Below, one piece after another: positions 1 to 64,000 of a stretch of DNA of 64,000 nucleotides; position 1 is the first letter of the stretch; every line of letters starts with the position of its first letter. The stretch is from Flavobacterium haoranii (lineage in GTDB: Bacteria > Bacteroidota > Bacteroidia > Flavobacteriales > Flavobacteriaceae): positions 930,001 through 994,000 of the forward strand of contig NZ_CP045292.1 in assembly GCF_009363055.1 (NCBI RefSeq), written 5' to 3'. Position numbers and translations under genes: made by a program. A model generated the notes under the pieces. That model saw only the letters and a program-made list of their open reading frames with translations. It did not search any database and was not told the DNA's origin.

Positions 1-804
1 AAAAACATTGTTCCTTTTTACAGAAAACAAATTCAAGAGAACAAGAAAGTGGAATTAAAAATGCTTCACTTCTTTATTAATACTGGAATTCGTGATACTG
101 CCTACTATTGGAACGAATTATTAAAGTGTATGAAAGTGTATATTGCTTTGAAAAAAGAATGTCCTACACTTGATAGTTTAAATATTGGTGGTGGTTTCCC
201 TATCAAAAATTCATTAGCTTTTGATTATGATTATCAATACATGATAGAAGAAATCTTAAATCAAATCAAAATTGCATGCGATGAAGCTGAAGTTGATGTG
301 CCCAACATTTTTACTGAATTTGGTTCATTTACAGTTGGAGAATCTGGTGGGGCTATCTACGAAGTTTTATATCAAAAACAACAAAACGACCGTGAAAACT
401 GGAATATGATTGATTCTTCTTTCATTACAACTCTTCCAGATACTTGGGCAATAAACAAACGCTTTGTAATGATGGCAGTTAACCGATGGAATGATACTTA
501 CGAAAGAGTTTTATTAGGTGGTTTAACTTGTGATTCTGATGATTATTACAATTCAGAACAACACATGAACGCGGTTTATTTACCTAAATATAATAAAGAA
601 AAACCTTTATATATCGGTTTCTTTAACACAGGTGCTTACCAAGAAACAATTGGAGGTTTTGGAGGTTTACATCACTGTTTAATTCCACAACCAAAACACA
701 TTTTAATTGATCGCGACAAAAACGGTATTATTGCTACAGAAGTATTTTCTGAACAACAAAATGCTGATGATGTATTAAATATTTTAGGATATAATAAAAA
801 ATAA
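1..804 (+). CDS. speA: Arginine decarboxylase, biosynthetic type (C-terminal part, 5' end outside window)
   Basis: The reading frame is open from the first base, so this is the C-terminal ~267 residues of a longer protein. It is a PLP-dependent decarboxylase of the alanine-racemase-fold group that converts arginine to agmatine for polyamine synthesis in the cytoplasm. Visible motifs are a glycine-rich phosphate-binding loop (LNIGGGFP), an EFGSFTVGESGG segment in the place of the EPGR motif, and GGLTCDSDD, which holds the catalytic cysteine contributed across the dimer. The next gene, 50 bp downstream on the same strand, is a deoxyhypusine-synthase-like enzyme, which supports a polyamine role. 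A usual agmatinase gene is not between them. The family call is firm; the exact substrate is inferred from family and context. Confidence 0.88.
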   Translation, partial: KNIVPFYRKQIQENKKVELKMLHFFINTGIRDTAYYWNELLKCMKVYIALKKECPTLDSLNIGGGFPIKNSLAFDYDYQYMIEEILNQIKIACDEAEVDVPNIFTEFGSFTVGESGGAIYEVLYQKQQNDRENWNMIDSSFITTLPDTWAINKRFVMMAVNRWNDTYERVLLGGLTCDSDDYYNSEQHMNAVYLPKYNKEKPLYIGFFNTGAYQETIGGFGGLHHCLIPQPKHILIDRDKNGIIATEVFSEQQNADDVLNILGYNKK

Positions 805-854
805 TGAGTCATTTTGGCAATATGCCAATGAGTCAATTTTAAAAACAAAAGAAA

Positions 855-1826
855 ATGAAAGGACCAATTAGTCAATTTGTAGAAAAACATTATTTACATT
901 TCAATGCTGCTGCTTTAGTTGATGCTGCTAAAGGATATGAAGAGCATTTATTAGACAACGGTAAAATGATGGTAACTTTAGCTGGTGCAATGTCAACTGC
1001 TGAATTAGGAAAATCATTAGCTGAAATGATTCGCCAAGATAAAATTCATATCATTTCTTGTACAGGCGCGAACTTAGAAGAAGATATTATGAATTTAGTG
1101 GCACACAATTCATACAAAAGAGTTCCTAACTATAGAGATTTATCGCCACAAGAAGAATGGGATTTATTAGAAAACCATTACAATCGTGTAACCGATACTT
1201 GTATTCCAGAAGAAGAAGCTTTCCGTCGTTTACAATCTCATTTATTTGATATTTGGAACAAAGCTGATAAATCAGGTGAAAGATATTTTCCTCATGAATT
1301 TATGTACCAAATGATTAATTCTGGTGTTTTAGAACAATACTATGAAATTGATCCTAAAGATTCTTGGATGGTTGCTGCAGCTGAAAAAAACTTACCAATT
1401 GTAGTTCCTGGTTGGGAAGATAGTACAATGGGTAATATTTTTGCTTCATACTGTATTAAACAAGAATTCAAAGCTACTACTATGAAAAGTGGTATCGAAT
1501 ACATGATGTGGTTAGCAGATTGGTATAGAGATAATTGTGAAGGAAAAGGAATTGGTTTCTTCCAAATTGGTGGTGGTATCGCTGGAGATTTCCCTATTTG
1601 TGTGGTTCCAATGTTGTACCAAGATATGGAAATGCATGATGTTCCTTTCTGGGCTTATTTCTGTCAAATTTCTGATTCAACAACAAGTTATGGTTCTTAT
1701 TCAGGAGCAGTTCCTAATGAAAAAATTACTTGGGGAAAACTAGATATTACAACACCTAAATTTATTGTAGAATCAGATGCAACAATTGTTGCTCCGTTGA
1801 TTTTTGCTTACATTTTAGGTTGGTAA
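855..1826 (+). CDS. Deoxyhypusine synthase-like enzyme (bacterial DHS homologue)
   Basis: This 323-residue protein belongs to the deoxyhypusine synthase family, NAD-dependent enzymes that move the aminobutyl group of spermidine to a lysine or an amine. The C-terminal TWGK motif matches the SWGK of eukaryotic DHS, so K295 is the likely catalytic lysine. The NAD-binding pieces SCTGANLEED and FQIGGGIAGDFP are also present. Bacteria lack the eIF5A substrate of true DHS, so a small-molecule acceptor, for example in homospermidine-like polyamine synthesis, is more likely. It lies 50 bp after arginine decarboxylase and probably shares its transcript. The family is certain; the substrate is not. Confidence 0.85.
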   Translation: MKGPISQFVEKHYLHFNAAALVDAAKGYEEHLLDNGKMMVTLAGAMSTAELGKSLAEMIRQDKIHIISCTGANLEEDIMNLVAHNSYKRVPNYRDLSPQEEWDLLENHYNRVTDTCIPEEEAFRRLQSHLFDIWNKADKSGERYFPHEFMYQMINSGVLEQYYEIDPKDSWMVAAAEKNLPIVVPGWEDSTMGNIFASYCIKQEFKATTMKSGIEYMMWLADWYRDNCEGKGIGFFQIGGGIAGDFPICVVPMLYQDMEMHDVPFWAYFCQISDSTTSYGSYSGAVPNEKITWGKLDITTPKFIVESDATIVAPLIFAYILGW

Positions 1827-1855
1827 TTTTTTTTGAAAAAAAAATTAAAAAGTGT

Positions 1856-1885
1856 TTGATTATATCGTTTTGGATATTACATTTG
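1856..1885 (+). promoter_or_regulatory. Bacteroidota-type promoter
   Basis: TTG at 1856-1858, a 19-nt spacer, then TACATTTG at 1878-1885, matching the TTG / TAnnTTTG consensus. It lies 28 bp before the small acidic protein gene at 1914. Confidence 0.75.
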
Positions 1886-1913
1886 AAAAAAAAACAATAC
1901 TAAAATAAACCCA

Positions 1914-2222
1914 ATGAAAAGAGTAATTGTTGATTATGCTAAATTAACAAATGAAATCTTAACACTACTAGTTGAGAAGTTTCCTGACGGATATGACGAA
2001 ACAGATATCATCCGTTTTAAAAACGCTAAAAATGAAACAATTGAAGCTGTAGAAGTTCGTACAGAAGATACTATTTACTTAGTAAAAGTTAGTACAAAAC
2101 TTGCAGATAGAATTGAAAACTATGATGAAGATGATATCGATGAAACATCGGCAGACGACGATTCATTGGATGCATTAAAAGATTTAGAAATAGCTGATGA
2201 ATCTCCTGAGGAAGATGAATAA
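1914..2222 (+). CDS. Small acidic conserved hypothetical protein
   Basis: This 102-residue cytoplasmic protein has a folded-looking N-terminal ~70 residues and a strongly acidic tail (DEDDIDETSADDD, ending SPEEDE). There is no signal peptide or membrane segment. I do not recognise a functional domain. Similar short proteins with acidic tails occur in flavobacteria, but I know of no assigned role. It has its own promoter just upstream and a strong terminator just downstream, so it looks monocistronic and genuinely expressed. Codon use matches its neighbours. Confidence 0.85.
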   Translation: MKRVIVDYAKLTNEILTLLVEKFPDGYDETDIIRFKNAKNETIEAVEVRTEDTIYLVKVSTKLADRIENYDEDDIDETSADDDSLDALKDLEIADESPEEDE

Positions 2223-2233
2223 AGCTTTAAAAT

Positions 2234-2267
2234 AAAAAAAGTCCCGCAAATTGCGGGACTTTTTTTA
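2234..2267. terminator. Bidirectional rho-independent terminator
   Basis: Stem GTCCCGC / GCGGGAC (2241-2247 and 2254-2260) around a short AAATT loop, with A-run on the left and T-run on the right. It separates the acidic-protein gene (+) from purC (-). Confidence 0.9.
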
Positions 2268-2286
2268 TTTTATTCTAATCGTTAAA

Positions 2287-3231
2287 TTATTTAAGATACG
2301 TCATAACATTATCAAAAATTCTTTTTTCAATATTATGTATATCTGCTTTAACAAACTTTTCTCCAATAATATTTTCATAAAGTTCAATATATCTTTCCGA
2401 AACAGATGCTATATATTCTTCACTCATTTCTGGAATTTGTTGGCCTTCTTTTCCTTGAAAACCATTAGCAATTAACCATTGACGAACAAATTCTTTTGAT
2501 AATTGTTTTTGAGCTTCTCCTCTATCTTGTCTTTCTTGGTAACCATCAGCATAAAAATAACGAGAAGAATCAGGAGTATGAATTTCATCAATTAATACAA
2601 TTTTTCCATCTTTAGTTTTTCCAAATTCATATTTTGTATCTACTAAAATTAATCCTCTAGAAGCTGCAATTTCTGAACCTCTTTGAAATAAAGCTCTGGT
2701 ATATTGTTCTAAAACAGCATAATCTTCTGGAGATACAATTCCATTTTCAAGAATAGCTTCTTTTGAAATATCTTCGTCATGAACTCCAAAATCAGCTTTA
2801 GTAGTAGGAGTTATTATTGGTTCCGGAAATTTATCATTTTCTTTTAAACCTTCAGGTAAATCTACTCCACATAAAATTCTTTTACCAGCATTATATTCAC
2901 GTGCAGCATGTCCTGAAAGGTAACCTCTAATTACCATTTCTACTTTAAATGGTGTACATAAATGTCCTATTGCTACATTTGGATCTGGAGTAGCTATTAA
3001 CCAGTTAGGAACAATGTCATCTGTTAATTGCATAAATTTTGTTGCAATTTGATTTAACATTTGCCCTTTAAATGGAATTCCTTTTGGCATTACAACATCA
3101 AAAGCTGATAATCTATCAGTAGCGATCATAACTAATATTTCATCATTAATATTGTATACTTCACGCACTTTACCTTTGTAAACTGATTTTTGACCGGGAA
3201 AGTTAAAATTGGTCGATGTAATTGTGTTCAT
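2287..3231 (-). CDS. purC: Phosphoribosylaminoimidazole-succinocarboxamide synthase
   Basis: This 314-residue SAICAR synthetase joins CAIR and aspartate with ATP in step seven of de novo purine synthesis in the cytoplasm. Recognisable family segments are GKVREVYNI near the start, [10 protein letters not shown] around residue 37, VDTKYEFG mid-protein and [15 protein letters not shown]. It is the longer ~310-residue form typical of Bacteroidota and yeast rather than the ~235-residue form of enterobacteria. The gene is transcribed alone from a clear promoter at 3254-3284. No other pur genes are nearby. Confidence 0.97.
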
Positions 3232-3253
3232 TAATTGTCGTGTTGTTGATGTG

Positions 3254-3284
3254 CAAATGTAATTCGTTTACAAATGCTAAGCAA
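3254..3284 (-). promoter_or_regulatory. Promoter of purC
   Basis: Read on the minus strand: TTG (3282-3284), 20-nt spacer, TACATTTG (3254-3261). This fits the Bacteroidota TTG / TAnnTTTG consensus, 22 bp before the purC start codon. Confidence 0.75.
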
Positions 3285-3294
3285 TATTAAAAAT

Positions 3295-3324
3295 AAAAAA
3301 GGAGAAATTACTTTCTCCTTTTTT
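3295..3324 (-). terminator. Terminator after the outer-membrane barrel gene
   Basis: Stem GGAGAAA / TTTCTCC (3301-3307, 3312-3318) with a 4-nt loop and A/T runs on both sides. On the minus strand it directly follows the gene ending at 3342. It also lies just upstream of the purC promoter. Confidence 0.85.
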
Positions 3325-3341
3325 ATATGCATTTATAAATT

Positions 3342-3863
3342 TTATTTAAATCTAATATTATAGGTTACACCTACACCAACACTTTGTAGATTAAGATCAT
3401 TCTCTGTGAAAGTATTTTGGTAATAACCATAAATATTCCAATCTCTATTATGGTAACCAATTTGAGGATTTACATATAATCCGCCTTCATTATTGTCAAC
3501 ATTTGTTAAGAAACCATAACCTAAATCAGAGCCAAAGAACAATCCACTTGGTGTGAAATAATATCTTACAAATCCTGCTAAAGGAATCATTCCAAAATCA
3601 TCTACACCATCTTTTCCAAAATAATGATTATATCCTGATGCAACTCCTACTCCCCAATTTGGAGTAAATAGATGTTGAGCACGAACATCAGCTCCAACAT
3701 TAAAACTTGCAAAATCACTTGCATCTCCTACAGGAACTCCTGCTGTTAATCCAGCCTTTAGCCATGAATTATCTGGAGTAATTTCTACATTTACTTCTTC
3801 TTGTGCGTTAACTGTGTTAAAACCAATAACACTAATACCTAAAATTAAAAATAACTTTTTCAT
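3342..3863 (-). CDS. Outer-membrane beta-barrel protein (small, porin-like fold)
   Basis: A 173-residue exported protein with a standard signal peptide (MKKLFLILGISVIGFNTVNA, cleaved before Q). The mature part alternates hydrophobic and polar residues and is rich in glycine and aromatics (for example GVGVASGYNHYFG and GYHNRDWNIYGYYQN). It ends in a short aromatic strand, VTYNIRFK. This is the pattern of an OmpX/OmpW-like 8-stranded barrel in the outer membrane. No enzyme motif is seen and no ligand can be inferred. It sits between phoH and purC and ends in its own terminator. Confidence 0.8.
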   Translation of the reverse strand: MKKLFLILGISVIGFNTVNAQEEVNVEITPDNSWLKAGLTAGVPVGDASDFASFNVGADVRAQHLFTPNWGVGVASGYNHYFGKDGVDDFGMIPLAGFVRYYFTPSGLFFGSDLGYGFLTNVDNNEGGLYVNPQIGYHNRDWNIYGYYQNTFTENDLNLQSVGVGVTYNIRFK

Positions 3864-3954
3864 AAGATTCTTTTTATTTGTTTACATGACAAAGTTCTTA
3901 AAGAATCATAAGAATAGTTTTATAAAATTTATTATAAGTTTTACAGAATTTAAA

Positions 3955-4908
3955 TTAATCGTGATTTTCTATACTCTTGTAAGCATCAATAATTTTCTTA
4001 ACTAATTTATGACGAACAATATCTTTATCATCAAGGTAAATTATACCAACACCCTCAACATCTTTTAATATTAAAATAGCTTCTTTTAGCCCTGAAATAG
4101 TTCTTCTTGGCAAATCTACCTGTCCAGGGTCACCAGTAATCATAAATTTTGCATTTCTACCCATGCGCGTCAAAAACATTTTCATTTGACTGTGGGTTGT
4201 GTTTTGCGCTTCATCTAGAATTACAAAGGCATTATCTAGAGTTCGTCCTCTCATAAATGCTAATGGCGCAATTTGAATTATTCCTTTTAAAATATAATCT
4301 TCTAATTTTTCAGGAGGAATCATATCACGAAGTGCATCATATAAGGGTTGCATATAAGGATCTAATTTTTCCTTCATATCACCCGGTAGAAAACCTAAAT
4401 TTTCACCAGCCTCTACTGCTGGCCTAGTTAATATAATTCTTTTAACTTGTTTCTCCTTTAAAGCTTTTACGGCCATTGCAACACCAGTATAAGTTTTACC
4501 AGTACCTGCAGGACCAATGGCAAAAACCATGTCGTTTTTAATTACTGTATCAACTAATTTTTGTTGATTCAGCGTCATTGCTTTAATAAGTTTACCTCCT
4601 ACACCATGCACTAAAATTTTATCTCTATCGTGCATGTGTTCTGTTGCATTTTGAGCATCGCTTTCAAGAACTCTCAAAATTACATTTTCATCGATACTAT
4701 TATATCTCGAAAAATGAAACATTAAACGTCGGAATTTTGTTTCAAATTCATCCAGAATTTCTTCTTCTCCATAAGCTTTTAAAGTCGCTCCTCTAGCCAC
4801 TATTTTTAGTTTTGGATAATACTTTTTAATTTCTTCTAAATGAACATCTTGGGCTCCCCAAAAATCTTTAGGAGTAATGTCTGTTAATTCTATAATTCTC
4901 TCGTTCAA
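3955..4908 (-). CDS. phoH: PhoH family P-loop ATPase
   Basis: A 317-residue cytoplasmic ATPase of the PhoH family. Walker A is GPAGTGKT (residues 132-139) and Walker B ILDEAQNT (230-237). RIILTRPAVEAGE and the MITGDPGQVDLP motif are also typical. The N-terminal ~110 residues form the KH-like domain of the PhoL/YbeZ branch. In other bacteria this branch acts in RNA metabolism with the YbeY endoribonuclease. The phosphate-starvation name is historical. ybeY is not adjacent here. Confidence 0.93.
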   Translation of the reverse strand: MNERIIELTDITPKDFWGAQDVHLEEIKKYYPKLKIVARGATLKAYGEEEILDEFETKFRRLMFHFSRYNSIDENVILRVLESDAQNATEHMHDRDKILVHGVGGKLIKAMTLNQQKLVDTVIKNDMVFAIGPAGTGKTYTGVAMAVKALKEKQVKRIILTRPAVEAGENLGFLPGDMKEKLDPYMQPLYDALRDMIPPEKLEDYILKGIIQIAPLAFMRGRTLDNAFVILDEAQNTTHSQMKMFLTRMGRNAKFMITGDPGQVDLPRRTISGLKEAILILKDVEGVGIIYLDDKDIVRHKLVKKIIDAYKSIENHD

Positions 4909-4964
4909 ACGCAGTAGTTTTTAAATTAATAGAAAGAAAATTCAACCTTCAGTATTCTTATGCT

Positions 4965-4994
4965 TTGAGCATGAATTAAAATTATGTAGGTTTG
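4965..4994 (+). promoter_or_regulatory. Promoter of the SAM hydrolase operon
   Basis: TTG at 4965-4967, a 19-nt spacer, TAGGTTTG at 4987-4994. The gene starts 56 bp downstream. A TAAATTTG box also lies on the opposite strand at 4999-5006, facing phoH, but without a matching -33 TTG. Confidence 0.7.
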
Positions 4995-5049
4995 TATTCA
5001 AATTTAGCAAAAACAAGCTTTCGATTTAAATTAAGTTATAAACAAAATT

Positions 5050-5877
5050 ATGTCAATAATTACCTTAACTACAGATTTTGGACACAAAGATTATTTTGTA
5101 GGCGCAACAAAAGGTAAAATTATTTCTGAATTTAAAGAGGCTACAATTATTGATATTTCCCACGATATTGATAAGTTTAATACTACAGAAGCTAGTTATT
5201 GTATTTCGGCTGCTTATAATAGTTTTCCAAAAGGAAGTATTCACATTATTTCAGTAGATAGCGAACGTGTTAATAACACGCAACATATTGCTATGCAATG
5301 GGATGATCATTATTTTATTTGTGCAGATAATGGCATTTTATCTTCCTTATTACAAAAGAAAATAGCCCAAAAAATTGTAGCTATAAATATTCATGATAGA
5401 TTAAAGGGTAATGCAACCGATATGGATGTTTTTGTTACAGTTGCTTGTCATATTGCTAGAGGTGGATTACTAAATGTTATAGGAAAAGAAATTGACACGA
5501 TTAAATTCACTCAAGAATTAACGCCGCAAACAATAAGTAATACAACTATAAGAGGAAATATTATTTACATTGATGATTTTGGAAACTGTGTAACCAATAT
5601 TTCCAAAAAAATGGTAGAAGATATGGCAAAAGGAAGAAAACCTGTTGTTCAATTTTCTAATAAAACATTTGACCGAATTCATCGTTATTATGGTGATTTC
5701 ATTTCGCAAGATGCAGAAGCATTAAAATTGAACGAAGGAAAAGGATTGGTAATTTTTAATGAAAACGGTCTTTTAGAAATTGCTATTTATAAAAGTAATA
5801 GCAATACAGTAGGTTCAGCCACAACGCTATTTGGGTTAAAATACAGAGATGTAGTAAGTATAACATTTACAGAATAA
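5050..5877 (+). CDS. S-adenosyl-L-methionine hydrolase (adenosine-forming), DUF62 family
   Basis: A 275-residue protein of the SAM hydroxide adenosyltransferase family, which hydrolyses S-adenosylmethionine to adenosine and methionine. The N-terminus (ITLTTDFGHKDYFVGATKG) is diagnostic and contains the adenine/ribose-binding aspartate. The later segment YIDDFGNCVTNI marks the C-terminal beta-barrel domain. The enzyme is cytoplasmic. Its physiological role in heterotrophic bacteria is unclear; SAM level control is a reasonable inference. A monooxygenase-fold protein follows 3 bp downstream. Confidence 0.92.
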   Translation: MSIITLTTDFGHKDYFVGATKGKIISEFKEATIIDISHDIDKFNTTEASYCISAAYNSFPKGSIHIISVDSERVNNTQHIAMQWDDHYFICADNGILSSLLQKKIAQKIVAINIHDRLKGNATDMDVFVTVACHIARGGLLNVIGKEIDTIKFTQELTPQTISNTTIRGNIIYIDDFGNCVTNISKKMVEDMAKGRKPVVQFSNKTFDRIHRYYGDFISQDAEALKLNEGKGLVIFNENGLLEIAIYKSNSNTVGSATTLFGLKYRDVVSITFTE

Positions 5878-5880
5878 ATT

Positions 5881-6174
5881 ATGTTTATAAGAATAGTAAA
5901 AATGCGTTTTCAAGAAGATAAAATTGACGCATTTCTTAAAAATTTTAATGAAGTAAAAGAAAAAATTAGAGGTTTTGAAGGTAATCAACACTTAGAATTA
6001 TATCAAGACAAAAACGATTCGCGTATATTTTTTACTTACAGTTTCTGGGAAACAGAAGAACATTTAGAGATATATAGAAAATCTGAATTATTTGGTGAGG
6101 TTTGGACCTATACTAAAACGCTTTTTAGCGATAAACCAGAAGCTTGGAGTGTTGATAGACTAGCAATACTTTAA
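5881..6174 (+). CDS. Antibiotic biosynthesis monooxygenase (ABM)-fold protein
   Basis: A 97-residue dimeric alpha/beta ferredoxin-like (ABM/quinol monooxygenase fold) protein. Typical signs are MFIRIVKMRF at the start, a central GFEGNQHLELYQD and FTYSFWETEEHLEIYRKSELF. It follows the SAM hydrolase by 3 bp, so the two are surely co-transcribed. ABM proteins of this size act on small aromatic compounds or heme, or have unknown roles. No substrate can be read here. Confidence 0.85.
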   Translation: MFIRIVKMRFQEDKIDAFLKNFNEVKEKIRGFEGNQHLELYQDKNDSRIFFTYSFWETEEHLEIYRKSELFGEVWTYTKTLFSDKPEAWSVDRLAIL

Positions 6175-6249
6175 CAAATCTATTTTAATTGTATATTTTA
6201 ACTTTTTAAAAAAATACAATACTTTTATCCAAAATTTACTTTAATTTAT

Positions 6250-6975
6250 ATGAAAGCATTATTGCTACGTGAAATAAAATCTTTCTTTGGTTCAACCATT
6301 GGCTATTTAGTAATAGGAATTTTCCTCTTATTAAATGGTTTATTTTTATGGGTCTTCGAAGGAGAATATAATATTTTAAATTCAGGTTTTGCTGATTTAA
6401 GTCCGTTTTTTAAAATTTCCCCGTGGATTTTATTATTCTTAATTCCTGCTGTAACCATGCGCAGTTTTTCAGATGAAAAAAAGCAAGGTACTTTAGAATT
6501 ACTATTTACTAAACCACTTTCTATATGGGAAATGGTTAACGGAAAATTCTTTGGAGCTTTTATATTAATTGTAATTGCCTTATTACCAACTTTAGTTTAT
6601 GTTTGGGTTATTTCATATTTTGGAAACCCAACTGGTAATATTGATCTTGGAAGTACGATGGGTTCCTATTTTGGTTTATTATTTTTAGTAGCCGCTTATT
6701 GCTCTATTGGTGTTTTTACTTCAACTTTATCTGATAATCAAATAGTTGCATTTATTGTAGCTGTACTAATTTGTTTTATTATTTACTACGGCTTTGAAGG
6801 TGTTGCAACGGCATTAAAACAAAATAATTCAATTGTATCAAAAATAGGTATGGATTATCACTTTAAGAGTATGAGTCGTGGCGTACTCGATACTCGCGAT
6901 ATTATTTACTTTGTAAGTGTAACAATTACCTTTTTATCTCTAACTGTATTTCAACTTAAAACTACTAAAGGTTAA
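6250..6975 (+). CDS. gldF: Gliding motility ABC transporter permease GldF
   Basis: A 241-residue integral membrane protein with about six transmembrane helices, starting MKALLLREIKSFFGSTIGYL. It matches the ABC-2 type permease GldF, which with GldA (ATPase) and GldG forms an ABC transporter needed for gliding in Flavobacterium johnsoniae. The stop codon overlaps the gldG start by one base (TAATG), giving translational coupling. gldA is not in the window, as is usual in the group. Confidence 0.95.
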   Translation: MKALLLREIKSFFGSTIGYLVIGIFLLLNGLFLWVFEGEYNILNSGFADLSPFFKISPWILLFLIPAVTMRSFSDEKKQGTLELLFTKPLSIWEMVNGKFFGAFILIVIALLPTLVYVWVISYFGNPTGNIDLGSTMGSYFGLLFLVAAYCSIGVFTSTLSDNQIVAFIVAVLICFIIYYGFEGVATALKQNNSIVSKIGMDYHFKSMSRGVLDTRDIIYFVSVTITFLSLTVFQLKTTKG

Positions 6976-8651
6976 TGAAAAAAACAGCTTTAAAACAACT
7001 GCTTTTTACTATTGTAGTTTTAATCGCAATTAACTATGGTAGTCAATATATATTTAAACGTTTCGATTTAACTCAAGATAAACGTTATACGCTTTCACCT
7101 ACTACACTAAATATTATTAAAAGTGTAGAAAGTCCGTTAGTAATTAAAGTTTATTTAGAAGGAAATTTCCCTGGAGAGTTTAGAAAATTACAGGATGAAA
7201 CCAAGCAACTCTTAGAAGAATTTGCCGCATATAATTCTAATGTAAATTTTGAATTTATTAATCCTATAGAAAAGGAAGAAGAGCGAGTAGAAATAATGAA
7301 ACAGTTTTATGAAAAAGGGATGCAACCTTTAAGTATTACTGTTGATGATAAAGGAAAACAATCGCAAGAAGTAGTTTTTCCTTGGGCAATTGCGAGTTAC
7401 GGAGAAAAAGAAACCAAAGTAGCTTTACTAAAAAATTTAATGGGAGCTTCTACTGAACAAAAAGTAATTAGTTCTGTTCAGCATTTAGAATTTGCATTTG
7501 CGGAAGCTTTATCTAAAATTACGAAAGAGAAACAAAAGAAAATTGCTGTTATTAAAGGAAATGGTGAGTTAGAAGATCGTTATCTAGCAGATTTCCTACA
7601 AACTGTAAAAGAAAGTTATTATATAGGTCCATTTACATTAGATTCAGTTGGGAAACAACAACCAAATGAAACTCTAGAAGCCTTAAAAAAATATGATTTA
7701 GCTATTATTGCTAAACCAACAGAAGCTTTTAGTGAGGAAGAAAAGCAAGTTTTAGATCAATACATCATTAACGGAGGAAAAACTTTGTGGCTAGTAGATA
7801 ACGCTTTAGTCGATTTTGAAGACCTAAATAACGAATATGGACAAACTGTTGCATTACCTAGAGAGCTTAATCTTACCGATATGTTTTTTAGTTACGGCTT
7901 CCGTTTAAATCCTTTGTTAATTAAAGACGAACAAGGAACTCCAATAAAATTGGCTTCTGGCAGACAAGGAAGTGAAACTCAATACGAACAATATATTTGG
8001 AAGTTTTCACCTTATATTTATTCTACTTCAAATCATCCATTAGTTAAAAACATGGAAGGTATAAAGTTTGAATTTGCTTCGCCAATTGAACTTTTAAATA
8101 ACAAAATTAATAAAACAGTCTTACTTTCTACTTCTCAATACTCTAGAACAATAGGCTTACCTGCTGCAATTTCGTTAGAAATGGTTAACGAAGAAACCAA
8201 ACCAGAAGATTACACAGGCAAAGGACTTTTACCAGTGGGTGTATTACTTGAAGGTAAGTTTAAATCAATGTATACAAACCGCGTGTTGCCTTTTACAGAA
8301 AAAGATTTTAAAGCAGAAGGTGTTGAAAATAAAATGATTGTTATTTCGGATGGTGATGTAATTAAAAATCAATTAGAAAAAGGTGTTCCGCTAGAATTAG
8401 GTTTCGATAAATGGACCAATAATCTCTATGGAAATAAAGAATTTTTAATGAATTGCGTAAATTATCTGCTTGATGATACCGGACTTATTAACATTCGTAA
8501 TAAAGATGTAGAGCTGCCACTTTTAGATAAAGAAAAGGTTTATCAAAATTACAGTTGGGCTCAAATGCTAACTATCGGATTACCAATAGCTCTTTTATTA
8601 GTTTTCGGAATCGTATTTACCTACTTAAGAAAACGTATTTACAGCAAATAG
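6975..8651 (+). CDS. gldG: Gliding motility ABC transporter subunit GldG
   Basis: A 558-residue protein of the GldG family. It has an N-terminal transmembrane helix (residues ~8-25) and a large extracytoplasmic substrate-binding-like region with the RFDLTQDKRYTLSP motif near residue 30. A C-terminal transmembrane helix (ALLLVFGIVFTYL) is followed by a short basic tail. It is the partner of GldF. The order gldF-gldG-dnaN is typical of Flavobacterium. Confidence 0.95.
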   Translation: MKKTALKQLLFTIVVLIAINYGSQYIFKRFDLTQDKRYTLSPTTLNIIKSVESPLVIKVYLEGNFPGEFRKLQDETKQLLEEFAAYNSNVNFEFINPIEKEEERVEIMKQFYEKGMQPLSITVDDKGKQSQEVVFPWAIASYGEKETKVALLKNLMGASTEQKVISSVQHLEFAFAEALSKITKEKQKKIAVIKGNGELEDRYLADFLQTVKESYYIGPFTLDSVGKQQPNETLEALKKYDLAIIAKPTEAFSEEEKQVLDQYIINGGKTLWLVDNALVDFEDLNNEYGQTVALPRELNLTDMFFSYGFRLNPLLIKDEQGTPIKLASGRQGSETQYEQYIWKFSPYIYSTSNHPLVKNMEGIKFEFASPIELLNNKINKTVLLSTSQYSRTIGLPAAISLEMVNEETKPEDYTGKGLLPVGVLLEGKFKSMYTNRVLPFTEKDFKAEGVENKMIVISDGDVIKNQLEKGVPLELGFDKWTNNLYGNKEFLMNCVNYLLDDTGLINIRNKDVELPLLDKEKVYQNYSWAQMLTIGLPIALLLVFGIVFTYLRKRIYSK

Positions 8652-8669
8652 ATGTTAATAAATAACTTT

Positions 8670-8699
8670 TTGATTTTGGATAGATTTAAGATATATTTG
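8670..8699 (+). promoter_or_regulatory. Promoter upstream of dnaN
   Basis: TTG at 8670-8672, a 19-nt spacer and TATATTTG at 8692-8699. It implies a leader of about 90 nt before the dnaN ATG at 8791. Confidence 0.7.
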
Positions 8700-8790
8700 T
8701 ATTTCAAAATCATTAAAGATTTTAAATTATAGTGATAATGAAATGCTTTGCTTTCGTTTGACCAATAAAAAAACATAGAAAGAAGAACAA

Positions 8791-9909
8791 ATGAAATTTA
8801 TTGTATCAAGTTCGTACTTATTAAAACAATTACAAGTTTTAGGTAGTGTTATTAACAGTAGTAATACTTTACCTATTTTAGATAACTTTTTATTTGAATT
8901 AGATAATTCAAATTTAGTAGTTTCTGCTTCAGATTTAGAAACCACTATGTCGGCTACTTTAGAAATCGATTCTACAAGCCAAGGTAGTGTTGCTGTTCCT
9001 GCTAAATTATTATTAGATATTTTAAAAACTTTTCCAGAGCAACCTTTAACTTTTACGGTAGAAGATAATAACACTATCGAAATTAGTTCAAATTCTGGTA
9101 AATATGCTATTGCTTATGCTGTTGGAGAAGAATTTCCAAAAGCTGTAGTCTTAGACGAACCTTCTTCTACTCTAGTTCCTGCAGATGTTTTAGCAACTGC
9201 AATTAGCAAAACTATTTTTGCTGCTGGAAACGACGATTTACGTCCGGTAATGAGTGGTGTGTTTTTTCAATTTTCTCCAGAAGGTTTAATTTTTGTTGCA
9301 ACTGATGCGCACAAATTAGTAAAATATGCACGTGCTGATGTTAAAGCATCTCAAGTGGCAGATTTTATTATGCCTAAAAAACCTTTAAACATTTTAAAAG
9401 GAATTTTAGGAGCTTCTGATGCTGAAGTTAAAATTGAATACAACGATTCTAATGCAACATTTTCTTTTGAAAACTATGTATTAACTTGCCGTTTAATTGA
9501 TGGAAAATATCCTAATTATGAAGCAGTTATTCCAAAAGAGAATCCTAATAAATTATTGATTAACAGAACACAATTTTTAAGTTCTGTTCGTCGTGTAGCT
9601 ATTTTCGCTAATAAAACAACGCACCAAATACGTTTAAAAATAGCTGGAACTGAATTAAATATTTCTGCAGAAGATATTGATTACTCTAACAAAGCAGATG
9701 AGCGTTTAACTTGTGATTATCAAGGAGACGATATTCAAATTGGCTTTAACTCTCGTTTCTTAACTGAAATGTTGAGCAACTTAACAAGTGACGAAATACA
9801 ATTAGAAATGTCTATGCCAAATCGTGCTGGAATTTTAACACCAGTTGATGGTCTTGACGAAGGAGAAACAGTTACAATGCTTGTAATGCCAGTAATGTTA
9901 AGTAACTAA
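8791..9909 (+). CDS. dnaN: DNA polymerase III beta subunit (sliding clamp)
   Basis: A 372-residue protein of normal length for the bacterial sliding clamp, which encircles DNA and tethers the replicative polymerase. The start MKFIVSSSYLLKQLQVLGSV, the internal FAAGNDDLRPVMSGVFFQF and the C-terminal TMLVMPVML (peptide-binding cleft) are typical. Three clamp domains of ~120 residues are evident. It is not beside dnaA or an origin here. It has its own promoter, and a terminator lies ~110 bp downstream. Confidence 0.98.
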   Translation: MKFIVSSSYLLKQLQVLGSVINSSNTLPILDNFLFELDNSNLVVSASDLETTMSATLEIDSTSQGSVAVPAKLLLDILKTFPEQPLTFTVEDNNTIEISSNSGKYAIAYAVGEEFPKAVVLDEPSSTLVPADVLATAISKTIFAAGNDDLRPVMSGVFFQFSPEGLIFVATDAHKLVKYARADVKASQVADFIMPKKPLNILKGILGASDAEVKIEYNDSNATFSFENYVLTCRLIDGKYPNYEAVIPKENPNKLLINRTQFLSSVRRVAIFANKTTHQIRLKIAGTELNISAEDIDYSNKADERLTCDYQGDDIQIGFNSRFLTEMLSNLTSDEIQLEMSMPNRAGILTPVDGLDEGETVTMLVMPVMLSN

Positions 9910-9914
9910 TTAAT

Positions 9915-9950
9915 AGTTTACAGTCGCAGTTTACAGTCGCAGTTTACAGT
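9915..9950. repeat. Short tandem repeat, 13-bp unit
   Basis: Unit AGTTTACAGTCGC present about 2.7 times (9915-9927, 9928-9940, then a partial copy), continuing into similar CAGTTTTCAG / ACTGTTAACT text. It begins six bases after the dnaN stop. Related CAGTTnAC strings recur inside mnmE and before 56708. Confidence 0.85.
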
Positions 9951-10017
9951 TTTCAGAATTACTGTTAACTAAAAACTGACTACTGTTTACTTAAGAACTA
10001 TAACCAACCCTTAACCT

Positions 10018-10056
10018 AAAAACCGTAAGAACTGTAAAGTGATTACGGTTTTTTAT
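10018..10056 (+). terminator. Probable dnaN terminator
   Basis: Stem AAAAACCGTAA / TTACGGTTTTT (10018-10028, 10043-10053) with a 14-nt loop followed by T-rich sequence. It lies ~110 bp after dnaN. Confidence 0.75.
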
Positions 10057-10080
10057 TTGTAATTTCTTTTTATTATTTTA

Positions 10081-10122
10081 TGGTTTGTGGTTGATGGTTT
10101 GTGGTTGATGGTTTATGGTTGA
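10081..10122. repeat. Tandem repeat, 14-bp unit x 3
   Basis: TGGTTTGTGGTTGA at 10081-10094 and 10095-10108, then a one-mismatch copy (TGGTTTATGGTTGA) at 10109-10122. It is non-coding and has the look of slipped-strand expansion. Confidence 0.9.
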
Positions 10123-10149
10123 TTGTTAGATTCTAAATTTCAACTGCGT

Positions 10150-10266
10150 GAAGGATGGAAACGGTATCCTTTTTGTTTGTTTTAAGATTGCCACGTCGTT
10201 CCGACTCGCAATGACAAACAAAAAGATAAAGTGGACAGCCTGACCGAATAAAATGAGGGCACGCCC
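10150..10266. repeat. Composite of dispersed non-coding repeat motifs
   Basis: Three blocks lie in a row: a hairpin AAGGAT...ATCCTT (10151-10171) followed by T-rich DNA; the string GATTGCCACGTCGTTCCGAC continuing to 10215, whose complement begins GTCATTGCGAG; and GACAGCCTGACCG / GAGGGCACGCCC (10234-10266). From memory these resemble interspersed motifs common in flavobacterial intergenic DNA. Only one copy of each is in this window, so the repeat status is recalled, not demonstrated. Confidence 0.55.
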
Positions 10267-10281
10267 AAAGTATAACTTTTG

Positions 10282-10289
10282 TATCTTTG
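10282..10289 (+). promoter_or_regulatory. -7 box of the mnmE promoter
   Basis: TATCTTTG, a perfect TAnnTTTG match, 21 bp before the mnmE ATG. No good TTG is found at the expected distance upstream, where the dispersed repeats end. Confidence 0.6.
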
Positions 10290-10310
10290 CAATCGAATAA
10301 AATAAATCAT

Positions 10311-11765
10311 ATGATTCCACAAGAAACTATTGTTGCTTTAGCTACGCCTTCAGGTGCTGGTGCCATTGCTGTTATTCGTCTTTCGGGTAAAGACGCTATT
10401 ACTATTGCTTCGCAAGTATTTCAATCGGTTTCTGGGAAAGATTTAAGTAAACAAAAAACGCATACCATTCACTTAGGACATATTGTTGACCCTTCGACAG
10501 GCTCAGGGCAAGTTGGAAAAGTTATTGACCAAGTTTTAGTTTCTATTTTTAAAGGTCCGAATTCGTATACAGGTGAAAATGTAGTGGAAATTTCGTGCCA
10601 CGGTTCTACTTTTATTCAGCAACAAATTATTCAGTTATTGCTTCGTAAAGGAGCGAAAATGGCTCAGGCTGGTGAATTTACCTTGCGTGCTTTTTTGAAC
10701 GGGAAATTAGATTTATCGCAAGCGGAAGCTGTTGCTGATTTGATTGCGAGTGATAATGAAGCTTCTCATCAAATTGCGATGCAGCAAATGCGTGGCGGTT
10801 TTAGTAATGAAATTGCGAAATTGCGTGAAGAATTGTTGAATTTTGCTTCGTTAATTGAGTTGGAGCTCGATTTTAGTGAAGAAGATGTGGAATTTGCAGA
10901 TAGAACGGCTTTTCACGATTTATTAAACCGAATTGAGTTTGTTTTAAAACGTTTGATTGATTCGTTTGCTGTAGGTAATGTGATTAAAAACGGAATTCCG
11001 GTAGCGATTGTAGGCGAACCCAATGTAGGAAAATCGACTTTATTAAATGCATTATTGAACGAAGAACGAGCGATTGTAAGTGATATTGCTGGAACTACAC
11101 GTGATACTATTGAAGACGAATTGGTAATTAACGGAATTGGTTTCCGATTTATTGATACGGCAGGAATTAGAGATACAGAAGATCATGTAGAAAGCATTGG
11201 TATTAAAAAGACTTTTGAGAAGATTGAACAAGCGCAAGTGGTTTTATATTTGGTTGACGGTTTACAGTTAACAGTTAACAGTCAATTAGATAATTTTATT
11301 ACTGAAATTGGAAAAATTCAAAATCAATATCCGCAGAAATCTTTAATTGTTATTATTAATAAAAGGGATTTGTTATCTGAAGAAACATTTACTGCAATAA
11401 ATACTCGAATTGATAATTATAAAGCTGAACTTTCAACAGTAAACCGAAAACTATTTACTCTGTTTATTTCTGCTAAACAAAATATTGGTATTGAGGATTT
11501 GAAAAACACTTTACTTTCGTTTGTAAATACTGGCGCTTTACGTAATAATGAAACTATTGTAACCAATACACGTCATTATGATTCTTTATTGAAAGCTTTA
11601 GAGGAAATTCAAAAAGTTAAATGGGGATTAGATGCGGGCATTTCTTCGGATTTAATGGCTATTGATATTCGCTCTGCTTTGTATTACTTTGGTGAGATTA
11701 CAGGCGAAGTTACTAATGATGAGCTTTTAGGTAATATTTTTGCTAATTTTTGTATCGGGAAATAG
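10311..11765 (+). CDS. mnmE: tRNA modification GTPase MnmE
   Basis: A 484-residue protein that with MnmG makes the cmnm5 modification of wobble uridine in tRNA. The start at 10311 (MIPQETIVALATPSGAGAIAV) is chosen because the family begins here. G1 is GEPNVGKST (residues 235-243), G3 DTAG (282-285), G4 NKRD (350-353), and the C-terminal CIGK farnesyl-like motif is intact. Two oddities are visible: a PSTGSGQ insertion (61-67) encoded by a palindromic repeat, and a segment at 317-326 encoded by AGTTAACAG repeats between G3 and G4. The 3' end is repeated downstream as a likely attachment site. Confidence 0.98.
   Translation: MIPQETIVALATPSGAGAIAVIRLSGKDAITIASQVFQSVSGKDLSKQKTHTIHLGHIVDPSTGSGQVGKVIDQVLVSIFKGPNSYTGENVVEISCHGSTFIQQQIIQLLLRKGAKMAQAGEFTLRAFLNGKLDLSQAEAVADLIASDNEASHQIAMQQMRGGFSNEIAKLREELLNFASLIELELDFSEEDVEFADRTAFHDLLNRIEFVLKRLIDSFAVGNVIKNGIPVAIVGEPNVGKSTLLNALLNEERAIVSDIAGTTRDTIEDELVINGIGFRFIDTAGIRDTEDHVESIGIKKTFEKIEQAQVVLYLVDGLQLTVNSQLDNFITEIGKIQNQYPQKSLIVIINKRDLLSEETFTAINTRIDNYKAELSTVNRKLFTLFISAKQNIGIEDLKNTLLSFVNTGALRNNETIVTNTRHYDSLLKALEEIQKVKWGLDAGISSDLMAIDIRSALYYFGEITGEVTNDELLGNIFANFCIGK
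10490..10508 (+). repeat. Palindromic repeat inserted in frame within mnmE
   Basis: CCCTTCGACAGGCTCAGGG, an imperfect palindrome known to me as a widely dispersed bacterial repeat string. Translated in the mnmE frame it gives PSTGSG, a stretch that flavobacterial MnmE proteins I recall do not have. The insertion keeps frame. Confidence 0.75.
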
Positions 11766-11786
11766 AAAGAAAATTCTTGCTTTTTT
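11751..11786 (+). repeat. Direct repeat copy 1 (likely attachment site, mnmE 3' end)
   Basis: 36 nt covering the last five codons of mnmE and the bases after its stop. They match 13083-13118 at 34 of 36 positions by hand count. The core TGTATCGGGAAATAG encodes CIGK-stop. The same gene end (trmE/thdF 3' end) is the known integration site of Salmonella genomic island 1. Confidence 0.7.
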
Positions 11787-11838
11787 ACTTTACATAAATA
11801 TTATCTTTAGTTCTAAAAAATAGCAACATTTTTGCAAT

Positions 11839-11860
11839 ATGTAAACAAATTTGTTTACAT
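11839..11860. promoter_or_regulatory. Perfect palindrome, likely autoregulatory operator
   Basis: A 22-bp perfect inverted repeat with core TGTAAACAAATTTGTTTACA. It lies 7 bp before the antitoxin ATG and overlaps the -7 box. HTH antitoxins typically repress their own promoter from such a site; this is inferred from position and symmetry. Confidence 0.75.
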
Positions 11861-11863
11861 TTG
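11856..11863 (+). promoter_or_regulatory. -7 box of the antitoxin/toxin operon
   Basis: TACATTTG, a TAnnTTTG match, with a TTG at 11832-11834 (21-nt spacer). Only four bases separate the box from the ATG at 11868, so the mRNA is probably leaderless. Confidence 0.65.
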
Positions 11864-11867
11864 TACT

Positions 11868-12362
11868 ATGAGTTTTCAATTAGAAAAATATAAAGGCATT
11901 CATCCAGGAATTATTTTAGAGCGTTTATTAGCTAAAAAAGAGATTTCTCAGCGTCCTTTTGCCCTTTCTATAGGAGAGCATCCACAAACCATTAATGCCA
12001 TTACAAAAGGAAGAAGAAGCCTCACTACTGCATTGGCTTTAAAAATAGAAGCTGCTCTGGGTTTAGAAGAAGGTTCATTAGCTTTTCTTCAAACCTATTA
12101 CGAAATTGCTCAGGAAAAAAAGAAAGTACTTCACACTCCTAACCTATCTAATTTACGAAAATCACTTTTTTGGGATACTGATATTTCTAAAATTAATTGG
12201 GACAAACAATATAGAGCGATTATTCAACGTGTTTATGAAAGAGGTAATGAAGCTGAAAAAAAAGAGTTAAAAGCTTTTTATGGAGAAGATAAAATTAAAA
12301 CAGCTCTTCGTAATACTAGAAGAAAACCTTACACTATCTATAAAAACAAACAAAAAGCATAA
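11868..12362 (+). CDS. HTH antitoxin with C-terminal DUF6922-like domain
   Basis: A 164-residue protein. Residues ~9-67 form a HigA/XRE-type helix-turn-helix (HPGIILERLLAKKEISQRPFA and TINAITKGRRSL). The C-terminal part (LFWDTDISKINWDKQYRAII, then RVYERGN and FYGED) resembles the DUF6922 domain often paired with AbiEii-type toxins in Bacteroidota. The ATG at 11868 is preferred over an upstream TTG because the promoter box ends at 11863. Its stop overlaps the toxin start by one base. It probably binds the palindrome at 11839-11860 and neutralises the toxin. The family call is good; the antitoxin role is inferred. Confidence 0.82.
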   Translation: MSFQLEKYKGIHPGIILERLLAKKEISQRPFALSIGEHPQTINAITKGRRSLTTALALKIEAALGLEEGSLAFLQTYYEIAQEKKKVLHTPNLSNLRKSLFWDTDISKINWDKQYRAIIQRVYERGNEAEKKELKAFYGEDKIKTALRNTRRKPYTIYKNKQKA

Positions 12363-13003
12363 TGCTCTATTATAATACCGTAAATGATTTACTAAAAAAT
12401 AGTCTCATTACTTTAATGAATGCACCTATTTTTGAAAATTTCAGACTAGTAGGCGGAACTGCTTTGAGTTTACAAATTGGGCATAGAGAATCCATTGACA
12501 TTGATTTATTTAGTGATGCTGATTATGGTACAATTAATTTTGAAGGAATTGAAAATTTTTTGAGAACTACTTTCAATCATGTTAATTCGTTAAATGCTCC
12601 ACCTGCATTGGGGAAATCTTATTTCATTGGTGATGATGAAAACAATACTATTAAACTAGATGTTTTTTATACAGATACTTTTATCCAACCTTGTATGGAA
12701 GAAGAAGGAATAAGAATGGCTACCATTGAAGAGATTATTGCTATGAAGGTTGATGTCATTCAAAGAGGTGGAAGAAAAAAAGATTTTTGGGATTTACATG
12801 ATTTGCTTGATTCTTATTCTATTAGTCAAATGATAGAACTACATGAAAAGAGATATCCTTATGACCATAATGAAGAATTAATTATTAAAAACTTCACTCT
12901 TTTTGACCAAGCAGATGATGATTTTGATCCAATTTGTTTCAAAGGTAAATACTGGGAATTTATAAAAGAAGATTTTGAAGAAATAATAAATAATAATTTT
13001 TAG
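12362..13003 (+). CDS. Nucleotidyltransferase AbiEii/AbiGii-family toxin
   Basis: A 213-residue protein with the nucleotidyltransferase signature GGTALSL (residues 31-37) followed by HRESIDIDLF, giving the catalytic aspartates D46 and D48. The later MATIEEIIAMKVDVIQRGGRKKDFWDLHDL segment is typical of the AbiEii/AbiGii family. Such proteins act as toxins that modify RNA or protein with nucleotides, and several serve in phage defence by abortive infection. Translationally coupled to the antitoxin (TAATG). The pair is the whole cargo of the small element between the direct repeats at 11751 and 13083. Confidence 0.88.
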   Translation: MLYYNTVNDLLKNSLITLMNAPIFENFRLVGGTALSLQIGHRESIDIDLFSDADYGTINFEGIENFLRTTFNHVNSLNAPPALGKSYFIGDDENNTIKLDVFYTDTFIQPCMEEEGIRMATIEEIIAMKVDVIQRGGRKKDFWDLHDLLDSYSISQMIELHEKRYPYDHNEELIIKNFTLFDQADDDFDPICFKGKYWEFIKEDFEEIINNNF

Positions 13004-13023
13004 GCTTTTTAATACCTATTTGT

Positions 13024-13118
13024 AACACCTTTTGTACACTTTTACCCTTTCAAACCCTTATAAATAACGATAAAAAAGATATTGTATCGGTAAATAGAAA
13101 GAAAATTCTTACTTTTTT
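13024..13118 (+). repeat. Element right end plus direct repeat copy 2
   Basis: 13083-13118 repeats the mnmE 3' end and following bases (34 of 36). The preceding 13024-13082 contains AACACCT, GTACACTTTTACCC and ACCCTTATAAATAA, which look like recombinase arm-type sites. The whole 13024-13097 aligns without gaps to 24587-24660 (about 60 of 74 identical by hand count). No integrase gene is adjacent. Confidence 0.7.
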
Positions 13119-13148
13119 TATTTGTGAAATTTAAAAGACAAATAAAAT

Positions 13149-13805
13149 TTAAATTAATCGCTTTTTTCTAGCGAGTGCAATGGCTTCGGTTTTAGAGTGT
13201 ACTTGTAATTTATGATAGATATTTTCGATGTGTCTTCGAATAGTTGACGGAGCAACGATTAAGTTTTCTGCTATTGAAGTGTAGGGAAGCCCTGTTGCTA
13301 ATTGTTCCAACACTTCAATTTCACGGTTGGTGAGTTTAATAGTTTCATCCTCTTCTTCGGTTTTTGTTTCTAAAGGTAAACGAAGTAGATTAAGCGTTTT
13401 GAGTGCAATGGACGGCGTCATTACTGCACCTCCTTCTCTAGTTTGTAAATTAGCATTATATAATTCTTTTGGCTCGGTATCTTTTAGTAAATAGCCATCA
13501 GCTCCTGCTTGAATAGCATTAAAGATATTTTCATCATCGTCAAAAACAGTGAGTACAATAATCTTTATTTGCGGGTATTTTTGTTTGACTAAAGCAGTAG
13601 TTTCAATTCCGTTTAACTTTGGCATTTCAATATCCATTAAGATGAGATCAATTAGACGATTATCTGCTAATTTTTCCAAACATTCAATGCCGTTATTAGC
13701 GGTAAAGGAAATAGTTATTTCATCAAAAAATGAAAGTTTATCTCTAACACTTTTTATTAGAAAATTATTATCGTCTATTACAGCTATTTTTGTTTTCATA
13801 GCCAT
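13149..13805 (-). CDS. NarL/FixJ-family response regulator
   Basis: A 218-residue DNA-binding response regulator. The receiver domain has the acidic pair D11-D12 and phosphoacceptor D58 (LILMDIEMP). The LuxR-type HTH lies at ~150-215 (LTNREIEVLEQLATGLPYTS, then STIRRHIENIYHKL). Encoded 33 bp after the TPR sensor kinase on the same strand, so the two form a two-component system. Targets are unknown; the adjoining genes for exported proteins are candidates by proximity. A second ATG two codons in is an equally good start. Confidence 0.95.
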   Translation of the reverse strand: MAMKTKIAVIDDNNFLIKSVRDKLSFFDEITISFTANNGIECLEKLADNRLIDLILMDIEMPKLNGIETTALVKQKYPQIKIIVLTVFDDDENIFNAIQAGADGYLLKDTEPKELYNANLQTREGGAVMTPSIALKTLNLLRLPLETKTEEEDETIKLTNREIEVLEQLATGLPYTSIAENLIVAPSTIRRHIENIYHKLQVHSKTEAIALARKKRLI

Positions 13806-13838
13806 TTTATGTTGTTAAGCGATAGTCAAAATTATGGA

Positions 13839-15650
13839 TTAAACTTCGAATTTAATTGATGTTCCTTTTCCTTTTTCAGAATTTATGATGAGTTCGTTAC
13901 CTAATTCTAAGGCACGTTTTCTCATATTCAGTAATCCGTTTCCTGGTTCTACTTCTTGTTCTACAAACCCGTTTCCATTGTCGATAATTTCAAAATAAAT
14001 TTGATTATTGGTTTTACTAATGTTAATTTTTATCTCAGTTGCTTCCGAATATTTTACGGCGTTGTTAGTTGCTTCTTGAATAATGCGAAAGATGTTTAAT
14101 CCTTGTAGACCAGAAAAGGATTGCTCATCTGCAATATTAGCGTCTGATTTTAACAAGATTTGTATGTTTTGATGCGATCGTTTTGCTTTTTCCATGAAAT
14201 TGGCAATACGACTTTTTAAATCATTTATGGTAATTGTTGGTTTATTCATGGCCCAAATAGTGTCGCGAAGCTCTTGAATGGTTTCTTTTGCAAATGTTCC
14301 AATACTAGTTAATTTATTACTTACTGGTTCGTTTGTGTCTGAAATATAGTATTTAATAGTATCGATTGCCGAAACGATAAATGATAATTGTGCGCCAATA
14401 TTATCATGCAAATCTCTTGAGATGGTAAGACGTTGTTCTTGTAACTGGTTTTGACTTTCAATTTTTTCTAAAGCTAAAAGTAGTTCGTTGTCTTTTTGTT
14501 GTTTTATGTTTTTTAAGACTTGTTGCTTGTAAAGAATAAAACCTAACAAACCAATAATGATAGCTAATGCAATCAGTCCGAAAATCCATTGATTACGAAT
14601 TTCAAGTGCTAGTTCTTTTTCAACAATTTTTTTTTCTTTTTCAGCTGTTTCGTATTTGGTTGCAATTTCTTCTACATCTTTGAGTTTTTGTACCGTATAC
14701 AAACTATCGTTTAAGACGTTGAAATTTTTTAAACTTTCGAATGCTTTTTCGTAATTTCCTTGTGCCTGATAGTTGCCCGTGATTTGCTCGTAGTTGTATT
14801 TTTGAATATCAAGAAAGTTGATTTTCTTGGCAACAGCATTACTTTTAAGAAAATAGTCGTTTGAAGTTTTGTATTGTTTTGTCTCTTTGTAATATTCGCC
14901 AAGTGCTGTATAATTCAACATCGTAGCAAAATCGTCTTTTAATTTTTCCCGAATTTTTAACGCTTCTAATAAGTAGTTTTCTGATTTTTTGTAATCTTTG
15001 ATTAATAGTTGATTGTATCCCAAAAATTCAAGAGCATAACCGATTCCTACACTATCCTTTCTTTCTTGTTGAATGCGTAATGACTTTTGAAAACGCATGT
15101 TTGCTTCTTTGTAATCTTGAAAATCATCTCTATAAACAACGCCGCTTTCGTTGTTAATACGAGCGATTCCTTCTAAATTGTTTTCAGCTTCATAGAGTTT
15201 TAATGCTTTATCATAAAATTCTAAAGCTCGCTTGGGTTGACGAAGTTTACGATACATACGAGCCATATCGTCGTACAGCAAGCCTAATTTTTCAACATTT
15301 TTAGTTGGTTCCAAGATCTTTAAAGCACGATAATAATATATAGAGGCACTATCAATTTTTCCTTTTTTAGCTAATGAAAGCCCAATAGTTCGTAAAAAAT
15401 CACCTTTGTTTATGTTATCATTTTTTTTATAGGCAATGCTATATCCAAATTTTGCTAATTCAATAGTTTCGTCAAATTTGGTTGCATAGATTTCTTTAAT
15501 GTTTTTTTGAAGTAAATCGATTTTTTGGTTGTAATCATTTTTCTTATTAACCAATTCTATTATACTATCTGATAAAGTTTGTTTTTGAGCAGTTGCATGT
15601 AATGAAAGTAATATTACACAAATTATCATTATAATTTGCTTAATTCTCAT
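13839..15650 (-). CDS. TPR-containing sensor histidine kinase (HisKA_3/LuxR-partner type)
   Basis: A 603-residue membrane kinase. A signal-peptide-like N-terminus (ending HATA) precedes tetratricopeptide repeats at ~60-330 placed in the periplasm. A transmembrane helix (WIFGLIALAIIIGLLGFIL, ~355-373) follows, then a coiled coil. The HisKA_3 dimerisation domain has phosphoaccepting H415 (DLHDNIGAQ), and an HATPase_c domain holds the N-box EATNNAVKYS and DNGNGF. This is the NarX/DesK-like class that pairs with LuxR-type regulators, consistent with the downstream gene. The signal is unknown; TPRs suggest a protein or peptide partner. Confidence 0.94.
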   Translation of the reverse strand: MRIKQIIMIICVILLSLHATAQKQTLSDSIIELVNKKNDYNQKIDLLQKNIKEIYATKFDETIELAKFGYSIAYKKNDNINKGDFLRTIGLSLAKKGKIDSASIYYYRALKILEPTKNVEKLGLLYDDMARMYRKLRQPKRALEFYDKALKLYEAENNLEGIARINNESGVVYRDDFQDYKEANMRFQKSLRIQQERKDSVGIGYALEFLGYNQLLIKDYKKSENYLLEALKIREKLKDDFATMLNYTALGEYYKETKQYKTSNDYFLKSNAVAKKINFLDIQKYNYEQITGNYQAQGNYEKAFESLKNFNVLNDSLYTVQKLKDVEEIATKYETAEKEKKIVEKELALEIRNQWIFGLIALAIIIGLLGFILYKQQVLKNIKQQKDNELLLALEKIESQNQLQEQRLTISRDLHDNIGAQLSFIVSAIDTIKYYISDTNEPVSNKLTSIGTFAKETIQELRDTIWAMNKPTITINDLKSRIANFMEKAKRSHQNIQILLKSDANIADEQSFSGLQGLNIFRIIQEATNNAVKYSEATEIKINISKTNNQIYFEIIDNGNGFVEQEVEPGNGLLNMRKRALELGNELIINSEKGKGTSIKFEV

Positions 15651-15719
15651 AAGGTACTGTTTTTGAATAAAAAATAATAGGCATAAATATATTAAAATTA
15701 TCCAAGATTTTTCTTAGTA

Positions 15720-16043
15720 CTATTTCATTTGATTAGATGTAAGGAAGTAGTAATTGCTTTTTTTAGTATGCTCTATAAATTTTAAAGGAATTTCATTTTC
15801 ATTTGAACCTGAAGGAAATTTACGTTCAAATTCTGTTAAGCGATTGTGAATAACAGAATTAATTTCCTTTTGTATATCGATATTATTTTGGGCTTTACAT
15901 TGCATTTGATTTCTTATTTCAATGGCTTTATTAAGTTCACTATTATCTAAATTAGCATAAGCTTCAAAATATTTTTGAATTAGATGTATCATTAGGAAAA
16001 GAAATCCTATTATAATTAAGTAAAAAATAGCTATAGCAATCAT
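15720..16043 (-). CDS. Small single-span membrane protein of unknown function
   Basis: A 107-residue protein with one N-terminal transmembrane helix (IAIFYLIIIGFLFLMIHLI) and a charged, helical remainder (ELNKAIEIRNQMQ, IHNRLTEFERKFP). I do not recognise a family. It lies 1 bp after the end of the 352-residue membrane protein gene and likely shares its mRNA. A role together with that protein is possible but unproven. Confidence 0.7.
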   Translation of the reverse strand: MIAIAIFYLIIIGFLFLMIHLIQKYFEAYANLDNSELNKAIEIRNQMQCKAQNNIDIQKEINSVIHNRLTEFERKFPSGSNENEIPLKFIEHTKKSNYYFLTSNQMK

Positions 16044-16044
16044 A

Positions 16045-17103
16045 TTAGTTGATTTTCTTTTTTAATCGAATCCATTTAACAATTACCCAAATTGCAATTC
16101 CAATGCCAATAAACCCAATGATGAATGGTGCAAAAATCACAAATAGTGTCAGTAATCCAGGTAAAGTTCCTTCAATAGTACTTTCTACTTCATAAGGATT
16201 GCCCAATTCAATATTGGAATAAGTTAATGATTCAAATGATAATTGACTCATTTGATCGATTTTGGCAAACAGCTCATTGGTTTGTTTTATTACATTTTCA
16301 AAGGAAAAATTTTCGTTGAATTCTGAATAGTTGATAATAAGATTGTCTTTTGGTGTTGGTGAGAAATTTGTTTTTTGTCCTACAAAAATTTGATATTGCG
16401 TATTGAATTTAAAACCAAATCCGTTAGAAATACCTTGTACATTTTCAGGTGTTAAGCCATCCATTAATTGAATATAAAATTCCCCTTTTTCAATATTGTT
16501 TTTCCAAACACTTCCACTTTCTAATAAGTAAATGAAAGCGTTTCTTTTTTCAATGTTATATCCTTTTCTAATTCTGGCTTCATTTGTATTAACTATGAAA
16601 TAAACTTCGACCTTTTGGATTTCATTGGGAGCAAACTGCATTTGCCATACTTTCCAATTGTCACTAAAAGCATTGATATTTTGAGTATTTGTATTTATTT
16701 CGGGATGATTTTCTTGTTCTAACAAAAGCCACTTGTTATTAGCTTTTATTTTAAACTGACTTAAAGAGTCTAAAATAATTTGGTTTAGATCGTTTTCTCC
16801 ACCAGAATAAATTCCATTAATAGGATAGCCCATTTTGAATTGTAAATGTTCATTCGTTGTATTTTTAAAAACATAGGTCCCTTTTACAACTGCAAAACCT
16901 TTGTACAACTGAATAAAAATGCGCTCTTGTTGCATTTGTACTTTTTTAAAAGTGTTTGCATCTTCAGGATATAACATCGTATAAACTGTTCCTCCTGCAT
17001 TCCATATTCCTGGTTGGGCTGCATTGGCGAAGGTTTTTTGAGCTAAGGTAATTGTAATCAGCAAAAATGCTGTACATAGAATTTTATGTAGTGTCATTTT
17101 CAT
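16045..17103 (-). CDS. Exported membrane-anchored protein of unknown function
   Basis: A 352-residue protein with a signal peptide (to about residue 26, ...TFANA), a ~270-residue beta-rich extracytoplasmic region, and a C-terminal transmembrane helix (FVIFAPFIIGFIGIGIAIWV) before a basic tail (RLKKKIN). The layout resembles DUF4424-like proteins (N-terminal secretion, YVFKNTTNEHLQFKMGYP-like beta segments, C-terminal anchor), but I hold that match as weak. It is part of the single-strand block of exported proteins downstream of the two-component system in coordinate order. Confidence 0.7.
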   Translation of the reverse strand: MKMTLHKILCTAFLLITITLAQKTFANAAQPGIWNAGGTVYTMLYPEDANTFKKVQMQQERIFIQLYKGFAVVKGTYVFKNTTNEHLQFKMGYPINGIYSGGENDLNQIILDSLSQFKIKANNKWLLLEQENHPEINTNTQNINAFSDNWKVWQMQFAPNEIQKVEVYFIVNTNEARIRKGYNIEKRNAFIYLLESGSVWKNNIEKGEFYIQLMDGLTPENVQGISNGFGFKFNTQYQIFVGQKTNFSPTPKDNLIINYSEFNENFSFENVIKQTNELFAKIDQMSQLSFESLTYSNIELGNPYEVESTIEGTLPGLLTLFVIFAPFIIGFIGIGIAIWVIVKWIRLKKKIN

Positions 17104-17115
17104 ACCCCTATTGTA

Positions 17116-18138
17116 TTAAGGTAAAAATTGTTGTAAAAGTGCTTCAAATATGTGTATCTTTTTATGAAGAAAGTTTGTTGTACCAGTTGTACTTCCATCG
17201 ACATATTCAATTTTAAAAAAACCAATTCCTACTATTGTTTTAGTTTTAACATCCACTTCGGCTTCGGTAATAATATTGTTGTGCTCATCTCTTAAAAACA
17301 ATTTCATGTTGAAAGGAATGAGTTCGTCTTTGTTTTTATCATAAGCCTGAAAAGTCTGTTCGATATATTGTTTCAATCCAAATGGCAAGCTGTCTGTTGG
17401 TGCTTCCTTTTCAAACCGCTGAATACCTTTCATTAGCTTGCTTTGAGTTTTGCTGTTTTCAATTAACTTAAATTTTATTTCGCTAAACTCATTTCCCATT
17501 GCATCTTTAAGGTAAACAGTTGCATAAAAATAGCTTTGTGGCTCTACGTAAGATATAATTTCGCGGTCTTCGAGATAGAAATAGTTGGTTATAATATCGG
17601 CTTCGCCCGGAACTTTTTGTCGATGCATTTCTTTGTATAAATTTCCTTTTTGGCTGTAATGACGTTCCGTAATGGATTGTGTACCGTCAATATCGGCCTC
17701 TATTTCATTAAGTAAATTTTTCTTGTAATGGAATTTGATATGGCTTTTGCTTCCATCTTTAAATCGAATTTTTTCTTCAGTAATTTTTCCCTGTTTGTCG
17801 TAACGATACGAATATTTTCTGTTTAGATACGGATTGCTATGTTCCCAAATTTCTTGATGCAAGCGATTATTTTTATATACTGCTTTTGATTTTGCCCAAC
17901 TTTCATCAAGAAAACTCTGGTTTTCATAAGAACTGATATTTCCGTCAGAGTTAAAACGATGTATTACTTTTTCTACTTTTTCAATACTATCGCCATCAAT
18001 ACTGTAGAAAATTTGTTCTACTTGTGACACCTGTTTTTTAAAGCCATAATCTTGATAAGTGATATTAGGTAACGATTGTCCTTTACTTCCCACAAAAGCA
18101 AAAAATATTAGGATTGAAAATACTGTTTTACATTTCAT
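17116..18138 (-). CDS. Secreted YD-repeat-like protein, paralogue A
   Basis: A 340-residue protein with a signal peptide (ending FVGSKG). The mature part starts with the motif YQDYGFKKQVSQVEQIFYSI. Degenerate YD/RHS-like strands (YRYDKQGKITEEKIRF, HYSQKGNLYKEMH) follow. The start motif recurs in the 315-residue protein at 20861 (YGFQKQLDHAKIAYY), and a third protein at 21821 has a similar plan. No enzymatic residues are recognised. Full-size RHS toxin features are absent, so these are short secreted or periplasmic beta-proteins of unknown role. Confidence 0.7.
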   Translation of the reverse strand: MKCKTVFSILIFFAFVGSKGQSLPNITYQDYGFKKQVSQVEQIFYSIDGDSIEKVEKVIHRFNSDGNISSYENQSFLDESWAKSKAVYKNNRLHQEIWEHSNPYLNRKYSYRYDKQGKITEEKIRFKDGSKSHIKFHYKKNLLNEIEADIDGTQSITERHYSQKGNLYKEMHRQKVPGEADIITNYFYLEDREIISYVEPQSYFYATVYLKDAMGNEFSEIKFKLIENSKTQSKLMKGIQRFEKEAPTDSLPFGLKQYIEQTFQAYDKNKDELIPFNMKLFLRDEHNNIITEAEVDVKTKTIVGIGFFKIEYVDGSTTGTTNFLHKKIHIFEALLQQFLP

Positions 18139-18141
18139 TTT

Positions 18142-18651
18142 CTATGGTTTATTGTTGTTGTTTATTGCTTGCTGAAATTCTTCCTTAGTAAATGTTTTCA
18201 GTGGATTTATTTTTTTGATTAATTCCATCACAAACCATTGGTACATCTTTTCGTATTGATTTTTAATGGTTGGATTGGAAAGATTTTCTGTATAATTTAA
18301 CACATCGCCATTAGCTAAAATAACCTCCATTTTTTCTATTTTTATTCTAAAATAGGATTTCATGAATTGGTAATGAATTTGAATTTTAAGTGCGAACCCG
18401 TCTTCATATTTTTTTGAAAAAATCAATTTGTAATCTTGTTCCGAAACTTTTTCTGTTCTTGAGAAAATAAAGCCATTCCATGCCATTAAAGCTTCATAGT
18501 CCTCAATTTTAGGGTGAATTGTTTTAAAATTTTGCCCTTTTTGATAATAACCGTATAATTCGGTTGTAGACGAATAGTTTGATTTTTGTCCGTAAGAAAA
18601 AATGCTAATTAAATGTAAAAGAAGAAATACTATTATTAAGTTTTTATTCAT
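18142..18651 (-). CDS. Small secreted protein of unknown function
   Basis: A 169-residue protein with a cleavable signal peptide (NLIIVFLLLHLISIFSYGQ). The mature region includes YKLIFSKKYEDGFALKIQIH and ends in an Asn-rich tail. No domain recognised. The gene start overlaps the stop of the WG-repeat gene by 4 bp, and it is followed after 3 bp by paralogue A, so all three are translated from one transcript. Confidence 0.65.
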   Translation of the reverse strand: MNKNLIIVFLLLHLISIFSYGQKSNYSSTTELYGYYQKGQNFKTIHPKIEDYEALMAWNGFIFSRTEKVSEQDYKLIFSKKYEDGFALKIQIHYQFMKSYFRIKIEKMEVILANGDVLNYTENLSNPTIKNQYEKMYQWFVMELIKKINPLKTFTKEEFQQAINNNNKP

Positions 18652-19550
18652 TTTAACACGTTTCCTTTTTTGTCAAATTTTACTATTGTACCGTCCGGTT
18701 TTCTTGCGTGGATTGTGTTATCGTCTGCCCAATAGGTTTCCTCAAATTTTAACGGAATAATTTCTTTTCCGGTAGTATCTATATAGCCCCAGTTATCTCC
18801 AATGCCTACACACGCCAGCCCTCTATTAAAATCGTGAATGTCGTCATATTTTACCGCAATGATTTCTTTGCCTGTTTTGTCTATTGTACCCCATTTTCCT
18901 GCTAACGATACTTTTGCAAATCCGTCTTTGAATCGTCGTACATCATCGTATTTTGCAGGAACAATTTCTTTTCCGTTTTTATTCACAAAACCAAATTTAT
19001 CCTCAAGTCTAATGCTTGCTAAACCATCACTAAATTCTCCAATAGAATGATACTTAAAAGGGACAATCTCTTTCCCGGTTTTATCTATGACACCGCATTT
19101 ATAGCCAATGGAAACTACGGCTATTCCGTCATAAAAATCATATCCCAGACCATATACACCGTAAGGAGATGGCTCATCGTATTTTAAAGGAAAGACTTCC
19201 TTACCGTTTTTATCTATAAATCCCCATTTAAAATCGAGAAGCACACCAGCCAATCCGTCAGAAAAAGCGTTTATTTTTTCGTATTTCAGCGGCGTTAGCT
19301 CTTTGCCTGTTTTGCCGTCTATTAGTCCCCATTTCTCGTTAATGGCAACCCGGTACACTTCTTCATCTTTGGTTCGGGAAGCGTCTTTAGTTCTGTAATC
19401 ATCATATTTTGGTTTTATGATAACTTTTCCATTTTGGTCTTTAAAGCCTGCTTTTCCGTTTTCTTTAAATATTACTAATTGCTGTGCCTGTACGGCTGTG
19501 GCTATAAACGTACATATAGCGATAGCTGTTGTTTTTAAGATTGTTTTCAT
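18648..19550 (-). CDS. Secreted WG-repeat protein
   Basis: A 300-residue protein with a signal peptide (ending TAVQA) and about seven WG (KWG) repeats of ~35 residues. Each has the form WGxIDKxGKEIxPxKYDxI, for example KFGFVNKNGKEIVPAKYDDV. WG-repeat domains form beta structures found in bacterial exported and conflict-system proteins; a ligand is rarely known. The repeats are well preserved, which argues that the gene is functional. It is the central member of a closely packed gene string (overlapping neighbour at 18651). Confidence 0.88.
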   Translation of the reverse strand: MKTILKTTAIAICTFIATAVQAQQLVIFKENGKAGFKDQNGKVIIKPKYDDYRTKDASRTKDEEVYRVAINEKWGLIDGKTGKELTPLKYEKINAFSDGLAGVLLDFKWGFIDKNGKEVFPLKYDEPSPYGVYGLGYDFYDGIAVVSIGYKCGVIDKTGKEIVPFKYHSIGEFSDGLASIRLEDKFGFVNKNGKEIVPAKYDDVRRFKDGFAKVSLAGKWGTIDKTGKEIIAVKYDDIHDFNRGLACVGIGDNWGYIDTTGKEIIPLKFEETYWADDNTIHARKPDGTIVKFDKKGNVLK

Positions 19551-19556
19551 TTTATG

Positions 19557-19796
19557 TTATTTATCGTTATAAAGTCTGTCGTATGCCTGATTTGCGAAAG
19601 TCTGATACTCTTCTTTCGTCATTAAAGATTTTACAATTTTTGTGATAGGAGCTGCGGCAGTAAGCTCTGTTAGAGGTAATAAATAAACCAATTCAAATGA
19701 CATTTTTACATCTTTAGGGTAGAGATAATGGTACAATTGATAAAAATAGGTGGCAATTTGGGCATCATTTTTATTTAGATTCCGTTGTGCTTTCAT
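19557..19796 (-). CDS. Small hypothetical protein
   Basis: A 79-residue protein with no signal peptide and one moderately hydrophobic stretch (FELVYLLPLTELTAAAPI). The start codon overlaps the stop of the upstream 347-residue gene by one base and the stop lies 6 bp before the WG-repeat gene, so it is embedded in the operon. I recognise no family. Coupling to the upstream gene suggests a paired function. Confidence 0.6.
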   Translation of the reverse strand: MKAQRNLNKNDAQIATYFYQLYHYLYPKDVKMSFELVYLLPLTELTAAAPITKIVKSLMTKEEYQTFANQAYDRLYNDK

Positions 19797-20839
19797 TAGA
19801 CTGTACAGTTGCTGTTGCCCTTCGGATTTACCTTTTTGAACGCTTCACTAAAAGAATTGGCGTCTGCTACATATTGACTGTTGGCATTTGAGCCTGTGGC
19901 TGGTGTGGTTTGCTTGGAAGTGGTGTTATTTTTTATCTCTAAATATTTAAAAAGGTCTAAAATGAAGTTTTCGATTGCAACATTGTATAAATTTCTTAAT
20001 TCTTCTTTTGGATGTTTTTTTGAAATAGCCTGTGAACCAACCGTGAGGTATTTGAGTTTTATTGTTAAACTTTTGTCACCGATTTCATAATCCAAGCCTA
20101 AAACAATATTTCCTTGTGCCGACTTAACAGTCCAAGTTCCTGAAAGAAAGTCGGGTTTCTCTTCAAGTTTTAAAAAAGAGGCTCCAGCTTTACTTTTGAT
20201 GTCGATGTAACTTTTTATTTTGTGTAAAACGACTTCTTTACTGCTCAATCCATTGGTGTAATCATATCGTCCGTTATAATATCTGGTTTCGGTAGTTTGC
20301 TCTGAAGTGGTTGATTTAGTTTGAGTGGTGGTTTTGGGGGAAGAAGTTGTTTCTTTAGTAATATTTTTATCAATATTCATAAATGCTAAAACATCGTGAA
20401 TATGTGTATCTTCTTCAAACTTATAAAGTTTAACAATTTGCTGATCAACAGATTTTGGACGTAACATTATAACATTAGTTTCATCTTTATAATAGGTGGA
20501 CAACAATAAATAAATCTCTATTCTATCAGAATAAAAGGTGTATTGCACATTAGAAACTACATAACCACTTCCCAGCAAAGTATTTTTCCAGTTTGCCTTG
20601 ATTGTATTACCTTCCAATTTTCCATTGTATTGTAATTTATCATCTTTGTAAACCTTTAAAAATTCGTAAAATTTCTTTAATGCGGTTTCTTGGGTATATT
20701 TTCCATCATAATACCGAATCTCCTTAGTCTGACCAAAGGAAGAAATGCTCGTAAATAATATAAGGAAAAATGTGATTGCTAGTTTATAAATGTTTGCTTT
20801 GGCAAATCTAAATTTATAATAAGGTCTGAAGTATTTCAT
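19796..20839 (-). CDS. Exported protein with internal duplication
   Basis: A 347-residue protein with a signal peptide at ~15-36 (LAITFFLILFTSISSFGQ). It contains two related ~120-residue modules. The first begins RYYDGKYTQETALKKFYEFL and the second RYYNGRYDYTNGLSSKEVVL; both continue with a KxYxDxK-like segment and a beta-rich YTFYSDRIEI / YEIGDKSLTI strand. They are joined by a Thr/Ser-rich linker (SPKTTTQTKSTTSEQTT). A second TT-rich linker precedes the C-terminus. The family is unknown to me. The linkers suggest an extracytoplasmic protein with two flexible binding modules. Confidence 0.65.
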   Translation of the reverse strand: MKYFRPYYKFRFAKANIYKLAITFFLILFTSISSFGQTKEIRYYDGKYTQETALKKFYEFLKVYKDDKLQYNGKLEGNTIKANWKNTLLGSGYVVSNVQYTFYSDRIEIYLLLSTYYKDETNVIMLRPKSVDQQIVKLYKFEEDTHIHDVLAFMNIDKNITKETTSSPKTTTQTKSTTSEQTTETRYYNGRYDYTNGLSSKEVVLHKIKSYIDIKSKAGASFLKLEEKPDFLSGTWTVKSAQGNIVLGLDYEIGDKSLTIKLKYLTVGSQAISKKHPKEELRNLYNVAIENFILDLFKYLEIKNNTTSKQTTPATGSNANSQYVADANSFSEAFKKVNPKGNSNCTV

Positions 20840-20860
20840 ACTTTTAGGATTTGTGTAGTT

Positions 20861-21808
20861 TTATTTAATGTGTTTCACTTTCATATCAAAAATCAAGTCA
20901 TATTCAGTGCTACCACTCTCGGTACCATCTGCATATTTTAGGTACTGAAAAACCATGCGTTTTTGTGAGCCAAACCTTCTGTTAAACTGAATTCTTTTAA
21001 TCCAATCGCCTTGCTCATTACGAGCTTCTGCTGGAATATCAAACACAATTTTACTTGCAGTTTTTTTGAAAGTTTCTGCTAAGACTTTATTGTTTTTTTG
21101 GTAAGAGGTCCTTAATTTTAATGCATATTCAAAGGGATTTTCTATATCTTCCAACTCATATTCCATTCTTTGTATTTTGTCATAAAACGTAATTCTTTGT
21201 TTTTTGGAAATGGTAAAACTCGCAAATATATCATCGCCTTCATACATATAACAACTTTCAATAATACGACCTGATTTTTCAGTTGTTGTTTCCTTAATGT
21301 AGTTGTATTTGTGAACAAATTCTAAAAATACTTTAGTGCCCGTTGCATTTCTTCTTGTCATGGTTTGTATTGAGCCGCCATCATCATACGTGAACGTATC
21401 GGTAAACTCTGAGTATTTTCCATTAGACGTAATTTTAATTAAATTTCCTTTAGCATCGTAGTGCATTTTTTGAGAACTATTGAAGTTTTCTGCTGAGGCT
21501 ATGGTATTGATGCTATCTAAAACACCGTTTTTATAAACATAATTTTTAGCCGTTTCGCTCGCAAACTTTCCATAAATTCGGGTGTATTTTTGTATAATAT
21601 GTCCGTCTTTGTTAAACGAATACACTTCTGCCATTACGGGTTCGTATCCCAAACTGTCACTTTTGTAATAGGCAATTTTAGCATGATCGAGTTGTTTTTG
21701 AAAACCATACGATTGCCAATAGGTTTTGGGTGGCGAAATATGGTGGTAATCTTGCGCACTCACAAAAAAGCCCATTGATAATAGAAAAAAAATTACGCTT
21801 AATTTCAT
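20861..21808 (-). CDS. Secreted YD-repeat-like protein, paralogue B
   Basis: A 315-residue protein with a signal peptide (ending FFVSA). Its early motif YGFQKQLDHAKIAYY matches paralogue A (YGFKKQVSQVEQIFY). Both then run through YD-like strands (MHYDAKGNLIKITSNG, FTYDDGGSI) and end in a region containing YADGTESGSTEYD versus YVDGSTTGTTNF. The similarity over the full length indicates gene duplication followed by strong divergence. Function unknown. Confidence 0.7.
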   Translation of the reverse strand: MKLSVIFFLLSMGFFVSAQDYHHISPPKTYWQSYGFQKQLDHAKIAYYKSDSLGYEPVMAEVYSFNKDGHIIQKYTRIYGKFASETAKNYVYKNGVLDSINTIASAENFNSSQKMHYDAKGNLIKITSNGKYSEFTDTFTYDDGGSIQTMTRRNATGTKVFLEFVHKYNYIKETTTEKSGRIIESCYMYEGDDIFASFTISKKQRITFYDKIQRMEYELEDIENPFEYALKLRTSYQKNNKVLAETFKKTASKIVFDIPAEARNEQGDWIKRIQFNRRFGSQKRMVFQYLKYADGTESGSTEYDLIFDMKVKHIK

Positions 21809-21820
21809 TGAATTTTGTTT

Positions 21821-22723
21821 TTAGTTACGGTATTCGATAGTTCTTCTGGTAAGGGTGTTAAACTCCCATTTGCCATTTTTCATTTTGTAGTTTTTGCGTT
21901 CTATCCAGTTGCCATTAGCATCATACGTATATTCAAAACGCTCTTTATCTTGACCATCAACAACAATTTTCTCCAAATCTTGGTAATCGAATTCATCACC
22001 GAAAACATCTACTTTTCTGGTTTTGTAATGGTATTTGGTAACGCTACTAATGTCAAAGTTGGTAATCGTTTTTTCTGTTTTCTTTCCGTTTTTATCCAAT
22101 ATTAGACTGTCTGTCTGGTCTAAAACATCATCTATAAATATTTTTTTTATGCGTAATGTTGTACCATCTGCATTCGATTTATACCAAAACTCAGATTTTT
22201 TACCTTCTGTATTTCCTGGAGCAAATACGGTTTCTTTGGTATAATCATCATCATTTCCTTCATATTTGACTTCAAAAACATCGGGTTGGGCTACATTCAA
22301 TAAATAACGCGTTACTTTTATTTTTTCTACATCAAAAGAGCCATAAGTGTATTGCCATTCTTCAATGGTTTTTAGAGTGTTTGGATTTGTAATTTTTATT
22401 GATTTTAATTTTCTGGAATGGGCATCAGCATAATTAAATCTGATATCAAAATCAGCATAACTGTTATTGTAATTTACATATTGATAATCAGTTAACTGAT
22501 AGGTACTGTTCCACTTTAAATAAATTTCTAAAATGGGAAATTCTTCGTTTTCATCAACTGCAATTTCTTTGGTTGTCAAACTTTTAACTTGTGAAAAATC
22601 AATTAAATCCACTTGATTTCTAAACTCCCATTCAGTTGGATAATACGGAATATAGTCTTGAGCAACTATGTTATTAATTGATGCTAAAAGTAATATTGAA
22701 AATAAGTATTGTATCGTTTTCAT
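21821..22723 (-). CDS. Secreted YD-repeat-like protein, more distant paralogue C
   Basis: A 300-residue protein with a signal peptide (ending NNIVA). It contains short YD-like elements (FEYTYDANGNWIERKNYKMK near the C-terminus and KYHYKTRKVD). The gene plan and location (12 bp from paralogue B) suggest common ancestry with A and B, but the early YGFKKQ motif is replaced by EFRNQVDLID. No catalytic motif is seen. Confidence 0.68.
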   Translation of the reverse strand: MKTIQYLFSILLLASINNIVAQDYIPYYPTEWEFRNQVDLIDFSQVKSLTTKEIAVDENEEFPILEIYLKWNSTYQLTDYQYVNYNNSYADFDIRFNYADAHSRKLKSIKITNPNTLKTIEEWQYTYGSFDVEKIKVTRYLLNVAQPDVFEVKYEGNDDDYTKETVFAPGNTEGKKSEFWYKSNADGTTLRIKKIFIDDVLDQTDSLILDKNGKKTEKTITNFDISSVTKYHYKTRKVDVFGDEFDYQDLEKIVVDGQDKERFEYTYDANGNWIERKNYKMKNGKWEFNTLTRRTIEYRN

Positions 22724-22744
22724 GGCTGTATTTTTCTGATATAA

Positions 22745-23371
22745 TTATTTAAAATTGTGATTGTCTGATGAAAGTTTTTGATTGAGTATTTTTAAAAATA
22801 AAAAAGGAAGAACGATTAATACTGAACCCCATTTATTTTCAGGTGTAAAGGTTTCTGGGAATTGTTTTACCAGAAAAAATAGGATAACTCCACCTACAAT
22901 TATAGAAACATGAAGCACTATCATATTTGGGTTAAATGCTCCAAAATAAATAGTTAAGGGTTGCTGTTTTCGATGTAAATAAATGCGTTCAACCAATACA
23001 AAAATCAAATTGATATTGAAAAACCAATTCTGAAAAAATAAAACTTCCATGTTAGTGAATATGATTTCACTATTACTAGATGCTGCTATAAACCCAAAAA
23101 AGACTACTAAGAAAACCCAATAAATACCCATTGAAAACAAGCCTCCAGTAAAATCAGATGATTTCCAATCTTTGTTACTCGCATTTGGATTTTTTTTAGC
23201 ATAAAATTTGTCAATTATTATTCGAATGAGTTCATTGCACCAAAAGAAATACATCAAATAGAATACGGTGGTTTGCCCGTTTAGTACCGACAATAAGGTT
23301 AGTATCAAAAAGATGATAAAATCCCATTGTTGGTACTTTTTTAATTGTTGTTCAAGAATTGATTGTAACAC
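22745..23371 (-). CDS. Polytopic membrane protein (DUF6498-like)
   Basis: A 208-residue protein with about five transmembrane helices (FIIFLILTLLSVLNG, TVFYLMYFFWCNELI, GIYWVFLVVFFGFI, MIVLHVSIIVGGVILFFL, VLIVLPFLFLKIL). It is similar in plan to the DUF6498 family; that match is from memory and weak. The start codon is GTG, as no ATG lies near. It is flanked closely by genes for exported proteins on the same strand. Confidence 0.65.
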   Translation of the reverse strand: MLQSILEQQLKKYQQWDFIIFLILTLLSVLNGQTTVFYLMYFFWCNELIRIIIDKFYAKKNPNASNKDWKSSDFTGGLFSMGIYWVFLVVFFGFIAASSNSEIIFTNMEVLFFQNWFFNINLIFVLVERIYLHRKQQPLTIYFGAFNPNMIVLHVSIIVGGVILFFLVKQFPETFTPENKWGSVLIVLPFLFLKILNQKLSSDNHNFK

Positions 23372-23392
23372 AACTAATAATTTTCAATAAAT

Positions 23393-24361
23393 TTATTTCT
23401 TATAAAATTTGGAATAGAATTCTTTAATATGATGTTCTAAAAATACATCTAAAGCTTCTGTTACTCCAGCTTCATATTTATTAGCGTCAGCAGGCACTAA
23501 AACAACTTTAGAACTAGTTGTGTTTTTTGCTGTGTATAGAGTTCCGAATGCTGTTTCCACTCCTTTATTATCATAATCGGATTGTGCATATGAAGTAATC
23601 TTTTCTTCTTTTATAACTCCATCAATCTCCAAGTCTTTTTTTATTATTCCTTGGTATTCTGCTAATGGAGAGCCTCCAATTTTATTTCTTCCTATTACAA
23701 AATGTATAATCGTATTTTGTTCAGACATAACCAAGTTAGTTTTTGCATTAACAGAAGCTCCAAAACCTTTGTTAAAATCACCCATTTTAACAAAATCAAT
23801 ATACACATCTACACGAATAACAGCGGCATCATTTAGTTCGGTAGATAGTTTTGTGTATGGTGCGTAAGACCCTTTTTCTTTATAATAAAAGCCCGTGTTT
23901 TGAGGATGCACAAGAACAGCACCTTCTTTTGTTGGTGAAGGAATCATAGCAAGGTAAGTACTATATTTGTAATCTTTATAATAATTAGTGTTTTTTGCAA
24001 CCTCCGGATTTAAGATATTAAAACCTTGCGCCTTTAAATCGGCAACAAAATTAGCATAAGAATCATTGGTTATTTTTTCGATTGTTGCTGTAGGAATATC
24101 TAAACCAACAGCAAGAGATGCTTTGGCTTTTCCCATAATTCCTTTCACAAAACTTGTTCCTCCTTTATTTGTAGTTGATTCTTCTGCATAAACTTGAAAA
24201 TGCACAGCAAAATCAGCTATGAATACTTCTTTTGAATCAAATTTTCTGCTTTCTAGAGTTTTAGGACCACTTTTTCCAGGTTTAAATTCACCTAATGTTT
24301 GAGCATTTAAAAGTGCTATATTTGAAAAAAGTAGCATTAAAATAATTAGTTTAGTTTTCAT
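23393..24361 (-). CDS. Secreted protein of unknown function
   Basis: A 322-residue protein with a clear signal peptide (LIILMLLFSNIALLNAQ) and no other membrane segment. The mature protein is mixed alpha/beta (AVGLDIPTATIEKI, DLKAQGFNIL, AAVIRVDVYIDFVKMG). I recognise no domain. It is the first gene of the single-strand block that ends at 13149, so the promoter for part of that block should lie in 24362-24590, though no TAnnTTTG box is seen there on the minus strand. Confidence 0.65.
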   Translation of the reverse strand: MKTKLIILMLLFSNIALLNAQTLGEFKPGKSGPKTLESRKFDSKEVFIADFAVHFQVYAEESTTNKGGTSFVKGIMGKAKASLAVGLDIPTATIEKITNDSYANFVADLKAQGFNILNPEVAKNTNYYKDYKYSTYLAMIPSPTKEGAVLVHPQNTGFYYKEKGSYAPYTKLSTELNDAAVIRVDVYIDFVKMGDFNKGFGASVNAKTNLVMSEQNTIIHFVIGRNKIGGSPLAEYQGIIKKDLEIDGVIKEEKITSYAQSDYDNKGVETAFGTLYTAKNTTSSKVVLVPADANKYEAGVTEALDVFLEHHIKEFYSKFYKK

Positions 24362-24586
24362 AATGTAATATTTTGAAGATGATACTGCAATATTATTTTA
24401 AAAAATATTTTATTGAAATAGGTCAGATGCACTATTTTTTAATTTAAATTTGAAAGATTTAAATTAAAAACTTAAAGTTATAATTCAACTATTACTTTCA
24501 ATTTATTTCACGTTTGGGTAATATTTATACTTTGGACTAAAAAAAGATATCATTGGATATTAATATGATATTTTAACCTTATTTTT
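24362..24586. other. Gene-free AT-rich DNA upstream of the exported-protein block
   Basis: No convincing coding frame. The only structure noticed is an inverted repeat, ATATCAT...ATGATAT (about 24547-24572), just before the element-end repeat. No consensus promoter box was found on the minus strand. Confidence 0.5.
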
Positions 24587-24660
24587 AACACCTCGAGCAC
24601 ACCTGTACCCTCTTTAACCCTTATAAATAAAGAGAAAAAAGATATTTTATTGGCAAATAG
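24587..24660 (+). repeat. Diverged third copy of the element right end
   Basis: Aligns without gaps to 13024-13097 (about 60 of 74 identical by hand count), including AACACCT, ACCCTTATAAATAA, AAAAAAGATAT and a core TTTATTGGCAAATAG in place of TGTATCGGTAAATAG. This marks the likely far end of the 13.1-24.6 kb block. Confidence 0.65.
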
Positions 24661-24736
24661 CTTTATTTCCAAAACTTTAATATGAAAATAATAAGGTTTT
24701 TGATTAAATTTTATATTTTAAATTACAGAATTATCT

Positions 24737-24931
24737 TTACTTATCTTGCATAGACCAAATAATTAGGTCTCGAAAATCTAATTTAGCACATTTAGTAAAT
24801 TCTTTTACTTCTTCAACGTTTCCTTTTGCTATTTTTAAAATAGCCATTCTTGTATTTAACAAATTATATTCAGATTCAGCCATAACATCTTTTAACGTAA
24901 TAGATGACAATTCGTCAATTACCAATTTCAC
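24737..24931 (-). CDS. Short hypothetical protein, possibly a fragment
   Basis: A 64-residue frame with a GTG start. It is open for 12 further codons upstream (ISIYKDFKPNE then VKLVIDEL...) to a stop at 24968-24970, without an ATG. The sequence (LKDVMAESEYNLLNTRMAIL, then DFRDLIIWSMQDK) has credible protein composition but no known motif. It could be a small cytoplasmic protein using a non-ATG start or the remnant of a longer gene cut at the element boundary. Confidence 0.45.
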   Translation of the reverse strand: MKLVIDELSSITLKDVMAESEYNLLNTRMAILKIAKGNVEEVKEFTKCAKLDFRDLIIWSMQDK

Positions 24932-24989
24932 TTCATTTGGTTTAAAATCTTTATAGATGGATATCAGTTAGAATTTTATCCATTTAAAA

Positions 24990-26525
24990 CTATTTATATT
25001 CATTACCATCAAACTTTAAAACACTTGTTTCTCTTTTAATTTCTTCATTGTAATCGCAATCGCCAATTTCTGTTTCAAAATTTGTGGTTTTTGTAATCGT
25101 TTTTTTGACAATAATATCGTAATACTCATTGGTAATATCTGTCGTAAAGATAAATTTGGTTTTTTTATCCTGAAATTCGCCTTCACAAGCACCATTCCAT
25201 TCTGCTAAATTTTCCTCAAAAATGTAATTATGTAGGATATTTATTAGCTTCTCATTTTCTTTAACAAATAACGATAGTAAATGCTTATGATATGGGTTTA
25301 CTCTTGATGAACCAAAATAATCAACACTTATTCCAAAAGCATGTGTATTTTCTTTTACTCTATAATTCATTTTTTCGATGGTTATACCATCTAAACGAAT
25401 AGCATCGGAAACCCAATCGTTTGTTTTGTGACTTTCAAAATATTTATGAGTGATTTTCTGAAGTTCGTTATTATAAATTACGATATGTGTGTTTAGACTA
25501 AAATACTCTTGGGTTTCTTCTACAATTTCTGGTATTACAATAATTGTTTCGTTTGAATTATTGATTAACTTTTGAGCAATTAGACTCTGTTTTATATTTT
25601 GCTTTTTAAGGCCTAATTGAGAAATAACATCATTTATAAGAACCTCATCTATTGTTTGAATTCTAATTTTTCCATCAACGTTTATTTTAAAAACATCTGT
25701 TGATTCATGACCTTCGTCTGTAAATTCTATATTTTTAATGGTTACTTTATTTTTCTCTAATAATGAAGTTGATCTGAAAAAACCTTCGGCAATTTCATCA
25801 TAGGCGATTAATTTGAAATCTATTATATTTCCTTTTAAATCGTAATTAATTAAATTCGTTTCCATTTCATGATCGCCTTTTTTAACTGTTAAAACAACAG
25901 AATAAAACTCTTTTGACAAATTAATTCTATACCCTGAAATGGCTTTGAAATTATACCCTTTTACATACCAATTTTTATAAACAAATGATAAATTAAATGG
26001 TTCTGGATTTATATTTTTCATGTCTTCGGCTTCTATAAAACTATCAAATGAAGTGTTTTCAGTAATTGGCATTTTTTTAAGCGGTAAATTATTAAATTCA
26101 TGCATAAAACTAGAACGCTCTCCTATTCTTTTAGCTGTTACCAAATATTCGACATAATCTAAGTGTGTAGGATCACCAGCCGGACGTAAGCTGTCAATTT
26201 TCCATTTAATTTCAAGTTGGTCGCCTTTTATAAATTTTGGATCATTATAGTTATAAATAAGTGCAATTGTATCTTTGCCTTTATTTACAATAACTAGAAA
26301 ATCATCGTAATTATCATTAAATTCTACATATTGAACAGTATCTGTATAAATTACTCCAATTTCAATTTTACCGGCATTACTCAAAGCACTATTCTTAAAT
26401 TTTGTTGGCGAGTTTTGAGAAGTTTCTATTTCTTCAACTTCAATAGTATCTTGTTCTTGTTTTTTACAACTTATAAAAAGCGTGAAAACTGATACTACTA
26501 AATATGTAATTATTTTTTTTCTCAT
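24990..26525 (-). CDS. Lipoprotein of unknown function
   Basis: A 511-residue protein with a lipoprotein signal peptide (LVVSVFTLFISCKK, lipidated Cys at ~20) followed by an acidic linker typical of surface-destined lipoproteins (EVEEIETS). The rest is beta-rich with no recognised domain. It ends a tightly packed set of genes (gaps of 4 to 41 bp) running from 30171 downwards, so it is likely part of that operon. The final Lys and the long C-terminal strand give no sorting signal. Confidence 0.7.
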   Translation of the reverse strand: MRKKIITYLVVSVFTLFISCKKQEQDTIEVEEIETSQNSPTKFKNSALSNAGKIEIGVIYTDTVQYVEFNDNYDDFLVIVNKGKDTIALIYNYNDPKFIKGDQLEIKWKIDSLRPAGDPTHLDYVEYLVTAKRIGERSSFMHEFNNLPLKKMPITENTSFDSFIEAEDMKNINPEPFNLSFVYKNWYVKGYNFKAISGYRINLSKEFYSVVLTVKKGDHEMETNLINYDLKGNIIDFKLIAYDEIAEGFFRSTSLLEKNKVTIKNIEFTDEGHESTDVFKINVDGKIRIQTIDEVLINDVISQLGLKKQNIKQSLIAQKLINNSNETIIVIPEIVEETQEYFSLNTHIVIYNNELQKITHKYFESHKTNDWVSDAIRLDGITIEKMNYRVKENTHAFGISVDYFGSSRVNPYHKHLLSLFVKENEKLINILHNYIFEENLAEWNGACEGEFQDKKTKFIFTTDITNEYYDIIVKKTITKTTNFETEIGDCDYNEEIKRETSVLKFDGNEYK

Positions 26526-26529
26526 TTTT

Positions 26530-27123
26530 CTATTTAATGATTTCTAAATTACAAATTGTATCTGTTTTTATAAACTCGCCTTCGTCAAACCAATTGAGTT
26601 CGCCACAAGTTGAATTTAATTCGTTTTCGGAAATTTTATAATAAAACTCAGCCATTCTATATTCTTGATACATTCCTAATTCTTCGGTTACAAATCCGCC
26701 TAAATCTTCTTCATGGTCTATAAAATAACTTGTTCCTGCTTCGCCCAAAAAACCGAATGTTCTTCCGCCAAGTTCATAAAAGTAAATGCATTCTGTTTCA
26801 TTAGAATAGGAAAGCTTATTTTCTTGTTTATGATTGGCTTTAAGATGTTCTTTTATTTTATCTATGATTGCTTTTTTTACTTTTGAAGCATCTTTCTCTG
26901 GATTTTCTACAATATATAAATTGGAATAAACATTGGATTGAATAAATTCCATTTTTGTAAAAAAAACTCTTTTTACTGCAAACGCTACAACTAAAATACC
27001 AATAATAGAAATTACCCATTTAACTCTTGCTCTTTCTTTTAAAGTCCATTTACCAATTTTAAAAATCGCGAAAAGTAAGGCTAATAAAAGAATTAAAAAG
27101 AATAAAAGAAACAGAATTAGCAT
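26530..27123 (-). CDS. Membrane-anchored protein of unknown function
   Basis: A 197-residue protein with two N-terminal transmembrane helices (LILFLLFFLILLLALLFAIF and WVISIIGILVVAFAV) and a ~145-residue soluble domain (YLGGRTFGFLGEAG-like centre: YELGGRTFGFLGEAGTSYFI). The domain has a few cysteines (in ETECIYF, NSTCGEL and DTICNL). No known family. It is 4 bp from the lipoprotein gene and 5 bp from the propeller gene. Confidence 0.65.
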   Translation of the reverse strand: MLILFLLFFLILLLALLFAIFKIGKWTLKERARVKWVISIIGILVVAFAVKRVFFTKMEFIQSNVYSNLYIVENPEKDASKVKKAIIDKIKEHLKANHKQENKLSYSNETECIYFYELGGRTFGFLGEAGTSYFIDHEEDLGGFVTEELGMYQEYRMAEFYYKISENELNSTCGELNWFDEGEFIKTDTICNLEIIK

Positions 27124-27128
27124 AAGTT

Positions 27129-28184
27129 TTAGCGTTTGAATTTTTCAAAAGTGGTTCCATTGAATTTAAATACTCCATTTTCATGTGTTCCAAGCCAAAG
27201 TTCTCCTTTATTATCTTTGTAAATACTAAACAAAGTAATGTCTTTTGAATTGTCTTTAACAGGAAAGTGAGTAATACTCTCACTGTCATATTTCCAAACG
27301 CCATCACGATACGTTACGAACCACAAATTATCATTATCGTCTTTTACACAAGAAAGATATTCGTCTAAATTACTATCCTTTTTTCCGTCTAAACCTCCTA
27401 TACTTTCATGTCTTGTATAAAATTTATCGCTGTTTAATGTAATGCTATCGTAAATACTGTAACGGTTTTCGGTATTGAACCAAAAATCTCCATTTTTATC
27501 TTCTAAAATGGAACGTACACCATTAGCACCTTCGTTTCTAAATTCTGTTACATCTTCTTCGGTTATCCATTCAAATGTTTTTCCATCGTAGCGACAAACT
27601 CCAACAGGATTTGTACCAAACCAAATGTTTCCTTTCGTGTCTTTATAAATACTATAAATTCCAAAGGGATTGGAAAGTTTTGGGGGTTTTGTCAATATCA
27701 ACTCATGTAGAGTAGTACCATCATACCGATACACTTTGTTTTCATATTCATAGGAATGTCTAAACCATAAATCTGTGGAATTAAGACGCCAATAATTACT
27801 AGAAAAAGTTGATAACACTTCAAAAGAATTTCCATCAAACTTGGTTACCGTAGCATTGGGACAACAACTTGAAAAGTAAATATTACCTTGTTCGTCCTCT
27901 TTTATTTCATCAATTCTTTTGCTTGGTAAACCATGTTTTGTGGTATAGTTTACTATTGAATTTCCATTATATTTATACACACCAGTTTCCCAACTACCAA
28001 ACCAAAAATTATTCTTTTTGTCTTGATAAATTACCATGATACTTTTACCAAGTTCTTTTACCGTATCGCCTTTTACTAATAATTCTGTTGATTGATTATT
28101 GGGAATCGTTTTATTTACTGTTTGTCCATTACAAGATACAAACAATGATAAAATACTAAAGAATAAAAAAGTATAAAATTTCAT
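27129..28184 (-). CDS. Beta-propeller lipoprotein (two-component-regulator propeller repeats)
   Basis: A 351-residue protein with a lipoprotein signal (ILSLFVSCNGQ, Cys at ~19). About six to seven repeats of the Reg_prop type follow, as in DKKNNFWFGSWETGVYKYNG, DTKGNIWFGTNPVGVCRYDG and DNKGELWLGTHENGVFKFNG. These repeats build the sensor propeller of Bacteroidota hybrid two-component systems. Here they occur without a kinase domain, as a free lipid-anchored propeller, so a binding role at the membrane is likely. Confidence 0.88.
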   Translation of the reverse strand: MKFYTFLFFSILSLFVSCNGQTVNKTIPNNQSTELLVKGDTVKELGKSIMVIYQDKKNNFWFGSWETGVYKYNGNSIVNYTTKHGLPSKRIDEIKEDEQGNIYFSSCCPNATVTKFDGNSFEVLSTFSSNYWRLNSTDLWFRHSYEYENKVYRYDGTTLHELILTKPPKLSNPFGIYSIYKDTKGNIWFGTNPVGVCRYDGKTFEWITEEDVTEFRNEGANGVRSILEDKNGDFWFNTENRYSIYDSITLNSDKFYTRHESIGGLDGKKDSNLDEYLSCVKDDNDNLWFVTYRDGVWKYDSESITHFPVKDNSKDITLFSIYKDNKGELWLGTHENGVFKFNGTTFEKFKR

Positions 28185-28200
28185 AGTTGTCAGTTTATAA

Positions 28201-28857
28201 TTAATATTTATACATTTCTAAACTATCAAAATCTTTGATTTCGGAAAGATTGAGTAGTTTATTAATTACAATTTTACTCCATGTTTCTTTAAAAACCTCA
28301 TCATTCCCTTCTGATTCTTCATTGATGTTTTCTCTAGTTAATTTCTTTTTGGTTAAAAAATTAATACTTGTTTCGCTTCTTATTACAACTCCTCCATTGG
28401 TTTCATCATATCCAATTAATTTAAATTGTGAATCTTGAAACCTGAAGGTGTATTTCCACCAACCATATCTTCCATGAGCATAATGAATTACTAGATTGCC
28501 TCTTATAACTTCAAAAGAAAGTTCTGGAGCATAATAAACGCCTCCATCTTCATTTTCTGAAGAAAAACACTCTAAATTTTCGGTAACTTTTTGATAACCA
28601 TTCGCAGTTTTAAATAAGATAATAATACCTTTACGATTGCGATCTACTATCTCATCAAAACGATTGGTTTCAAAATTATCTTTATTTGTTCCTTTTATGA
28701 TAAGGATACAGTCTTCTTTATTGTCTTTATTTAAATCGCCAAAAACTGTATCATACAACACATAACCTTCTGGAATAAAATCTTCAATAGCATTTTGAGC
28801 TTCGATAGAAAAGCTTCCGAATGTTAACAATAAAAGTATCAGATTTAATTTTTTCAT
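28201..28857 (-). CDS. Secreted protein with FG-GAP-like calcium-binding loop
   Basis: A 218-residue protein with a signal peptide (LLLLTFGSFSIEA). Near the mature N-terminus is GDLNKDNKEDCILI, a DxNxDxxxD loop like those of FG-GAP/VCBS integrin-type repeats, which bind calcium. The remainder (HYAHGRYGWWKYTFRF) is beta-rich. Similar single-domain proteins are common in Bacteroidota without a defined role. It lies 16 bp from the propeller lipoprotein gene. Confidence 0.72.
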   Translation of the reverse strand: MKKLNLILLLLTFGSFSIEAQNAIEDFIPEGYVLYDTVFGDLNKDNKEDCILIIKGTNKDNFETNRFDEIVDRNRKGIIILFKTANGYQKVTENLECFSSENEDGGVYYAPELSFEVIRGNLVIHYAHGRYGWWKYTFRFQDSQFKLIGYDETNGGVVIRSETSINFLTKKKLTRENINEESEGNDEVFKETWSKIVINKLLNLSEIKDFDSLEMYKY

Positions 28858-28898
28858 CTACTTGGCATTTTCAAATTAAATAATATCAATCGCTTTTT

Positions 28899-29222
28899 CT
28901 AAAAATAATGTAATATAAAAACTAAAAGACTAATTACCAATAAAACAGCTATTCTAACTAATGCTGATTTTGAATTGTTATCTAATCTCTTTCTTAAAAG
29001 AAAAACATCTGTACTAATAAAAAGTAGCGCAATAATTCCGCCAATTAGCAATCCTACATAAAATAAACCATAAGTAAAAAATAACTTTAGAAAAAAACCG
29101 AATCCGTTGTAATCGTTTTCATTTGGTATTTCGCCTAAAAGTAATCGCATGTAGATTATACCAATCGCTAAGGATAGGATTATCCAGAAAAAATAATAGA
29201 ATATCCGTTTTACTACTTTCAC
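28899..29222 (-). CDS. Small three-span membrane protein
   Basis: A 107-residue protein with three predicted transmembrane helices (IFYYFFWIILSLAIGIIYM, FFTYGLFYVGLLIGGIIALL, ALVRIAVLLVISLLVFIL). The start codon is GTG. It sits 4 bp after the 314-residue membrane protein gene, so it is co-translated. No family recognised. Confidence 0.62.
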   Translation of the reverse strand: MKVVKRIFYYFFWIILSLAIGIIYMRLLLGEIPNENDYNGFGFFLKLFFTYGLFYVGLLIGGIIALLFISTDVFLLRKRLDNNSKSALVRIAVLLVISLLVFILHYF

Positions 29223-29226
29223 GAAA

Positions 29227-30171
29227 TTAATCTTGCAAATAAGGTAGAGCCATTTGTTTATAATATTCTTGGAATTCTTTCATTTCCAGGTTAGAAGCTG
29301 TCCAATACAATACTTTATACAATTCGTAACGATGCAAATTAGAATTATTAATTGGTGCGGCTTTAACTTCAGCCATTAGATTTGCTATTTTACCATCAGT
29401 ATCTTGATAATCATGGAAATAATTTAAATCGAAATAATATTGGGATAATATTAACTGCTGTATAAATGGTGACCATTCGTTAATACGGTTGAGATAATTT
29501 TTATATTCTTCATCAGTAGCTCCCCATTTTGGAGATACGAATGACATATAACTTTTATGTAACTCGGCATCATTTGGAGCGTCTTTAACTGTATCTTCAA
29601 AAAGTTGGTGTACATACTCTCTATTTGCATCAATTGCTTTATAAATGGTAATTAAACAAGCTGCAGCATTCGATTTATAAGTTGTGTTGTTTTTGCTAAA
29701 CGCAATTAACACTTCTTCTGCTTTTTTAAGTTGCTTCTTAAAAGAAACTTGTTTCTCATTTGAAACCGTATCAATTGTTCCGCTTCCACGAATTTCCCAA
29801 GCTTTATGAATTAATTGGTTTCCTTTAATAATCTTTGGTAAATCGTTTGAAGGTTCTCTTTTAATCCATTCGTCAGTAATTTTAGTGTCGCCATATTGAC
29901 CTAAACTTTCAAAAGCAAATGAACGCTGACTCGCTGTCATACTTTTAATGCTTTGCTCTACATTACTGAACTGTTTCTTATTAAAATACTCAATGACTTC
30001 TTTTAATTTTGGTTCGTTTAAGTGAGCTTGACTTTTATATTTATAGCGGCCAATTAGATTTATAAGGTTATCTACTGGACTAAAAACACCGTATTTGTCT
30101 AAGATATATAAAATACCAAAACCTACTAAAATCCATTTTACTAATGGATATTCACTAATAAAGTTCATCAT
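29227..30171 (-). CDS. Membrane-anchored helical-repeat protein (DUF4034-like)
   Basis: A 314-residue protein with one N-terminal transmembrane helix (LVKWILVGFGILYIL) and an all-helical soluble region. The segment SFVSPKWGATDEEYKNYLNR resembles the PKWGGS motif of DUF4034 proteins, a TPR-like family; I treat this as a weak match. It appears to be an early gene of the operon that runs down to 24990. Confidence 0.6.
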   Translation of the reverse strand: MMNFISEYPLVKWILVGFGILYILDKYGVFSPVDNLINLIGRYKYKSQAHLNEPKLKEVIEYFNKKQFSNVEQSIKSMTASQRSFAFESLGQYGDTKITDEWIKREPSNDLPKIIKGNQLIHKAWEIRGSGTIDTVSNEKQVSFKKQLKKAEEVLIAFSKNNTTYKSNAAACLITIYKAIDANREYVHQLFEDTVKDAPNDAELHKSYMSFVSPKWGATDEEYKNYLNRINEWSPFIQQLILSQYYFDLNYFHDYQDTDGKIANLMAEVKAAPINNSNLHRYELYKVLYWTASNLEMKEFQEYYKQMALPYLQD

Positions 30172-30230
30172 ACTACTAAAATTGTAAATTTTCTATCAAA
30201 ATATGAAATATAATTGAATCAGTAAAGAAA

Positions 30231-30617
30231 TTATGAAATGACTCTTACTACTTCCGTTTCAATTTCATAAAATGCTTTTTCTTGAGCAGGTTCTAAAATA
30301 GCAGCTTTTATTTTGCCTGTTATAAATTCAATTACATTTTGATATGCTTTTTGACTTTTACCAAAATACGCTTGCATTATTTTATTTGGGATGATATGAT
30401 TGGCTTTCAACGTATTTTCATTAATAAAAAATAGTTTAATTGCGTGCATATTATTCTTTTTTACAACTAGACATTGTGCTAAGTTTCCACTATTATCTAC
30501 TCGTTGTTCTCAAATGTCGTATTCTTTTGAACATTGAAAATTTGGGTTGTTTTTTAAAGCACTATGTAATTGATCTAGTGAATTGTTTTGCCTATTTATT
30601 GTAATTAGATTTTCCAT
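30231..30617 (-). pseudogene. Hypothetical gene split by an in-frame TGA
   Basis: One frame starts at ATG 30617 (MENLITINRQNN...) and runs 35 codons to a TGA at 30510-30512. It then continues in the same frame for 92 residues to a stop at 30231. The part after the stop (EQRVDNSGNLAQCLVVKKNN, then MHAIKLFFINENT) reads like real protein, and the codon before is DI, so a TGG-to-TGA change of a tryptophan is the simplest reading. It starts 6 bp after the T9SS protein gene. An internal ATG at 30449 could still yield 72 residues. Confidence 0.65.
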
Positions 30618-30623
30618 ATTTTT

Positions 30624-31682
30624 TTATTTAATCAAAACTTTTTTAACTACAGAACCTTTATCAAAATTTAAGTTTACAATATAGATACCTCTTGAAAAAG
30701 AAGTTGTTTCTATTACAGTTTCAATACCTTTTACAACTTCTTGCCCTGATAAATTGTAAATCGTATAATTTTCTAATTGTAATCCGTTATTTGAAACGAT
30801 ATTCAAACCATTTTCAGTAGTGATTATTTTTATCTCATTTTCTAATTCAAAATTTGAAGTTGAAAGTGCATCTTCTGTAGTAGAAGCAAAACCAGTCCAT
30901 AACGCCCCTGCATCTGTAACATAAGCTCCTGTGGTTCCTGGTGGAATGTGAAGATAAATTGTACTTCTGTCAATAGCAAAAGTATCAAAAATATCTCCAG
31001 ACGTAGTAATAGTGGGTGGCGTTGTTGCTAGTGAAGAAACATTAGCAAGAGGATTTGCATTAAAAGCAAAATTTCCAATAAACGTTACATTTTCTGGAAT
31101 TGTAACACTTGTTAGTTGGTTTGTATTAAAAGCATAACTACTAATATTTGTAACGCTACTAGGAATAGAAACACTTGTTAATTGATTACCAAAAAAAGAG
31201 GCTTGACCTATACTTGTTACTCCATTAGGGATAACAGCACTAGTTAACAAATTATTTCTAAAAACTTGATCTTCAATTATAGTTAAGCTCGTTGGTATAT
31301 TGGCACTTGTCAATTGGTTATCTTGAAAAGCTGCAGTACCAATACTAGAAACTGTATTAGGAATAACAATATTAGATAATTGATTAGTAGCGAAGGCAAA
31401 CAAACCTATGTTTGTAAGAGTTGAAGGTAAAGAAACTGAAGTTAAACCTTTATTCATAAAAGCCATTTGATTAATTGCTACAACAGTATATGTTACTGAA
31501 TTATAGTCTATAGTTGCAGGAATTATAACATTAGCGCCTCCAGCTGCATCATAAGAATGAACCCTAACAGTGTTATTTGCAACAGAGTAAACTGTATAGG
31601 TAATAAAATTATCAGTAAATACCTGCGAGTATCCTATCGCAGATAAACAAAAAGTTAGTAAAAAAAGTAATTGTTTTTTCAT
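30624..31682 (-). CDS. Secreted leucine-rich-repeat (BspA-like) protein with T9SS sorting domain
   Basis: A 352-residue protein. The ATG at 31682 is chosen because it opens a good signal peptide (MKKQLLFLLTFCLSAIGYSQ); the frame extends further upstream without need. Residues ~75-220 hold about seven LRR_5 (BspA-type) repeats of ~23 residues such as SIGQASFFGNQLTSVSIPSS. The C-terminal ~70 residues (LENYTIYNLSGQEVVKGIET, then SRGIYIVNLNFDKGSVVKKVLIK) form a type A T9SS sorting domain. It is therefore secreted to or anchored on the cell surface. Binding of host or microbial polymers is the usual inference for BspA-like repeats. Confidence 0.93.
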   Translation of the reverse strand: MKKQLLFLLTFCLSAIGYSQVFTDNFITYTVYSVANNTVRVHSYDAAGGANVIIPATIDYNSVTYTVVAINQMAFMNKGLTSVSLPSTLTNIGLFAFATNQLSNIVIPNTVSSIGTAAFQDNQLTSANIPTSLTIIEDQVFRNNLLTSAVIPNGVTSIGQASFFGNQLTSVSIPSSVTNISSYAFNTNQLTSVTIPENVTFIGNFAFNANPLANVSSLATTPPTITTSGDIFDTFAIDRSTIYLHIPPGTTGAYVTDAGALWTGFASTTEDALSTSNFELENEIKIITTENGLNIVSNNGLQLENYTIYNLSGQEVVKGIETVIETTSFSRGIYIVNLNFDKGSVVKKVLIK

Positions 31683-31811
31683 AATATTAGATTTTAAATT
31701 ATAGTTAAAAATACTATCAGAAAACACAATACGAAATAGCTAACCAATATCTGATATCTTTCAATCAATATTCGTTTAAGTACAGTAAAAATTTGATTTT
31801 ATAGAATTAGG

Positions 31812-32549
31812 TTATTTCTTATTCCAATTGAATAATGAGGAAAGAAACGATTCTTTTTTTCGTGAAGAAACTGGAATTTTTGTTCCGTTTTTTAAATGAA
31901 TAGTTCCCGCTTTATCGTACTTATCGACAAACTTCATGTTTATCATAAATGATTGATGCGGACGTTGAAAGTTTGCTTCTAACAAACGATCCTCATATTC
32001 TTTGAGTGTTTTGGAAACCAAATGCTTATTCCCATCACTACAATAAAAAGTGGTGTAGCCTTTATCGGATTCACAATAAATTAATTCGTCTAAATTAATG
32101 ACTTGGTAACTATCGTGAAATGATAAAATAATATGATTGCCTTCGTTATTGAAAACCTGTTTTGTTTTAGCAATTTTAGCCTTTTGGTCTTCAGCTGAAA
32201 GTTTTTCTACTTTTTGCAGCGCCACTTTTAGTTCTTCTACATCAACAGGTTTAAGTAAATAATCAACTGCTCCTATTTTTAAGGCGCGTAAAGCATATTC
32301 TTCGTAGGCGGTAATAAATATGATTTTAAAATCGATAGATTCAATTTGATCTAAAAAATCAAAAGCCGTTCCATCCGATAAATTGATGTCTAAAAAGACC
32401 AACTCTGGTTTACAAGTTTTTGTAACTATTGTCGCTTCTTGAACAGATTCGCATTCTCCTATTACTTCGATATTAGAATCAATAATAGAAAGCAGGTTCA
32501 TTAAACCTTTTCTGATGTATTCTTTATCTTCTACAATAATCGCTTTCAT
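31812..32549 (-). CDS. LytTR-family response regulator
   Basis: A 245-residue regulator with a receiver domain (phosphoacceptor D54 in VFLDINLSDG) and a C-terminal LytTR DNA-binding domain (~140-240, including YTTFYCSDGNKHLVSKTLKE, then FQRPHQSFMIN). Its ATG overlaps the stop of the sensor kinase gene by one base, so the pair is translationally coupled. The divergent-looking gap of 129 bp to the LRR gene lacks a clear promoter box. Confidence 0.95.
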   Translation of the reverse strand: MKAIIVEDKEYIRKGLMNLLSIIDSNIEVIGECESVQEATIVTKTCKPELVFLDINLSDGTAFDFLDQIESIDFKIIFITAYEEYALRALKIGAVDYLLKPVDVEELKVALQKVEKLSAEDQKAKIAKTKQVFNNEGNHIILSFHDSYQVINLDELIYCESDKGYTTFYCSDGNKHLVSKTLKEYEDRLLEANFQRPHQSFMINMKFVDKYDKAGTIHLKNGTKIPVSSRKKESFLSSLFNWNKK

Positions 32550-34747
32550 TATGCTGTTTTCTTATAAGGTATTTGGATAGTCACTTTAGTTCCTTGTTCC
32601 TCAAATTTACTTCTATCTTCAATAGTAACCGAAGCATCCATTTTAAAATCTTTTGACAAATATTGTAAACGTTCCGATGTGATTTTTGTTGCTAAGGATT
32701 TTTTGTTTTTATTCGAATTTCGTTCGCTCGAATCAATTCCTATTCCATTATCTAAAATTTCACATATCAATTTTCCTCCAACTAAGGTAAGCTTAATTTC
32801 TATTTCACAATCTTCTTTTTGATTTTTAAAAGCGTGCTCAATTGCATTCTCAACAAAAGGCTGAATAAGCATTGGTGGCACTTTTATATTTTTAGTATCA
32901 ATTTCTTTATCAACATTTAAACTAAATGTGATTTTTTCGTTTTCTATATTTTGAAGTGATAAGTAATTTTCAACAGCTTCTAGTTCATGAGACAATAAAA
33001 CCGTTTTATCACGAGAATTTTCAAGAGTAATTCGTAATAGTTTAGAAAACTTAGACAAATAACTAACCGATTTAGTTTCCTCTTTGTTTAATATCATACC
33101 TTGTAAAACAGAAAGCGAATTAAAAATAAAATGAGGTGTCATTTGGGTTCGCAATAACTTCTGCTCTGTAATTATATTTTGAGTTTTTGCTTTTGAATTT
33201 CTAAGTTTTAAAAAGAATATTATACTTCCTAAAACCATCGCAACCGCTAAAAAAGTAATAATTCCTAATAGTAAATTACGTTGTGATTTTTCTAAATCTT
33301 TTGAAGTGGTTTCTACAGTTTTGTTAAGTTTAGTTTCTCTTAATGCGGCTTCATCTAGTTCTTTTTTATATTTATACTCGTATTCAATTCCTGCAATTTT
33401 TTTAATATTTTCTTCGTTTAAAAGACTATCACTTAAAACTTTATATTGTTCATGACTTTCAAATGCACTTTTAAAATTACCTTTATTTTCATAAACTTCA
33501 GATAAAATACCATAAGCAAGCATTTCGTGTCTCAAAGAATTAGCTTCCTTTGATAAATTAAGCAATTCTTGGGCATGATCTAAAGCAAAGTCATATTTTA
33601 AAAGCTTTAAATAAGTATCAGCTAAACCTTGATAGGAATCTAATAAATCATACGAAAAATCATTTTCTAAATTAGTTTTTTTGGCTTCTTCAAAATAAGT
33701 TAATGCTTTTGAATATTGTTTGCTTTCAAAGTAAACAAAACCTAAACCATTAAGAGCAGTGGATAAATTTAAATTTTCTCCAATTTCTTTACTTAATTTA
33801 ATAGATTCATTATAATAAATAATTGCTTTATCAAATTTGTTTTCTTCATAATAAATTCCTGCAATATTGTTTTTTAAAGCGGTTACATTTCTAACATTAT
33901 AACTCGCACTCTTTATTGCTTGAGCTTTATTGTAATAATGTAATGCTTTATTTTTATCGCTTTTCATCCTGTAAACATTCCCAATATTAATATAAGCTTG
34001 AAATACACCAATAGAATCTTTACTACTTTTTGCTATATGTAAACTTTCGTTATAATACTTTAAAGAAACTCGATAATTTCCTTGTTCGTAATATGTTCCT
34101 GCAATAGTATTTAAGTTATTAATTATTCCTAATGTGTCTTTTTCTTTTTTATTTTGTTCCAAAGCATTATTAAAAACTACTAGTGCTTTGTCATAATCTC
34201 CCTTATTTGAATAAATAACACCAATATTATATAAATAAGTAAGTACAATATTTTCATCTTTACGCTTTTTAGCAATTGCCATTGCTTCTTCATAACACTT
34301 CAAAGCGTTTTCGTAATCTCCTTTGTATGTATACAAAACACCTAATGCATTTTTACATTTTTCTATTCCTTTTAAATCATTTAAAGAAGTATAAAATTGA
34401 ATAGCTTTATCATAATTTGGTATAGCAATTGAAAAATTTGCTTGCTCTGTATAAACTATTGCTTTAATATAATGACTATGTGCTGTAAATTTTTTAACAC
34501 CTAATTTATTAGCAAGTTTTATAGATTCTTCTATGTAAGCTACAGCTTTAGGCGGATCATTTCTGTAGTGATGAAAAGCTAAATGATTTAAAAGATTAAC
34601 TCGAATAGTATCTTTTGCTTTATGATTTTGTAATTCAATCTTAAGACTATCAATTTTACTATTTTGAGAATTTACACATTGAACTATCAAAATAAAACTG
34701 AAAGCTAGAATACTTTTAAATTTGAATAAAGAGTCTTTTAAAAACAT
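32549..34747 (-). CDS. TPR-containing LytS-type sensor histidine kinase
   Basis: A 732-residue membrane kinase. The ATG at 34747 (MFLKDSLFKFKSIL) is preferred over the upstream TTG because a promoter box lies at 34769-34776. It has a signal peptide or first helix (ILAFSFILIVQCVNSQ), ten or so TPRs (~30-440) in the periplasm, and a transmembrane helix (LLLGIITFLAVAMVLGSIIF, ~500). The His_kinase domain has H539 (QMTPHFIFNSL), and HATPase_c has PFVENAIEHAF and DNGIGI. The class pairs with LytTR regulators. Its signal is unknown. Confidence 0.94.
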   Translation of the reverse strand: MFLKDSLFKFKSILAFSFILIVQCVNSQNSKIDSLKIELQNHKAKDTIRVNLLNHLAFHHYRNDPPKAVAYIEESIKLANKLGVKKFTAHSHYIKAIVYTEQANFSIAIPNYDKAIQFYTSLNDLKGIEKCKNALGVLYTYKGDYENALKCYEEAMAIAKKRKDENIVLTYLYNIGVIYSNKGDYDKALVVFNNALEQNKKEKDTLGIINNLNTIAGTYYEQGNYRVSLKYYNESLHIAKSSKDSIGVFQAYINIGNVYRMKSDKNKALHYYNKAQAIKSASYNVRNVTALKNNIAGIYYEENKFDKAIIYYNESIKLSKEIGENLNLSTALNGLGFVYFESKQYSKALTYFEEAKKTNLENDFSYDLLDSYQGLADTYLKLLKYDFALDHAQELLNLSKEANSLRHEMLAYGILSEVYENKGNFKSAFESHEQYKVLSDSLLNEENIKKIAGIEYEYKYKKELDEAALRETKLNKTVETTSKDLEKSQRNLLLGIITFLAVAMVLGSIIFFLKLRNSKAKTQNIITEQKLLRTQMTPHFIFNSLSVLQGMILNKEETKSVSYLSKFSKLLRITLENSRDKTVLLSHELEAVENYLSLQNIENEKITFSLNVDKEIDTKNIKVPPMLIQPFVENAIEHAFKNQKEDCEIEIKLTLVGGKLICEILDNGIGIDSSERNSNKNKKSLATKITSERLQYLSKDFKMDASVTIEDRSKFEEQGTKVTIQIPYKKTA

Positions 34748-34768
34748 TAATTTTGGTTTGTAAGAATT

Positions 34769-34776
34769 CAAATTTA
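34769..34776 (-). promoter_or_regulatory. -7 box upstream of the LytS-type kinase gene
   Basis: TAAATTTG read on the minus strand, 21 bp before the ATG at 34747. A -33 TTG at the right distance was not found. Confidence 0.5.
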
Positions 34777-34808
34777 AGTTTTTTAAAATTAAAATAATTT
34801 TATTTTAC

Positions 34809-35318
34809 TTAGTCTTTTACTTTGATTTCAATCGAATTATACTTTTTATTTAGAGTTTCTATTAATTTATTCAATTCACTTATTGGCAAAATGGCTGCAC
34901 ATTTAATAAATCGATTTTCAGAAACTATTAAACATAGTACTCCTTTTTCTTCATCTTCGAAACCTATTGATTCAAAATCAAAAACTATTCTCTCAAAATT
35001 TATCTTTTGTTGATTTCCTTTAAAGTAAATATAATCTGCATAATATTCTATCAAATTTTGACTAATAGTAATTACTTCTTTACCTCCAGTATTCCATAAA
35101 TATAATCTTAGAAAATAGAAGCCAAAAAGAGAAAACATTCCAAGTCCTATAATATACCCAATATGAAATTCACTACCTTCACTTATATTATAAACCAAAC
35201 CCGATAACGGAAGTAAAACCATTATAATTGATAGAAATAAAAAGAAAAATCTAACAACTAAATTAGCAGGTTTTACTCTTATCTCAAATGCATTATTGTC
35301 AATTTTAAATTGATTCAT
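34809..35318 (-). CDS. Two-span membrane protein with PH-like soluble part
   Basis: A 169-residue protein with two adjacent transmembrane helices (FFFLFLSIIMVLLPLSGLVY and IGYIIGLGMFSLFGFYFLRL) and a C-terminal soluble domain (EVITISQNLIEYYADYIYFK). The layout resembles bacterial membrane PH-domain proteins, though I am not certain of the family. It lies 62 bp upstream of the LytS-type kinase gene on the same strand. Confidence 0.6.
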   Translation of the reverse strand: MNQFKIDNNAFEIRVKPANLVVRFFFLFLSIIMVLLPLSGLVYNISEGSEFHIGYIIGLGMFSLFGFYFLRLYLWNTGGKEVITISQNLIEYYADYIYFKGNQQKINFERIVFDFESIGFEDEEKGVLCLIVSENRFIKCAAILPISELNKLIETLNKKYNSIEIKVKD

Positions 35319-35329
35319 TCTATTTGATG

Positions 35330-35448
35330 TTAATTAAAACTTCTTTTATTTACTTTTAAATTGACGTAAACATCTTGATTTCCATGATATTTTTCACCAA
35401 ACTTAATATCTATTTTGTAATCTATTCTATATAGTTTAAGAATATGAT
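35330..35448 (-). other. Frame-shifted coding tail downstream of the 135-residue gene
   Basis: In the frame one base off from the upstream gene, the DNA reads QIDHILKLYRIDYKIDIKFG, then EKYHGNQDVYVNLKVNKRSFN and stop at 35330-35332, with good protein character. It joins the previous gene across an A-rich run (around 35452-35470), so the two may be one gene with a frameshift there. Confidence 0.5.
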
Positions 35449-35856
35449 CTATTTGATTTTTCTTTTTGTTGCTATTTCTAATTCTTGTCTATAATTATTC
35501 AATGTTCCAAAAGCTAATCCTAATGGAGACAATCCAACTCCCATTATAATTAAAGGCGCAGTTGCTATTACTCCATTTTCTAAAATATATTTACCTAAAA
35601 GAAATCCTGCTAAAATTACTAGAAATCCAATAATTAAAAAAACTACAAAATATGTATAAGTAATCGCTTTTTCAGATCTTAACTTCTCATATTTAATATT
35701 AATTTCTTTTAATTTTCTTTCGAATTTTTCATTTAACTCAATTTTTAAACATGTTTTATTAAAAAAGGGTTTTCTTCCGTCTAAACCGCAAGTAGTCCCT
35801 TCTTTCAAATTTACTTTCTGATTATCACAAAGTTCACAATGTTTTGCTAAATCCAT
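35449..35856 (-). CDS. Two-span membrane protein with cysteine-rich N-terminus (possibly frameshifted)
   Basis: A 135-residue protein. The N-terminus holds CELC and two further cysteines (CGLDGRKPFFNKTC), a likely metal-binding or disulfide cluster. A helical coiled segment (ERKLKEINIKYEKLRSEKA) and two transmembrane helices (YFVVFLIIGFLVILAGFLLG and IATAPLIIMGVGLSPLGLAF) follow. The frame ends in ATKRKIK within an A-rich run, and a protein-like tail continues in another frame, so the true C-terminus may be ~35 residues longer. No function is known to me. Confidence 0.6.
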   Translation of the reverse strand: MDLAKHCELCDNQKVNLKEGTTCGLDGRKPFFNKTCLKIELNEKFERKLKEINIKYEKLRSEKAITYTYFVVFLIIGFLVILAGFLLGKYILENGVIATAPLIIMGVGLSPLGLAFGTLNNYRQELEIATKRKIK

Positions 35857-35965
35857 CTTTTAAAATTTCTAATCATTAAGCTATAAAAATACCATTCTAA
35901 TTCATATAACAAATCTTATTTTAAATATTTTAAACTATTTTTATTCAACATTAATCTTGATAAAA

Positions 35966-36526
35966 ATGAAAACCTACTCTATTGTCATACAACCAAGTGA
36001 AACTATAATTGAAGAAGTAAAACAAATGAAAGAATTATTAGCTTCTAAAATTGGTTGGTTTAATAGTAAAAACTCATTAGCTCATATTACAATAAACGAA
36101 TTTGAACGAAACGAAAAAGAGTTGGAAAACATAAAAACCAAACTAACAGAAATTACTAGATACTTTAAACCACAAGAAGTTCAGTTTACCAATTTTGACA
36201 CTTTTCCAAATGGTGCTTTCTTTCTAGCTCCTAATGAAGAATCAAAGCAATATTTGAAGCAAATCATGACTTCGATTCATCAAAAATTTCCTTATCCTGT
36301 AAAAATTAAAAGTAACGAACCTCATATTTCGATTGGTAGAAGAATTCAGCCTGAAAAAATTGAAATTGCTAAAAATCTATTTCCTGTAAATCCAAATATT
36401 ACTTTTAATTGTCATAAAATTGCTTTGCGAGTTTTTAACGACGATAGAAAACAATTTGATATTATTGAGACTTTTCCATTTTTAGCTGAAGAATCACAAG
36501 AATTAATTCAAGGAAGTCTGTTTTAA
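35966..36526 (+). CDS. 2H phosphoesterase (LigT/2'-5' RNA ligase-like)
   Basis: A 186-residue protein of the two-histidine phosphoesterase superfamily. The two catalytic motifs are HITIN (about residue 44) and HISIG (about residue 119), the HxT/S pair that acts on cyclic phosphodiesters at RNA ends or small nucleotides. The ATG at 35966 is used rather than a TTG three codons earlier. It is a solitary cytoplasmic enzyme followed by sseB. Confidence 0.9.
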   Translation: MKTYSIVIQPSETIIEEVKQMKELLASKIGWFNSKNSLAHITINEFERNEKELENIKTKLTEITRYFKPQEVQFTNFDTFPNGAFFLAPNEESKQYLKQIMTSIHQKFPYPVKIKSNEPHISIGRRIQPEKIEIAKNLFPVNPNITFNCHKIALRVFNDDRKQFDIIETFPFLAEESQELIQGSLF

Positions 36527-36544
36527 AGAGTAATTTAAATTGTG

Positions 36545-36552
36545 TAATTTTG
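36545..36552 (+). promoter_or_regulatory. -7 box of sseB promoter
   Basis: TAATTTTG, a TAnnTTTG match, 19 bp before the ATG at 36572. No clear TTG at the -33 position. Confidence 0.5.
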
Positions 36553-36571
36553 CCGTTCATAAAAATAAAAC

Positions 36572-37009
36572 ATGAGTACATCTAATCCTGAACTAGAGTT
36601 TCAACCAAATAATACTAAATTACTTTCTGCAATAAAAACATTTCAAAACAACCAAAATCAAGAAACTTTTTTGGCTGTTTTTAATGAACTACAAGGAAAT
36701 AATGCTTTTTTGTTAATTCCTACAACTGAACCCATTGTTGGAAAAGATAGGAACGAAGAAGGTTGGTCAACTATTGAAAAAGGAACGCAAATGTCTTTCA
36801 CTTCTGTTTTTGAAGTTGATGGTCAAAAAATATTAGGTGCTTTCACTTCGCAACAAACATTGATGAATTGGGCAAACGAAACGAAACCTTTTGCTTCACT
36901 TCCCGCAAGAGATGTTTTAGATATTGCTATGCAAAACGGAATTGAAAAAATTGTAATCGACAGCAATCAAGATACGATGTTTGTGTTGGGAAGAACTATT
37001 GCTAAATAA
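36572..37009 (+). CDS. SseB family protein
   Basis: A 145-residue protein of the SseB family (N-terminal enhanced-serine-sensitivity domain). Typical elements are FLLIPTTEPIVG and LGAFTSQQTLMNW, then PFASLPARDVLDIA and EKIVIDSN. It is cytoplasmic. The biochemical function of the family is not established. Its stop codon directly abuts that of the convergent methyltransferase gene. Confidence 0.87.
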   Translation: MSTSNPELEFQPNNTKLLSAIKTFQNNQNQETFLAVFNELQGNNAFLLIPTTEPIVGKDRNEEGWSTIEKGTQMSFTSVFEVDGQKILGAFTSQQTLMNWANETKPFASLPARDVLDIAMQNGIEKIVIDSNQDTMFVLGRTIAK

Positions 37010-38617
37010 TTAACCCCTTAACAAATTTATACTCACAGTTGCATAATCAGTATTTGGGAATTTCTTGAAATACAAACTATCTGGTTGCAAACCAGCTTCG
37101 GCTGCAATTTTATGTAAAACATCAATTTCTACTATAAATTGATCTGAGAATCCATGTGTAGCATCGTAAGCTGTTGCTGCTGTTTTACCAATGTTTTGAG
37201 CTGTTAATTCTGGTGAAATGGTATGTAATTCAATTATAAGTAATCCAAATTTCTCTACATAAGGCGACCATTTTTTGAAGTGTTCAAATAAGTTTTCTTC
37301 TACCAAACTGTTCGAAATTCTATTTCCTCTGTGTGCAAAAGCTCCGCTTGAAGAGGAAATTCTGCTTGGATTCATATTTTTTGGATTTTCCCAAATTCTA
37401 TTATGATCTAAGAAAGTACGAACATTTAATAAATCACCCAATGAAATCTTATAATTTTCCATTAAATCAGAAGCTAATAAATCGGGATTTCCGATATCAC
37501 CCCAAACCACTTTTGCCCAAATATCGGCCTTAATTAAATTCGCACGTGTTACTTTTAAAGCAGCCTGATTATAATCGGCTCCAACTAAAAATAAAGGATA
37601 ATCATCAAGTAATTTTCCTCTTAAAGTCTGACGTTCAATCACTTCAAAAATATGTTGAAGAAAAGCGCCATTTCCACAACCCATATCTAAAATCCCTTTC
37701 GGTTGTAAATCAATGGGTTGATTAAATAGTTCGATTATGATTTCATCAATCACTTTGAAATATGTAGCGTGTGCTCCTCCACTTCCCCAAACATTCATTT
37801 CTCTGTTTACGTGTTTTTCTTCTTCATGAATAGCTATTTCACGCAGTGCAGAAGCATTGCCAAACAACATTTGATTTAGATTTTTAAACATTGGTAAATA
37901 GGAAACAGTAACTCCATAAGCCGTGGCTCTTTTTGCAAAAAACAATCCCGTTTCGGTAAACTGATAAAAACCATTTTTTTGGGTAAACCACCCTAAAAAG
38001 GTAAAGAAATCGAGAATCGCTCTAAAAGTTTCAGGTTCTTTATGAAATTCTTCCGCTTTAAATGAAGTTTCCATAAAATATTTATGAAACATTCCAGTCA
38101 TTCCTAAACTTACTACAATTGGCGCAACTAAATAACCTTCAATATGCTTTAAAATTTGCTTTTGAATTTGAAATTCTTCCTTATTTTCTGAAAAGGAAAT
38201 TCCGAAGTTATTTCTAAATTTTTCAAATAAACTTGCTATTCGTCCTATATGTTCACTATCAATTTGAACTGAAGTAAAAAAATCAGTCTCCTGAAGCATT
38301 TTTACAACATCTTCATATAAGTCGAAATTGGAAAAGGCAAATTCGCTTTTAGAATTTACTGAAACCTCTACAATATCGTTTTGGTTATCAATAAAATAAT
38401 CAATAAAACCTTGAGAAGCTAAAACTCTTAAACCAACATTTAAATAACCTTCATTTGCTTTAAATTGCTCAGTAAGCTCATTTAAATTTACTTTTTGGTG
38501 TTGTAAGAGAAAATCTAATATTCCATTTTGCTTCAAATGAAAAGCCGTTGGAGCAACTACTAATCCATCTAAATGCAAAAATATTTGTTGGCGTAAATCA
38601 ATTTTCTCAACAGTCAT
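37010..38617 (-). CDS. Class I SAM-dependent methyltransferase with N-terminal winged-helix region
   Basis: A 535-residue protein. The C-terminal half is a Rossmann methyltransferase with SAM-binding motif LDMGCGNGAFLQ (~300) and GADYNQAALKV as motif II. The N-terminal ~280 residues look like two winged-helix modules related to O-methyltransferase dimerisation domains (HLKQNGILDFLLQHQKVNL-like and FRAILDFFTFLGWF), arranged as a degenerate duplication. The substrate is unknown. Some similarity to methyltransferase domains of natural-product pathways is possible but unproven. No biosynthetic cluster surrounds it. Confidence 0.82.
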   Translation of the reverse strand: MTVEKIDLRQQIFLHLDGLVVAPTAFHLKQNGILDFLLQHQKVNLNELTEQFKANEGYLNVGLRVLASQGFIDYFIDNQNDIVEVSVNSKSEFAFSNFDLYEDVVKMLQETDFFTSVQIDSEHIGRIASLFEKFRNNFGISFSENKEEFQIQKQILKHIEGYLVAPIVVSLGMTGMFHKYFMETSFKAEEFHKEPETFRAILDFFTFLGWFTQKNGFYQFTETGLFFAKRATAYGVTVSYLPMFKNLNQMLFGNASALREIAIHEEEKHVNREMNVWGSGGAHATYFKVIDEIIIELFNQPIDLQPKGILDMGCGNGAFLQHIFEVIERQTLRGKLLDDYPLFLVGADYNQAALKVTRANLIKADIWAKVVWGDIGNPDLLASDLMENYKISLGDLLNVRTFLDHNRIWENPKNMNPSRISSSSGAFAHRGNRISNSLVEENLFEHFKKWSPYVEKFGLLIIELHTISPELTAQNIGKTAATAYDATHGFSDQFIVEIDVLHKIAAEAGLQPDSLYFKKFPNTDYATVSINLLRG

Positions 38618-38674
38618 AAGAGTCGTTTTTAATTAATAATTATTCCAATTAACTTGCTTTTCATTGAAGTGTTG

Positions 38675-38789
38675 TTCGTCACTTCGAGTAGATTTTTTGA
38701 AAAAAAATCGTATCGAGAAGTTTAAAAACTTTGAATTAAAATTCTTGTTTTCGATACTTTTTCTTTCAGAAAAAACTCAAACTGACGAA
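38675..38789. repeat. Imperfect inverted-repeat element
   Basis: Left arm starting TTCGTCACTTCGAGTAGATT (38675) and the complement of the right arm starting TTCGTCAGTTTGAGTTTTTT (ending at 38789) are alike over ~45 bp; both run on to GTATCGA. The element fills the methyltransferase-menE gap. It resembles, from memory, small dispersed elements of flavobacteria carrying CACTTCGAGT ends. Confidence 0.65.
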
Positions 38790-38809
38790 TTTTTCATATG
38801 ATTTTCTAT

Positions 38810-39859
38810 TTAAATCAATTTTAAAGTAGCGCTTCTATTTATTTTATCAGTTGGAGTCATTTTAAACTTTTTAACGTAAACAACTTCTTTAGGTTGCTCA
38901 TGCTTTTCTAATCCGTCAAAAACTTTAGTATCCAAGATAGATTTTTCATTTCCTTCTACTACTAAAATTACTTTTTCGCCCAATTTATTATCTGGTTTTG
39001 AAGCAATAAAATACTTCTCTTGAATCTTATTCGATAATTTTTCTTCTATAACTTCAGGAATAATTTTAATTCCACCAGAATTAATCACATTATCGATTCG
39101 TCCTAACCATTTAAATTGATTTTTAGATTTAATTTCAACCAAATCATTAGTTACAATAGCTTCTTCGCTTATTCTTGGTGCGTTAATTACCAAACAATCT
39201 TTATCATTTAAGGAAATTGAAACACCTTCCATTAATTTAAAATACGATTTACCAATTTCTTTGGCGGCTATATGCGTTATGGTTTCGGTCATTCCGTAAG
39301 TTTCATAGATTTTTGTAGAAGGAAGTTTTTTTATTCTTTTTACCAATTCTACAGAAGGTGCAACACCACCAATGATTAACTTTTTAATGTGTTGCAAATT
39401 TTCAAGATTATTCTCAACTTGCAACGGAACCATGGCAGCAAAATCATATTCGGTATGTAATTTACTAAACATTTTACCAGCAGGATTAACCAAATCGATT
39501 TCTAATCCTAGAATTATTGCTCGAACTAACATCATTTTTCCTGCAATATATTTCGTTGGTAAACAATGCAACGCTTTATTTCCTGGATGTAAATCAAAAA
39601 AATTACCTGTTGCAATTGCCGAATTTACCATTGCTTGTTTTTGCATTTTTATAAGCTTTGGTTTTCCCGTACTTCCAGACGTTTCAGTTTCAATAAAATC
39701 TTTATTATCCAACCAATCTAATAGGAAATTTCCAATTTGTTTTTCAAAGTCTTCACCTTCTTTTATAAAACTATAAGAAAGCTGAAATAAAGTTTCTGTT
39801 GTAGGATGAAATCCGTTAATTTTGAATAAGTTATGTATGTTTTTATAATGCGGAATCAT
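38810..39859 (-). CDS. menE: o-Succinylbenzoate-CoA ligase (AMP-binding)
   Basis: A 349-residue ANL-superfamily ligase with the AMP-binding P-loop TSGSTGKPK, the YETYGMTET motif and the C-terminal hinge GRIDNVINSGG and catalytic Lys near KFKMTPTDKINR. Its shortness (~350 instead of ~500 residues) is typical of flavobacterial MenE, which activates o-succinylbenzoate in menaquinone synthesis. Other men genes are not in the window, so the specific substrate rests on length and recalled synteny. The next gene, a CPBP protease, ends 3 bp before its start. Confidence 0.82.
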   Translation of the reverse strand: MIPHYKNIHNLFKINGFHPTTETLFQLSYSFIKEGEDFEKQIGNFLLDWLDNKDFIETETSGSTGKPKLIKMQKQAMVNSAIATGNFFDLHPGNKALHCLPTKYIAGKMMLVRAIILGLEIDLVNPAGKMFSKLHTEYDFAAMVPLQVENNLENLQHIKKLIIGGVAPSVELVKRIKKLPSTKIYETYGMTETITHIAAKEIGKSYFKLMEGVSISLNDKDCLVINAPRISEEAIVTNDLVEIKSKNQFKWLGRIDNVINSGGIKIIPEVIEEKLSNKIQEKYFIASKPDNKLGEKVILVVEGNEKSILDTKVFDGLEKHEQPKEVVYVKKFKMTPTDKINRSATLKLI

Positions 39860-39862
39860 GAT

Positions 39863-40750
39863 TTAATTTGTTAGTTTACCAAAAAGTTTTGCTTGCCAAT
39901 TTTTCCATCCATAAATTTTTGAAAAAATGAAGAACAGTATCGGAAACACTATGAAAATTGGCGTAAAAATTTCAAATCCAGCGGAAGGTTCGGATACATC
40001 TTTAAAAATAGAATGTGTTTGAAAAGCTGTCCAATCTGCAGTTACTAATAAAGCACTTATTAAATTATTTGCCGCATGAAAACCAAGCGCTAATTCCAAA
40101 CCTTCATCCATTAAAGTTATTATTCCTAAAAATAATCCAGTTCCGATATAGTAAATCATAATTACCCAACCCACTTTATCTACTTCAGGATTAGCAGCAT
40201 GCATTATTCCGAATAAAAAAGAAGTTACTAAAAGCGGAATCAATCTTGAATTTGTAGCTAAACCAATTCCTTGCATCATGTGCGCTCTAAATAAATATTC
40301 TTCAAAACTGGTTTGCATGGGAATAAATATTATTGCAATTATTAGAAAAATTAAAAACTTATCGAGCTTTAAATTCCAAATAAAATTCTCAGGTGTGGTT
40401 AAATATGAAATATAAATCATGGTTGCGGTAATAGTTCCCCACAAGAAAAAAGAAAGAAAAACGCGTTTCCAGTCAATTTTTGGTCTCGATGTTGTTAGTG
40501 CTGTAATTGGAATTCGCTGAATAAATTTGGTCCAAATCAAAACAATAAATAATCCAATTGCCAGTGGACCAACCATAATTAAAAATGTTCCATTAACTCC
40601 TAACATACTAATAGATTGATGAATAACTTCATTAGTATCCATATCCATAGATGCTACATAATTCCAGGCCATTAAGGCTAAAAAACAAAACGGAACTATA
40701 AAATAAAGAAATAACTCGGGCTTAAACTTTTTAATTTGTTCAATATACAT
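39863..40750 (-). CDS. CPBP family intramembrane protease
   Basis: A 295-residue polytopic membrane protein with about eight helices. The CPBP/Rce1 motifs are EEYLFRAHMM (EExxxR), FLFGIMHAAN (FxxxH) and HAANNLISAL (HxxxN), which give the glutamate and histidines of an intramembrane glutamic protease. The substrate is unknown. Co-transcribed with menE (3-bp gap). Confidence 0.9.
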   Translation of the reverse strand: MYIEQIKKFKPELFLYFIVPFCFLALMAWNYVASMDMDTNEVIHQSISMLGVNGTFLIMVGPLAIGLFIVLIWTKFIQRIPITALTTSRPKIDWKRVFLSFFLWGTITATMIYISYLTTPENFIWNLKLDKFLIFLIIAIIFIPMQTSFEEYLFRAHMMQGIGLATNSRLIPLLVTSFLFGIMHAANPEVDKVGWVIMIYYIGTGLFLGIITLMDEGLELALGFHAANNLISALLVTADWTAFQTHSIFKDVSEPSAGFEIFTPIFIVFPILFFIFSKIYGWKNWQAKLFGKLTN

Positions 40751-40783
40751 TTTAAATAAAATTTCTACTAATGTAGTATTTTT

Positions 40784-40791
40784 TAAATTTG
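40784..40791 (+). promoter_or_regulatory. -7 box upstream of the ArsC-like gene
   Basis: TAAATTTG, 15 bp before the ATG at 40807, in the divergent gap with the CPBP gene. No clear TTG partner. Confidence 0.45.
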
Positions 40792-40806
40792 TATAAAAAA
40801 TTAAAT

Positions 40807-41151
40807 ATGATAACTATTTACCATAATCCGAGATGTACCAAATCAAGAGAAGGTTTAAGCTTTGTTGAAAATTTAAATGAAGAAATTGTGATACGTAAAT
40901 ATCTTGATGAACCTTTTACTAAAGCAGAACTAAAAGATGTTTTAAAAAAACTAAATTATAAACCTATTGACTTAGTAAGAACAAAAGAGAAAGAATGGAC
41001 CGAAAATTATAAAGGAAAAGAATTAAGTGATGAAGAACTAATTGATGTTTTACTCAATCATCCTAAATTAATTGAAAGACCAATTGTAGTAAAAAACAAT
41101 AAAGCTGTTGTAGCAAGGCCTTATGAGAAAATTAATGACATATTAAAATAA
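40807..41151 (+). CDS. ArsC/Spx-family thioredoxin-fold protein (arsenate-reductase-like)
   Basis: A 114-residue protein beginning MITIYHNPRCTKSREGL with the reactive Cys10 in the ArsC position. The C-terminal RPIVVKNNKAVVARP segment carries the Arg typical of arsenate reductases (RPIV). The ATG at 40807 fits the family start; the frame extends six codons upstream. There are no other ars genes, so a role in arsenate reduction is plausible but unproven. Confidence 0.88.
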   Translation: MITIYHNPRCTKSREGLSFVENLNEEIVIRKYLDEPFTKAELKDVLKKLNYKPIDLVRTKEKEWTENYKGKELSDEELIDVLLNHPKLIERPIVVKNNKAVVARPYEKINDILK

Positions 41152-41152
41152 C

Positions 41153-41164
41153 GAAAACGTTTTC
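41153..41164. promoter_or_regulatory. Perfect 12-bp palindrome GAAAACGTTTTC
   Basis: Lies between the ArsC-like gene and the TonB receptor gene, ~65 bp before the receptor's -7 box. The shape (GAAAnCGnTTTC with central CG) resembles LacI-family operators. No such regulator is encoded nearby. Confidence 0.4.
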
Positions 41165-41222
41165 AAAATTGGTGATTCCTTTTTTTAACAAAGATTTGTG
41201 ATTTTAAGCTTAAACCAAGAGG

Positions 41223-41230
41223 TACTTTTG
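41223..41230 (+). promoter_or_regulatory. -7 box of the TonB-dependent receptor gene
   Basis: TACTTTTG, a TAnnTTTG match, 24 bp before the ATG. The nearest TTG (41196-41198) gives a 24-nt spacer, longer than ideal. Confidence 0.55.
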
Positions 41231-41254
41231 CAGTCTTAGATTGAAAAAATTGTT

Positions 41255-43714
41255 ATGAACAAGATCACCAAGCTAACTGCTTTTTTATTTTTACTGATTA
41301 CAAGTCAAATTTTTGCTCAGTATAAAACTGATGTCAAAAAAATTAAAATTACAGGTACTATCTTAGAAAAAGGTACCGATTTACCTTTAGAATATGCAAC
41401 AATTGTCTTTGAAGATGCTAAAACCAAACAACTTACAGGAGGTGTTACCGATTTTGATGGGAAATTCAATTTTGAAGTACCAAGCGGTATTTACAACATT
41501 CGTTTTGAATTCATTTCATTTAAAACAATTGAACTAAAAAATCAGAATTTAAAAGACAATAAAGATTTTGGAACTGTTTACTTAGAAGCAGATGTTTCTC
41601 AGCTTGCTGGTGTTGAATTAGTAGCGGAAAAACCAACAGTAGAAATTAAATTAGACAAGCGTGTTTACAATGTAAGCAAAGATATGACGGTTAAAGGTGG
41701 TACTGCTGGTGACGTTTTAAACAACGTACCTTCTGTTACTGTTGATACTGATGGAACAATCGCTTTGAGAGGAAACGAAAATGTTACTATTTTAATTGAT
41801 GGAAAACCTTCTGGTTTAGCAGGAATTAATGTTAGTGATGTTATAAAAATGCTTCCGGCTGATGCTATTGAAAAAGTAGAAGTTATTACAAATCCATCTG
41901 CAAGATATAACTCTGAAGGTAGTGGTGGAATTATCAATATTGTTCTTAAAAAAGGAAAAACTAATGGTTTAAATGGTTCAGTTGTATTATCAGCGGGTAC
42001 ACCAGAAACTTATACAGGAAGCACGAGCATTAATTACAAAACGGACAACTTTAATGTTTTCTCAAATTTTAGTTATAATCGTAGAACCAACAAAGGAAAG
42101 TCTTATGTTAACTCAACTTATTTCGATTCAGGTACTGAAAATATTATCGACGATATTACAGGTTATATGAACGAAAGTAGAAACAATAAAGATCAAGATA
42201 AAGGCTATAATGCAAATTTTGGTGCCGATTGGTATTTAACACCTTCGTTAACTTGGACCAACTCATTAACTTTTAGAGAAAATAAAGAAACCGATCCTGA
42301 AAATGTATTAATGGATTATTTCGATATTGATAGAACATTTCTTTATACAAGAAACCGTTTTAATAATCAATACGAAAAAAGTTTTGTTTTGGAATATGCT
42401 ACAAATTTTACCAAAAAATTTAAAAAAGAAGATCATAAATTAACAGCAGATTTCTCTGTTTCTACTAATAGAAGAAATCAAAATTCAGAAATTACTGATT
42501 CGGTTTTAGGAAGTACAGATGCTCCAAACTATGAATATACTATTAATAATAATACTCAAGATAGAATTTTAGCTCAAACAGATTATGTGTTACCAATTGG
42601 TGAAAAAGGTAGAATTGAAGCTGGTTACAGAGGAAGTTTTGCAACAACATTAACGGATTTCCAAATTATACCAAATTCTGATTACAACAACTTATTAGAA
42701 TATGTAGAAAACATTAATGCTTTATATTTTCAATACGGTAACAAGTATAATAAGTTTTCTTATTTCTTAGGTTTACGATGGGAAGATACTGATATCGAAA
42801 TTAATTCATTAAATATCAATAATTACAACACAAAAAAATATAATAACTTCTTCCCTACTGCAACTTTAAATTATGAGTTCGACGAAAAAAGTTCGTTCAC
42901 TTTAAGTTATAGCAAAAGAATTAACAGACCAAGAGGAAGATTTATTAATCCGTTTTCATCTTACAGCAGTAACGTAAATTTATTTCAAGGAAATCCTGAT
43001 TTAGATCCAACTTATACTAATGTAATTGAAATTGGTTACTTAAAAAGATGGTCAAAATTAACTTTGAATTCTTCTATTTATACAAATCTTACTGATCAAT
43101 CATTCCAATTTATTAGAAGAGAAACGGGTAACTTTGTTGAAAATGTTCCTGTAATTGTTTCGACACCAATTAACCTTTCAAAAGAAGTAAGAACTGGTTT
43201 TGAGTTTAATGTAAATTACTCGCCTTACAAATGGTGGAGAACTAATACCAACTTCAACTTATTTAGTGTTCAAACTCGTGGTGATTATACTTATACTGAT
43301 TATCTAAACAATGTGGTAACACAAAATTTTGATAATGATGCCTTTGGTTTCTTTGCTCGATTAAACAATAAAATTACGCTTCCTTATAAAATAGATTGGC
43401 AAACCAATGTTTTCTATATGGGACCACAAAGAAATGCTCAAGGTAAACGATTATCGATGACCAATGTGAGTATGGCATTAAGTAAAGACATTATAAAAGA
43501 CAAAGCTACAATTTCAGTAAATGCAGATAATTTATTTAATACCGCAAAAATGAGACGTGAAACGTATATCAAAGATTTAACCATGTCTGATGCTGAATTT
43601 CAAAGAAGAACAAGAACAATTTTATTCTCTTTCACTTATAGATTCAATAGAAAAAAAGAATCTGATAGAAATAAAAGAGATAATAACGACGACGGAGACG
43701 GAGAGTTTATGTAA
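41255..43714 (+). CDS. TonB-dependent outer-membrane receptor with carboxypeptidase-regulatory-like domain
   Basis: An 819-residue outer-membrane protein. A signal peptide (ending SQIFAQ) is followed by a CarboxypepD_reg-like Ig fold (~30-110, with TGTILEKGTDLPLEYATIVF), a plug domain (~120-225, DVLNNVPSVTVDTDG, AIEKVEVITNPSARY) and a beta-barrel of the OMP_b-brl_3 kind to the end. The tail is unusually charged (NRKKESDRNKRDNNDDGDGE). There is no SusD partner, so it is of the stand-alone type, perhaps for a peptide, metal chelate or small ligand. Own promoter and terminator. Confidence 0.93.
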   Translation: MNKITKLTAFLFLLITSQIFAQYKTDVKKIKITGTILEKGTDLPLEYATIVFEDAKTKQLTGGVTDFDGKFNFEVPSGIYNIRFEFISFKTIELKNQNLKDNKDFGTVYLEADVSQLAGVELVAEKPTVEIKLDKRVYNVSKDMTVKGGTAGDVLNNVPSVTVDTDGTIALRGNENVTILIDGKPSGLAGINVSDVIKMLPADAIEKVEVITNPSARYNSEGSGGIINIVLKKGKTNGLNGSVVLSAGTPETYTGSTSINYKTDNFNVFSNFSYNRRTNKGKSYVNSTYFDSGTENIIDDITGYMNESRNNKDQDKGYNANFGADWYLTPSLTWTNSLTFRENKETDPENVLMDYFDIDRTFLYTRNRFNNQYEKSFVLEYATNFTKKFKKEDHKLTADFSVSTNRRNQNSEITDSVLGSTDAPNYEYTINNNTQDRILAQTDYVLPIGEKGRIEAGYRGSFATTLTDFQIIPNSDYNNLLEYVENINALYFQYGNKYNKFSYFLGLRWEDTDIEINSLNINNYNTKKYNNFFPTATLNYEFDEKSSFTLSYSKRINRPRGRFINPFSSYSSNVNLFQGNPDLDPTYTNVIEIGYLKRWSKLTLNSSIYTNLTDQSFQFIRRETGNFVENVPVIVSTPINLSKEVRTGFEFNVNYSPYKWWRTNTNFNLFSVQTRGDYTYTDYLNNVVTQNFDNDAFGFFARLNNKITLPYKIDWQTNVFYMGPQRNAQGKRLSMTNVSMALSKDIIKDKATISVNADNLFNTAKMRRETYIKDLTMSDAEFQRRTRTILFSFTYRFNRKKESDRNKRDNNDDGDGEFM

Positions 43715-43718
43715 TAAA

Positions 43719-43744
43719 AAAAGGGAACCAATTGGTTCCCTTTT
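43719..43744. terminator. Bidirectional terminator after the TonB receptor
   Basis: Perfect palindrome centred on GGGAACCAATTGGTTCCC (43723-43740) with flanking A and T runs. It separates the receptor gene (+) from the small membrane protein gene (-). Confidence 0.88.
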
Positions 43745-43764
43745 ATTTTGAATCAAAGAAATTA

Positions 43765-43932
43765 TTAATTTTCTTGTTCTTGTCTTTTCGCTCTTTTCTC
43801 TTTAATTAATTCAGAAATAGCACCACCTAACCAATAAGGTACAAATGAAGCTAAGAAAATCATTAACCAAAAACCAATAGTTAAAATGGTTAAGAAAAGT
43901 AAAAAGCCTAAATACTGTTGAAATTCAAACAT
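43765..43932 (-). CDS. Small single-span membrane protein (55 residues)
   Basis: Starts at ATG 43932 and stops at 43765. It encodes MFEFQQYLGFLL..., one or two transmembrane helices (LFLTILTIGFWLMIFLASFV) and a short amphipathic, basic tail (LIKEKRAKRQEQEN). Evidence that it is real: a near-perfect promoter 29 bp upstream on the same strand, a terminator just downstream, membrane-protein composition without rare codons, and an otherwise empty ~330-bp gap. The function is unknown. The positive tail would lie on the cytoplasmic side. Confidence 0.75.
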   Translation of the reverse strand: MFEFQQYLGFLLFLTILTIGFWLMIFLASFVPYWLGGAISELIKEKRAKRQEQEN

Positions 43933-43960
43933 GTTTTCCGGAATTTTATGAATTCAAGTC

Positions 43961-43991
43961 CAAAGATAGAAGTAAAATTTATTTTTTACAA
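43961..43991 (-). promoter_or_regulatory. Promoter of the 55-residue membrane protein gene
   Basis: Minus strand: TTG (43989-43991), 20-nt spacer, TATCTTTG (43961-43968). A good TTG / TAnnTTTG match. Confidence 0.72.
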
Positions 43992-44046
43992 TTCTATAAC
44001 ACAAATTCTTTTAACAATTCCCTAAATTTAAAGAAAAAAACAAAAA

Positions 44047-45429
44047 ATGGACTTTAGAATTGAAAAAGACACTTTAGGAGAAGTTAAAGTTCCTGCCGAT
44101 AAACTTTGGGGTGCACAAACAGAACGTTCAAGAAATAATTTTAAAATTGGTCCAGCAGCATCAATGCCTTTTGAGGTTATAAAAGCTTTTGCCTATTTAA
44201 AAAAAGCTGCTGCTTTTACAAATACTGAGCTTAATGTTTTAGCAACTCATAAACGTGATTTGATTGCACAAGTTTGTGATGAAATTCTAAATGATAAACT
44301 AAACGAACATTTTCCACTTGTAATTTGGCAAACTGGTTCTGGAACACAATCTAATATGAATGTCAATGAAGTTATTGCGCACAGAGCTCAACAATTATCT
44401 CAAAAAACTTTTGAAGAAGAACCCGTTTTAAAAGAAAATGACGATGTCAACAAGTCGCAATCGTCAAATGATACATTTCCAACAGCCATGCATATTGCAG
44501 CAAGCATTCAGCTAATTCAACATACAATTCCGGCAATTGAATTGCTACAAAAAACTTTGGAAACAAAAGCAAACGAATTCAAAGATGTAATTAAAATTGG
44601 TCGTACTCATTTAATGGATGCCACTCCCCTAACCTTGGGACAAGAATTTTCTGGTTACGCTAAATTATTAGAAAACGGATTAAAATCTTTACAGCAATCA
44701 TTGGAGCCAATTTCAGAGCTAGCACTTGGTGGAACAGCCGTAGGAACTGGCTTAAACACACCTAAAGGCTATGATGTTTTAGTTGCAAAAAATATTTCAA
44801 TATTTACAGGAATTCCGTTTAAAACTGCTCCTAATAAATTTGAAGCACTTTCAGCTCATAATGCCATTGTACAAAGTCATGCTGCTTTAAAACAACTAGC
44901 GGTTTCGTTAAATAAAATTGCAAATGATATTCGTTTATTAGCTTCTGGACCTCGATCGGGAATTGGTGAAATACTTATTCCTGAAAACGAACCTGGATCT
45001 TCAATTATGCCAGGAAAAGTAAATCCAACACAAAGTGAAGCCTTAACAATGGTTGCTGCCCAAGTAATGGGTAATGATGTAGCCATTACAATTGGAGCAA
45101 CTCAAGGACACTATGAACTAAATGTTTTTAAGCCTTTGCTTATTGCTAACTTCTTACAATCGGCTCAATTATTAGGCGATGCTTGTATTTCTTTTGCTAA
45201 ACATTGTGTTGAAGGTATCACTCCAAATTATAAAAGAATTGAAGAATTATTAAACAATTCACTAATGTTAGTTACTGCTTTGAATACAAAGATTGGGTAT
45301 TACAAAGCCGCTGAAATTGCGCAAAAAGCACATCATGAAGATACTACTTTAAAGCAAGCTGCAGTTGCATTAGGCTACGTTACTGAAAAAGAATTTGACG
45401 AATGGGTAAATCCTAAAAATATGATTTAA
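44047..45429 (+). CDS. fumC: Fumarate hydratase, class II
   Basis: A 460-residue, iron-independent fumarase of the TCA cycle, normal in length. The signature [13 protein letters not shown] is present, and [28 protein letters not shown] and [10 protein letters not shown] are the other conserved substrate-binding regions of the fumarase/aspartase family. Its stop overlaps the stop of the convergent DUF1003 gene by a few bases and there is no terminator between them. Confidence 0.98.
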
Positions 45430-46124
45430 GGTTTATTTTCAATCTTTTTGATAATATCATTCATCATATCAATTTGAACTTTCTGAATTTCTAATAAAGA
45501 TTGTTCTTGATGTAAAATTAAATGATCAATTTTTTCATGCAACATTCTGATCTCAAGTTCCGATTTTAAATTAATCATATAATCGTTTTTAGCACGTTCT
45601 CTGTCTTTTTCTTCTTGACGATTTTGACTCATCATAATTACAGGAGCTTGTAAAGCCGCTAAACAAGATAAAATTAAATTTAGTAAAATAAATGGATAAG
45701 GATCAAAACCTTTATTTAATAAAAAGAATGCATTTATAAATATCCAAATTAGCAAGAAAATCATAAACGAAATTATGAAAGTCCAACTTCCGCCAAACTC
45801 GGCTACTTTATCAGCGACTTTTTGTCCTAAAGTATATTTTGTTCTTTCCTCTAATTGCTGACTTAAATTATTTTTATTGGTAACCGAATCTAAAACAACT
45901 TTTTCTAATTCCGTTAATTCGCCTTGTTCATTAATTAAAAGTGAACTGATGTATTTTTCGCGATATAAATTAAGTTCAGAAATAGAAATGTAATCATTCT
46001 TATTACAATTAGGATAATCTTTAAGAATTAAATCAAAAATAGGCTTTCTAACTGATTTAAGACTAACTTTTTCAGAAGTAGAAAAATCATTGCCAGAAAT
46101 AGCACTCGTAAATATTCCTTTCAT
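45426..46124 (-). CDS. DUF1003 membrane protein
   Basis: A 232-residue protein. The ATG at 46124 is used because the frame upstream overlaps corA. Two transmembrane helices ([20 protein letters not shown] and [20 protein letters not shown]) and the motif [19 protein letters not shown] mark DUF1003. A helical, partly coiled C-terminus ([20 protein letters not shown]) follows. The N-terminal ~100 residues look like a small regulatory domain. It is 1 bp from corA, so a role in ion homeostasis together with CorA is a fair inference. Confidence 0.9.
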
Positions 46125-46125
46125 A

Positions 46126-47202
46126 TTAAAACCATTTTTTACGTTTAAAATAAATAAGCATTGAAATTGCAATAATGCTCATTAAACCAAGAATTGTATA
46201 GTAACCTAATCGATATTCTAACTCGGGCATGTATTTAAAATTCATTCCATAAATACCTGCTATAAAAGTAAGTGGTAAAAATAAAGACGAAATCACCGTT
46301 AAAGTTTTCATTACTTCATTCATCTTATGATTTTGAGTAGTGTAATAAAAATTACTTGCACTATCAAGCGAAGTCATATCATAATCTATTTGTTCTAGTA
46401 ACTCTATTGTTTTTTGATGTAATCTACTGAAATACACAAAATTTGACGGTTCAATACTATTAAAATCATCATCTTCCTTAATGGTCTTAATAGTGTAAAG
46501 TGCTTCTTTTAATGGGGACAAAGAGCGCTTAAGCATGTAAAATATTTCTCTGTATTTTTCAATTTCTTCAATAATTTTTGGATCATCGGAAGTTTTAGAC
46601 AAGGTTTGCAATCGTTCAATTTCAGTTTCTTTATTTTCAATAGTAATGTAGAAATTTTCTAAAATAGAATCGAGCATTAAATACAATAAATAATCTACTT
46701 TTTTCTTTCTTACCACACCAGTATTTGTTCGCAATCGTTCTCTAATATGTGTAAAGAAATCGCCTCTTTTCTCTTGAAACGAAATCAGTAAATTATCATG
46801 AATTAAGAAACTAATTTGTTCAATTCTAACCAAATCTTGTTTATCGTCATCTGAAGGTAAAATCGATTTTATACTAAAAAAAACACATTCGTCAAGCTCA
46901 TCAAAACGTGTTCCTCGAGAAATATTTAAAATATCTGAAACGATTAAACTGTTAATATTTAACTTATCTGTTAAGTCTTTTATTAAATCGATATTAGTTA
47001 AACCATGAAGATTGAGCCAGTTGTTTTCGATTTCGCTTCTTTCTTTTATAAAATTTTCAACAGAAACATCTTCAATTTCTTTTACATTTTCTTCGTTATA
47101 CACAAACAACTGCATTTCAGTTTTCATATGTGTATAAACACCTGTATATTCGTATGGCTGGTATTGAACTTTGCGTCCTTTCTTGTATCGTATCTTTCTC
47201 AA
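46126..47202 (-). CDS. corA: CorA-type divalent metal ion transporter
   Basis: A 358-residue protein of the CorA family with a large cytoplasmic alpha/beta domain and two C-terminal transmembrane helices (VISSLFLPLTFIAGIYGMNF and YTILGLMSIIAISMLIYF). The GMN selectivity motif is present. It transports Mg2+ (or Co2+/Ni2+) into the cell. The start codon is TTG: the family N-terminus RKIRYKKGRKVQ lies right after it and no ATG is nearby. Forms an operon with the DUF1003 gene. Confidence 0.93.
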   Translation of the reverse strand: MRKIRYKKGRKVQYQPYEYTGVYTHMKTEMQLFVYNEENVKEIEDVSVENFIKERSEIENNWLNLHGLTNIDLIKDLTDKLNINSLIVSDILNISRGTRFDELDECVFFSIKSILPSDDDKQDLVRIEQISFLIHDNLLISFQEKRGDFFTHIRERLRTNTGVVRKKKVDYLLYLMLDSILENFYITIENKETEIERLQTLSKTSDDPKIIEEIEKYREIFYMLKRSLSPLKEALYTIKTIKEDDDFNSIEPSNFVYFSRLHQKTIELLEQIDYDMTSLDSASNFYYTTQNHKMNEVMKTLTVISSLFLPLTFIAGIYGMNFKYMPELEYRLGYYTILGLMSIIAISMLIYFKRKKWF

Positions 47203-47271
47203 AATGTATAATTTTTACTATAAAGATAGGAGTTTTTAAAATTCAGACTTATTTTTACCAAAAATTATTTT

Positions 47272-48507
47272 ATGCAAACCATCTACATTAATATAAAAGA
47301 ATTACTACAAGTTAGAGAAATTTCAGTTGAAAAAGTATCTGGTAAAGAAATGTCTATTTTACCAAAAATTGACAATGCTTTTTTAATTGTAAAAGATGAT
47401 CGTATTGAAGGTTTTGGAACAATGGAAAACTGTCCTTCACTTGAAAATTTTAATGTTATTGATGTTGAAGGAAAAGTAATTTTACCAACTTGGGTTGATA
47501 GTCACACACATATAGTTTATGCTGGGAACAGAATTCAAGAATTTGTAGATAGAATAAACGGATTATCGTATGAAGAAATTGCAAATCGTGGTGGCGGAAT
47601 TTTAAACTCGGCGAAACGATTAAATGAAACTTCGGAAGAAGATTTATACGAACAATCAAAAAAACGCTTAGAAGAGGTTATTTTACAAGGAACTGGAGCT
47701 ATCGAAATTAAATCGGGTTACGGATTAACAGTTGAAGGCGAATTGAAAATGCTTCGCGTTATAAAACGTTTAAAAGAAAATTACGCAATTCCTATAAAAG
47801 CCACATTTTTAGGAGCTCACGCCTTCCCTACTCAATACAAAGAAAATCATTCAGCTTATATTGATTTGATTATTAATGAAATGTTACCCAAAATAGCTGA
47901 AGAAAAACTAGCCGATTATATAGATGCTTTTTTAGAAACAGGATATTTTTCTGTTGAAGAAACTGAACGTATTATGGAAGCTGGAAAAAAATATGGTTTA
48001 ACTGCAAAAATTCACGTAAATCAGTTCACTGCAATTGACGGAATTAAAGCTTGTGTACACCACGGAGCGCGTTCGGTAGATCACTTAGAAATTGTAACCG
48101 ATGAAGATATTGAAGTTTTAAAAAATTCGGAAACAATTCCAGTTGCTTTGCCAAGCTGTTCTTATTTTATAAGTATTCCTTATACGCCTGCTCTTAAAAT
48201 GATAAGCGCGGGATTGCCTTTAGCTTTAGCTACCGATTACAATCCAGGAACTACTCCGTCGGGAAATATGAATTTTGTTGTGGCAACTGCTTGTATTAAA
48301 ATGAAAATGACTCCAGAAGAAGCTATAAATGCAGCCACAATAAATGCAGCTTTTGCAATGGATGTTTCAAACGAAGTGGGAAGTATTACAAAAGGTAAAA
48401 AGGCAAATTTTATAATTACAAAACCTATTCATTCATATTATCAAATTCCGTATGAATTTGGTTCCAACTTAATCGAAAAGGTTGTTATAAACGGAAAATA
48501 TATTTAA
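47272..48507 (+). CDS. hutI: Imidazolonepropionase
   Basis: A 411-residue amidohydrolase that opens imidazolonepropionate to formiminoglutamate, the third step of histidine degradation. Metal and substrate motifs are SHTHIVYAGNR (~82), IEIKSGYGL, GAHAFPTQ, KIHVNQFT and ATDYNPGTTPSGN. It lies 1.1 kb upstream of hutG in the same orientation, but an opposite-strand gene and terminator sit between, so they are not one operon here. hutH and hutU are not in the window. Confidence 0.97.
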   Translation: MQTIYINIKELLQVREISVEKVSGKEMSILPKIDNAFLIVKDDRIEGFGTMENCPSLENFNVIDVEGKVILPTWVDSHTHIVYAGNRIQEFVDRINGLSYEEIANRGGGILNSAKRLNETSEEDLYEQSKKRLEEVILQGTGAIEIKSGYGLTVEGELKMLRVIKRLKENYAIPIKATFLGAHAFPTQYKENHSAYIDLIINEMLPKIAEEKLADYIDAFLETGYFSVEETERIMEAGKKYGLTAKIHVNQFTAIDGIKACVHHGARSVDHLEIVTDEDIEVLKNSETIPVALPSCSYFISIPYTPALKMISAGLPLALATDYNPGTTPSGNMNFVVATACIKMKMTPEEAINAATINAAFAMDVSNEVGSITKGKKANFIITKPIHSYYQIPYEFGSNLIEKVVINGKYI

Positions 48508-48508
48508 T

Positions 48509-48538
48509 AAAAAAGCCACTTTAAAAAGTGGCTTTTTT
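48509..48538. terminator. Bidirectional terminator after hutI
   Basis: Stem AAAAAAGCCACTTT / AAAGTGGCTTTTTT (48509-48522, 48525-48538), serving hutI (+) and the coiled-coil gene (-). Confidence 0.88.
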
Positions 48539-48559
48539 TATTTATTCTTTACAAGAAAA

Positions 48560-49444
48560 TTATCTTAAATTGAAACTAGTTTTAGAAACGTTTTCTCCTT
48601 TTTCGTTAAATACATTTACAAAGTAAGTACCCGCTTGGAAATCTTTACCAGAAACTTCTTCGTTTACTTGAACAGTTTTATTTTCATACTTAACAGAAGT
48701 AATAAAGCTATAAGTTAACGACATTCCTTCTCCACCTAATGCAATAGTTTCTTTATCTCCAAGAATATTGTTTTTGCTATCAATAACTTGAACATAATAT
48801 TTTCTATCGCCAGATTTTGCAATTTGGTTTTCAGCGATAATAAAGCTAATTTTTAATTTATCTGCTCTACTTGCTTTATCTGTTTCAATTTGTTTACCAG
48901 AACTTCTTTCTTTAACTGCTAAAACATTTAAGTTTAAAACTGAAAGTTTAGAACCTTTCTCAACTGTTTTAGTTAAGTTGTCGTTTTGCATTACTAAAGT
49001 ATCATTAAAACGCTTCGCATCGTCTAAAACCACATTTGTGCTATCTAAATTAGATTTTAAAGTAACATTTTGTTGCTTTAATAATTCATTTTCAGCTTTT
49101 AAATTTTCAAACTCTCTGTTTAATTTTGCATAAAGTCCTTGATATTTTCTCATAGATGCAGAATCATCTTTTGCTTTTTGTAATTCACCTAAAAGCTTTT
49201 CCATTTCAGCCTTCTGTGCATCAATATCACTTTTTAAAGCATTGTTCTCATTAGACATTGATTCTAATTCAGCAATTTTAGCTTTAATTTCATTTTCTAA
49301 TGACGTTTTTTCTGTAGTTAATTCAGTAACTTGTTTTTTGTTGTCTGAATTCAATTTGAAAATATAGCCTAAACTTCCTAAAAATAATAAGGCTAATACT
49401 ACCACAGCTGCTTTTAATCCAGAATTGTTTTGTTTATTTTCCAT
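48560..49444 (-). CDS. Membrane-anchored coiled-coil protein
   Basis: A 294-residue protein. The ATG at 49444 is chosen because a promoter box lies at 49469-49476, upstream of it. One N-terminal transmembrane helix (AAVVVLALLFLGSLGYIFKL) precedes a long heptad-rich coiled coil (~30-165) and a C-terminal beta-sandwich-like domain (DKLKISFIIAENQIAKSGDR, then YYVQVID, and GTYFVNVFNEKGENVS). Similar proteins are widespread in Bacteroidota without assigned function. The domain is likely periplasmic. Confidence 0.8.
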   Translation of the reverse strand: MENKQNNSGLKAAVVVLALLFLGSLGYIFKLNSDNKKQVTELTTEKTSLENEIKAKIAELESMSNENNALKSDIDAQKAEMEKLLGELQKAKDDSASMRKYQGLYAKLNREFENLKAENELLKQQNVTLKSNLDSTNVVLDDAKRFNDTLVMQNDNLTKTVEKGSKLSVLNLNVLAVKERSSGKQIETDKASRADKLKISFIIAENQIAKSGDRKYYVQVIDSKNNILGDKETIALGGEGMSLTYSFITSVKYENKTVQVNEEVSGKDFQAGTYFVNVFNEKGENVSKTSFNLR

Positions 49445-49468
49445 AATTGGGGTGTAATTGGTTTTTAA

Positions 49469-49499
49469 CAAACATACGATATAAAAAGTATTTTTTCAA
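49469..49499 (-). promoter_or_regulatory. Promoter of the coiled-coil protein gene
   Basis: Minus strand: TTG (49497-49499), 20-nt spacer, TATGTTTG (49469-49476), 24 bp before the ATG at 49444. Confidence 0.72.
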
Positions 49500-49527
49500 C
49501 ATGTAGATAAATTTATTGTTTAATTCT

Positions 49528-49535
49528 TATTTTTG
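49528..49535 (+). promoter_or_regulatory. -7 box of the hutG promoter
   Basis: TATTTTTG, 21 bp before the hutG ATG. No TTG at the ideal spacing, so strength may depend on an activator. Confidence 0.5.
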
Positions 49536-49556
49536 AAAAGCTAATACCTACAAAAA

Positions 49557-50597
49557 ATGAACAATATTAAACTTCTTACAGCTAATGAGTTAGCTAAATT
49601 AACAAATCATAGAAGTGGTGAAATAAAATTTGGTGAAAAAGTAGAAATAATCCCAGATGGCGTTGATATTTGGAAATTTATTAAAGAATCTTCGGCTAAA
49701 TTTGTCTTATTTGGAATTCCCGAAGACATCGGAGTTAAAGCAAATCATGGAAGAACTGGTGCTTCAACCGCATTTGAAAGTGCTTTAAAAAGCCTTGTAA
49801 ACATTCAACATAATAAGTTTTGTAAAGGAAACGATTTACTAATTTTAGGTGAATTAGATGTTGCGGAAGAAATGGAAAAAGCAAGTCATTTGAGTATTTC
49901 TAACAAAAACGAAAAAAAAGAACTTTTCGATCTAGTTTCTAAAGTAGATAAAGAAGTTTCTCATATAATTCATCAAATTGTTAGTACTGGAAAATTTCCG
50001 ATTATTATTGGTGGCGGACATAATAACGCTTACGGAAATATTAAAGGATTAGCTCTAGCTAAAGGAAAACCTGTAAATGCTGTTAATTTTGATGCCCATA
50101 CCGATTTTAGAATCATGGAAGGTAGACATTCTGGAAATGGTTTTACTTATGCATTTGAAGAAGGTTTCTTAAAAAATTATTTCATTTTTGGTTTACACGA
50201 AAATTTTGTCTCAAAAAGTGTATTTAATACTATAAAAACTTTACAGGAGCGTGTTCGTTATGTAAGTTATGAAGAAATTGAAGTTCGTAAAACAAAAGAT
50301 TTTAATATTGAACTTAATAATGCCTATCAATTTGTAAAAACTGATCCTTTTGGAATTGAGTTGGATTTAGATGCAATTCCAGGAATTTATTCGAGTGCCA
50401 TGACATTAACAGGTTTTAGCGTTCAACAAGCCCGACATTACATTCATTTTTTTGGTAAAAATAAGAATGCCGCTTATTTGCATATTTGTGAAGCTGCACC
50501 AAATTTAGACGATAATAAAACCAATAATCATTTAACAGGTAAGTTAATTGCCTATCTAATTACAGATTACATAAAAAGTAAAAGTTTAGATATATAA
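49557..50597 (+). CDS. hutG: Formimidoylglutamase (arginase family)
   Basis: A 346-residue binuclear manganese hydrolase of the arginase superfamily that converts formiminoglutamate to glutamate and formamide. Metal-ligand motifs are GGGHNNAYGN, NFDAHTDFR and ELDLDAIPG. The assignment to HutG rather than arginase or agmatinase follows from the nearby hutI. With speA at the other end of the window an agmatinase-like function cannot be entirely excluded. The stop overlaps the start of a TauE/SafE gene by one base. Confidence 0.88.
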   Translation: MNNIKLLTANELAKLTNHRSGEIKFGEKVEIIPDGVDIWKFIKESSAKFVLFGIPEDIGVKANHGRTGASTAFESALKSLVNIQHNKFCKGNDLLILGELDVAEEMEKASHLSISNKNEKKELFDLVSKVDKEVSHIIHQIVSTGKFPIIIGGGHNNAYGNIKGLALAKGKPVNAVNFDAHTDFRIMEGRHSGNGFTYAFEEGFLKNYFIFGLHENFVSKSVFNTIKTLQERVRYVSYEEIEVRKTKDFNIELNNAYQFVKTDPFGIELDLDAIPGIYSSAMTLTGFSVQQARHYIHFFGKNKNAAYLHICEAAPNLDDNKTNNHLTGKLIAYLITDYIKSKSLDI

Positions 50598-51370
50598 TGG
50601 AAATTATTGTTATTGCTATAGTTGCTTTCTTTGCTTCTGGATTAACTTTCTTTTCAGGTTTTGGTTTAGGTACCCTTTTACTTCCTGCATTTGCTTTGTT
50701 TTTTCCTTTAGAAATAGCCATTAGTTTAACAGCAATTGTTCATTTTTTGAATAATATTTTTAAACTATCATTAGTTGGAAAAAATATTCATTGGAAAACA
50801 GTTTTGTTATTTGGAATTCCAGCAACTGTTTTTGCTTTTGTTGGAGCCAAAACTTTAAATCTATTAACCGAAGTTCCAACTGCAATTGAATTTAATTTTT
50901 TAGGAAAAGTATTGGTTACCAATTGGATGAAAATAATAATTGGTTCTTTACTAATTCTTTTTTCGTTTTTTGATATTATTCCGGGTTTAAAAAGAATGAA
51001 ATTCAATGAAAAATTGTTGCCAATTGGTGGAATTTTAAGTGGATTTTTTGGTGGATTATCAGGTCATCAAGGCGCTTTACGTTCTGCATTTTTAATGAAA
51101 TTACCCATAACTAAAGAACAATTTATTGCATCCGGAATTTTTATTGCTTGTTGTATTGATATTAGTCGGTTAAGTGTTTATAGTAATTCTAATGTTTTTG
51201 CACATTCTTCTATAAACATAAACATACTTGCTATTGCAACAGTTGCTGCTTTTACAGGAGCCTTTTTAGGAAATAAATTGGTTAAAAAAATAACAATAGA
51301 CATTCTACACAAAATTGTAGCACTACTTATTGTAATTTTTTCAATTTGTATGATTTTAGGAATTGTTTAG
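50597..51370 (+). CDS. TauE/SafE family membrane exporter
   Basis: A 257-residue protein with about eight transmembrane helices and the two-fold repeated TauE/SafE architecture (SGFGLGTLLLPAFALF near the N-terminus and GILSGFFGGLSGHQGALRSA mid-protein). The family exports sulfite, sulfoacetate or other anions. Translational coupling with hutG (TAATG) suggests transport of a product or substrate of that pathway, which is inference. Its 3' end overlaps the convergent hybrid kinase gene by 15 bp. Confidence 0.88.
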   Translation: MEIIVIAIVAFFASGLTFFSGFGLGTLLLPAFALFFPLEIAISLTAIVHFLNNIFKLSLVGKNIHWKTVLLFGIPATVFAFVGAKTLNLLTEVPTAIEFNFLGKVLVTNWMKIIIGSLLILFSFFDIIPGLKRMKFNEKLLPIGGILSGFFGGLSGHQGALRSAFLMKLPITKEQFIASGIFIACCIDISRLSVYSNSNVFAHSSININILAIATVAAFTGAFLGNKLVKKITIDILHKIVALLIVIFSICMILGIV

Positions 51371-53557
51371 TTTGGTAATTAATTCGTGAATAATTTGAAA
51401 TAATTTAGAAGCTTCAAATGGTTTTACCACCACATCATTTATTTGAGCATCTTTTGCTTTATCTATAATTTCTTCTTTTTCGAATGCTGTAACAGCAATA
51501 ATTGGCGTTGTTATACCTTTTGCTCTAATTAGTTTAGAAGTTTCAAAACCATTAATTTTAGGCATATTAATATCCATTAAAATTGCATCATAACTTTTTG
51601 ATTCTAATTTACTTAATGCAGCAAAACCATCATCAACAATGTCACAAATAAACTTATGGTTTTCTAATAATCTTTTTGTTACAACTTGGTTAATCTTGTT
51701 ATCTTCAACTACTAAAATATTGTATGGTTTAAATTGCGTAAAATCTACCTCAACGTTTTCAATAAAATCTTGATTTTTAGAATTTCCGTTTTTAAATGGA
51801 ATAATAAATGTAATTGTAGTTCCTTTTCCCTCTTCACTGTGCAAATCAATAGAACCTTTAAATAAACTTATAAGTTTCTTTACGATAGTTAATCCTAAGC
51901 CTGTTCCTTGATAATCGTCTTCTTTTCGTTCTATTTGAACAAATTTTTCGAAAACAGCTTGTTGGTATTTTTTAGGAATTCCAATTCCAGTATCGATAAC
52001 TTTAAACTCTATAAAATAGTCTTCATTTATTATTTTATTTAAACTGGTTATTAAAGTAACCTTACCATTTTGAGTAAATTTTAATGAATTACTCATTAAG
52101 TTTATTATAATTTGTGATAATCTAATTTTATCACCAATTAAAAATTCGGGTATTTTACTGTCTAAATCAATATAAATTTTATTATTATTTCTACGAGCAA
52201 TTGTTTCAAGTGCCTCTTTAATATTTTCTACTGCATCTTCGAGACAAAAAATTTTATTTTCAAGAATTACTTTATTTTCTTCAATTTTGTAAACTTTCAA
52301 AATATCATTTACTAATGATAATAAATAATTTGCGGAAAACTTGAGTGCTTTTAAATGCGGACTGTTTTTAAGTTCTGGATGTTCTTCTTCAATTATATCA
52401 GTAGTACCAATAACACCATACAAAGGAGTTCTTAATTCGTGACTAATTGTTGAAATAAATTGAGATTTTATATTTGAAGCTTCCTCAGCTTGTTCTTTTG
52501 ATTTTTGAAGTTCATTGTTTGCTTTTTGCAACTCCAAATTCTTCTCGACACGCAATCTATTATTTCTAAACATTGAAATTAATAACAATATTAAAATGGA
52601 AAAAATAACAATAAAAAGTGTTACAATAATCTTTGTATCTTCAAGCTTCTCCTCATTAAGTAATTTTTCTTTTTTAACCTTTTGTAAGTCTCGTTCAACT
52701 TCATTTTTATCAACTTCATTACTTACTTGGGCAACTTTACTAATTCGTTCCGAATTGTAAATATCAGTTTTAAGAGAATCGGCTTTATTTAAAAACAAAA
52801 ATGCTTTATCAAAGTTTTCATGTTTAGAATAAAATTGAGCAATATCTTCATATAAATTAGCAATATGCGATTTTATAAACTCGGTTTCATTCGACTTAGA
52901 TATTTCGAAAGCCTTAGCATAATATTCTTCTGCTTTTTCAAAACTATTTGAAGCATTATTGTAATAATCGGCATAAAGAGAATAAAATGAAATTTTGGCT
53001 TCAATATCGTCATTATTCTCTACAAAATCTTTTGTATCAATCAAATAGACAATTCCTTCTTGATAATTTACCACTCTAAATAAAGCACTTGCAAGATTTA
53101 ACTTCGTAAACGCAATTTCACTCTCGTTATTAAGTTTTTCGGCGTATTTTAATCCTAATTTATAATATTTAACGCCTTCATTAAAATCAATTTTATTGTA
53201 ACAATAAGCGTTTGCTAAATTGTTTGTTAACCAACTTTTAATGGTGTCATTTTCAGTAATGTTTGCATGTTCAAGTCCTTTTTTGTAAGCTTCAACTGCT
53301 TTATTTACATCAGAAAAATCGGCGTAGTTTAATCCAATTAAATTATAAGCCTTTGCAGCAAATTCATTATCCTTATTATCAATGGCTAATGATAGTGCTT
53401 CATTTGCAAAACGAATAGATTCGTCATTTTTTAGATCGAGAAAATTTTGACCAGATTTAGATAATAAATCTTTACAAACAACTTTATAGGAAACTTGGTC
53501 TTGAGAAAAGACAAAATTACTAAAAACTAAAAGAATTAAAGTAAAAAGTTGTTTCAC
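51356..53557 (-). CDS. TPR-containing hybrid sensor histidine kinase/response regulator
   Basis: A 733-residue protein. The GTG at 53557 is preferred because it directly opens a signal peptide (KQLFTLILLVFSNFVFSQ). TPRs cover ~40-270, presumably periplasmic. A transmembrane helix (IIVTLFIVIFSILILLLISM) and a coiled coil follow. HisKA has H373 (STISHELRTPLYG), HATPase_c has NLMSNSLKFTQ and DTGIGIP, and a C-terminal receiver domain has the phosphoacceptor in ILMDINMPKING. No output domain or partner regulator is adjacent, so phosphorelay to an unlinked protein is likely. Confidence 0.94.
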   Translation of the reverse strand: MKQLFTLILLVFSNFVFSQDQVSYKVVCKDLLSKSGQNFLDLKNDESIRFANEALSLAIDNKDNEFAAKAYNLIGLNYADFSDVNKAVEAYKKGLEHANITENDTIKSWLTNNLANAYCYNKIDFNEGVKYYKLGLKYAEKLNNESEIAFTKLNLASALFRVVNYQEGIVYLIDTKDFVENNDDIEAKISFYSLYADYYNNASNSFEKAEEYYAKAFEISKSNETEFIKSHIANLYEDIAQFYSKHENFDKAFLFLNKADSLKTDIYNSERISKVAQVSNEVDKNEVERDLQKVKKEKLLNEEKLEDTKIIVTLFIVIFSILILLLISMFRNNRLRVEKNLELQKANNELQKSKEQAEEASNIKSQFISTISHELRTPLYGVIGTTDIIEEEHPELKNSPHLKALKFSANYLLSLVNDILKVYKIEENKVILENKIFCLEDAVENIKEALETIARRNNNKIYIDLDSKIPEFLIGDKIRLSQIIINLMSNSLKFTQNGKVTLITSLNKIINEDYFIEFKVIDTGIGIPKKYQQAVFEKFVQIERKEDDYQGTGLGLTIVKKLISLFKGSIDLHSEEGKGTTITFIIPFKNGNSKNQDFIENVEVDFTQFKPYNILVVEDNKINQVVTKRLLENHKFICDIVDDGFAALSKLESKSYDAILMDINMPKINGFETSKLIRAKGITTPIIAVTAFEKEEIIDKAKDAQINDVVVKPFEASKLFQIIHELITKLNNS

Positions 53558-53590
53558 TTGATTATTTAAAAAAGAAAACACTAAAATAAA

Positions 53591-53619
53591 TAAAATCCTG
53601 ATTAAAAATCAGGATTTTA
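53591..53619. terminator. Terminator after ettA
   Basis: Perfect 12-bp stem TAAAATCCTGAT / ATCAGGATTTTA (53591-53602, 53608-53619), loop TAAAA. On the minus strand it directly follows ettA. Confidence 0.85.
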
Positions 53620-53628
53620 TTACATTTT

Positions 53629-55320
53629 TTATCTAATTAATTTTTTGTATTTTATTCTTGTTGGCGTTACTTCTTTTCCAAGACGTTTTTTCTTATTTTC
53701 TTCATAATCAGAGAAACTTCCTTCGAAGAAATATACTTGAGAATCACCCTCAAAAGCTAAGATATGCGTACAAACTCTATCTAAAAACCAACGATCGTGA
53801 GAAATAATTACTGCACAACCAGCAAAGTTTTCTAAACCTTCCTCTAAAGCTCGTAATGTGTTAATATCTAAATCATTTGTTGGCTCATCTAAAAGTAAAA
53901 CGTTTCCTTCTTCTTTTAATGTCATTGCCAAGTGTAAACGGTTACGTTCACCTCCAGATAATGTAGAAACTTTTTTGTTTTGCTCGCTTCCACCAAAATT
54001 AAAACGAGAAAGATACGCTCTTGAATTTACTTGACGACCACCCATCATAATCATTTCTTGTCCGTCACAGAAGTTTTCCCAAATTGATTTTTCAACGTCA
54101 ATATCTTTGTGAGATTGATCTACATAAGCAATTTTTACCGTATCGCCTATTGTGAATTCACCACCATCTGGTTGTTCTTCCCCCATAATCATTCTGAAGA
54201 TGGTAGATTTACCAGCGCCATTTGGACCAATAATTCCCACAATTCCCGCTTGAGGTAAAGTAAAGTTTAAATCTTCATATAATAGTTTATCGCCAAAAGC
54301 TTTTGAAACATGTTTCGCTTCAATAACATTTGTACCCAAACGAGGTCCATTAGGAATATAAATTTCTAATTTTTCTTCTAATTGTTTTTGATCTTCATTT
54401 AACAATCGGTCATAATTTTGTAAACGTGCTTTTTGTTTCGTTTGACGACCTTTTGCACCTTGACGAACCCAATCTAACTCGCGTTCTAATGTTTTTCTTC
54501 TTTTAGAAGCTGTTTTTTCTTCTTGTTCTAAACGTTTTGCTTTTTGGTCTAACCAAGAAGAATAATTTCCTTTCCAAGGAATTCCTTCTCCTCTATCCAA
54601 CTCTAAAATCCAACCTGCAACATTATCTAAGAAATAACGATCGTGTGTTACTGCAATTACAGTTCCTGCATATTGTTGTAAATGTTGCTCTAACCATAAT
54701 ACAGATTCAGCATCTAAGTGGTTAGTAGGCTCATCTAATAATAAAACGTCGGGCTGTTGTAATAATAATCTACATAAAGCTACACGACGCTTCTCTCCTC
54801 CCGATAATACTTTAATTGGAGTATCTGCTTCTGGTGTGCGAAGTGCATCCATTGCAACTTCTAATTTATTATCGATTTCCCAAGCTCCAGCTGCATCAAT
54901 TTTATCTTGAAGTTCTGCTTGACGATCCATCAATTTTTGCATCTTATCAGCATCTTCATAAACTTCTGGCAAACCAAAATCGTCATTTATTTTATTAAAT
55001 TCATCTAATAAAGCATAAATTTCAGCCGCTCCTTCACGAACAATTTCAATTACGGTTTTATTTTCGTCTAATTGTGGTTCTTGTTCTAAATATCCTACAG
55101 TATAACCTGGAGCAAAAACAACATCTCCTTGATAATTTTTATCAATTCCTGCTATAATCTTTAATAAAGAAGATTTACCTGAACCATTTAAACCTAAAAT
55201 ACCAATTTTTGCTCCATAAAAGAAACTTAAATAAATATCCTTTAAAACCTGTTTATTTGTACTTGAGTAAATTTTGTTTACTCTCGACATGGAGAAAATT
55301 ACTTTCTTATCGTCTGACAT
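53629..55320 (-). CDS. ettA: Energy-dependent translational throttle protein EttA (ABC-F)
   Basis: A 563-residue ABC-F protein with two ATP-binding cassettes: Walker A GLNGSGKSS and signature LSGGEKRRVALC in the first, GPNGAGKST and LSGGERNRLHLA in the second, joined by a charged P-site tRNA-interaction linker (~240-310, QEEKTASKRRKTLERELDWV). Length and linker match EttA, which binds the ribosomal E site and gates the first translocation depending on the ATP/ADP ratio. It is cytoplasmic and monocistronic. Confidence 0.96.
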   Translation of the reverse strand: MSDDKKVIFSMSRVNKIYSSTNKQVLKDIYLSFFYGAKIGILGLNGSGKSSLLKIIAGIDKNYQGDVVFAPGYTVGYLEQEPQLDENKTVIEIVREGAAEIYALLDEFNKINDDFGLPEVYEDADKMQKLMDRQAELQDKIDAAGAWEIDNKLEVAMDALRTPEADTPIKVLSGGEKRRVALCRLLLQQPDVLLLDEPTNHLDAESVLWLEQHLQQYAGTVIAVTHDRYFLDNVAGWILELDRGEGIPWKGNYSSWLDQKAKRLEQEEKTASKRRKTLERELDWVRQGAKGRQTKQKARLQNYDRLLNEDQKQLEEKLEIYIPNGPRLGTNVIEAKHVSKAFGDKLLYEDLNFTLPQAGIVGIIGPNGAGKSTIFRMIMGEEQPDGGEFTIGDTVKIAYVDQSHKDIDVEKSIWENFCDGQEMIMMGGRQVNSRAYLSRFNFGGSEQNKKVSTLSGGERNRLHLAMTLKEEGNVLLLDEPTNDLDINTLRALEEGLENFAGCAVIISHDRWFLDRVCTHILAFEGDSQVYFFEGSFSDYEENKKKRLGKEVTPTRIKYKKLIR

Positions 55321-55393
55321 TTTATTATTGTTATTTTATTTGATTATAATTTATGGTATTTTCTTAACTAATAATAAACCATAAACACTAAGT

Positions 55394-55576
55394 TTATACT
55401 CTTCCTTTTAAAGCATTAAAAACCCAAGCATTAGCAAAAAAACCAACTCCAACTGCTCCAAACCCCCATCCTGCAACATCATCATATCTAAATATTGCTA
55501 ATGAAACTAATAATAACCCCATCAATATCATTATGAAGGTAGCCCAAGCCAGTACTGTATTTTTATTCATTCCCAT
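55394..55576 (-). CDS. Small two-span membrane protein (CAL67264 family)
   Basis: A 60-residue protein with two transmembrane helices (ATFIMILMGLLLVSLAIFRY and GFGAVGVGFFANAWVFNALK). It matches a small flavobacterial family named after the Gramella protein CAL67264. The function is unknown. A second ATG two codons in is an equally good start. Confidence 0.85.
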   Translation of the reverse strand: MGMNKNTVLAWATFIMILMGLLLVSLAIFRYDDVAGWGFGAVGVGFFANAWVFNALKGRV

Positions 55577-55647
55577 AATAATTTATTTAAAATTTGAGGA
55601 CCACAAATATCGACATTTCAAATTAATTTTTTATTTTCTCATCTAAT

Positions 55648-56652
55648 TTAATTAAAAATAAAAATCAGCATTTCTTTCATTAAATCATAATCGGTAGTTG
55701 AAGTCGCACCAACACCTTTACTTTTAACATCAATATCTCTCATTTTAGAAACAATACCACTCACCTTTTTCATAGGATATCTTTTTGCTGCCAATTCGTA
55801 ATCACCTACAAAAAATGGATTTACTTTTAAAACTTTGGCAACATTTCCTTTAGATTTATCTTTTAAACCATGATATTGCAACAATTGGGAGAAAAAAGAA
55901 AATACTTGTCCAACTGTAAGAACTAATGGATTGTCTTTTGGATTTTGAGAGAAATACTCAATAATTTTATATGCTTTTAATTGGTTTCCATCACCAATAG
56001 CTTTTCTTAATTCAAATACATTAAAATCTTTACTAATTCCAATATTTTCCTCTACATCTTGAGCTGAAATTGTATGTCCTTTAGGTAAAATAATTTTTAG
56101 CTTATCTAATTCGTTACTAATTTTAGATAAATCGGTTCCTAAAAATTCAACTAACATGGCTGCAGCTTTTGGTTCAATGGCATAACCTTTACCACTTAAA
56201 ACTCTCTTTATCCAATCGCCAACTTGATTCTCATAAAGTTTTTTGCTTTCAAAAACCAAACCTTTCTTTTCTAAAACTTTCGTTATCTTCTTTCTTTTAT
56301 CTAGAGTTTTGTATTTATATGCAAATACTAATACAGTTGAAGGCTGGGGATTTTCGGCGTAGGCTTCTAATTTATCAATAGTTTTTGCGAGTTCTTGTGC
56401 TTCTTTCACAATAACAACTTGTCTTTCTGCCATCATTGGGAAACGTTTTGCATTAGAAACGATATCTTCAATTGTAGTATCTCTACCATACAAAACCATT
56501 TGATTAAAACCTTTTTCGTCTTCGGTAAGAATATTATCCTCAATAAATTCTGTCAATTTATCAATGTAATAAGGTTCTTCACCCATAAAAAAGTAGATAG
56601 GCTTTATATTTCCCGCTTTAATATCTTTTGTAATTTGAATGACTTCGTCCAT
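55648..56652 (-). CDS. holA: DNA polymerase III delta subunit
   Basis: A 334-residue AAA+-fold clamp-loader subunit that opens the sliding clamp. Recognised by the N-terminal IYFFMGEEPYYIDKL, the central LSKISNELDKLKIIL and PLVLTVGQVFSFFSQLL regions. Normal length. It lacks the Walker residues of gamma/tau, as expected for delta. The 5' side faces a short repeat tract and a divergent gene. Confidence 0.95.
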   Translation of the reverse strand: MDEVIQITKDIKAGNIKPIYFFMGEEPYYIDKLTEFIEDNILTEDEKGFNQMVLYGRDTTIEDIVSNAKRFPMMAERQVVIVKEAQELAKTIDKLEAYAENPQPSTVLVFAYKYKTLDKRKKITKVLEKKGLVFESKKLYENQVGDWIKRVLSGKGYAIEPKAAAMLVEFLGTDLSKISNELDKLKIILPKGHTISAQDVEENIGISKDFNVFELRKAIGDGNQLKAYKIIEYFSQNPKDNPLVLTVGQVFSFFSQLLQYHGLKDKSKGNVAKVLKVNPFFVGDYELAAKRYPMKKVSGIVSKMRDIDVKSKGVGATSTTDYDLMKEMLIFIFN

Positions 56653-56663
56653 AATTTAGTATT

Positions 56664-56682
56664 CAGTTGACAGTTGACAGTT
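56664..56682. repeat. Short tandem repeat CAGTTGA
   Basis: CAGTTGA twice plus CAGTT in the holA / 56708 divergent gap. It is of the same CAGTTnAC type as the tract after dnaN and the one inside mnmE. Confidence 0.75.
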
Positions 56683-56695
56683 CATTATAATTATT

Positions 56696-56703
56696 TATTT
56701 TTG
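56696..56703 (+). promoter_or_regulatory. -7 box, probably leaderless
   Basis: TATTTTTG followed by AACT and the ATG at 56708. The spacing is the same as at the antitoxin gene, which would place the mRNA start at or next to the ATG. Confidence 0.6.
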
Positions 56704-56707
56704 AACT

Positions 56708-57154
56708 ATGCAAAAACTCAATTTTTCCAACTATTCCTTTCGCTTCAAAAATAGTGAAAATAAAACCTACATATTTGATATTATCAGAAAAAAATTTTTG
56801 TTGCTAACCCCTGAAGAATGGGTTCGCCAACATGTTCTAAATTATTTAATTGAAGATTTAAAATATCCCAAATCGCTTATAAATGTAGAAAAACTTGTCA
56901 ATGTTAATGGATTGAAAAGAAGGTATGATATTGTAGTATTTAATACCGATGGAAGTTTCTTTTTATTAGTAGAATGCAAAGCTCCTGAAGTACAAATTAC
57001 ACAAGGAACTTTTGATCAAATTGCTCAATATAATTTTGTTTTAAAAGCAGAAAATTTAATGATTACTAATGGACTGAATCACTATTTTTGTCAGATGGAT
57101 TTTGAAAATGAAAAATATGTTTTTTTAAAAGAGTTACCAGAATTTAGTAAATAG
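56708..57154 (+). CDS. HSDR_N-type nuclease-fold protein, stand-alone
   Basis: A 148-residue protein that consists only of the type I restriction enzyme R N-terminal (HSDR_N) PD-(D/E)xK domain. The catalytic residues are in RRYDIVVFNTDGSFFLLVECKA (D and ExK) and TQGTFDQIAQYN. No helicase part follows and no hsdM or hsdS is near, so it is not a restriction enzyme on its own. Such short proteins are common in Bacteroidota; the role is unknown. Confidence 0.85.
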   Translation: MQKLNFSNYSFRFKNSENKTYIFDIIRKKFLLLTPEEWVRQHVLNYLIEDLKYPKSLINVEKLVNVNGLKRRYDIVVFNTDGSFFLLVECKAPEVQITQGTFDQIAQYNFVLKAENLMITNGLNHYFCQMDFENEKYVFLKELPEFSK

Positions 57155-57175
57155 TGATTAGTAAAAAGTAATTAG

Positions 57176-57183
57176 TATTTTTG
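57176..57183 (+). promoter_or_regulatory. -7 box of the glycosyltransferase gene
   Basis: TATTTTTG, 21 bp before the TTG start codon at 57205. It follows an AGTAATTAGT-like repeat. Confidence 0.5.
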
Positions 57184-57204
57184 AACTTATAATAGACTTT
57201 GATT

Positions 57205-58203
57205 TTGAATAAAATAGCAATTGTTATACTAAACTGGAATGGTGCCGAATTGTTGCATCAATTTTTACCAACAATTATTCAGTATTCTACGAATGCAACT
57301 ATTTATGTAGCTGATAATGCTTCGACTGATAATTCTATTGAAGTTTTACAAACCGAATTTCCGGAAGTAAAAATTATTTCAAATACAAACAACTTTGGTT
57401 TTGCGAAAGGATATAATGAAGCTTTACAATATGTTGAAGAACCTTTGTTAGCATTAGTAAATAGTGATATTGAAGTAACTGAAGGTTGGCTAAACCCGAT
57501 TTTAGATCAATTTAATAATGAAGCAAATACTGCTATTATTCAACCTAAAATTTTAGATTATAAAAATAAAGCTTTATTTGAGTATGCCGGAGCTGCAGGC
57601 GGCTTTATAGATAAGTATGGTTTTCCATTTTGTAGAGGCCGAATTTTTGAATCTATCGAAAAAGATACTTATCAATACAACGACATTAAAGATATTTTTT
57701 GGGCTTCAGGCGCTTGCTTTTTTATTCGAAATGAAGTCTTTAAAAAGCTACAAGGTTTTGATGAAGATTTTTTTGCACATCAAGAAGAAATCGATTTATG
57801 TTGGCGTGTAAAAAACTTAGGTTACCAAATAAAATACAACGGAAATTCTACAGTTTATCATGTTGGCGGAGCCACTTTAAAAACTGGAAGTCCGTATAAA
57901 ACATTTTTAAATTTCAGAAATTCTCTTTGGATGCTCACTAAAAACCTACCAAAGAAAGAGTTAATCTCTACCCTATTCATTAGATTAACTTTCGACGGAA
58001 TAGCAGGTATAAAGTTTCTTTTAGAAGGAAAACCTTTACACTTATGGGCGGTTTTAAAATCACACTTTTACTTCTATTTAAATTTGAATAAAAATTTAAA
58101 AAAACGAAATCCCAAAACTGGCTTAAAAAAATACTATACTGTAGAGAGTATTGTTTATTTGCACTATATCAAGAAGAAAAAGTACTTTTCCGAATTATTT
58201 TAA
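57205..58203 (+). CDS. Family 2 glycosyltransferase
   Basis: A 332-residue GT-A-fold enzyme with IVILNWNG at the start, the ADNASTDNS loop, the DxD-like NSDIEV motif, and EEIDLCWRVKNLGY as the acceptor-site motif. It resembles rhamnosyl/galactofuranosyl-type transferases acting on lipid-linked or surface sugars. There is no ATG, so the TTG at 57205 (or the one two codons earlier) is the start, which the family N-terminus supports. A strong stem-loop follows its stop. Confidence 0.9.
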   Translation: MNKIAIVILNWNGAELLHQFLPTIIQYSTNATIYVADNASTDNSIEVLQTEFPEVKIISNTNNFGFAKGYNEALQYVEEPLLALVNSDIEVTEGWLNPILDQFNNEANTAIIQPKILDYKNKALFEYAGAAGGFIDKYGFPFCRGRIFESIEKDTYQYNDIKDIFWASGACFFIRNEVFKKLQGFDEDFFAHQEEIDLCWRVKNLGYQIKYNGNSTVYHVGGATLKTGSPYKTFLNFRNSLWMLTKNLPKKELISTLFIRLTFDGIAGIKFLLEGKPLHLWAVLKSHFYFYLNLNKNLKKRNPKTGLKKYYTVESIVYLHYIKKKKYFSELF

Positions 58204-58248
58204 CAATAGTTTAGCTATCTTTTTAACGAAACTAAACACTATTGTTAA
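58200..58248. terminator. Long imperfect inverted repeat at the glycosyltransferase stop
   Basis: TTAACAATAG-TTTAG (58200-58214) pairs with CTAAACACTATTGTTAA (58232-58248) with a 2-nt bulge. It includes the stop codon and ends directly before the OmpA -7 box. It may end transcription or act on the following promoter. Confidence 0.5.
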
Positions 58249-58256
58249 TAATTTTG
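58249..58256 (+). promoter_or_regulatory. -7 box of the OmpA-family gene
   Basis: TAATTTTG, 46 bp before the ATG. The usual -33 region lies inside the right arm and loop of the inverted repeat, without a TTG. Confidence 0.5.
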
Positions 58257-58302
58257 CGTTGGAATTATATAGGAACGAAAAAAACTAAAAAAGAAAAAAC
58301 TT

Positions 58303-59118
58303 ATGAAAAGAGTAATTGTCCCAACGCTTGCTTTGGTATTAACTCTAACTTCTTGTGTATCGAAAAAGAAGTTTGCTGAATTAGAAGCCAAACAAAAGGA
58401 AACGCAAGATTTATTAAACACAGCTACTGTAAAATTGAATTCTTGTTTAACAGAGAAAGATGCTTTAGCAAATCAAATCGATTATTTAAAGAAAAACAAC
58501 TCTGACTTAATTAACAGTTCTAAAGAATTAACTGTTTTAACTCAAAAAGGAGCTGAAAATCTTGAAAAATCATTAGAAAGTTTAAAAGAAAAAGATTTAA
58601 AAATATCGCGCTTACAAGATGCTTTAACTAAAAAAGACAGCGTTACTTTAGCATTAGTTACAAGTTTAAAACGTGAAGTGGGAATTGATGATCCAGACAT
58701 CAATATTAATGTTGAAAAAGGAGTAGTAATGATCTCGATTGCTGATAATTTATTATTCAAATCGGGAAGTTATGAAGTAAGCGACAACGCAAAATCTGTA
58801 TTAAGCAAAGTTGCTAAAGTAATTAACAGTAAACCAGATTTTGAATGTATGGTTGAAGGTCATACAGACAATGTGCCTATTAAAAATGCGGTATTATTAG
58901 ACAACTGGGATTTATCTGTTAAAAGATCAACTTCTATTGTGAGAGTTTTACAAAAAGATTTTAATGTAAGTCCTAAACAATTAATTCCAGCTGGTAGAAG
59001 TTTCTATATTCCATTAGTAGAAAATGATACTCCGGCAAACAGAGCTAAAAATAGAAGAACTAGAATTATCATTATGCCAAAAATTGATCAATTCTACGAC
59101 ATGATAGAAAAGAAATGA
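58303..59118 (+). CDS. OmpA-family peptidoglycan-associated lipoprotein
   Basis: A 271-residue lipoprotein. The signal (LALVLTLTSCVS) has the lipidated Cys at ~18, followed by a coiled coil (~22-110, heptads like LEKSLESLKEKDLKISRLQD). A C-terminal OmpA domain (~125-260) carries the peptidoglycan-binding motifs VEGHTDNVPIKN, NWDLSVKRS and NRAKNRRTRIII. It links the outer membrane to the cell wall. Highly regular codon use suggests high expression. Confidence 0.93.
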   Translation: MKRVIVPTLALVLTLTSCVSKKKFAELEAKQKETQDLLNTATVKLNSCLTEKDALANQIDYLKKNNSDLINSSKELTVLTQKGAENLEKSLESLKEKDLKISRLQDALTKKDSVTLALVTSLKREVGIDDPDININVEKGVVMISIADNLLFKSGSYEVSDNAKSVLSKVAKVINSKPDFECMVEGHTDNVPIKNAVLLDNWDLSVKRSTSIVRVLQKDFNVSPKQLIPAGRSFYIPLVENDTPANRAKNRRTRIIIMPKIDQFYDMIEKK

Positions 59119-59154
59119 AAAACATGAGTAAATAAGTTTTTCAAAATAATAAAT

Positions 59155-59183
59155 AAAAAAGCCACCAAAAAGGTGGCTTTTTT
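59155..59183. terminator. Bidirectional terminator between OmpA gene and 59182
   Basis: Perfect 12-bp stem AAAAAAGCCACC / GGTGGCTTTTTT (59155-59166, 59172-59183) with a 5-A loop. Confidence 0.9.
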
Positions 59184-59730
59184 ATTTATGTAATAATTTG
59201 CGTTTTAAAGAAGCTAAATTAGTATTTGAAGTTAACAATTCTTGTATTAACCAATTTCTAGTTGTTTCTAAATCAGTAATTTCTAAATATTTCGACCAAT
59301 CATCGGTTTGTTGAACCATTTTAAGTTCTTTCATTATTTTAGAACATTTGCTCGCATTTCTTAACGCAAATTCATCTTCAAAAAAAGCATGTTCTTTATG
59401 ATAAAAATCGAAATTGTTTGCTGCATCTTGGTAAATAAAATACAAAGGTTTGCTTTCTTCATTATTGAAAAACTCATTCCAATTTGCATAACCAATTTGT
59501 GGTAAATGATTATTTATCTTTTCTTGAGAACTTGAAACTAATTTCCATCTACAGTTGGCAACTCTTCCCCAATGATTCGACTTTCTATAAACTCCTTCAT
59601 TTGTAAAAAAATACTCACTTCCCGATTTACTTTTATGAACAAATTCAATTTCAGCTGCTTCTTCCAAAGTAAGATGTTTAAACACACAAAATGTGTTTTT
59701 ATGAAAATTACTTCTGTTATACTGATTCAT
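59182..59730 (-). CDS. Conserved hypothetical protein
   Basis: A 182-residue cytoplasmic protein without membrane segments. It is rich in aromatics and Asn (GRVANCRWKLVSSSQEKIN, FIYQDAANNFDFYHKEHAFF). I recall similar genes in flavobacteria but no function. It is 2 bp from the acyl-CoA ligase gene on the same strand and likely shares its promoter at 61397. Confidence 0.75.
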   Translation of the reverse strand: MNQYNRSNFHKNTFCVFKHLTLEEAAEIEFVHKSKSGSEYFFTNEGVYRKSNHWGRVANCRWKLVSSSQEKINNHLPQIGYANWNEFFNNEESKPLYFIYQDAANNFDFYHKEHAFFEDEFALRNASKCSKIMKELKMVQQTDDWSKYLEITDLETTRNWLIQELLTSNTNLASLKRKLLHK

Positions 59731-59732
59731 TC

Positions 59733-61373
59733 CTAACTTGTTTTAATCTTCAGTAAATCTTCTAAACCAAGCTCTTTAATAGATATTTCACGCATTTCTA
59801 CTTTTCTAATTTTTCCAGTAATTGTCATTGGAAAAGTATCTACAAATTTCCAAAATTTCGGTACTTTATAATGCGCAATTTGATCTTTACAAAACTGTAA
59901 TAATTCATCTTGAGAAAGTTCTACATTTGCTTTTAATTTTACCCAAGCCATTATTTCTTCACCAAATTTTTCACTTGGAACACCAATAACTTGCACATCT
60001 TCAATTAAATCGTGTGTATATAAAAACTCTTCAATTTCTCTTGGCGAAATATTCTCTCCGCCTCTAATGATTACATCTTTTATTCGACCTGCAATGTTAA
60101 TATAACCTTCTTCGTCCATTACAGCTAAATCGCCACTGTGCATCCAACCTGCATCATCTAAAACATAATGAGTTGCTTCCGGATTTTCCCAATATTTCAA
60201 CATAACCGAGTAACCGCGTGTACATAATTCACCTGGAAGTCCTCGTTCTACAATTTCGCCAGTATCAGGATTAACAATTTTAATTTCTAAATGATCTTGA
60301 ATGGTACCAACAGTACTCACTTGTTTTTCTAATGGAGCACCTATTAACGTTTGGGTTGAAACAGGAGAAGTTTCTGTCATTCCATAACAAATTGAAACTT
60401 CTTTCATGTACATTTTAGATTGTACTTGTTTCATAACTTCTACGGGACAAGGAGAACCTGCCATTACTCCTGTTCTTAAACTTTTTAAATTAAAAGAATC
60501 AAAATTTGGCAGTTGCAACTCGGCTATAAACATAGTTGGTACACCATAAAGCGAAGTACATTGTTCTTTTTCAACAGCTTCTAAAGTCAATTGAGGATCA
60601 AAACTTTCTGCAGGAATTACCATAGTTGCGCCTGATGTAGTACAAGCCAAATTTCCAATTACCATTCCAAAGCAATGATAAAATGGCACTGGAATACAAA
60701 CTTTATCTTTTTCGGTGTAATTCAATCGTTTACCAATGAAATAACCATTATTTAAAATATTATGGTGAGACAAAGTAACACCTTTTGGAAAACCTGTTGT
60801 TCCCGAAGTATAATGAATATTAACCGGATCATCAAACTGAACTTTAGCTTCAACAGTTTCCAATTGTTCACCGGAAATAGAAGACGACAAAGCCATTAAT
60901 TGTTCCCAATCTTGGTCTAAATACATGGTTTGCTTTAACTTTTTACAAAATTTCTCCGATTTTTTGACAATCTTTTTATAATCACTCGTTTTAAATTGTA
61001 AAGCAGAAATTAAAAACTTTGTTCCAGACTGGTTCAACACATAAATTAATTCATTGGAACGATAAGCGGGATTTATATTCACTAAAATAACACCAATTCG
61101 AGCTGTTGCATATTGTAATAATGTCCATTCAAATCGATTTGGTGACCAAATTCCTACTCTATCTCCTGAATCTATTCCCATTGCTAAAAGCGATTTTGCT
61201 AATTGAGTGGTTTGATCCCAAAATTCTTTGTAAGTAACCTTATAATTTTGTTGAAGTGAAACTAATGCAATATTATCGGGATAATTTTCAACCGTTCTTT
61301 TTAAGTTTTGTCCTATTGTTTCTCCTAGTAAAGGTGTTGAAGAAGGACCGCTTACGTATGAAATTGATGTCAT
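59733..61373 (-). CDS. Fatty-acid/acyl-CoA ligase (AMP-binding)
   Basis: A 546-residue ANL-superfamily enzyme with the P-loop [11 protein letters not shown] (~190), the [10 protein letters not shown] motif, the hinge [16 protein letters not shown] and the catalytic lysine in [11 protein letters not shown] near the end. The pattern is that of medium- or long-chain acyl-CoA synthetases (FadD-like), activating fatty acids for degradation or lipid synthesis. The specific chain length is not readable. Confidence 0.92.
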
Positions 61374-61396
61374 CCTATTTTAATTTTTAAGGATAA

Positions 61397-61428
61397 CAAA
61401 TTTATAGTAATTTAACTAAGTTGCACAA
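61397..61428 (-). promoter_or_regulatory. Promoter of the acyl-CoA ligase operon
   Basis: Minus strand: TTG (61426-61428), 21-nt spacer, TAAATTTG (61397-61404), 23 bp before the ATG. Confidence 0.7.
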
Positions 61429-61570
61429 ATATTAACAGTTTTTATCCAATTACAATTATAAAAAATTAACTAAAATTCAAAACCATTAAATATATTCTCG
61501 CGCAAGCTTCTTTTTTTCAATTAGTTAAAGTCTGATTTAATTTTATTTATAAATCATATTCTTTTTTTAG

Positions 61571-61584
61571 GTAACTTTTGTTAC
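61571..61584. promoter_or_regulatory. Putative Crp/Fnr-family operator
   Basis: GTAACTTTTGTTAC: perfect 5-bp arms around TTTT, centre 61577.5. It sits ~42 bp before the likely transcription start of the Crp/Fnr gene, the class II activator position. The same GTAAC-N4-GTTAC string lies before the MBL/rhodanese gene. Confidence 0.7.
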
Positions 61585-61607
61585 ATACACCTTATGTTTT
61601 AAAATCC

Positions 61608-61615
61608 TATCTTTA
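61608..61615 (+). promoter_or_regulatory. Weak -7 box of the Crp/Fnr gene
   Basis: TATCTTTA, one mismatch from TAnnTTTG, without a good TTG; consistent with an activator-dependent promoter. Start ATG 61652. Confidence 0.55.
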
Positions 61616-61651
61616 CAGTATTAATTCTTTGAATAATTACAACTATAAAAA

Positions 61652-62284
61652 ATGAAAGAAATTTTACAACAGGCTTACGGATATATTTTTGAAGAAGAAC
61701 TTATTGATGAAATAAGTAAAGTTGCAGTTTATAAAGAATTTAAAGCCGATGACTATTTAATTGAAATTGGAGATTATATCAAAACAATGCCTTTATTATT
61801 AGAAGGCGCGATAAAGATTCTTCGCGAAGACGATAACGGAGATGAACTGTTGTTATACTTTTTAGAACGTGGCGATACTTGTGCCATGACTTTAACTTGT
61901 TGTATGGGACAATCTAAAAGTAAAATAAGAGCAATTGCCGAAACAGATGGTACTTTACTTATGATTCCTGTAGAAAAAATGGAAGAATGGTTAACCAAAT
62001 ATAAAACTTGGAGAAACTTTGTATTTGACAGCTATAATATACGTTTAAAAGAAATGCTAGAAGCTATAGATACATTAGCTTTTATGAACTTAGACGAAAG
62101 GTTGTATAAATATTTAACAGATAAAGCTAAAGTTATTGGTAATACAGAAATTAATAATACTCATCAGCAAATTGCATACGAAATGCATACGTCAAGAGTT
62201 GTTATTTCAAGATTATTGAAAGCACTAGAAATGCAAGGCAAAATTAAACTACACCGAAATAAAATTGAAATTCTAGAATTTTAA
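61652..62284 (+). CDS. Crp/Fnr family transcriptional regulator with cysteine cluster
   Basis: A 210-residue regulator. The cyclic-nucleotide-binding-like beta-barrel spans ~10-120, the dimer helix ~125-155 and the winged HTH ~170-205 (HQQIAYEMHTSRVVISRLLK). Residues C77, C83 and C84 (DTCAMTLTCCMG) replace the cAMP-binding cassette. The FNR N-terminal cysteine cluster is absent. Such cysteines suit a redox or sulfane-sulfur sensor. It is followed, overlapping by one base, by a TauE/SafE exporter and then an MBL/rhodanese gene, which supports sulfur control. Family certain; signal inferred. Confidence 0.9.
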   Translation: MKEILQQAYGYIFEEELIDEISKVAVYKEFKADDYLIEIGDYIKTMPLLLEGAIKILREDDNGDELLLYFLERGDTCAMTLTCCMGQSKSKIRAIAETDGTLLMIPVEKMEEWLTKYKTWRNFVFDSYNIRLKEMLEAIDTLAFMNLDERLYKYLTDKAKVIGNTEINNTHQQIAYEMHTSRVVISRLLKALEMQGKIKLHRNKIEILEF

Positions 62285-63072
62285 TGGAACTACTTGGCTA
62301 CATTGGAGCTTTATGCGTTGGATTAATTTTAGGTTTAACCGGAGGTGGTGGATCTATGCTTACAGTGCCAATATTGGTTTACATAATGTTTGTAAATCCT
62401 GTAACTGCAACAGCATATTCGCTGTTTATTGTAGGAACAACATCTATATTTGGAGCATTTCAAAATTTTAAAAAAGGTTATGTAGATATTAAAAAGGGAT
62501 TACTTTTTGCGGTACCATCTTTCATAGGGGTTTATTTAACTAGGAGTTTTATTGTACCAAAAATTCCAAATGATATTATAACCATTTCAAATTTTACGTT
62601 AACAAAAGGTACTTTCTTAATGGTTTTTTTCGCTGTAATTATGTTTTTAGCAGCAATTTCAATGTTAAGAGAGAAAAATTCAACTAATACAGAAAACTTA
62701 ACTAAAGAAGTACCAAACTCTGTAATTGTTTTACAAACTTTTTTAATTGGAGTCATTATTGGATTGGTTGGTGCTGGTGGCGGATTTTTAATTATTCCTT
62801 CACTTGTCTTTTTTGCAAAACTTCCTATGAAAAAAGCAATTGGCACATCGCTATTCATTATAGCAATCAATTCATTAATTGGTTTTTTAGGCGATGTTCA
62901 AAACATTCATATTGATTGGAATTTTTTACTAATCTTTACTTCAATTTCCATTTTAGGAATATTTATTGGAACTTATTTAAGTAAGTTTATCAATGAAAAA
63001 CAACTTAAAAAGCTATTTGCAATCTTTGTTCTCATTATGGCTTTTGTTATCCTTTTTAAGGAATTATTGTAA
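62284..63072 (+). CDS. TauE/SafE family exporter (sulfite-type)
   Basis: A 262-residue protein with about eight transmembrane helices and duplicated TauE/SafE halves: the first opens with GLILGLTGGGGSMLTVPILV and the second with GVIIGLVGAGGGFLIIPSLV. The ATG overlaps the regulator's stop by one base. Together with an MBL/rhodanese enzyme next door, export of sulfite or another sulfur anion is the best inference. The stop codon lies inside the operator palindrome at 63069-63082. Confidence 0.92.
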   Translation: MELLGYIGALCVGLILGLTGGGGSMLTVPILVYIMFVNPVTATAYSLFIVGTTSIFGAFQNFKKGYVDIKKGLLFAVPSFIGVYLTRSFIVPKIPNDIITISNFTLTKGTFLMVFFAVIMFLAAISMLREKNSTNTENLTKEVPNSVIVLQTFLIGVIIGLVGAGGGFLIIPSLVFFAKLPMKKAIGTSLFIIAINSLIGFLGDVQNIHIDWNFLLIFTSISILGIFIGTYLSKFINEKQLKKLFAIFVLIMAFVILFKELL

Positions 63073-63082
63073 CAATTGTTAC
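63069..63082. promoter_or_regulatory. Putative Crp/Fnr-family operator
   Basis: GTAACAATTGTTAC, a perfect 14-bp palindrome with centre 63075.5, 28.5 bp before the -7 box at 63104, i.e. around -40 from the likely start. Matches the operator at 61571. Confidence 0.72.
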
Positions 63083-63103
63083 TATAAAAACAATAATTTT
63101 AAG

Positions 63104-63111
63104 TAACTTTG
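63104..63111 (+). promoter_or_regulatory. -7 box of the MBL/rhodanese gene
   Basis: TAACTTTG, a TAnnTTTG match, with no TTG at the usual spacing. The upstream palindrome takes the activator position. Confidence 0.6.
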
Positions 63112-63139
63112 ATACACAAATTTTTTATAAAAAATAGTT

Positions 63140-64000
63140 ATGAAAATTGAACAAATATATACTGGGTGCATTGCCCATGCTGCTTATTATTTAGAAAATA
63201 ACGGAGAAGCTGCAATTTTTGATCCGTTACGTGAAGTTCAACCTTATATTGATAGAGCAACAAAAGATAATGCTAAAATTAAATACATTTTCGAAACTCA
63301 TTTCCATGCAGATTTCGTTTCGGGACATTTAGATTTAGCTAAAAAAACTGGTGCTCAAATTGTTTACGGTCCAACAGCAAAACCTAATTTTGAAGCTATT
63401 ATTGCAGAAGACGGACAGGAGTTTAAAATTGGTAATTACACTATTAAAGCTTTACACACACCCGGACACACATTAGAGAGTACAACTTATTTACTGATTG
63501 ATGAAAACGGAAAACAACACGGTATCATCACTGGGGATACTCTATTTATTGGAGATGTTGGTCGTCCCGATTTAGCTCAAAAATTAGTAGAAGATTTAAC
63601 TCAAGATGTTTTAGCAGAAAAATTATATTACTCTTTACGCAATAAGATCATGCCTTTATCAGATGATTTAATTGTGTATCCAAATCACGGAGCAGGAAGT
63701 GCTTGTGGTAAGAACATGAGTAAAGAAACTACTGATACTTTAGGAAACCAAAAGAAAACAAATTATGCACTTCGTGCAGATATGACTTTAGAGGAATTTA
63801 AAAAAGAATTACTAGATGGTTTAACTCCTCCTCCAGCCTATTTCCCTCAAAATGTTTTGATGAATATTAAAGGATATGATAGTTTAGAGGATGTAATGGC
63901 AAAAGGAAATAAACCATTAACTCCAAAAGAATTTGAAACGGTTGCCAACCAAACCGAAGCATTAATTGTTGATGTTCGTCACGAAAATGATTTTGTTAAA
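63140..64000 (+). CDS. MBL-fold hydrolase with rhodanese domain, persulfide dioxygenase-like (3' end outside window)
   Basis: The first 287 residues of a longer protein. The metallo-beta-lactamase domain has THFHADFVSGH (~53), HTPGHTLES (~114), TGDTLFIGDVGRPDL and YPNHGAGSACG; the aspartate of GDTLF and the histidines form the iron site, as in ETHE1-type persulfide dioxygenases. A rhodanese domain starts at ~270 (ALIVDVRHENDF) and is cut by the window edge. Such fusions oxidise glutathione or protein persulfide to sulfite. The exporter upstream could then remove the sulfite, which is inference. Confidence 0.88.
   Translation, partial: MKIEQIYTGCIAHAAYYLENNGEAAIFDPLREVQPYIDRATKDNAKIKYIFETHFHADFVSGHLDLAKKTGAQIVYGPTAKPNFEAIIAEDGQEFKIGNYTIKALHTPGHTLESTTYLLIDENGKQHGIITGDTLFIGDVGRPDLAQKLVEDLTQDVLAEKLYYSLRNKIMPLSDDLIVYPNHGAGSACGKNMSKETTDTLGNQKKTNYALRADMTLEEFKKELLDGLTPPPAYFPQNVLMNIKGYDSLEDVMAKGNKPLTPKEFETVANQTEALIVDVRHENDFVK

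What the first reader, a model, noticed from the sequence alone, without database searches (positions are those of the whole stretch)
11751..24660. mnmE 3' end used as attachment site with two stacked integrase-less elements
The last codons of mnmE and following bases (11751-11786) recur at 13083-13118 (34/36). The DNA before the second copy (13024-13097) recurs at 24587-24660 without gaps (about 60/74). This gives three ends and two units: a toxin-antitoxin cassette (1.3 kb) and an 11.5-kb block with a two-component system and exported proteins. Both share a right end with arm-like strings (AACACCT, GTACAC, ACCCTTATAAATAA). The mnmE (trmE/thdF) 3' end is the known SGI1 attachment site, so this is a parallel use in Bacteroidota. 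No integrase is present, so they may be mobilised in trans.
Basis: partly seen in the sequence, partly recalled or inferred. Interest (0 to 1): 0.75.

Follow-up and report, generated by a model that had tools for sequence, protein, structure and literature searches.

The report
Stacked mobile-element remnants behind mnmE
In this Flavobacterium-like genome the end of the tRNA-modification gene mnmE appears to be a landing site for mobile DNA, and two units that lack their own integrase, one of them little more than a toxin-antitoxin gene pair, sit there in a row.

Summary
The reading mostly holds. A tyrosine recombinase of one family starts within 2.5 kb behind mnmE in 20 of 55 unnamed relatives and 35 of 80 named loci (overlapping sets). 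The right end recurs in 22 further genomes of 398 at E<1e-10. Integrase-bearing elements end in the same kind of right end, and arm motifs agree between left and right end in 9 of 10 elements checked. Relatives with the host flank right behind mnmE give empty-site comparisons. The toxin-antitoxin unit sits at mnmE in two other genomes; most of the 11.5-kb block recurs in one more, ending in the core. The window units lack an integrase, any detectable remnant and left arm motifs, and the genome lacks a close relative of the integrase. I read them as decayed, CIME-like elements stacked by accretion, with the addiction module surviving. Mobilisation in trans is possible but unproven.

The parts
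10311..11765 (+). mnmE (trmE/thdF), target gene; its last codons form the core of the attachment site
   Evidence: Pfam MnmE_helical, TrmE_N; last codons and stop shared with the right-end cores
11751..11786 (+). left attachment site: mnmE end plus about 21 nt of the E1 left end
   Evidence: 34/36 with 13083-13118; same left end after a right-end core in G311
11766..13097 (+). unit E1, about 1.33 kb, integrase-less, toxin-antitoxin only
   Evidence: same unit directly behind mnmE in G367 (mnmE end to right-end core 1330 nt vs 1335 nt here); no integrase piece at E<=0.1
11868..12362 (+). antitoxin candidate: HTH_3 + DUF6922
   Evidence: Pfam HTH_3 1.6e-8, DUF6922 1.4e-24; HigA antidote model just under its cut-off
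12362..13003 (+). toxin candidate: AbiEii nucleotidyltransferase
   Evidence: Pfam AbiEii 8.5e-21; PADLOC AbiEii 2.8e-9; no relative among solved structures at E<=0.01
13018..13097 (+). right end R1 of E1: arm-like repeats, CCCTTATAAATAA stretch and core
   Evidence: profile match 2.3e-21; it was one of the model's seeds
13098..13143 (+). left end of E2, sharing about 30 nt with the E1 left end
   Evidence: repeat D3; not in G278, whose E2 match starts at window 13144
13098..24660 (-). unit E2, about 11.5 kb; genes on the minus strand
   Evidence: block shared with G278 from 13144 to the core at 24651, except 19142-20860; end of the RR gene behind TA and right end in G256, where the contig then stops
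13149..13805 (-). response regulator (Response_reg + GerE)
13839..15650 (-). TPR histidine kinase (HisKA_3 + HATPase_c)
15720..24361 (-). eleven cargo ORFs; several look exported (reading of the N-termini), one has WG repeats, one a weak DUF4424 match, nine no Pfam match
24581..24660 (+). right end R2 of E2
   Evidence: profile match 1.7e-21, a model seed; right end and, by eye, about 230 nt before it resemble G032, which has other cargo
24661..35856 (-). DNA beyond the array: status open; the 2'-5' RNA ligase-like gene at 35957 recurs 3.4-14.2 kb behind mnmE in 4 of 55 relatives

Best explanation
The last codons of mnmE are the attachment site of a family of integrative elements carried by Flavobacteriaceae and some more distant Bacteroidota. 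An intact element carries a tyrosine recombinase just inside its left end (mostly about 90-1,300 nt behind mnmE), left arm sites before that gene, cargo, and 13-28 kb from mnmE a right end made of arm-type repeats (GTACACCT and variants), a conserved CCCTTATAAATAA stretch and a copy of the mnmE end; some of these stretches may hold more than one element. Elements insert again at the same core, so they stack (accretion). E1 and E2 keep right ends of the GTACACCT type but have lost the integrase, the left arms and any recognisable transfer gene: CIME-like remnants. E1 is what remains when everything but the right-most cargo, an AbiEii-type toxin-antitoxin pair, is deleted; its addiction would explain why it survives. 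Shown by comparison: sites, shared ends, integrase location, empty sites, recurrence of E1 and of most of E2. Inferred: the recombination itself, decay by deletion, the role of addiction.
For: 25 of 26 mnmE-side integrases form one family at >=40% identity linkage; the other is an 82-aa piece cut by the end of a stretch. 26 of 30 integrase loci of the genus set have mnmE beside them. Arm motifs agree between left and right end in 7 of 7 elements and in 2 of 3 more. Empty vs filled site: G046 vs G364, G012 vs G381, G060 vs G032, F. pokkalii vs G005. TA is the last cargo before the right end in longer stretches of G005, G393, G220, G236, and stands alone at mnmE in the window and G367. 13 of 17 right ends with mnmE on the fetched stretch have no integrase between. 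TA DNA is 81.3% identical to the CROMO_A_74 MAG although mnmE is only 70.5%.
Against: No integrase fragment survives in E1 or E2, so decay from an integrase-bearing ancestor is not directly seen. E1 and E2 share about 30 nt of left end that is not the left end of the integrase-bearing elements, which could mean a distinct non-autonomous type. No excised circle or transfer was observed. One right end (own third copy) and the E2 block of G278 were found with no mnmE on the fetched stretch. The MAG with the TA at mnmE lacks a detectable right end in 10 kb and shares the TA-flank junction with G311, so that copy may have moved by homologous recombination.
Confidence: 0.72

Rival explanations
1. 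E1 and E2 are not decay products but a standing class of non-autonomous units with their own conserved ends, moved in trans by the integrase of an incoming mnmE element, much as cassettes or satellites are.
For: Same about 30-nt left end in E1 and E2 and in G311; E1 of nearly the same length in the window and G367; TA found next to mnmE (window, G367, CROMO_A_74) and behind another element's right end (G311); 13 of 17 mnmE-to-right-end stretches have no integrase.
Against: Left arm motifs are missing; right arm motif has one mismatch in all three own copies; own genome lacks a close relative of the integrase; TA is ordinary right-hand cargo in longer stretches.
Confidence: 0.2
2. The repeats are generic intergenic or host sequence and the genes are ordinary chromosomal content.
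For: A third right-end copy lies away from mnmE, and E2 of G278 lies beside a partial tRNA sequence, with no mnmE on the fetched 20 kb; 16 of 37 right ends could not be tied to mnmE.
Against: Strong right ends are few (29 at E<1e-10 in 398 genomes, at most three per genome); in all 17 with mnmE on the stretch it is on the same strand; integrases and empty sites.
Confidence: 0.03
3. The arrays spread mainly by homologous recombination between mnmE loci (exchange of the whole flank), with site-specific recombination only in the distant past.
For: G311 and CROMO_A_74 share the TA plus the same flank junction without a right end; G256 and the window share the TA-right end-RR order.
Against: Alignment from the core on in G046 vs G364, and open integrase frames in many genomes.
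Confidence: 0.05

Closest known systems
SGI1-related elements at the 3' end of trmE/mnmE (Gammaproteobacteria)
   Same: Same target gene end, 18-bp att sites, tandem arrays, secondary site, toxin-antitoxin cargo (PMC9035990 and PMC5006074 passages; PMC2297512 abstract; table passage in PMC5704250)
   Different: Window units have no integrase; the integrases in relatives carry Arm-DNA-bind_5 + Phage_int_SAM_5 (one integrase scanned). No sequence comparison with the SGI1 integrase was made here.
CIMEs (cis-mobilizable elements) and accretion, as in ICESt1-related elements
   Same: Integration and transfer genes gone, flanking att-like sites kept, tandem with other elements at one target gene (definition in PMC5704250 passages)
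   Different: Left arm motifs are missing too; E1 is only 1.3 kb; ICE or IME origin not demonstrated
Riemerella anatipestifer 10K genomic island
   Same: Island with tyrosine integrase and direct-repeat att sites, integration shown in the lab (PMC6764341 passages)
   Different: Target is an Arg-tRNA gene, not mnmE
AbiE type IV toxin-antitoxin systems
   Same: AbiEii nucleotidyltransferase domain
   Different: Partner matches HTH_3 + DUF6922 instead of an AbiEi-type antitoxin (AbiEi design recalled)

Membership tests
Integrative elements of the mnmE 3'-end site | Boundary at the mnmE end with a core repeat at the far end | tested here: met
Integrative elements of the mnmE 3'-end site | Own site-specific recombinase | tested here: not met
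   none in E1 or E2; present in some relatives with the same kind of right end
CIME | Integration and transfer genes lost | tested here: met
   no integrase; no relaxase or transfer domain among 13 E2 and 2 E1 ORFs in Pfam; 9 of the E2 ORFs have no Pfam match at all, so unknown transfer genes are not excluded
CIME | attL and attR retained | tested here: inconclusive
   core and right end kept, left arm motifs not found
CIME | Derived from an ICE or IME and mobilised in cis | not testable with these tools
   no remnant left; needs mating or excision assays
SGI1 family | 3' end of trmE as attB | tested here: met
SGI1 family | SGI1-type integrase and backbone, IncA/C-dependent mobilisation | not tested
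   window units hold no integrase; no SGI1 sequence was fetched
Integron gene cassettes | Foldable attC site | tested here: not met
   RNAalifold on 6 right ends predicts no pair
AbiE TA | AbiEii nucleotidyltransferase | tested here: met
AbiE TA | AbiEi antitoxin | tested here: not met
   antitoxin gene matches HTH_3 and DUF6922 only in Pfam and no AbiEi model in PADLOC

The most novel reading that the evidence does not exclude
A class of integrase-less units with conserved ends, down to a 1.3-kb toxin-antitoxin unit, lives as parasites of mnmE-targeting integrases in Flavobacteriaceae: any incoming element with the GTACACCT arm code supplies recombinase in trans, so one addiction module travels alone between species.
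Probability: 0.15. Interest if true: 0.7.

Novelty: new variant of a known kind. Interest (0 to 1): 0.5.

Why it matters
It extends the mnmE 3' end from a known island site of Gammaproteobacteria to Bacteroidota, with an integrase family whose subtypes have their own arm motifs. That gives a practical way to find and bound islands in these genomes: read the sequence behind mnmE and look for the right end. It also gives a series from integrase-bearing element to a lone toxin-antitoxin pair, which makes the idea testable that addiction modules are the last part of an island to go.

Tried and rejected
Chance repeat: rejected. Foldable attC-like site: no consensus pair on 6 right ends. tRNA gene as target in the window: ARAGORN finds none. 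A strict pattern over 199 genomes found only the window's own R2, so I turned to a profile. My first right-end profile took the G032 copy in the wrong orientation; it was replaced by properly oriented sequences. A shared 8-mer test between left and right ends was noisy (within 2-8, between clades 0-5); the motif test replaced it. Its motifs were chosen after seeing the left ends, so it is descriptive; and since most right ends of the profile carry GTACA[CT]CT, the informative pairs are the three of other types (G171, G219, G058). Weak profile matches (253 of 398 genomes at E<=0.05) are mostly treated as chance; I examined those down to about 1e-7 to 1e-6 only. Identity of E2's function: 9 of its 11 cargo ORFs have no Pfam match; six of these nine, and the one with the weak DUF4424 match, were scanned in NCBIfam without a match; no structure prediction was run. 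Phage records: 23 hold an integrase relative at under 60% identity, the listed ones mostly unannotated faecal records; not followed. Searches of held papers for mnmE or trmE islands in Flavobacterium or Bacteroidetes listed no paper that by title or abstract start treats this site in this phylum; only open-licence papers are held.
Full report
OBSERVATION. The repeats are as described. 11751-11786 and 13083-13118 agree at 34 of 36 positions and 13024-13097 and 24587-24660 at 60 of 74 without gaps (wider families). The next best ungapped match of the 74-mer in the window is 38/74 and 30 mononucleotide shuffles reach at most 43. In the whole genome (one contig, 2,871,082 bases) a 135-nt query around the second site finds the third site (E=2e-16), the mnmE end (7e-10) and one further copy of the right end at 1,626,816 (2e-14). 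The latter lies beside what looks like a partial tRNA (read by eye; ARAGORN calls no tRNA there), with no second core in 20 kb upstream at five mismatches or fewer: a stranded right end.

GENES. mnmE ends at 11765. E1 holds a pair: HTH_3 + DUF6922 (11868-12362) and an AbiEii nucleotidyltransferase (12362-13003). E2 holds a response regulator, a TPR histidine kinase and eleven further ORFs on the minus strand; of the eleven, one has WG repeats, one a sub-threshold DUF4424 match and nine no Pfam match. The genome has 10 Phage_integrase matches, none in the window. Relatives of the mnmE-side integrase are absent from it at E<=1e-25 (the own integrases compared are about 26-33% identical over 250-380 aa, a few short or small matches higher), and no piece of that family is found in 11761-36000 at E<=0.1.

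HOT SPOT. I took the DNA behind mnmE from 55 relatives of the same genus. Of 61 genomes searched, own included, 58 had mnmE; G002 and G023 had it but were not fetched. A tyrosine recombinase starts within 2.5 kb behind mnmE on the same strand in 20 of 55 (18 of the 49 with at least 2.5 kb of sequence); one more, G038, has it 4.4 kb away. In 80 named mnmE loci it is 35 of 80 (33 of the 74 with at least 2.5 kb), in Flavobacterium, Myroides, Aquimarina, Winogradskyella, Gelidibacter, Arenibacter and others. The two sets overlap (for example G364 is F. segetis). Of 26 integrases compared, 25 form one family at 40% identity linkage. In 199 genus genomes 87 have a relative at E<=1e-25; of 30 loci held for the best, 26 have mnmE beside the integrase. 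In 247 genomes of the phylum 28 have one at E<=1e-40; of 29 loci newly held there 7 have mnmE beside it, two of them outside the window's class, and 22 do not, so the wider family is not bound to mnmE. The one integrase scanned has Arm-DNA-bind_5, Phage_int_SAM_5 and Phage_integrase domains.

RIGHT END. A sequence-only profile from six right ends (three own, G032, G027, G005) was searched in 398 genomes of the genus: 29 matches at E<1e-10 in 26 genomes, of which the six seeds match by construction, leaving 23 matches in 22 further genomes (with stricter filters and a limited number of scored candidates per genome). I examined 37 right ends (34 in relatives, some down to E of about 1e-7 to 1e-6, and the three own). 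For 17 of them mnmE is on the fetched stretch, on the same strand and upstream, 1.3-17.8 kb away; an integrase lies between in 4 of 17. 'Upstream' is partly by design: most stretches hold about 18 kb upstream and 2 kb downstream; the shared strand is not. Four more (G187, G164, G171, G364) have mnmE and the integrase on the same contig beyond the fetched stretch. For the remaining 16 no mnmE was seen and I cannot say.

ARM CODE. Left ends of the integrase-bearing elements carry short repeats before the integrase gene. GTACA[CT]CT occurs twice in all seven left ends of the clade of G358 and in none of the other 24 examined; others have GTACCACA or GTACAACA, CATCACA, TTGTTGCCC, GTACCTTA or GTACCTTT, or none of the listed motifs. 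In the 7 elements where I have both ends the right end carries the same motif (5 GTACA[CT]CT; G171; G219). Of three more pairs G364 (GTACA[CT]CT) and G058 (CATCACA) agree; Arenibacter has none of the listed motifs. The window's right ends belong to the GTACACCT type but with one mismatch in each own copy, and the first 260 nt of E1 and of E2 hold none of the five motifs. The single GTACAYCT inside E2 (18241) lies within a gene.

EMPTY SITES. DNA just behind the right end of one genome lies just behind mnmE in another: G364 vs G046 (from the core on, 71% over 353 nt), G381 vs G012 (both from nt 55, 81% over 820 nt), G005 vs F. pokkalii (77% over 479 nt, from 119 and 53 nt), G032 vs G060 (72% over 2.2 kb, from 85 and 131 nt). 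mnmE of G381 itself was not on its stretch. Other right ends are followed by sequence that elsewhere begins an integrase-bearing element directly behind mnmE (G220, G306, G242), which is stacking.

E1 ELSEWHERE. The toxin-antitoxin pair stands alone between mnmE and a right end in G367 (90% and 84% aa; mnmE end to core 1330 nt against 1335 nt here). In G311 it follows the right end of another element, with the same left end as in the window; no right end of its own is seen in the 0.77 kb that follow. In the CROMO_A_74 MAG it directly follows mnmE; TA DNA is 81.3% identical to the window's while mnmE DNA is 70.5%. That argues for transfer; but G311 and this MAG share the TA-flank junction without a right end, so homologous exchange is possible, and a MAG can be mis-assembled. 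In G005, G393, G220 and G236 the pair is the last cargo before the right end of a longer stretch; in G324 a further 0.6 kb intervenes; G325 and G388 have broken copies.

E2 ELSEWHERE. G278 holds 10 of the 13 E2 genes at 63-94% aa, in order; three are missing at E<=1e-6 (15720, 19557, 19796), two of them in a stretch that differs. DNA similarity starts at window 13144 and ends in the core; the block lies beside what by eye is a partial tRNA, and no mnmE is on the fetched 20 kb. G256 shows toxin end, right end and the end of the response regulator gene in the window's order, with the core lost and the held sequence ending there. G032 shares the right end of E2 and, by eye, about 230 nt before it, but no protein of E2 at E<=1e-8.

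READING. Site-specific integration at the mnmE end by this integrase family, with stacking, is well supported by comparison; the reaction itself was not observed. The window units are best read as remnants without integrase and left arms, held at the site, with the toxin-antitoxin pair as the durable part. A trans-mobilised class with its own ends stays open because E1 and E2 share a left end and because stretches without integrase are common (13 of 17). An integrase-bearing relative (G358) carries VapE-like and primase genes and an oligonucleotide cyclase with a 2TM SLATT effector, so some of these elements carry defence genes.

KNOWN. SGI1-related elements use the same gene end, form tandem arrays and carry toxin-antitoxin modules (passages of PMC9035990 and PMC5006074; abstract of PMC2297512). 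CIMEs and accretion are described in a review of IMEs (passages of PMC5704250). The Riemerella 10K island uses an Arg-tRNA gene (passages of PMC6764341). I found no held paper on mnmE as a site in Bacteroidota (listings), which says little about subscription journals.

On recounting I mended: nine, not eight, cargo ORFs without Pfam match; E2 shown nearly whole in one further genome, not two; distance range 13-28 kb; the fetching bias of 'upstream'; three added arm pairs.

Noticed in passing
G000:C1:1626816-1626894 (L003 1501-1579), outside the window: Third right-end copy, away from mnmE, beside a partial tRNA-like sequence; no left core found in 20 kb upstream.
   Followed up: partly
L170 (G278) about 3290-3453: The E2 block of G278 also lies beside a partial tRNA sequence (by eye a tRNA-Met 3' half), as the stranded own copy does.
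   Followed up: no
L160 (G358) 7258-12429: Integrase-bearing mnmE element with VapE-like, primase, SMODS cyclase and SLATT effector genes: a satellite-like, CBASS-like cargo.
   Followed up: partly
L061 (G032) 6915-12265: The G032 stretch between mnmE and right end carries a CHAT-domain protein and an OmpA/ZorB-like protein but no integrase.
   Followed up: no
window 24990-34771: Beyond R2: PA3715-domain protein, two-component propeller protein, BspA-type LRR protein with a weak Por secretion tail, TPR kinase plus LytTR regulator; may be a further variable block.
   Followed up: partly
window 9910-10130: Simple near-repeats (cagtttacagtcg; ggtttgtggttgatggttt) between the gene before mnmE and mnmE.
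   Followed up: no
G045:C1:2495372-2495653 and G019:C1:214863-215729: Broken integrase pieces of the family: one just behind mnmE in G045, one on another contig than mnmE in G019, so decay of these integrases does occur.
   Followed up: partly
L208 (G134), L216 (G087): mnmE-end-like cores before an integrase but with no mnmE in the locus: possibly second elements of arrays.
   Followed up: no
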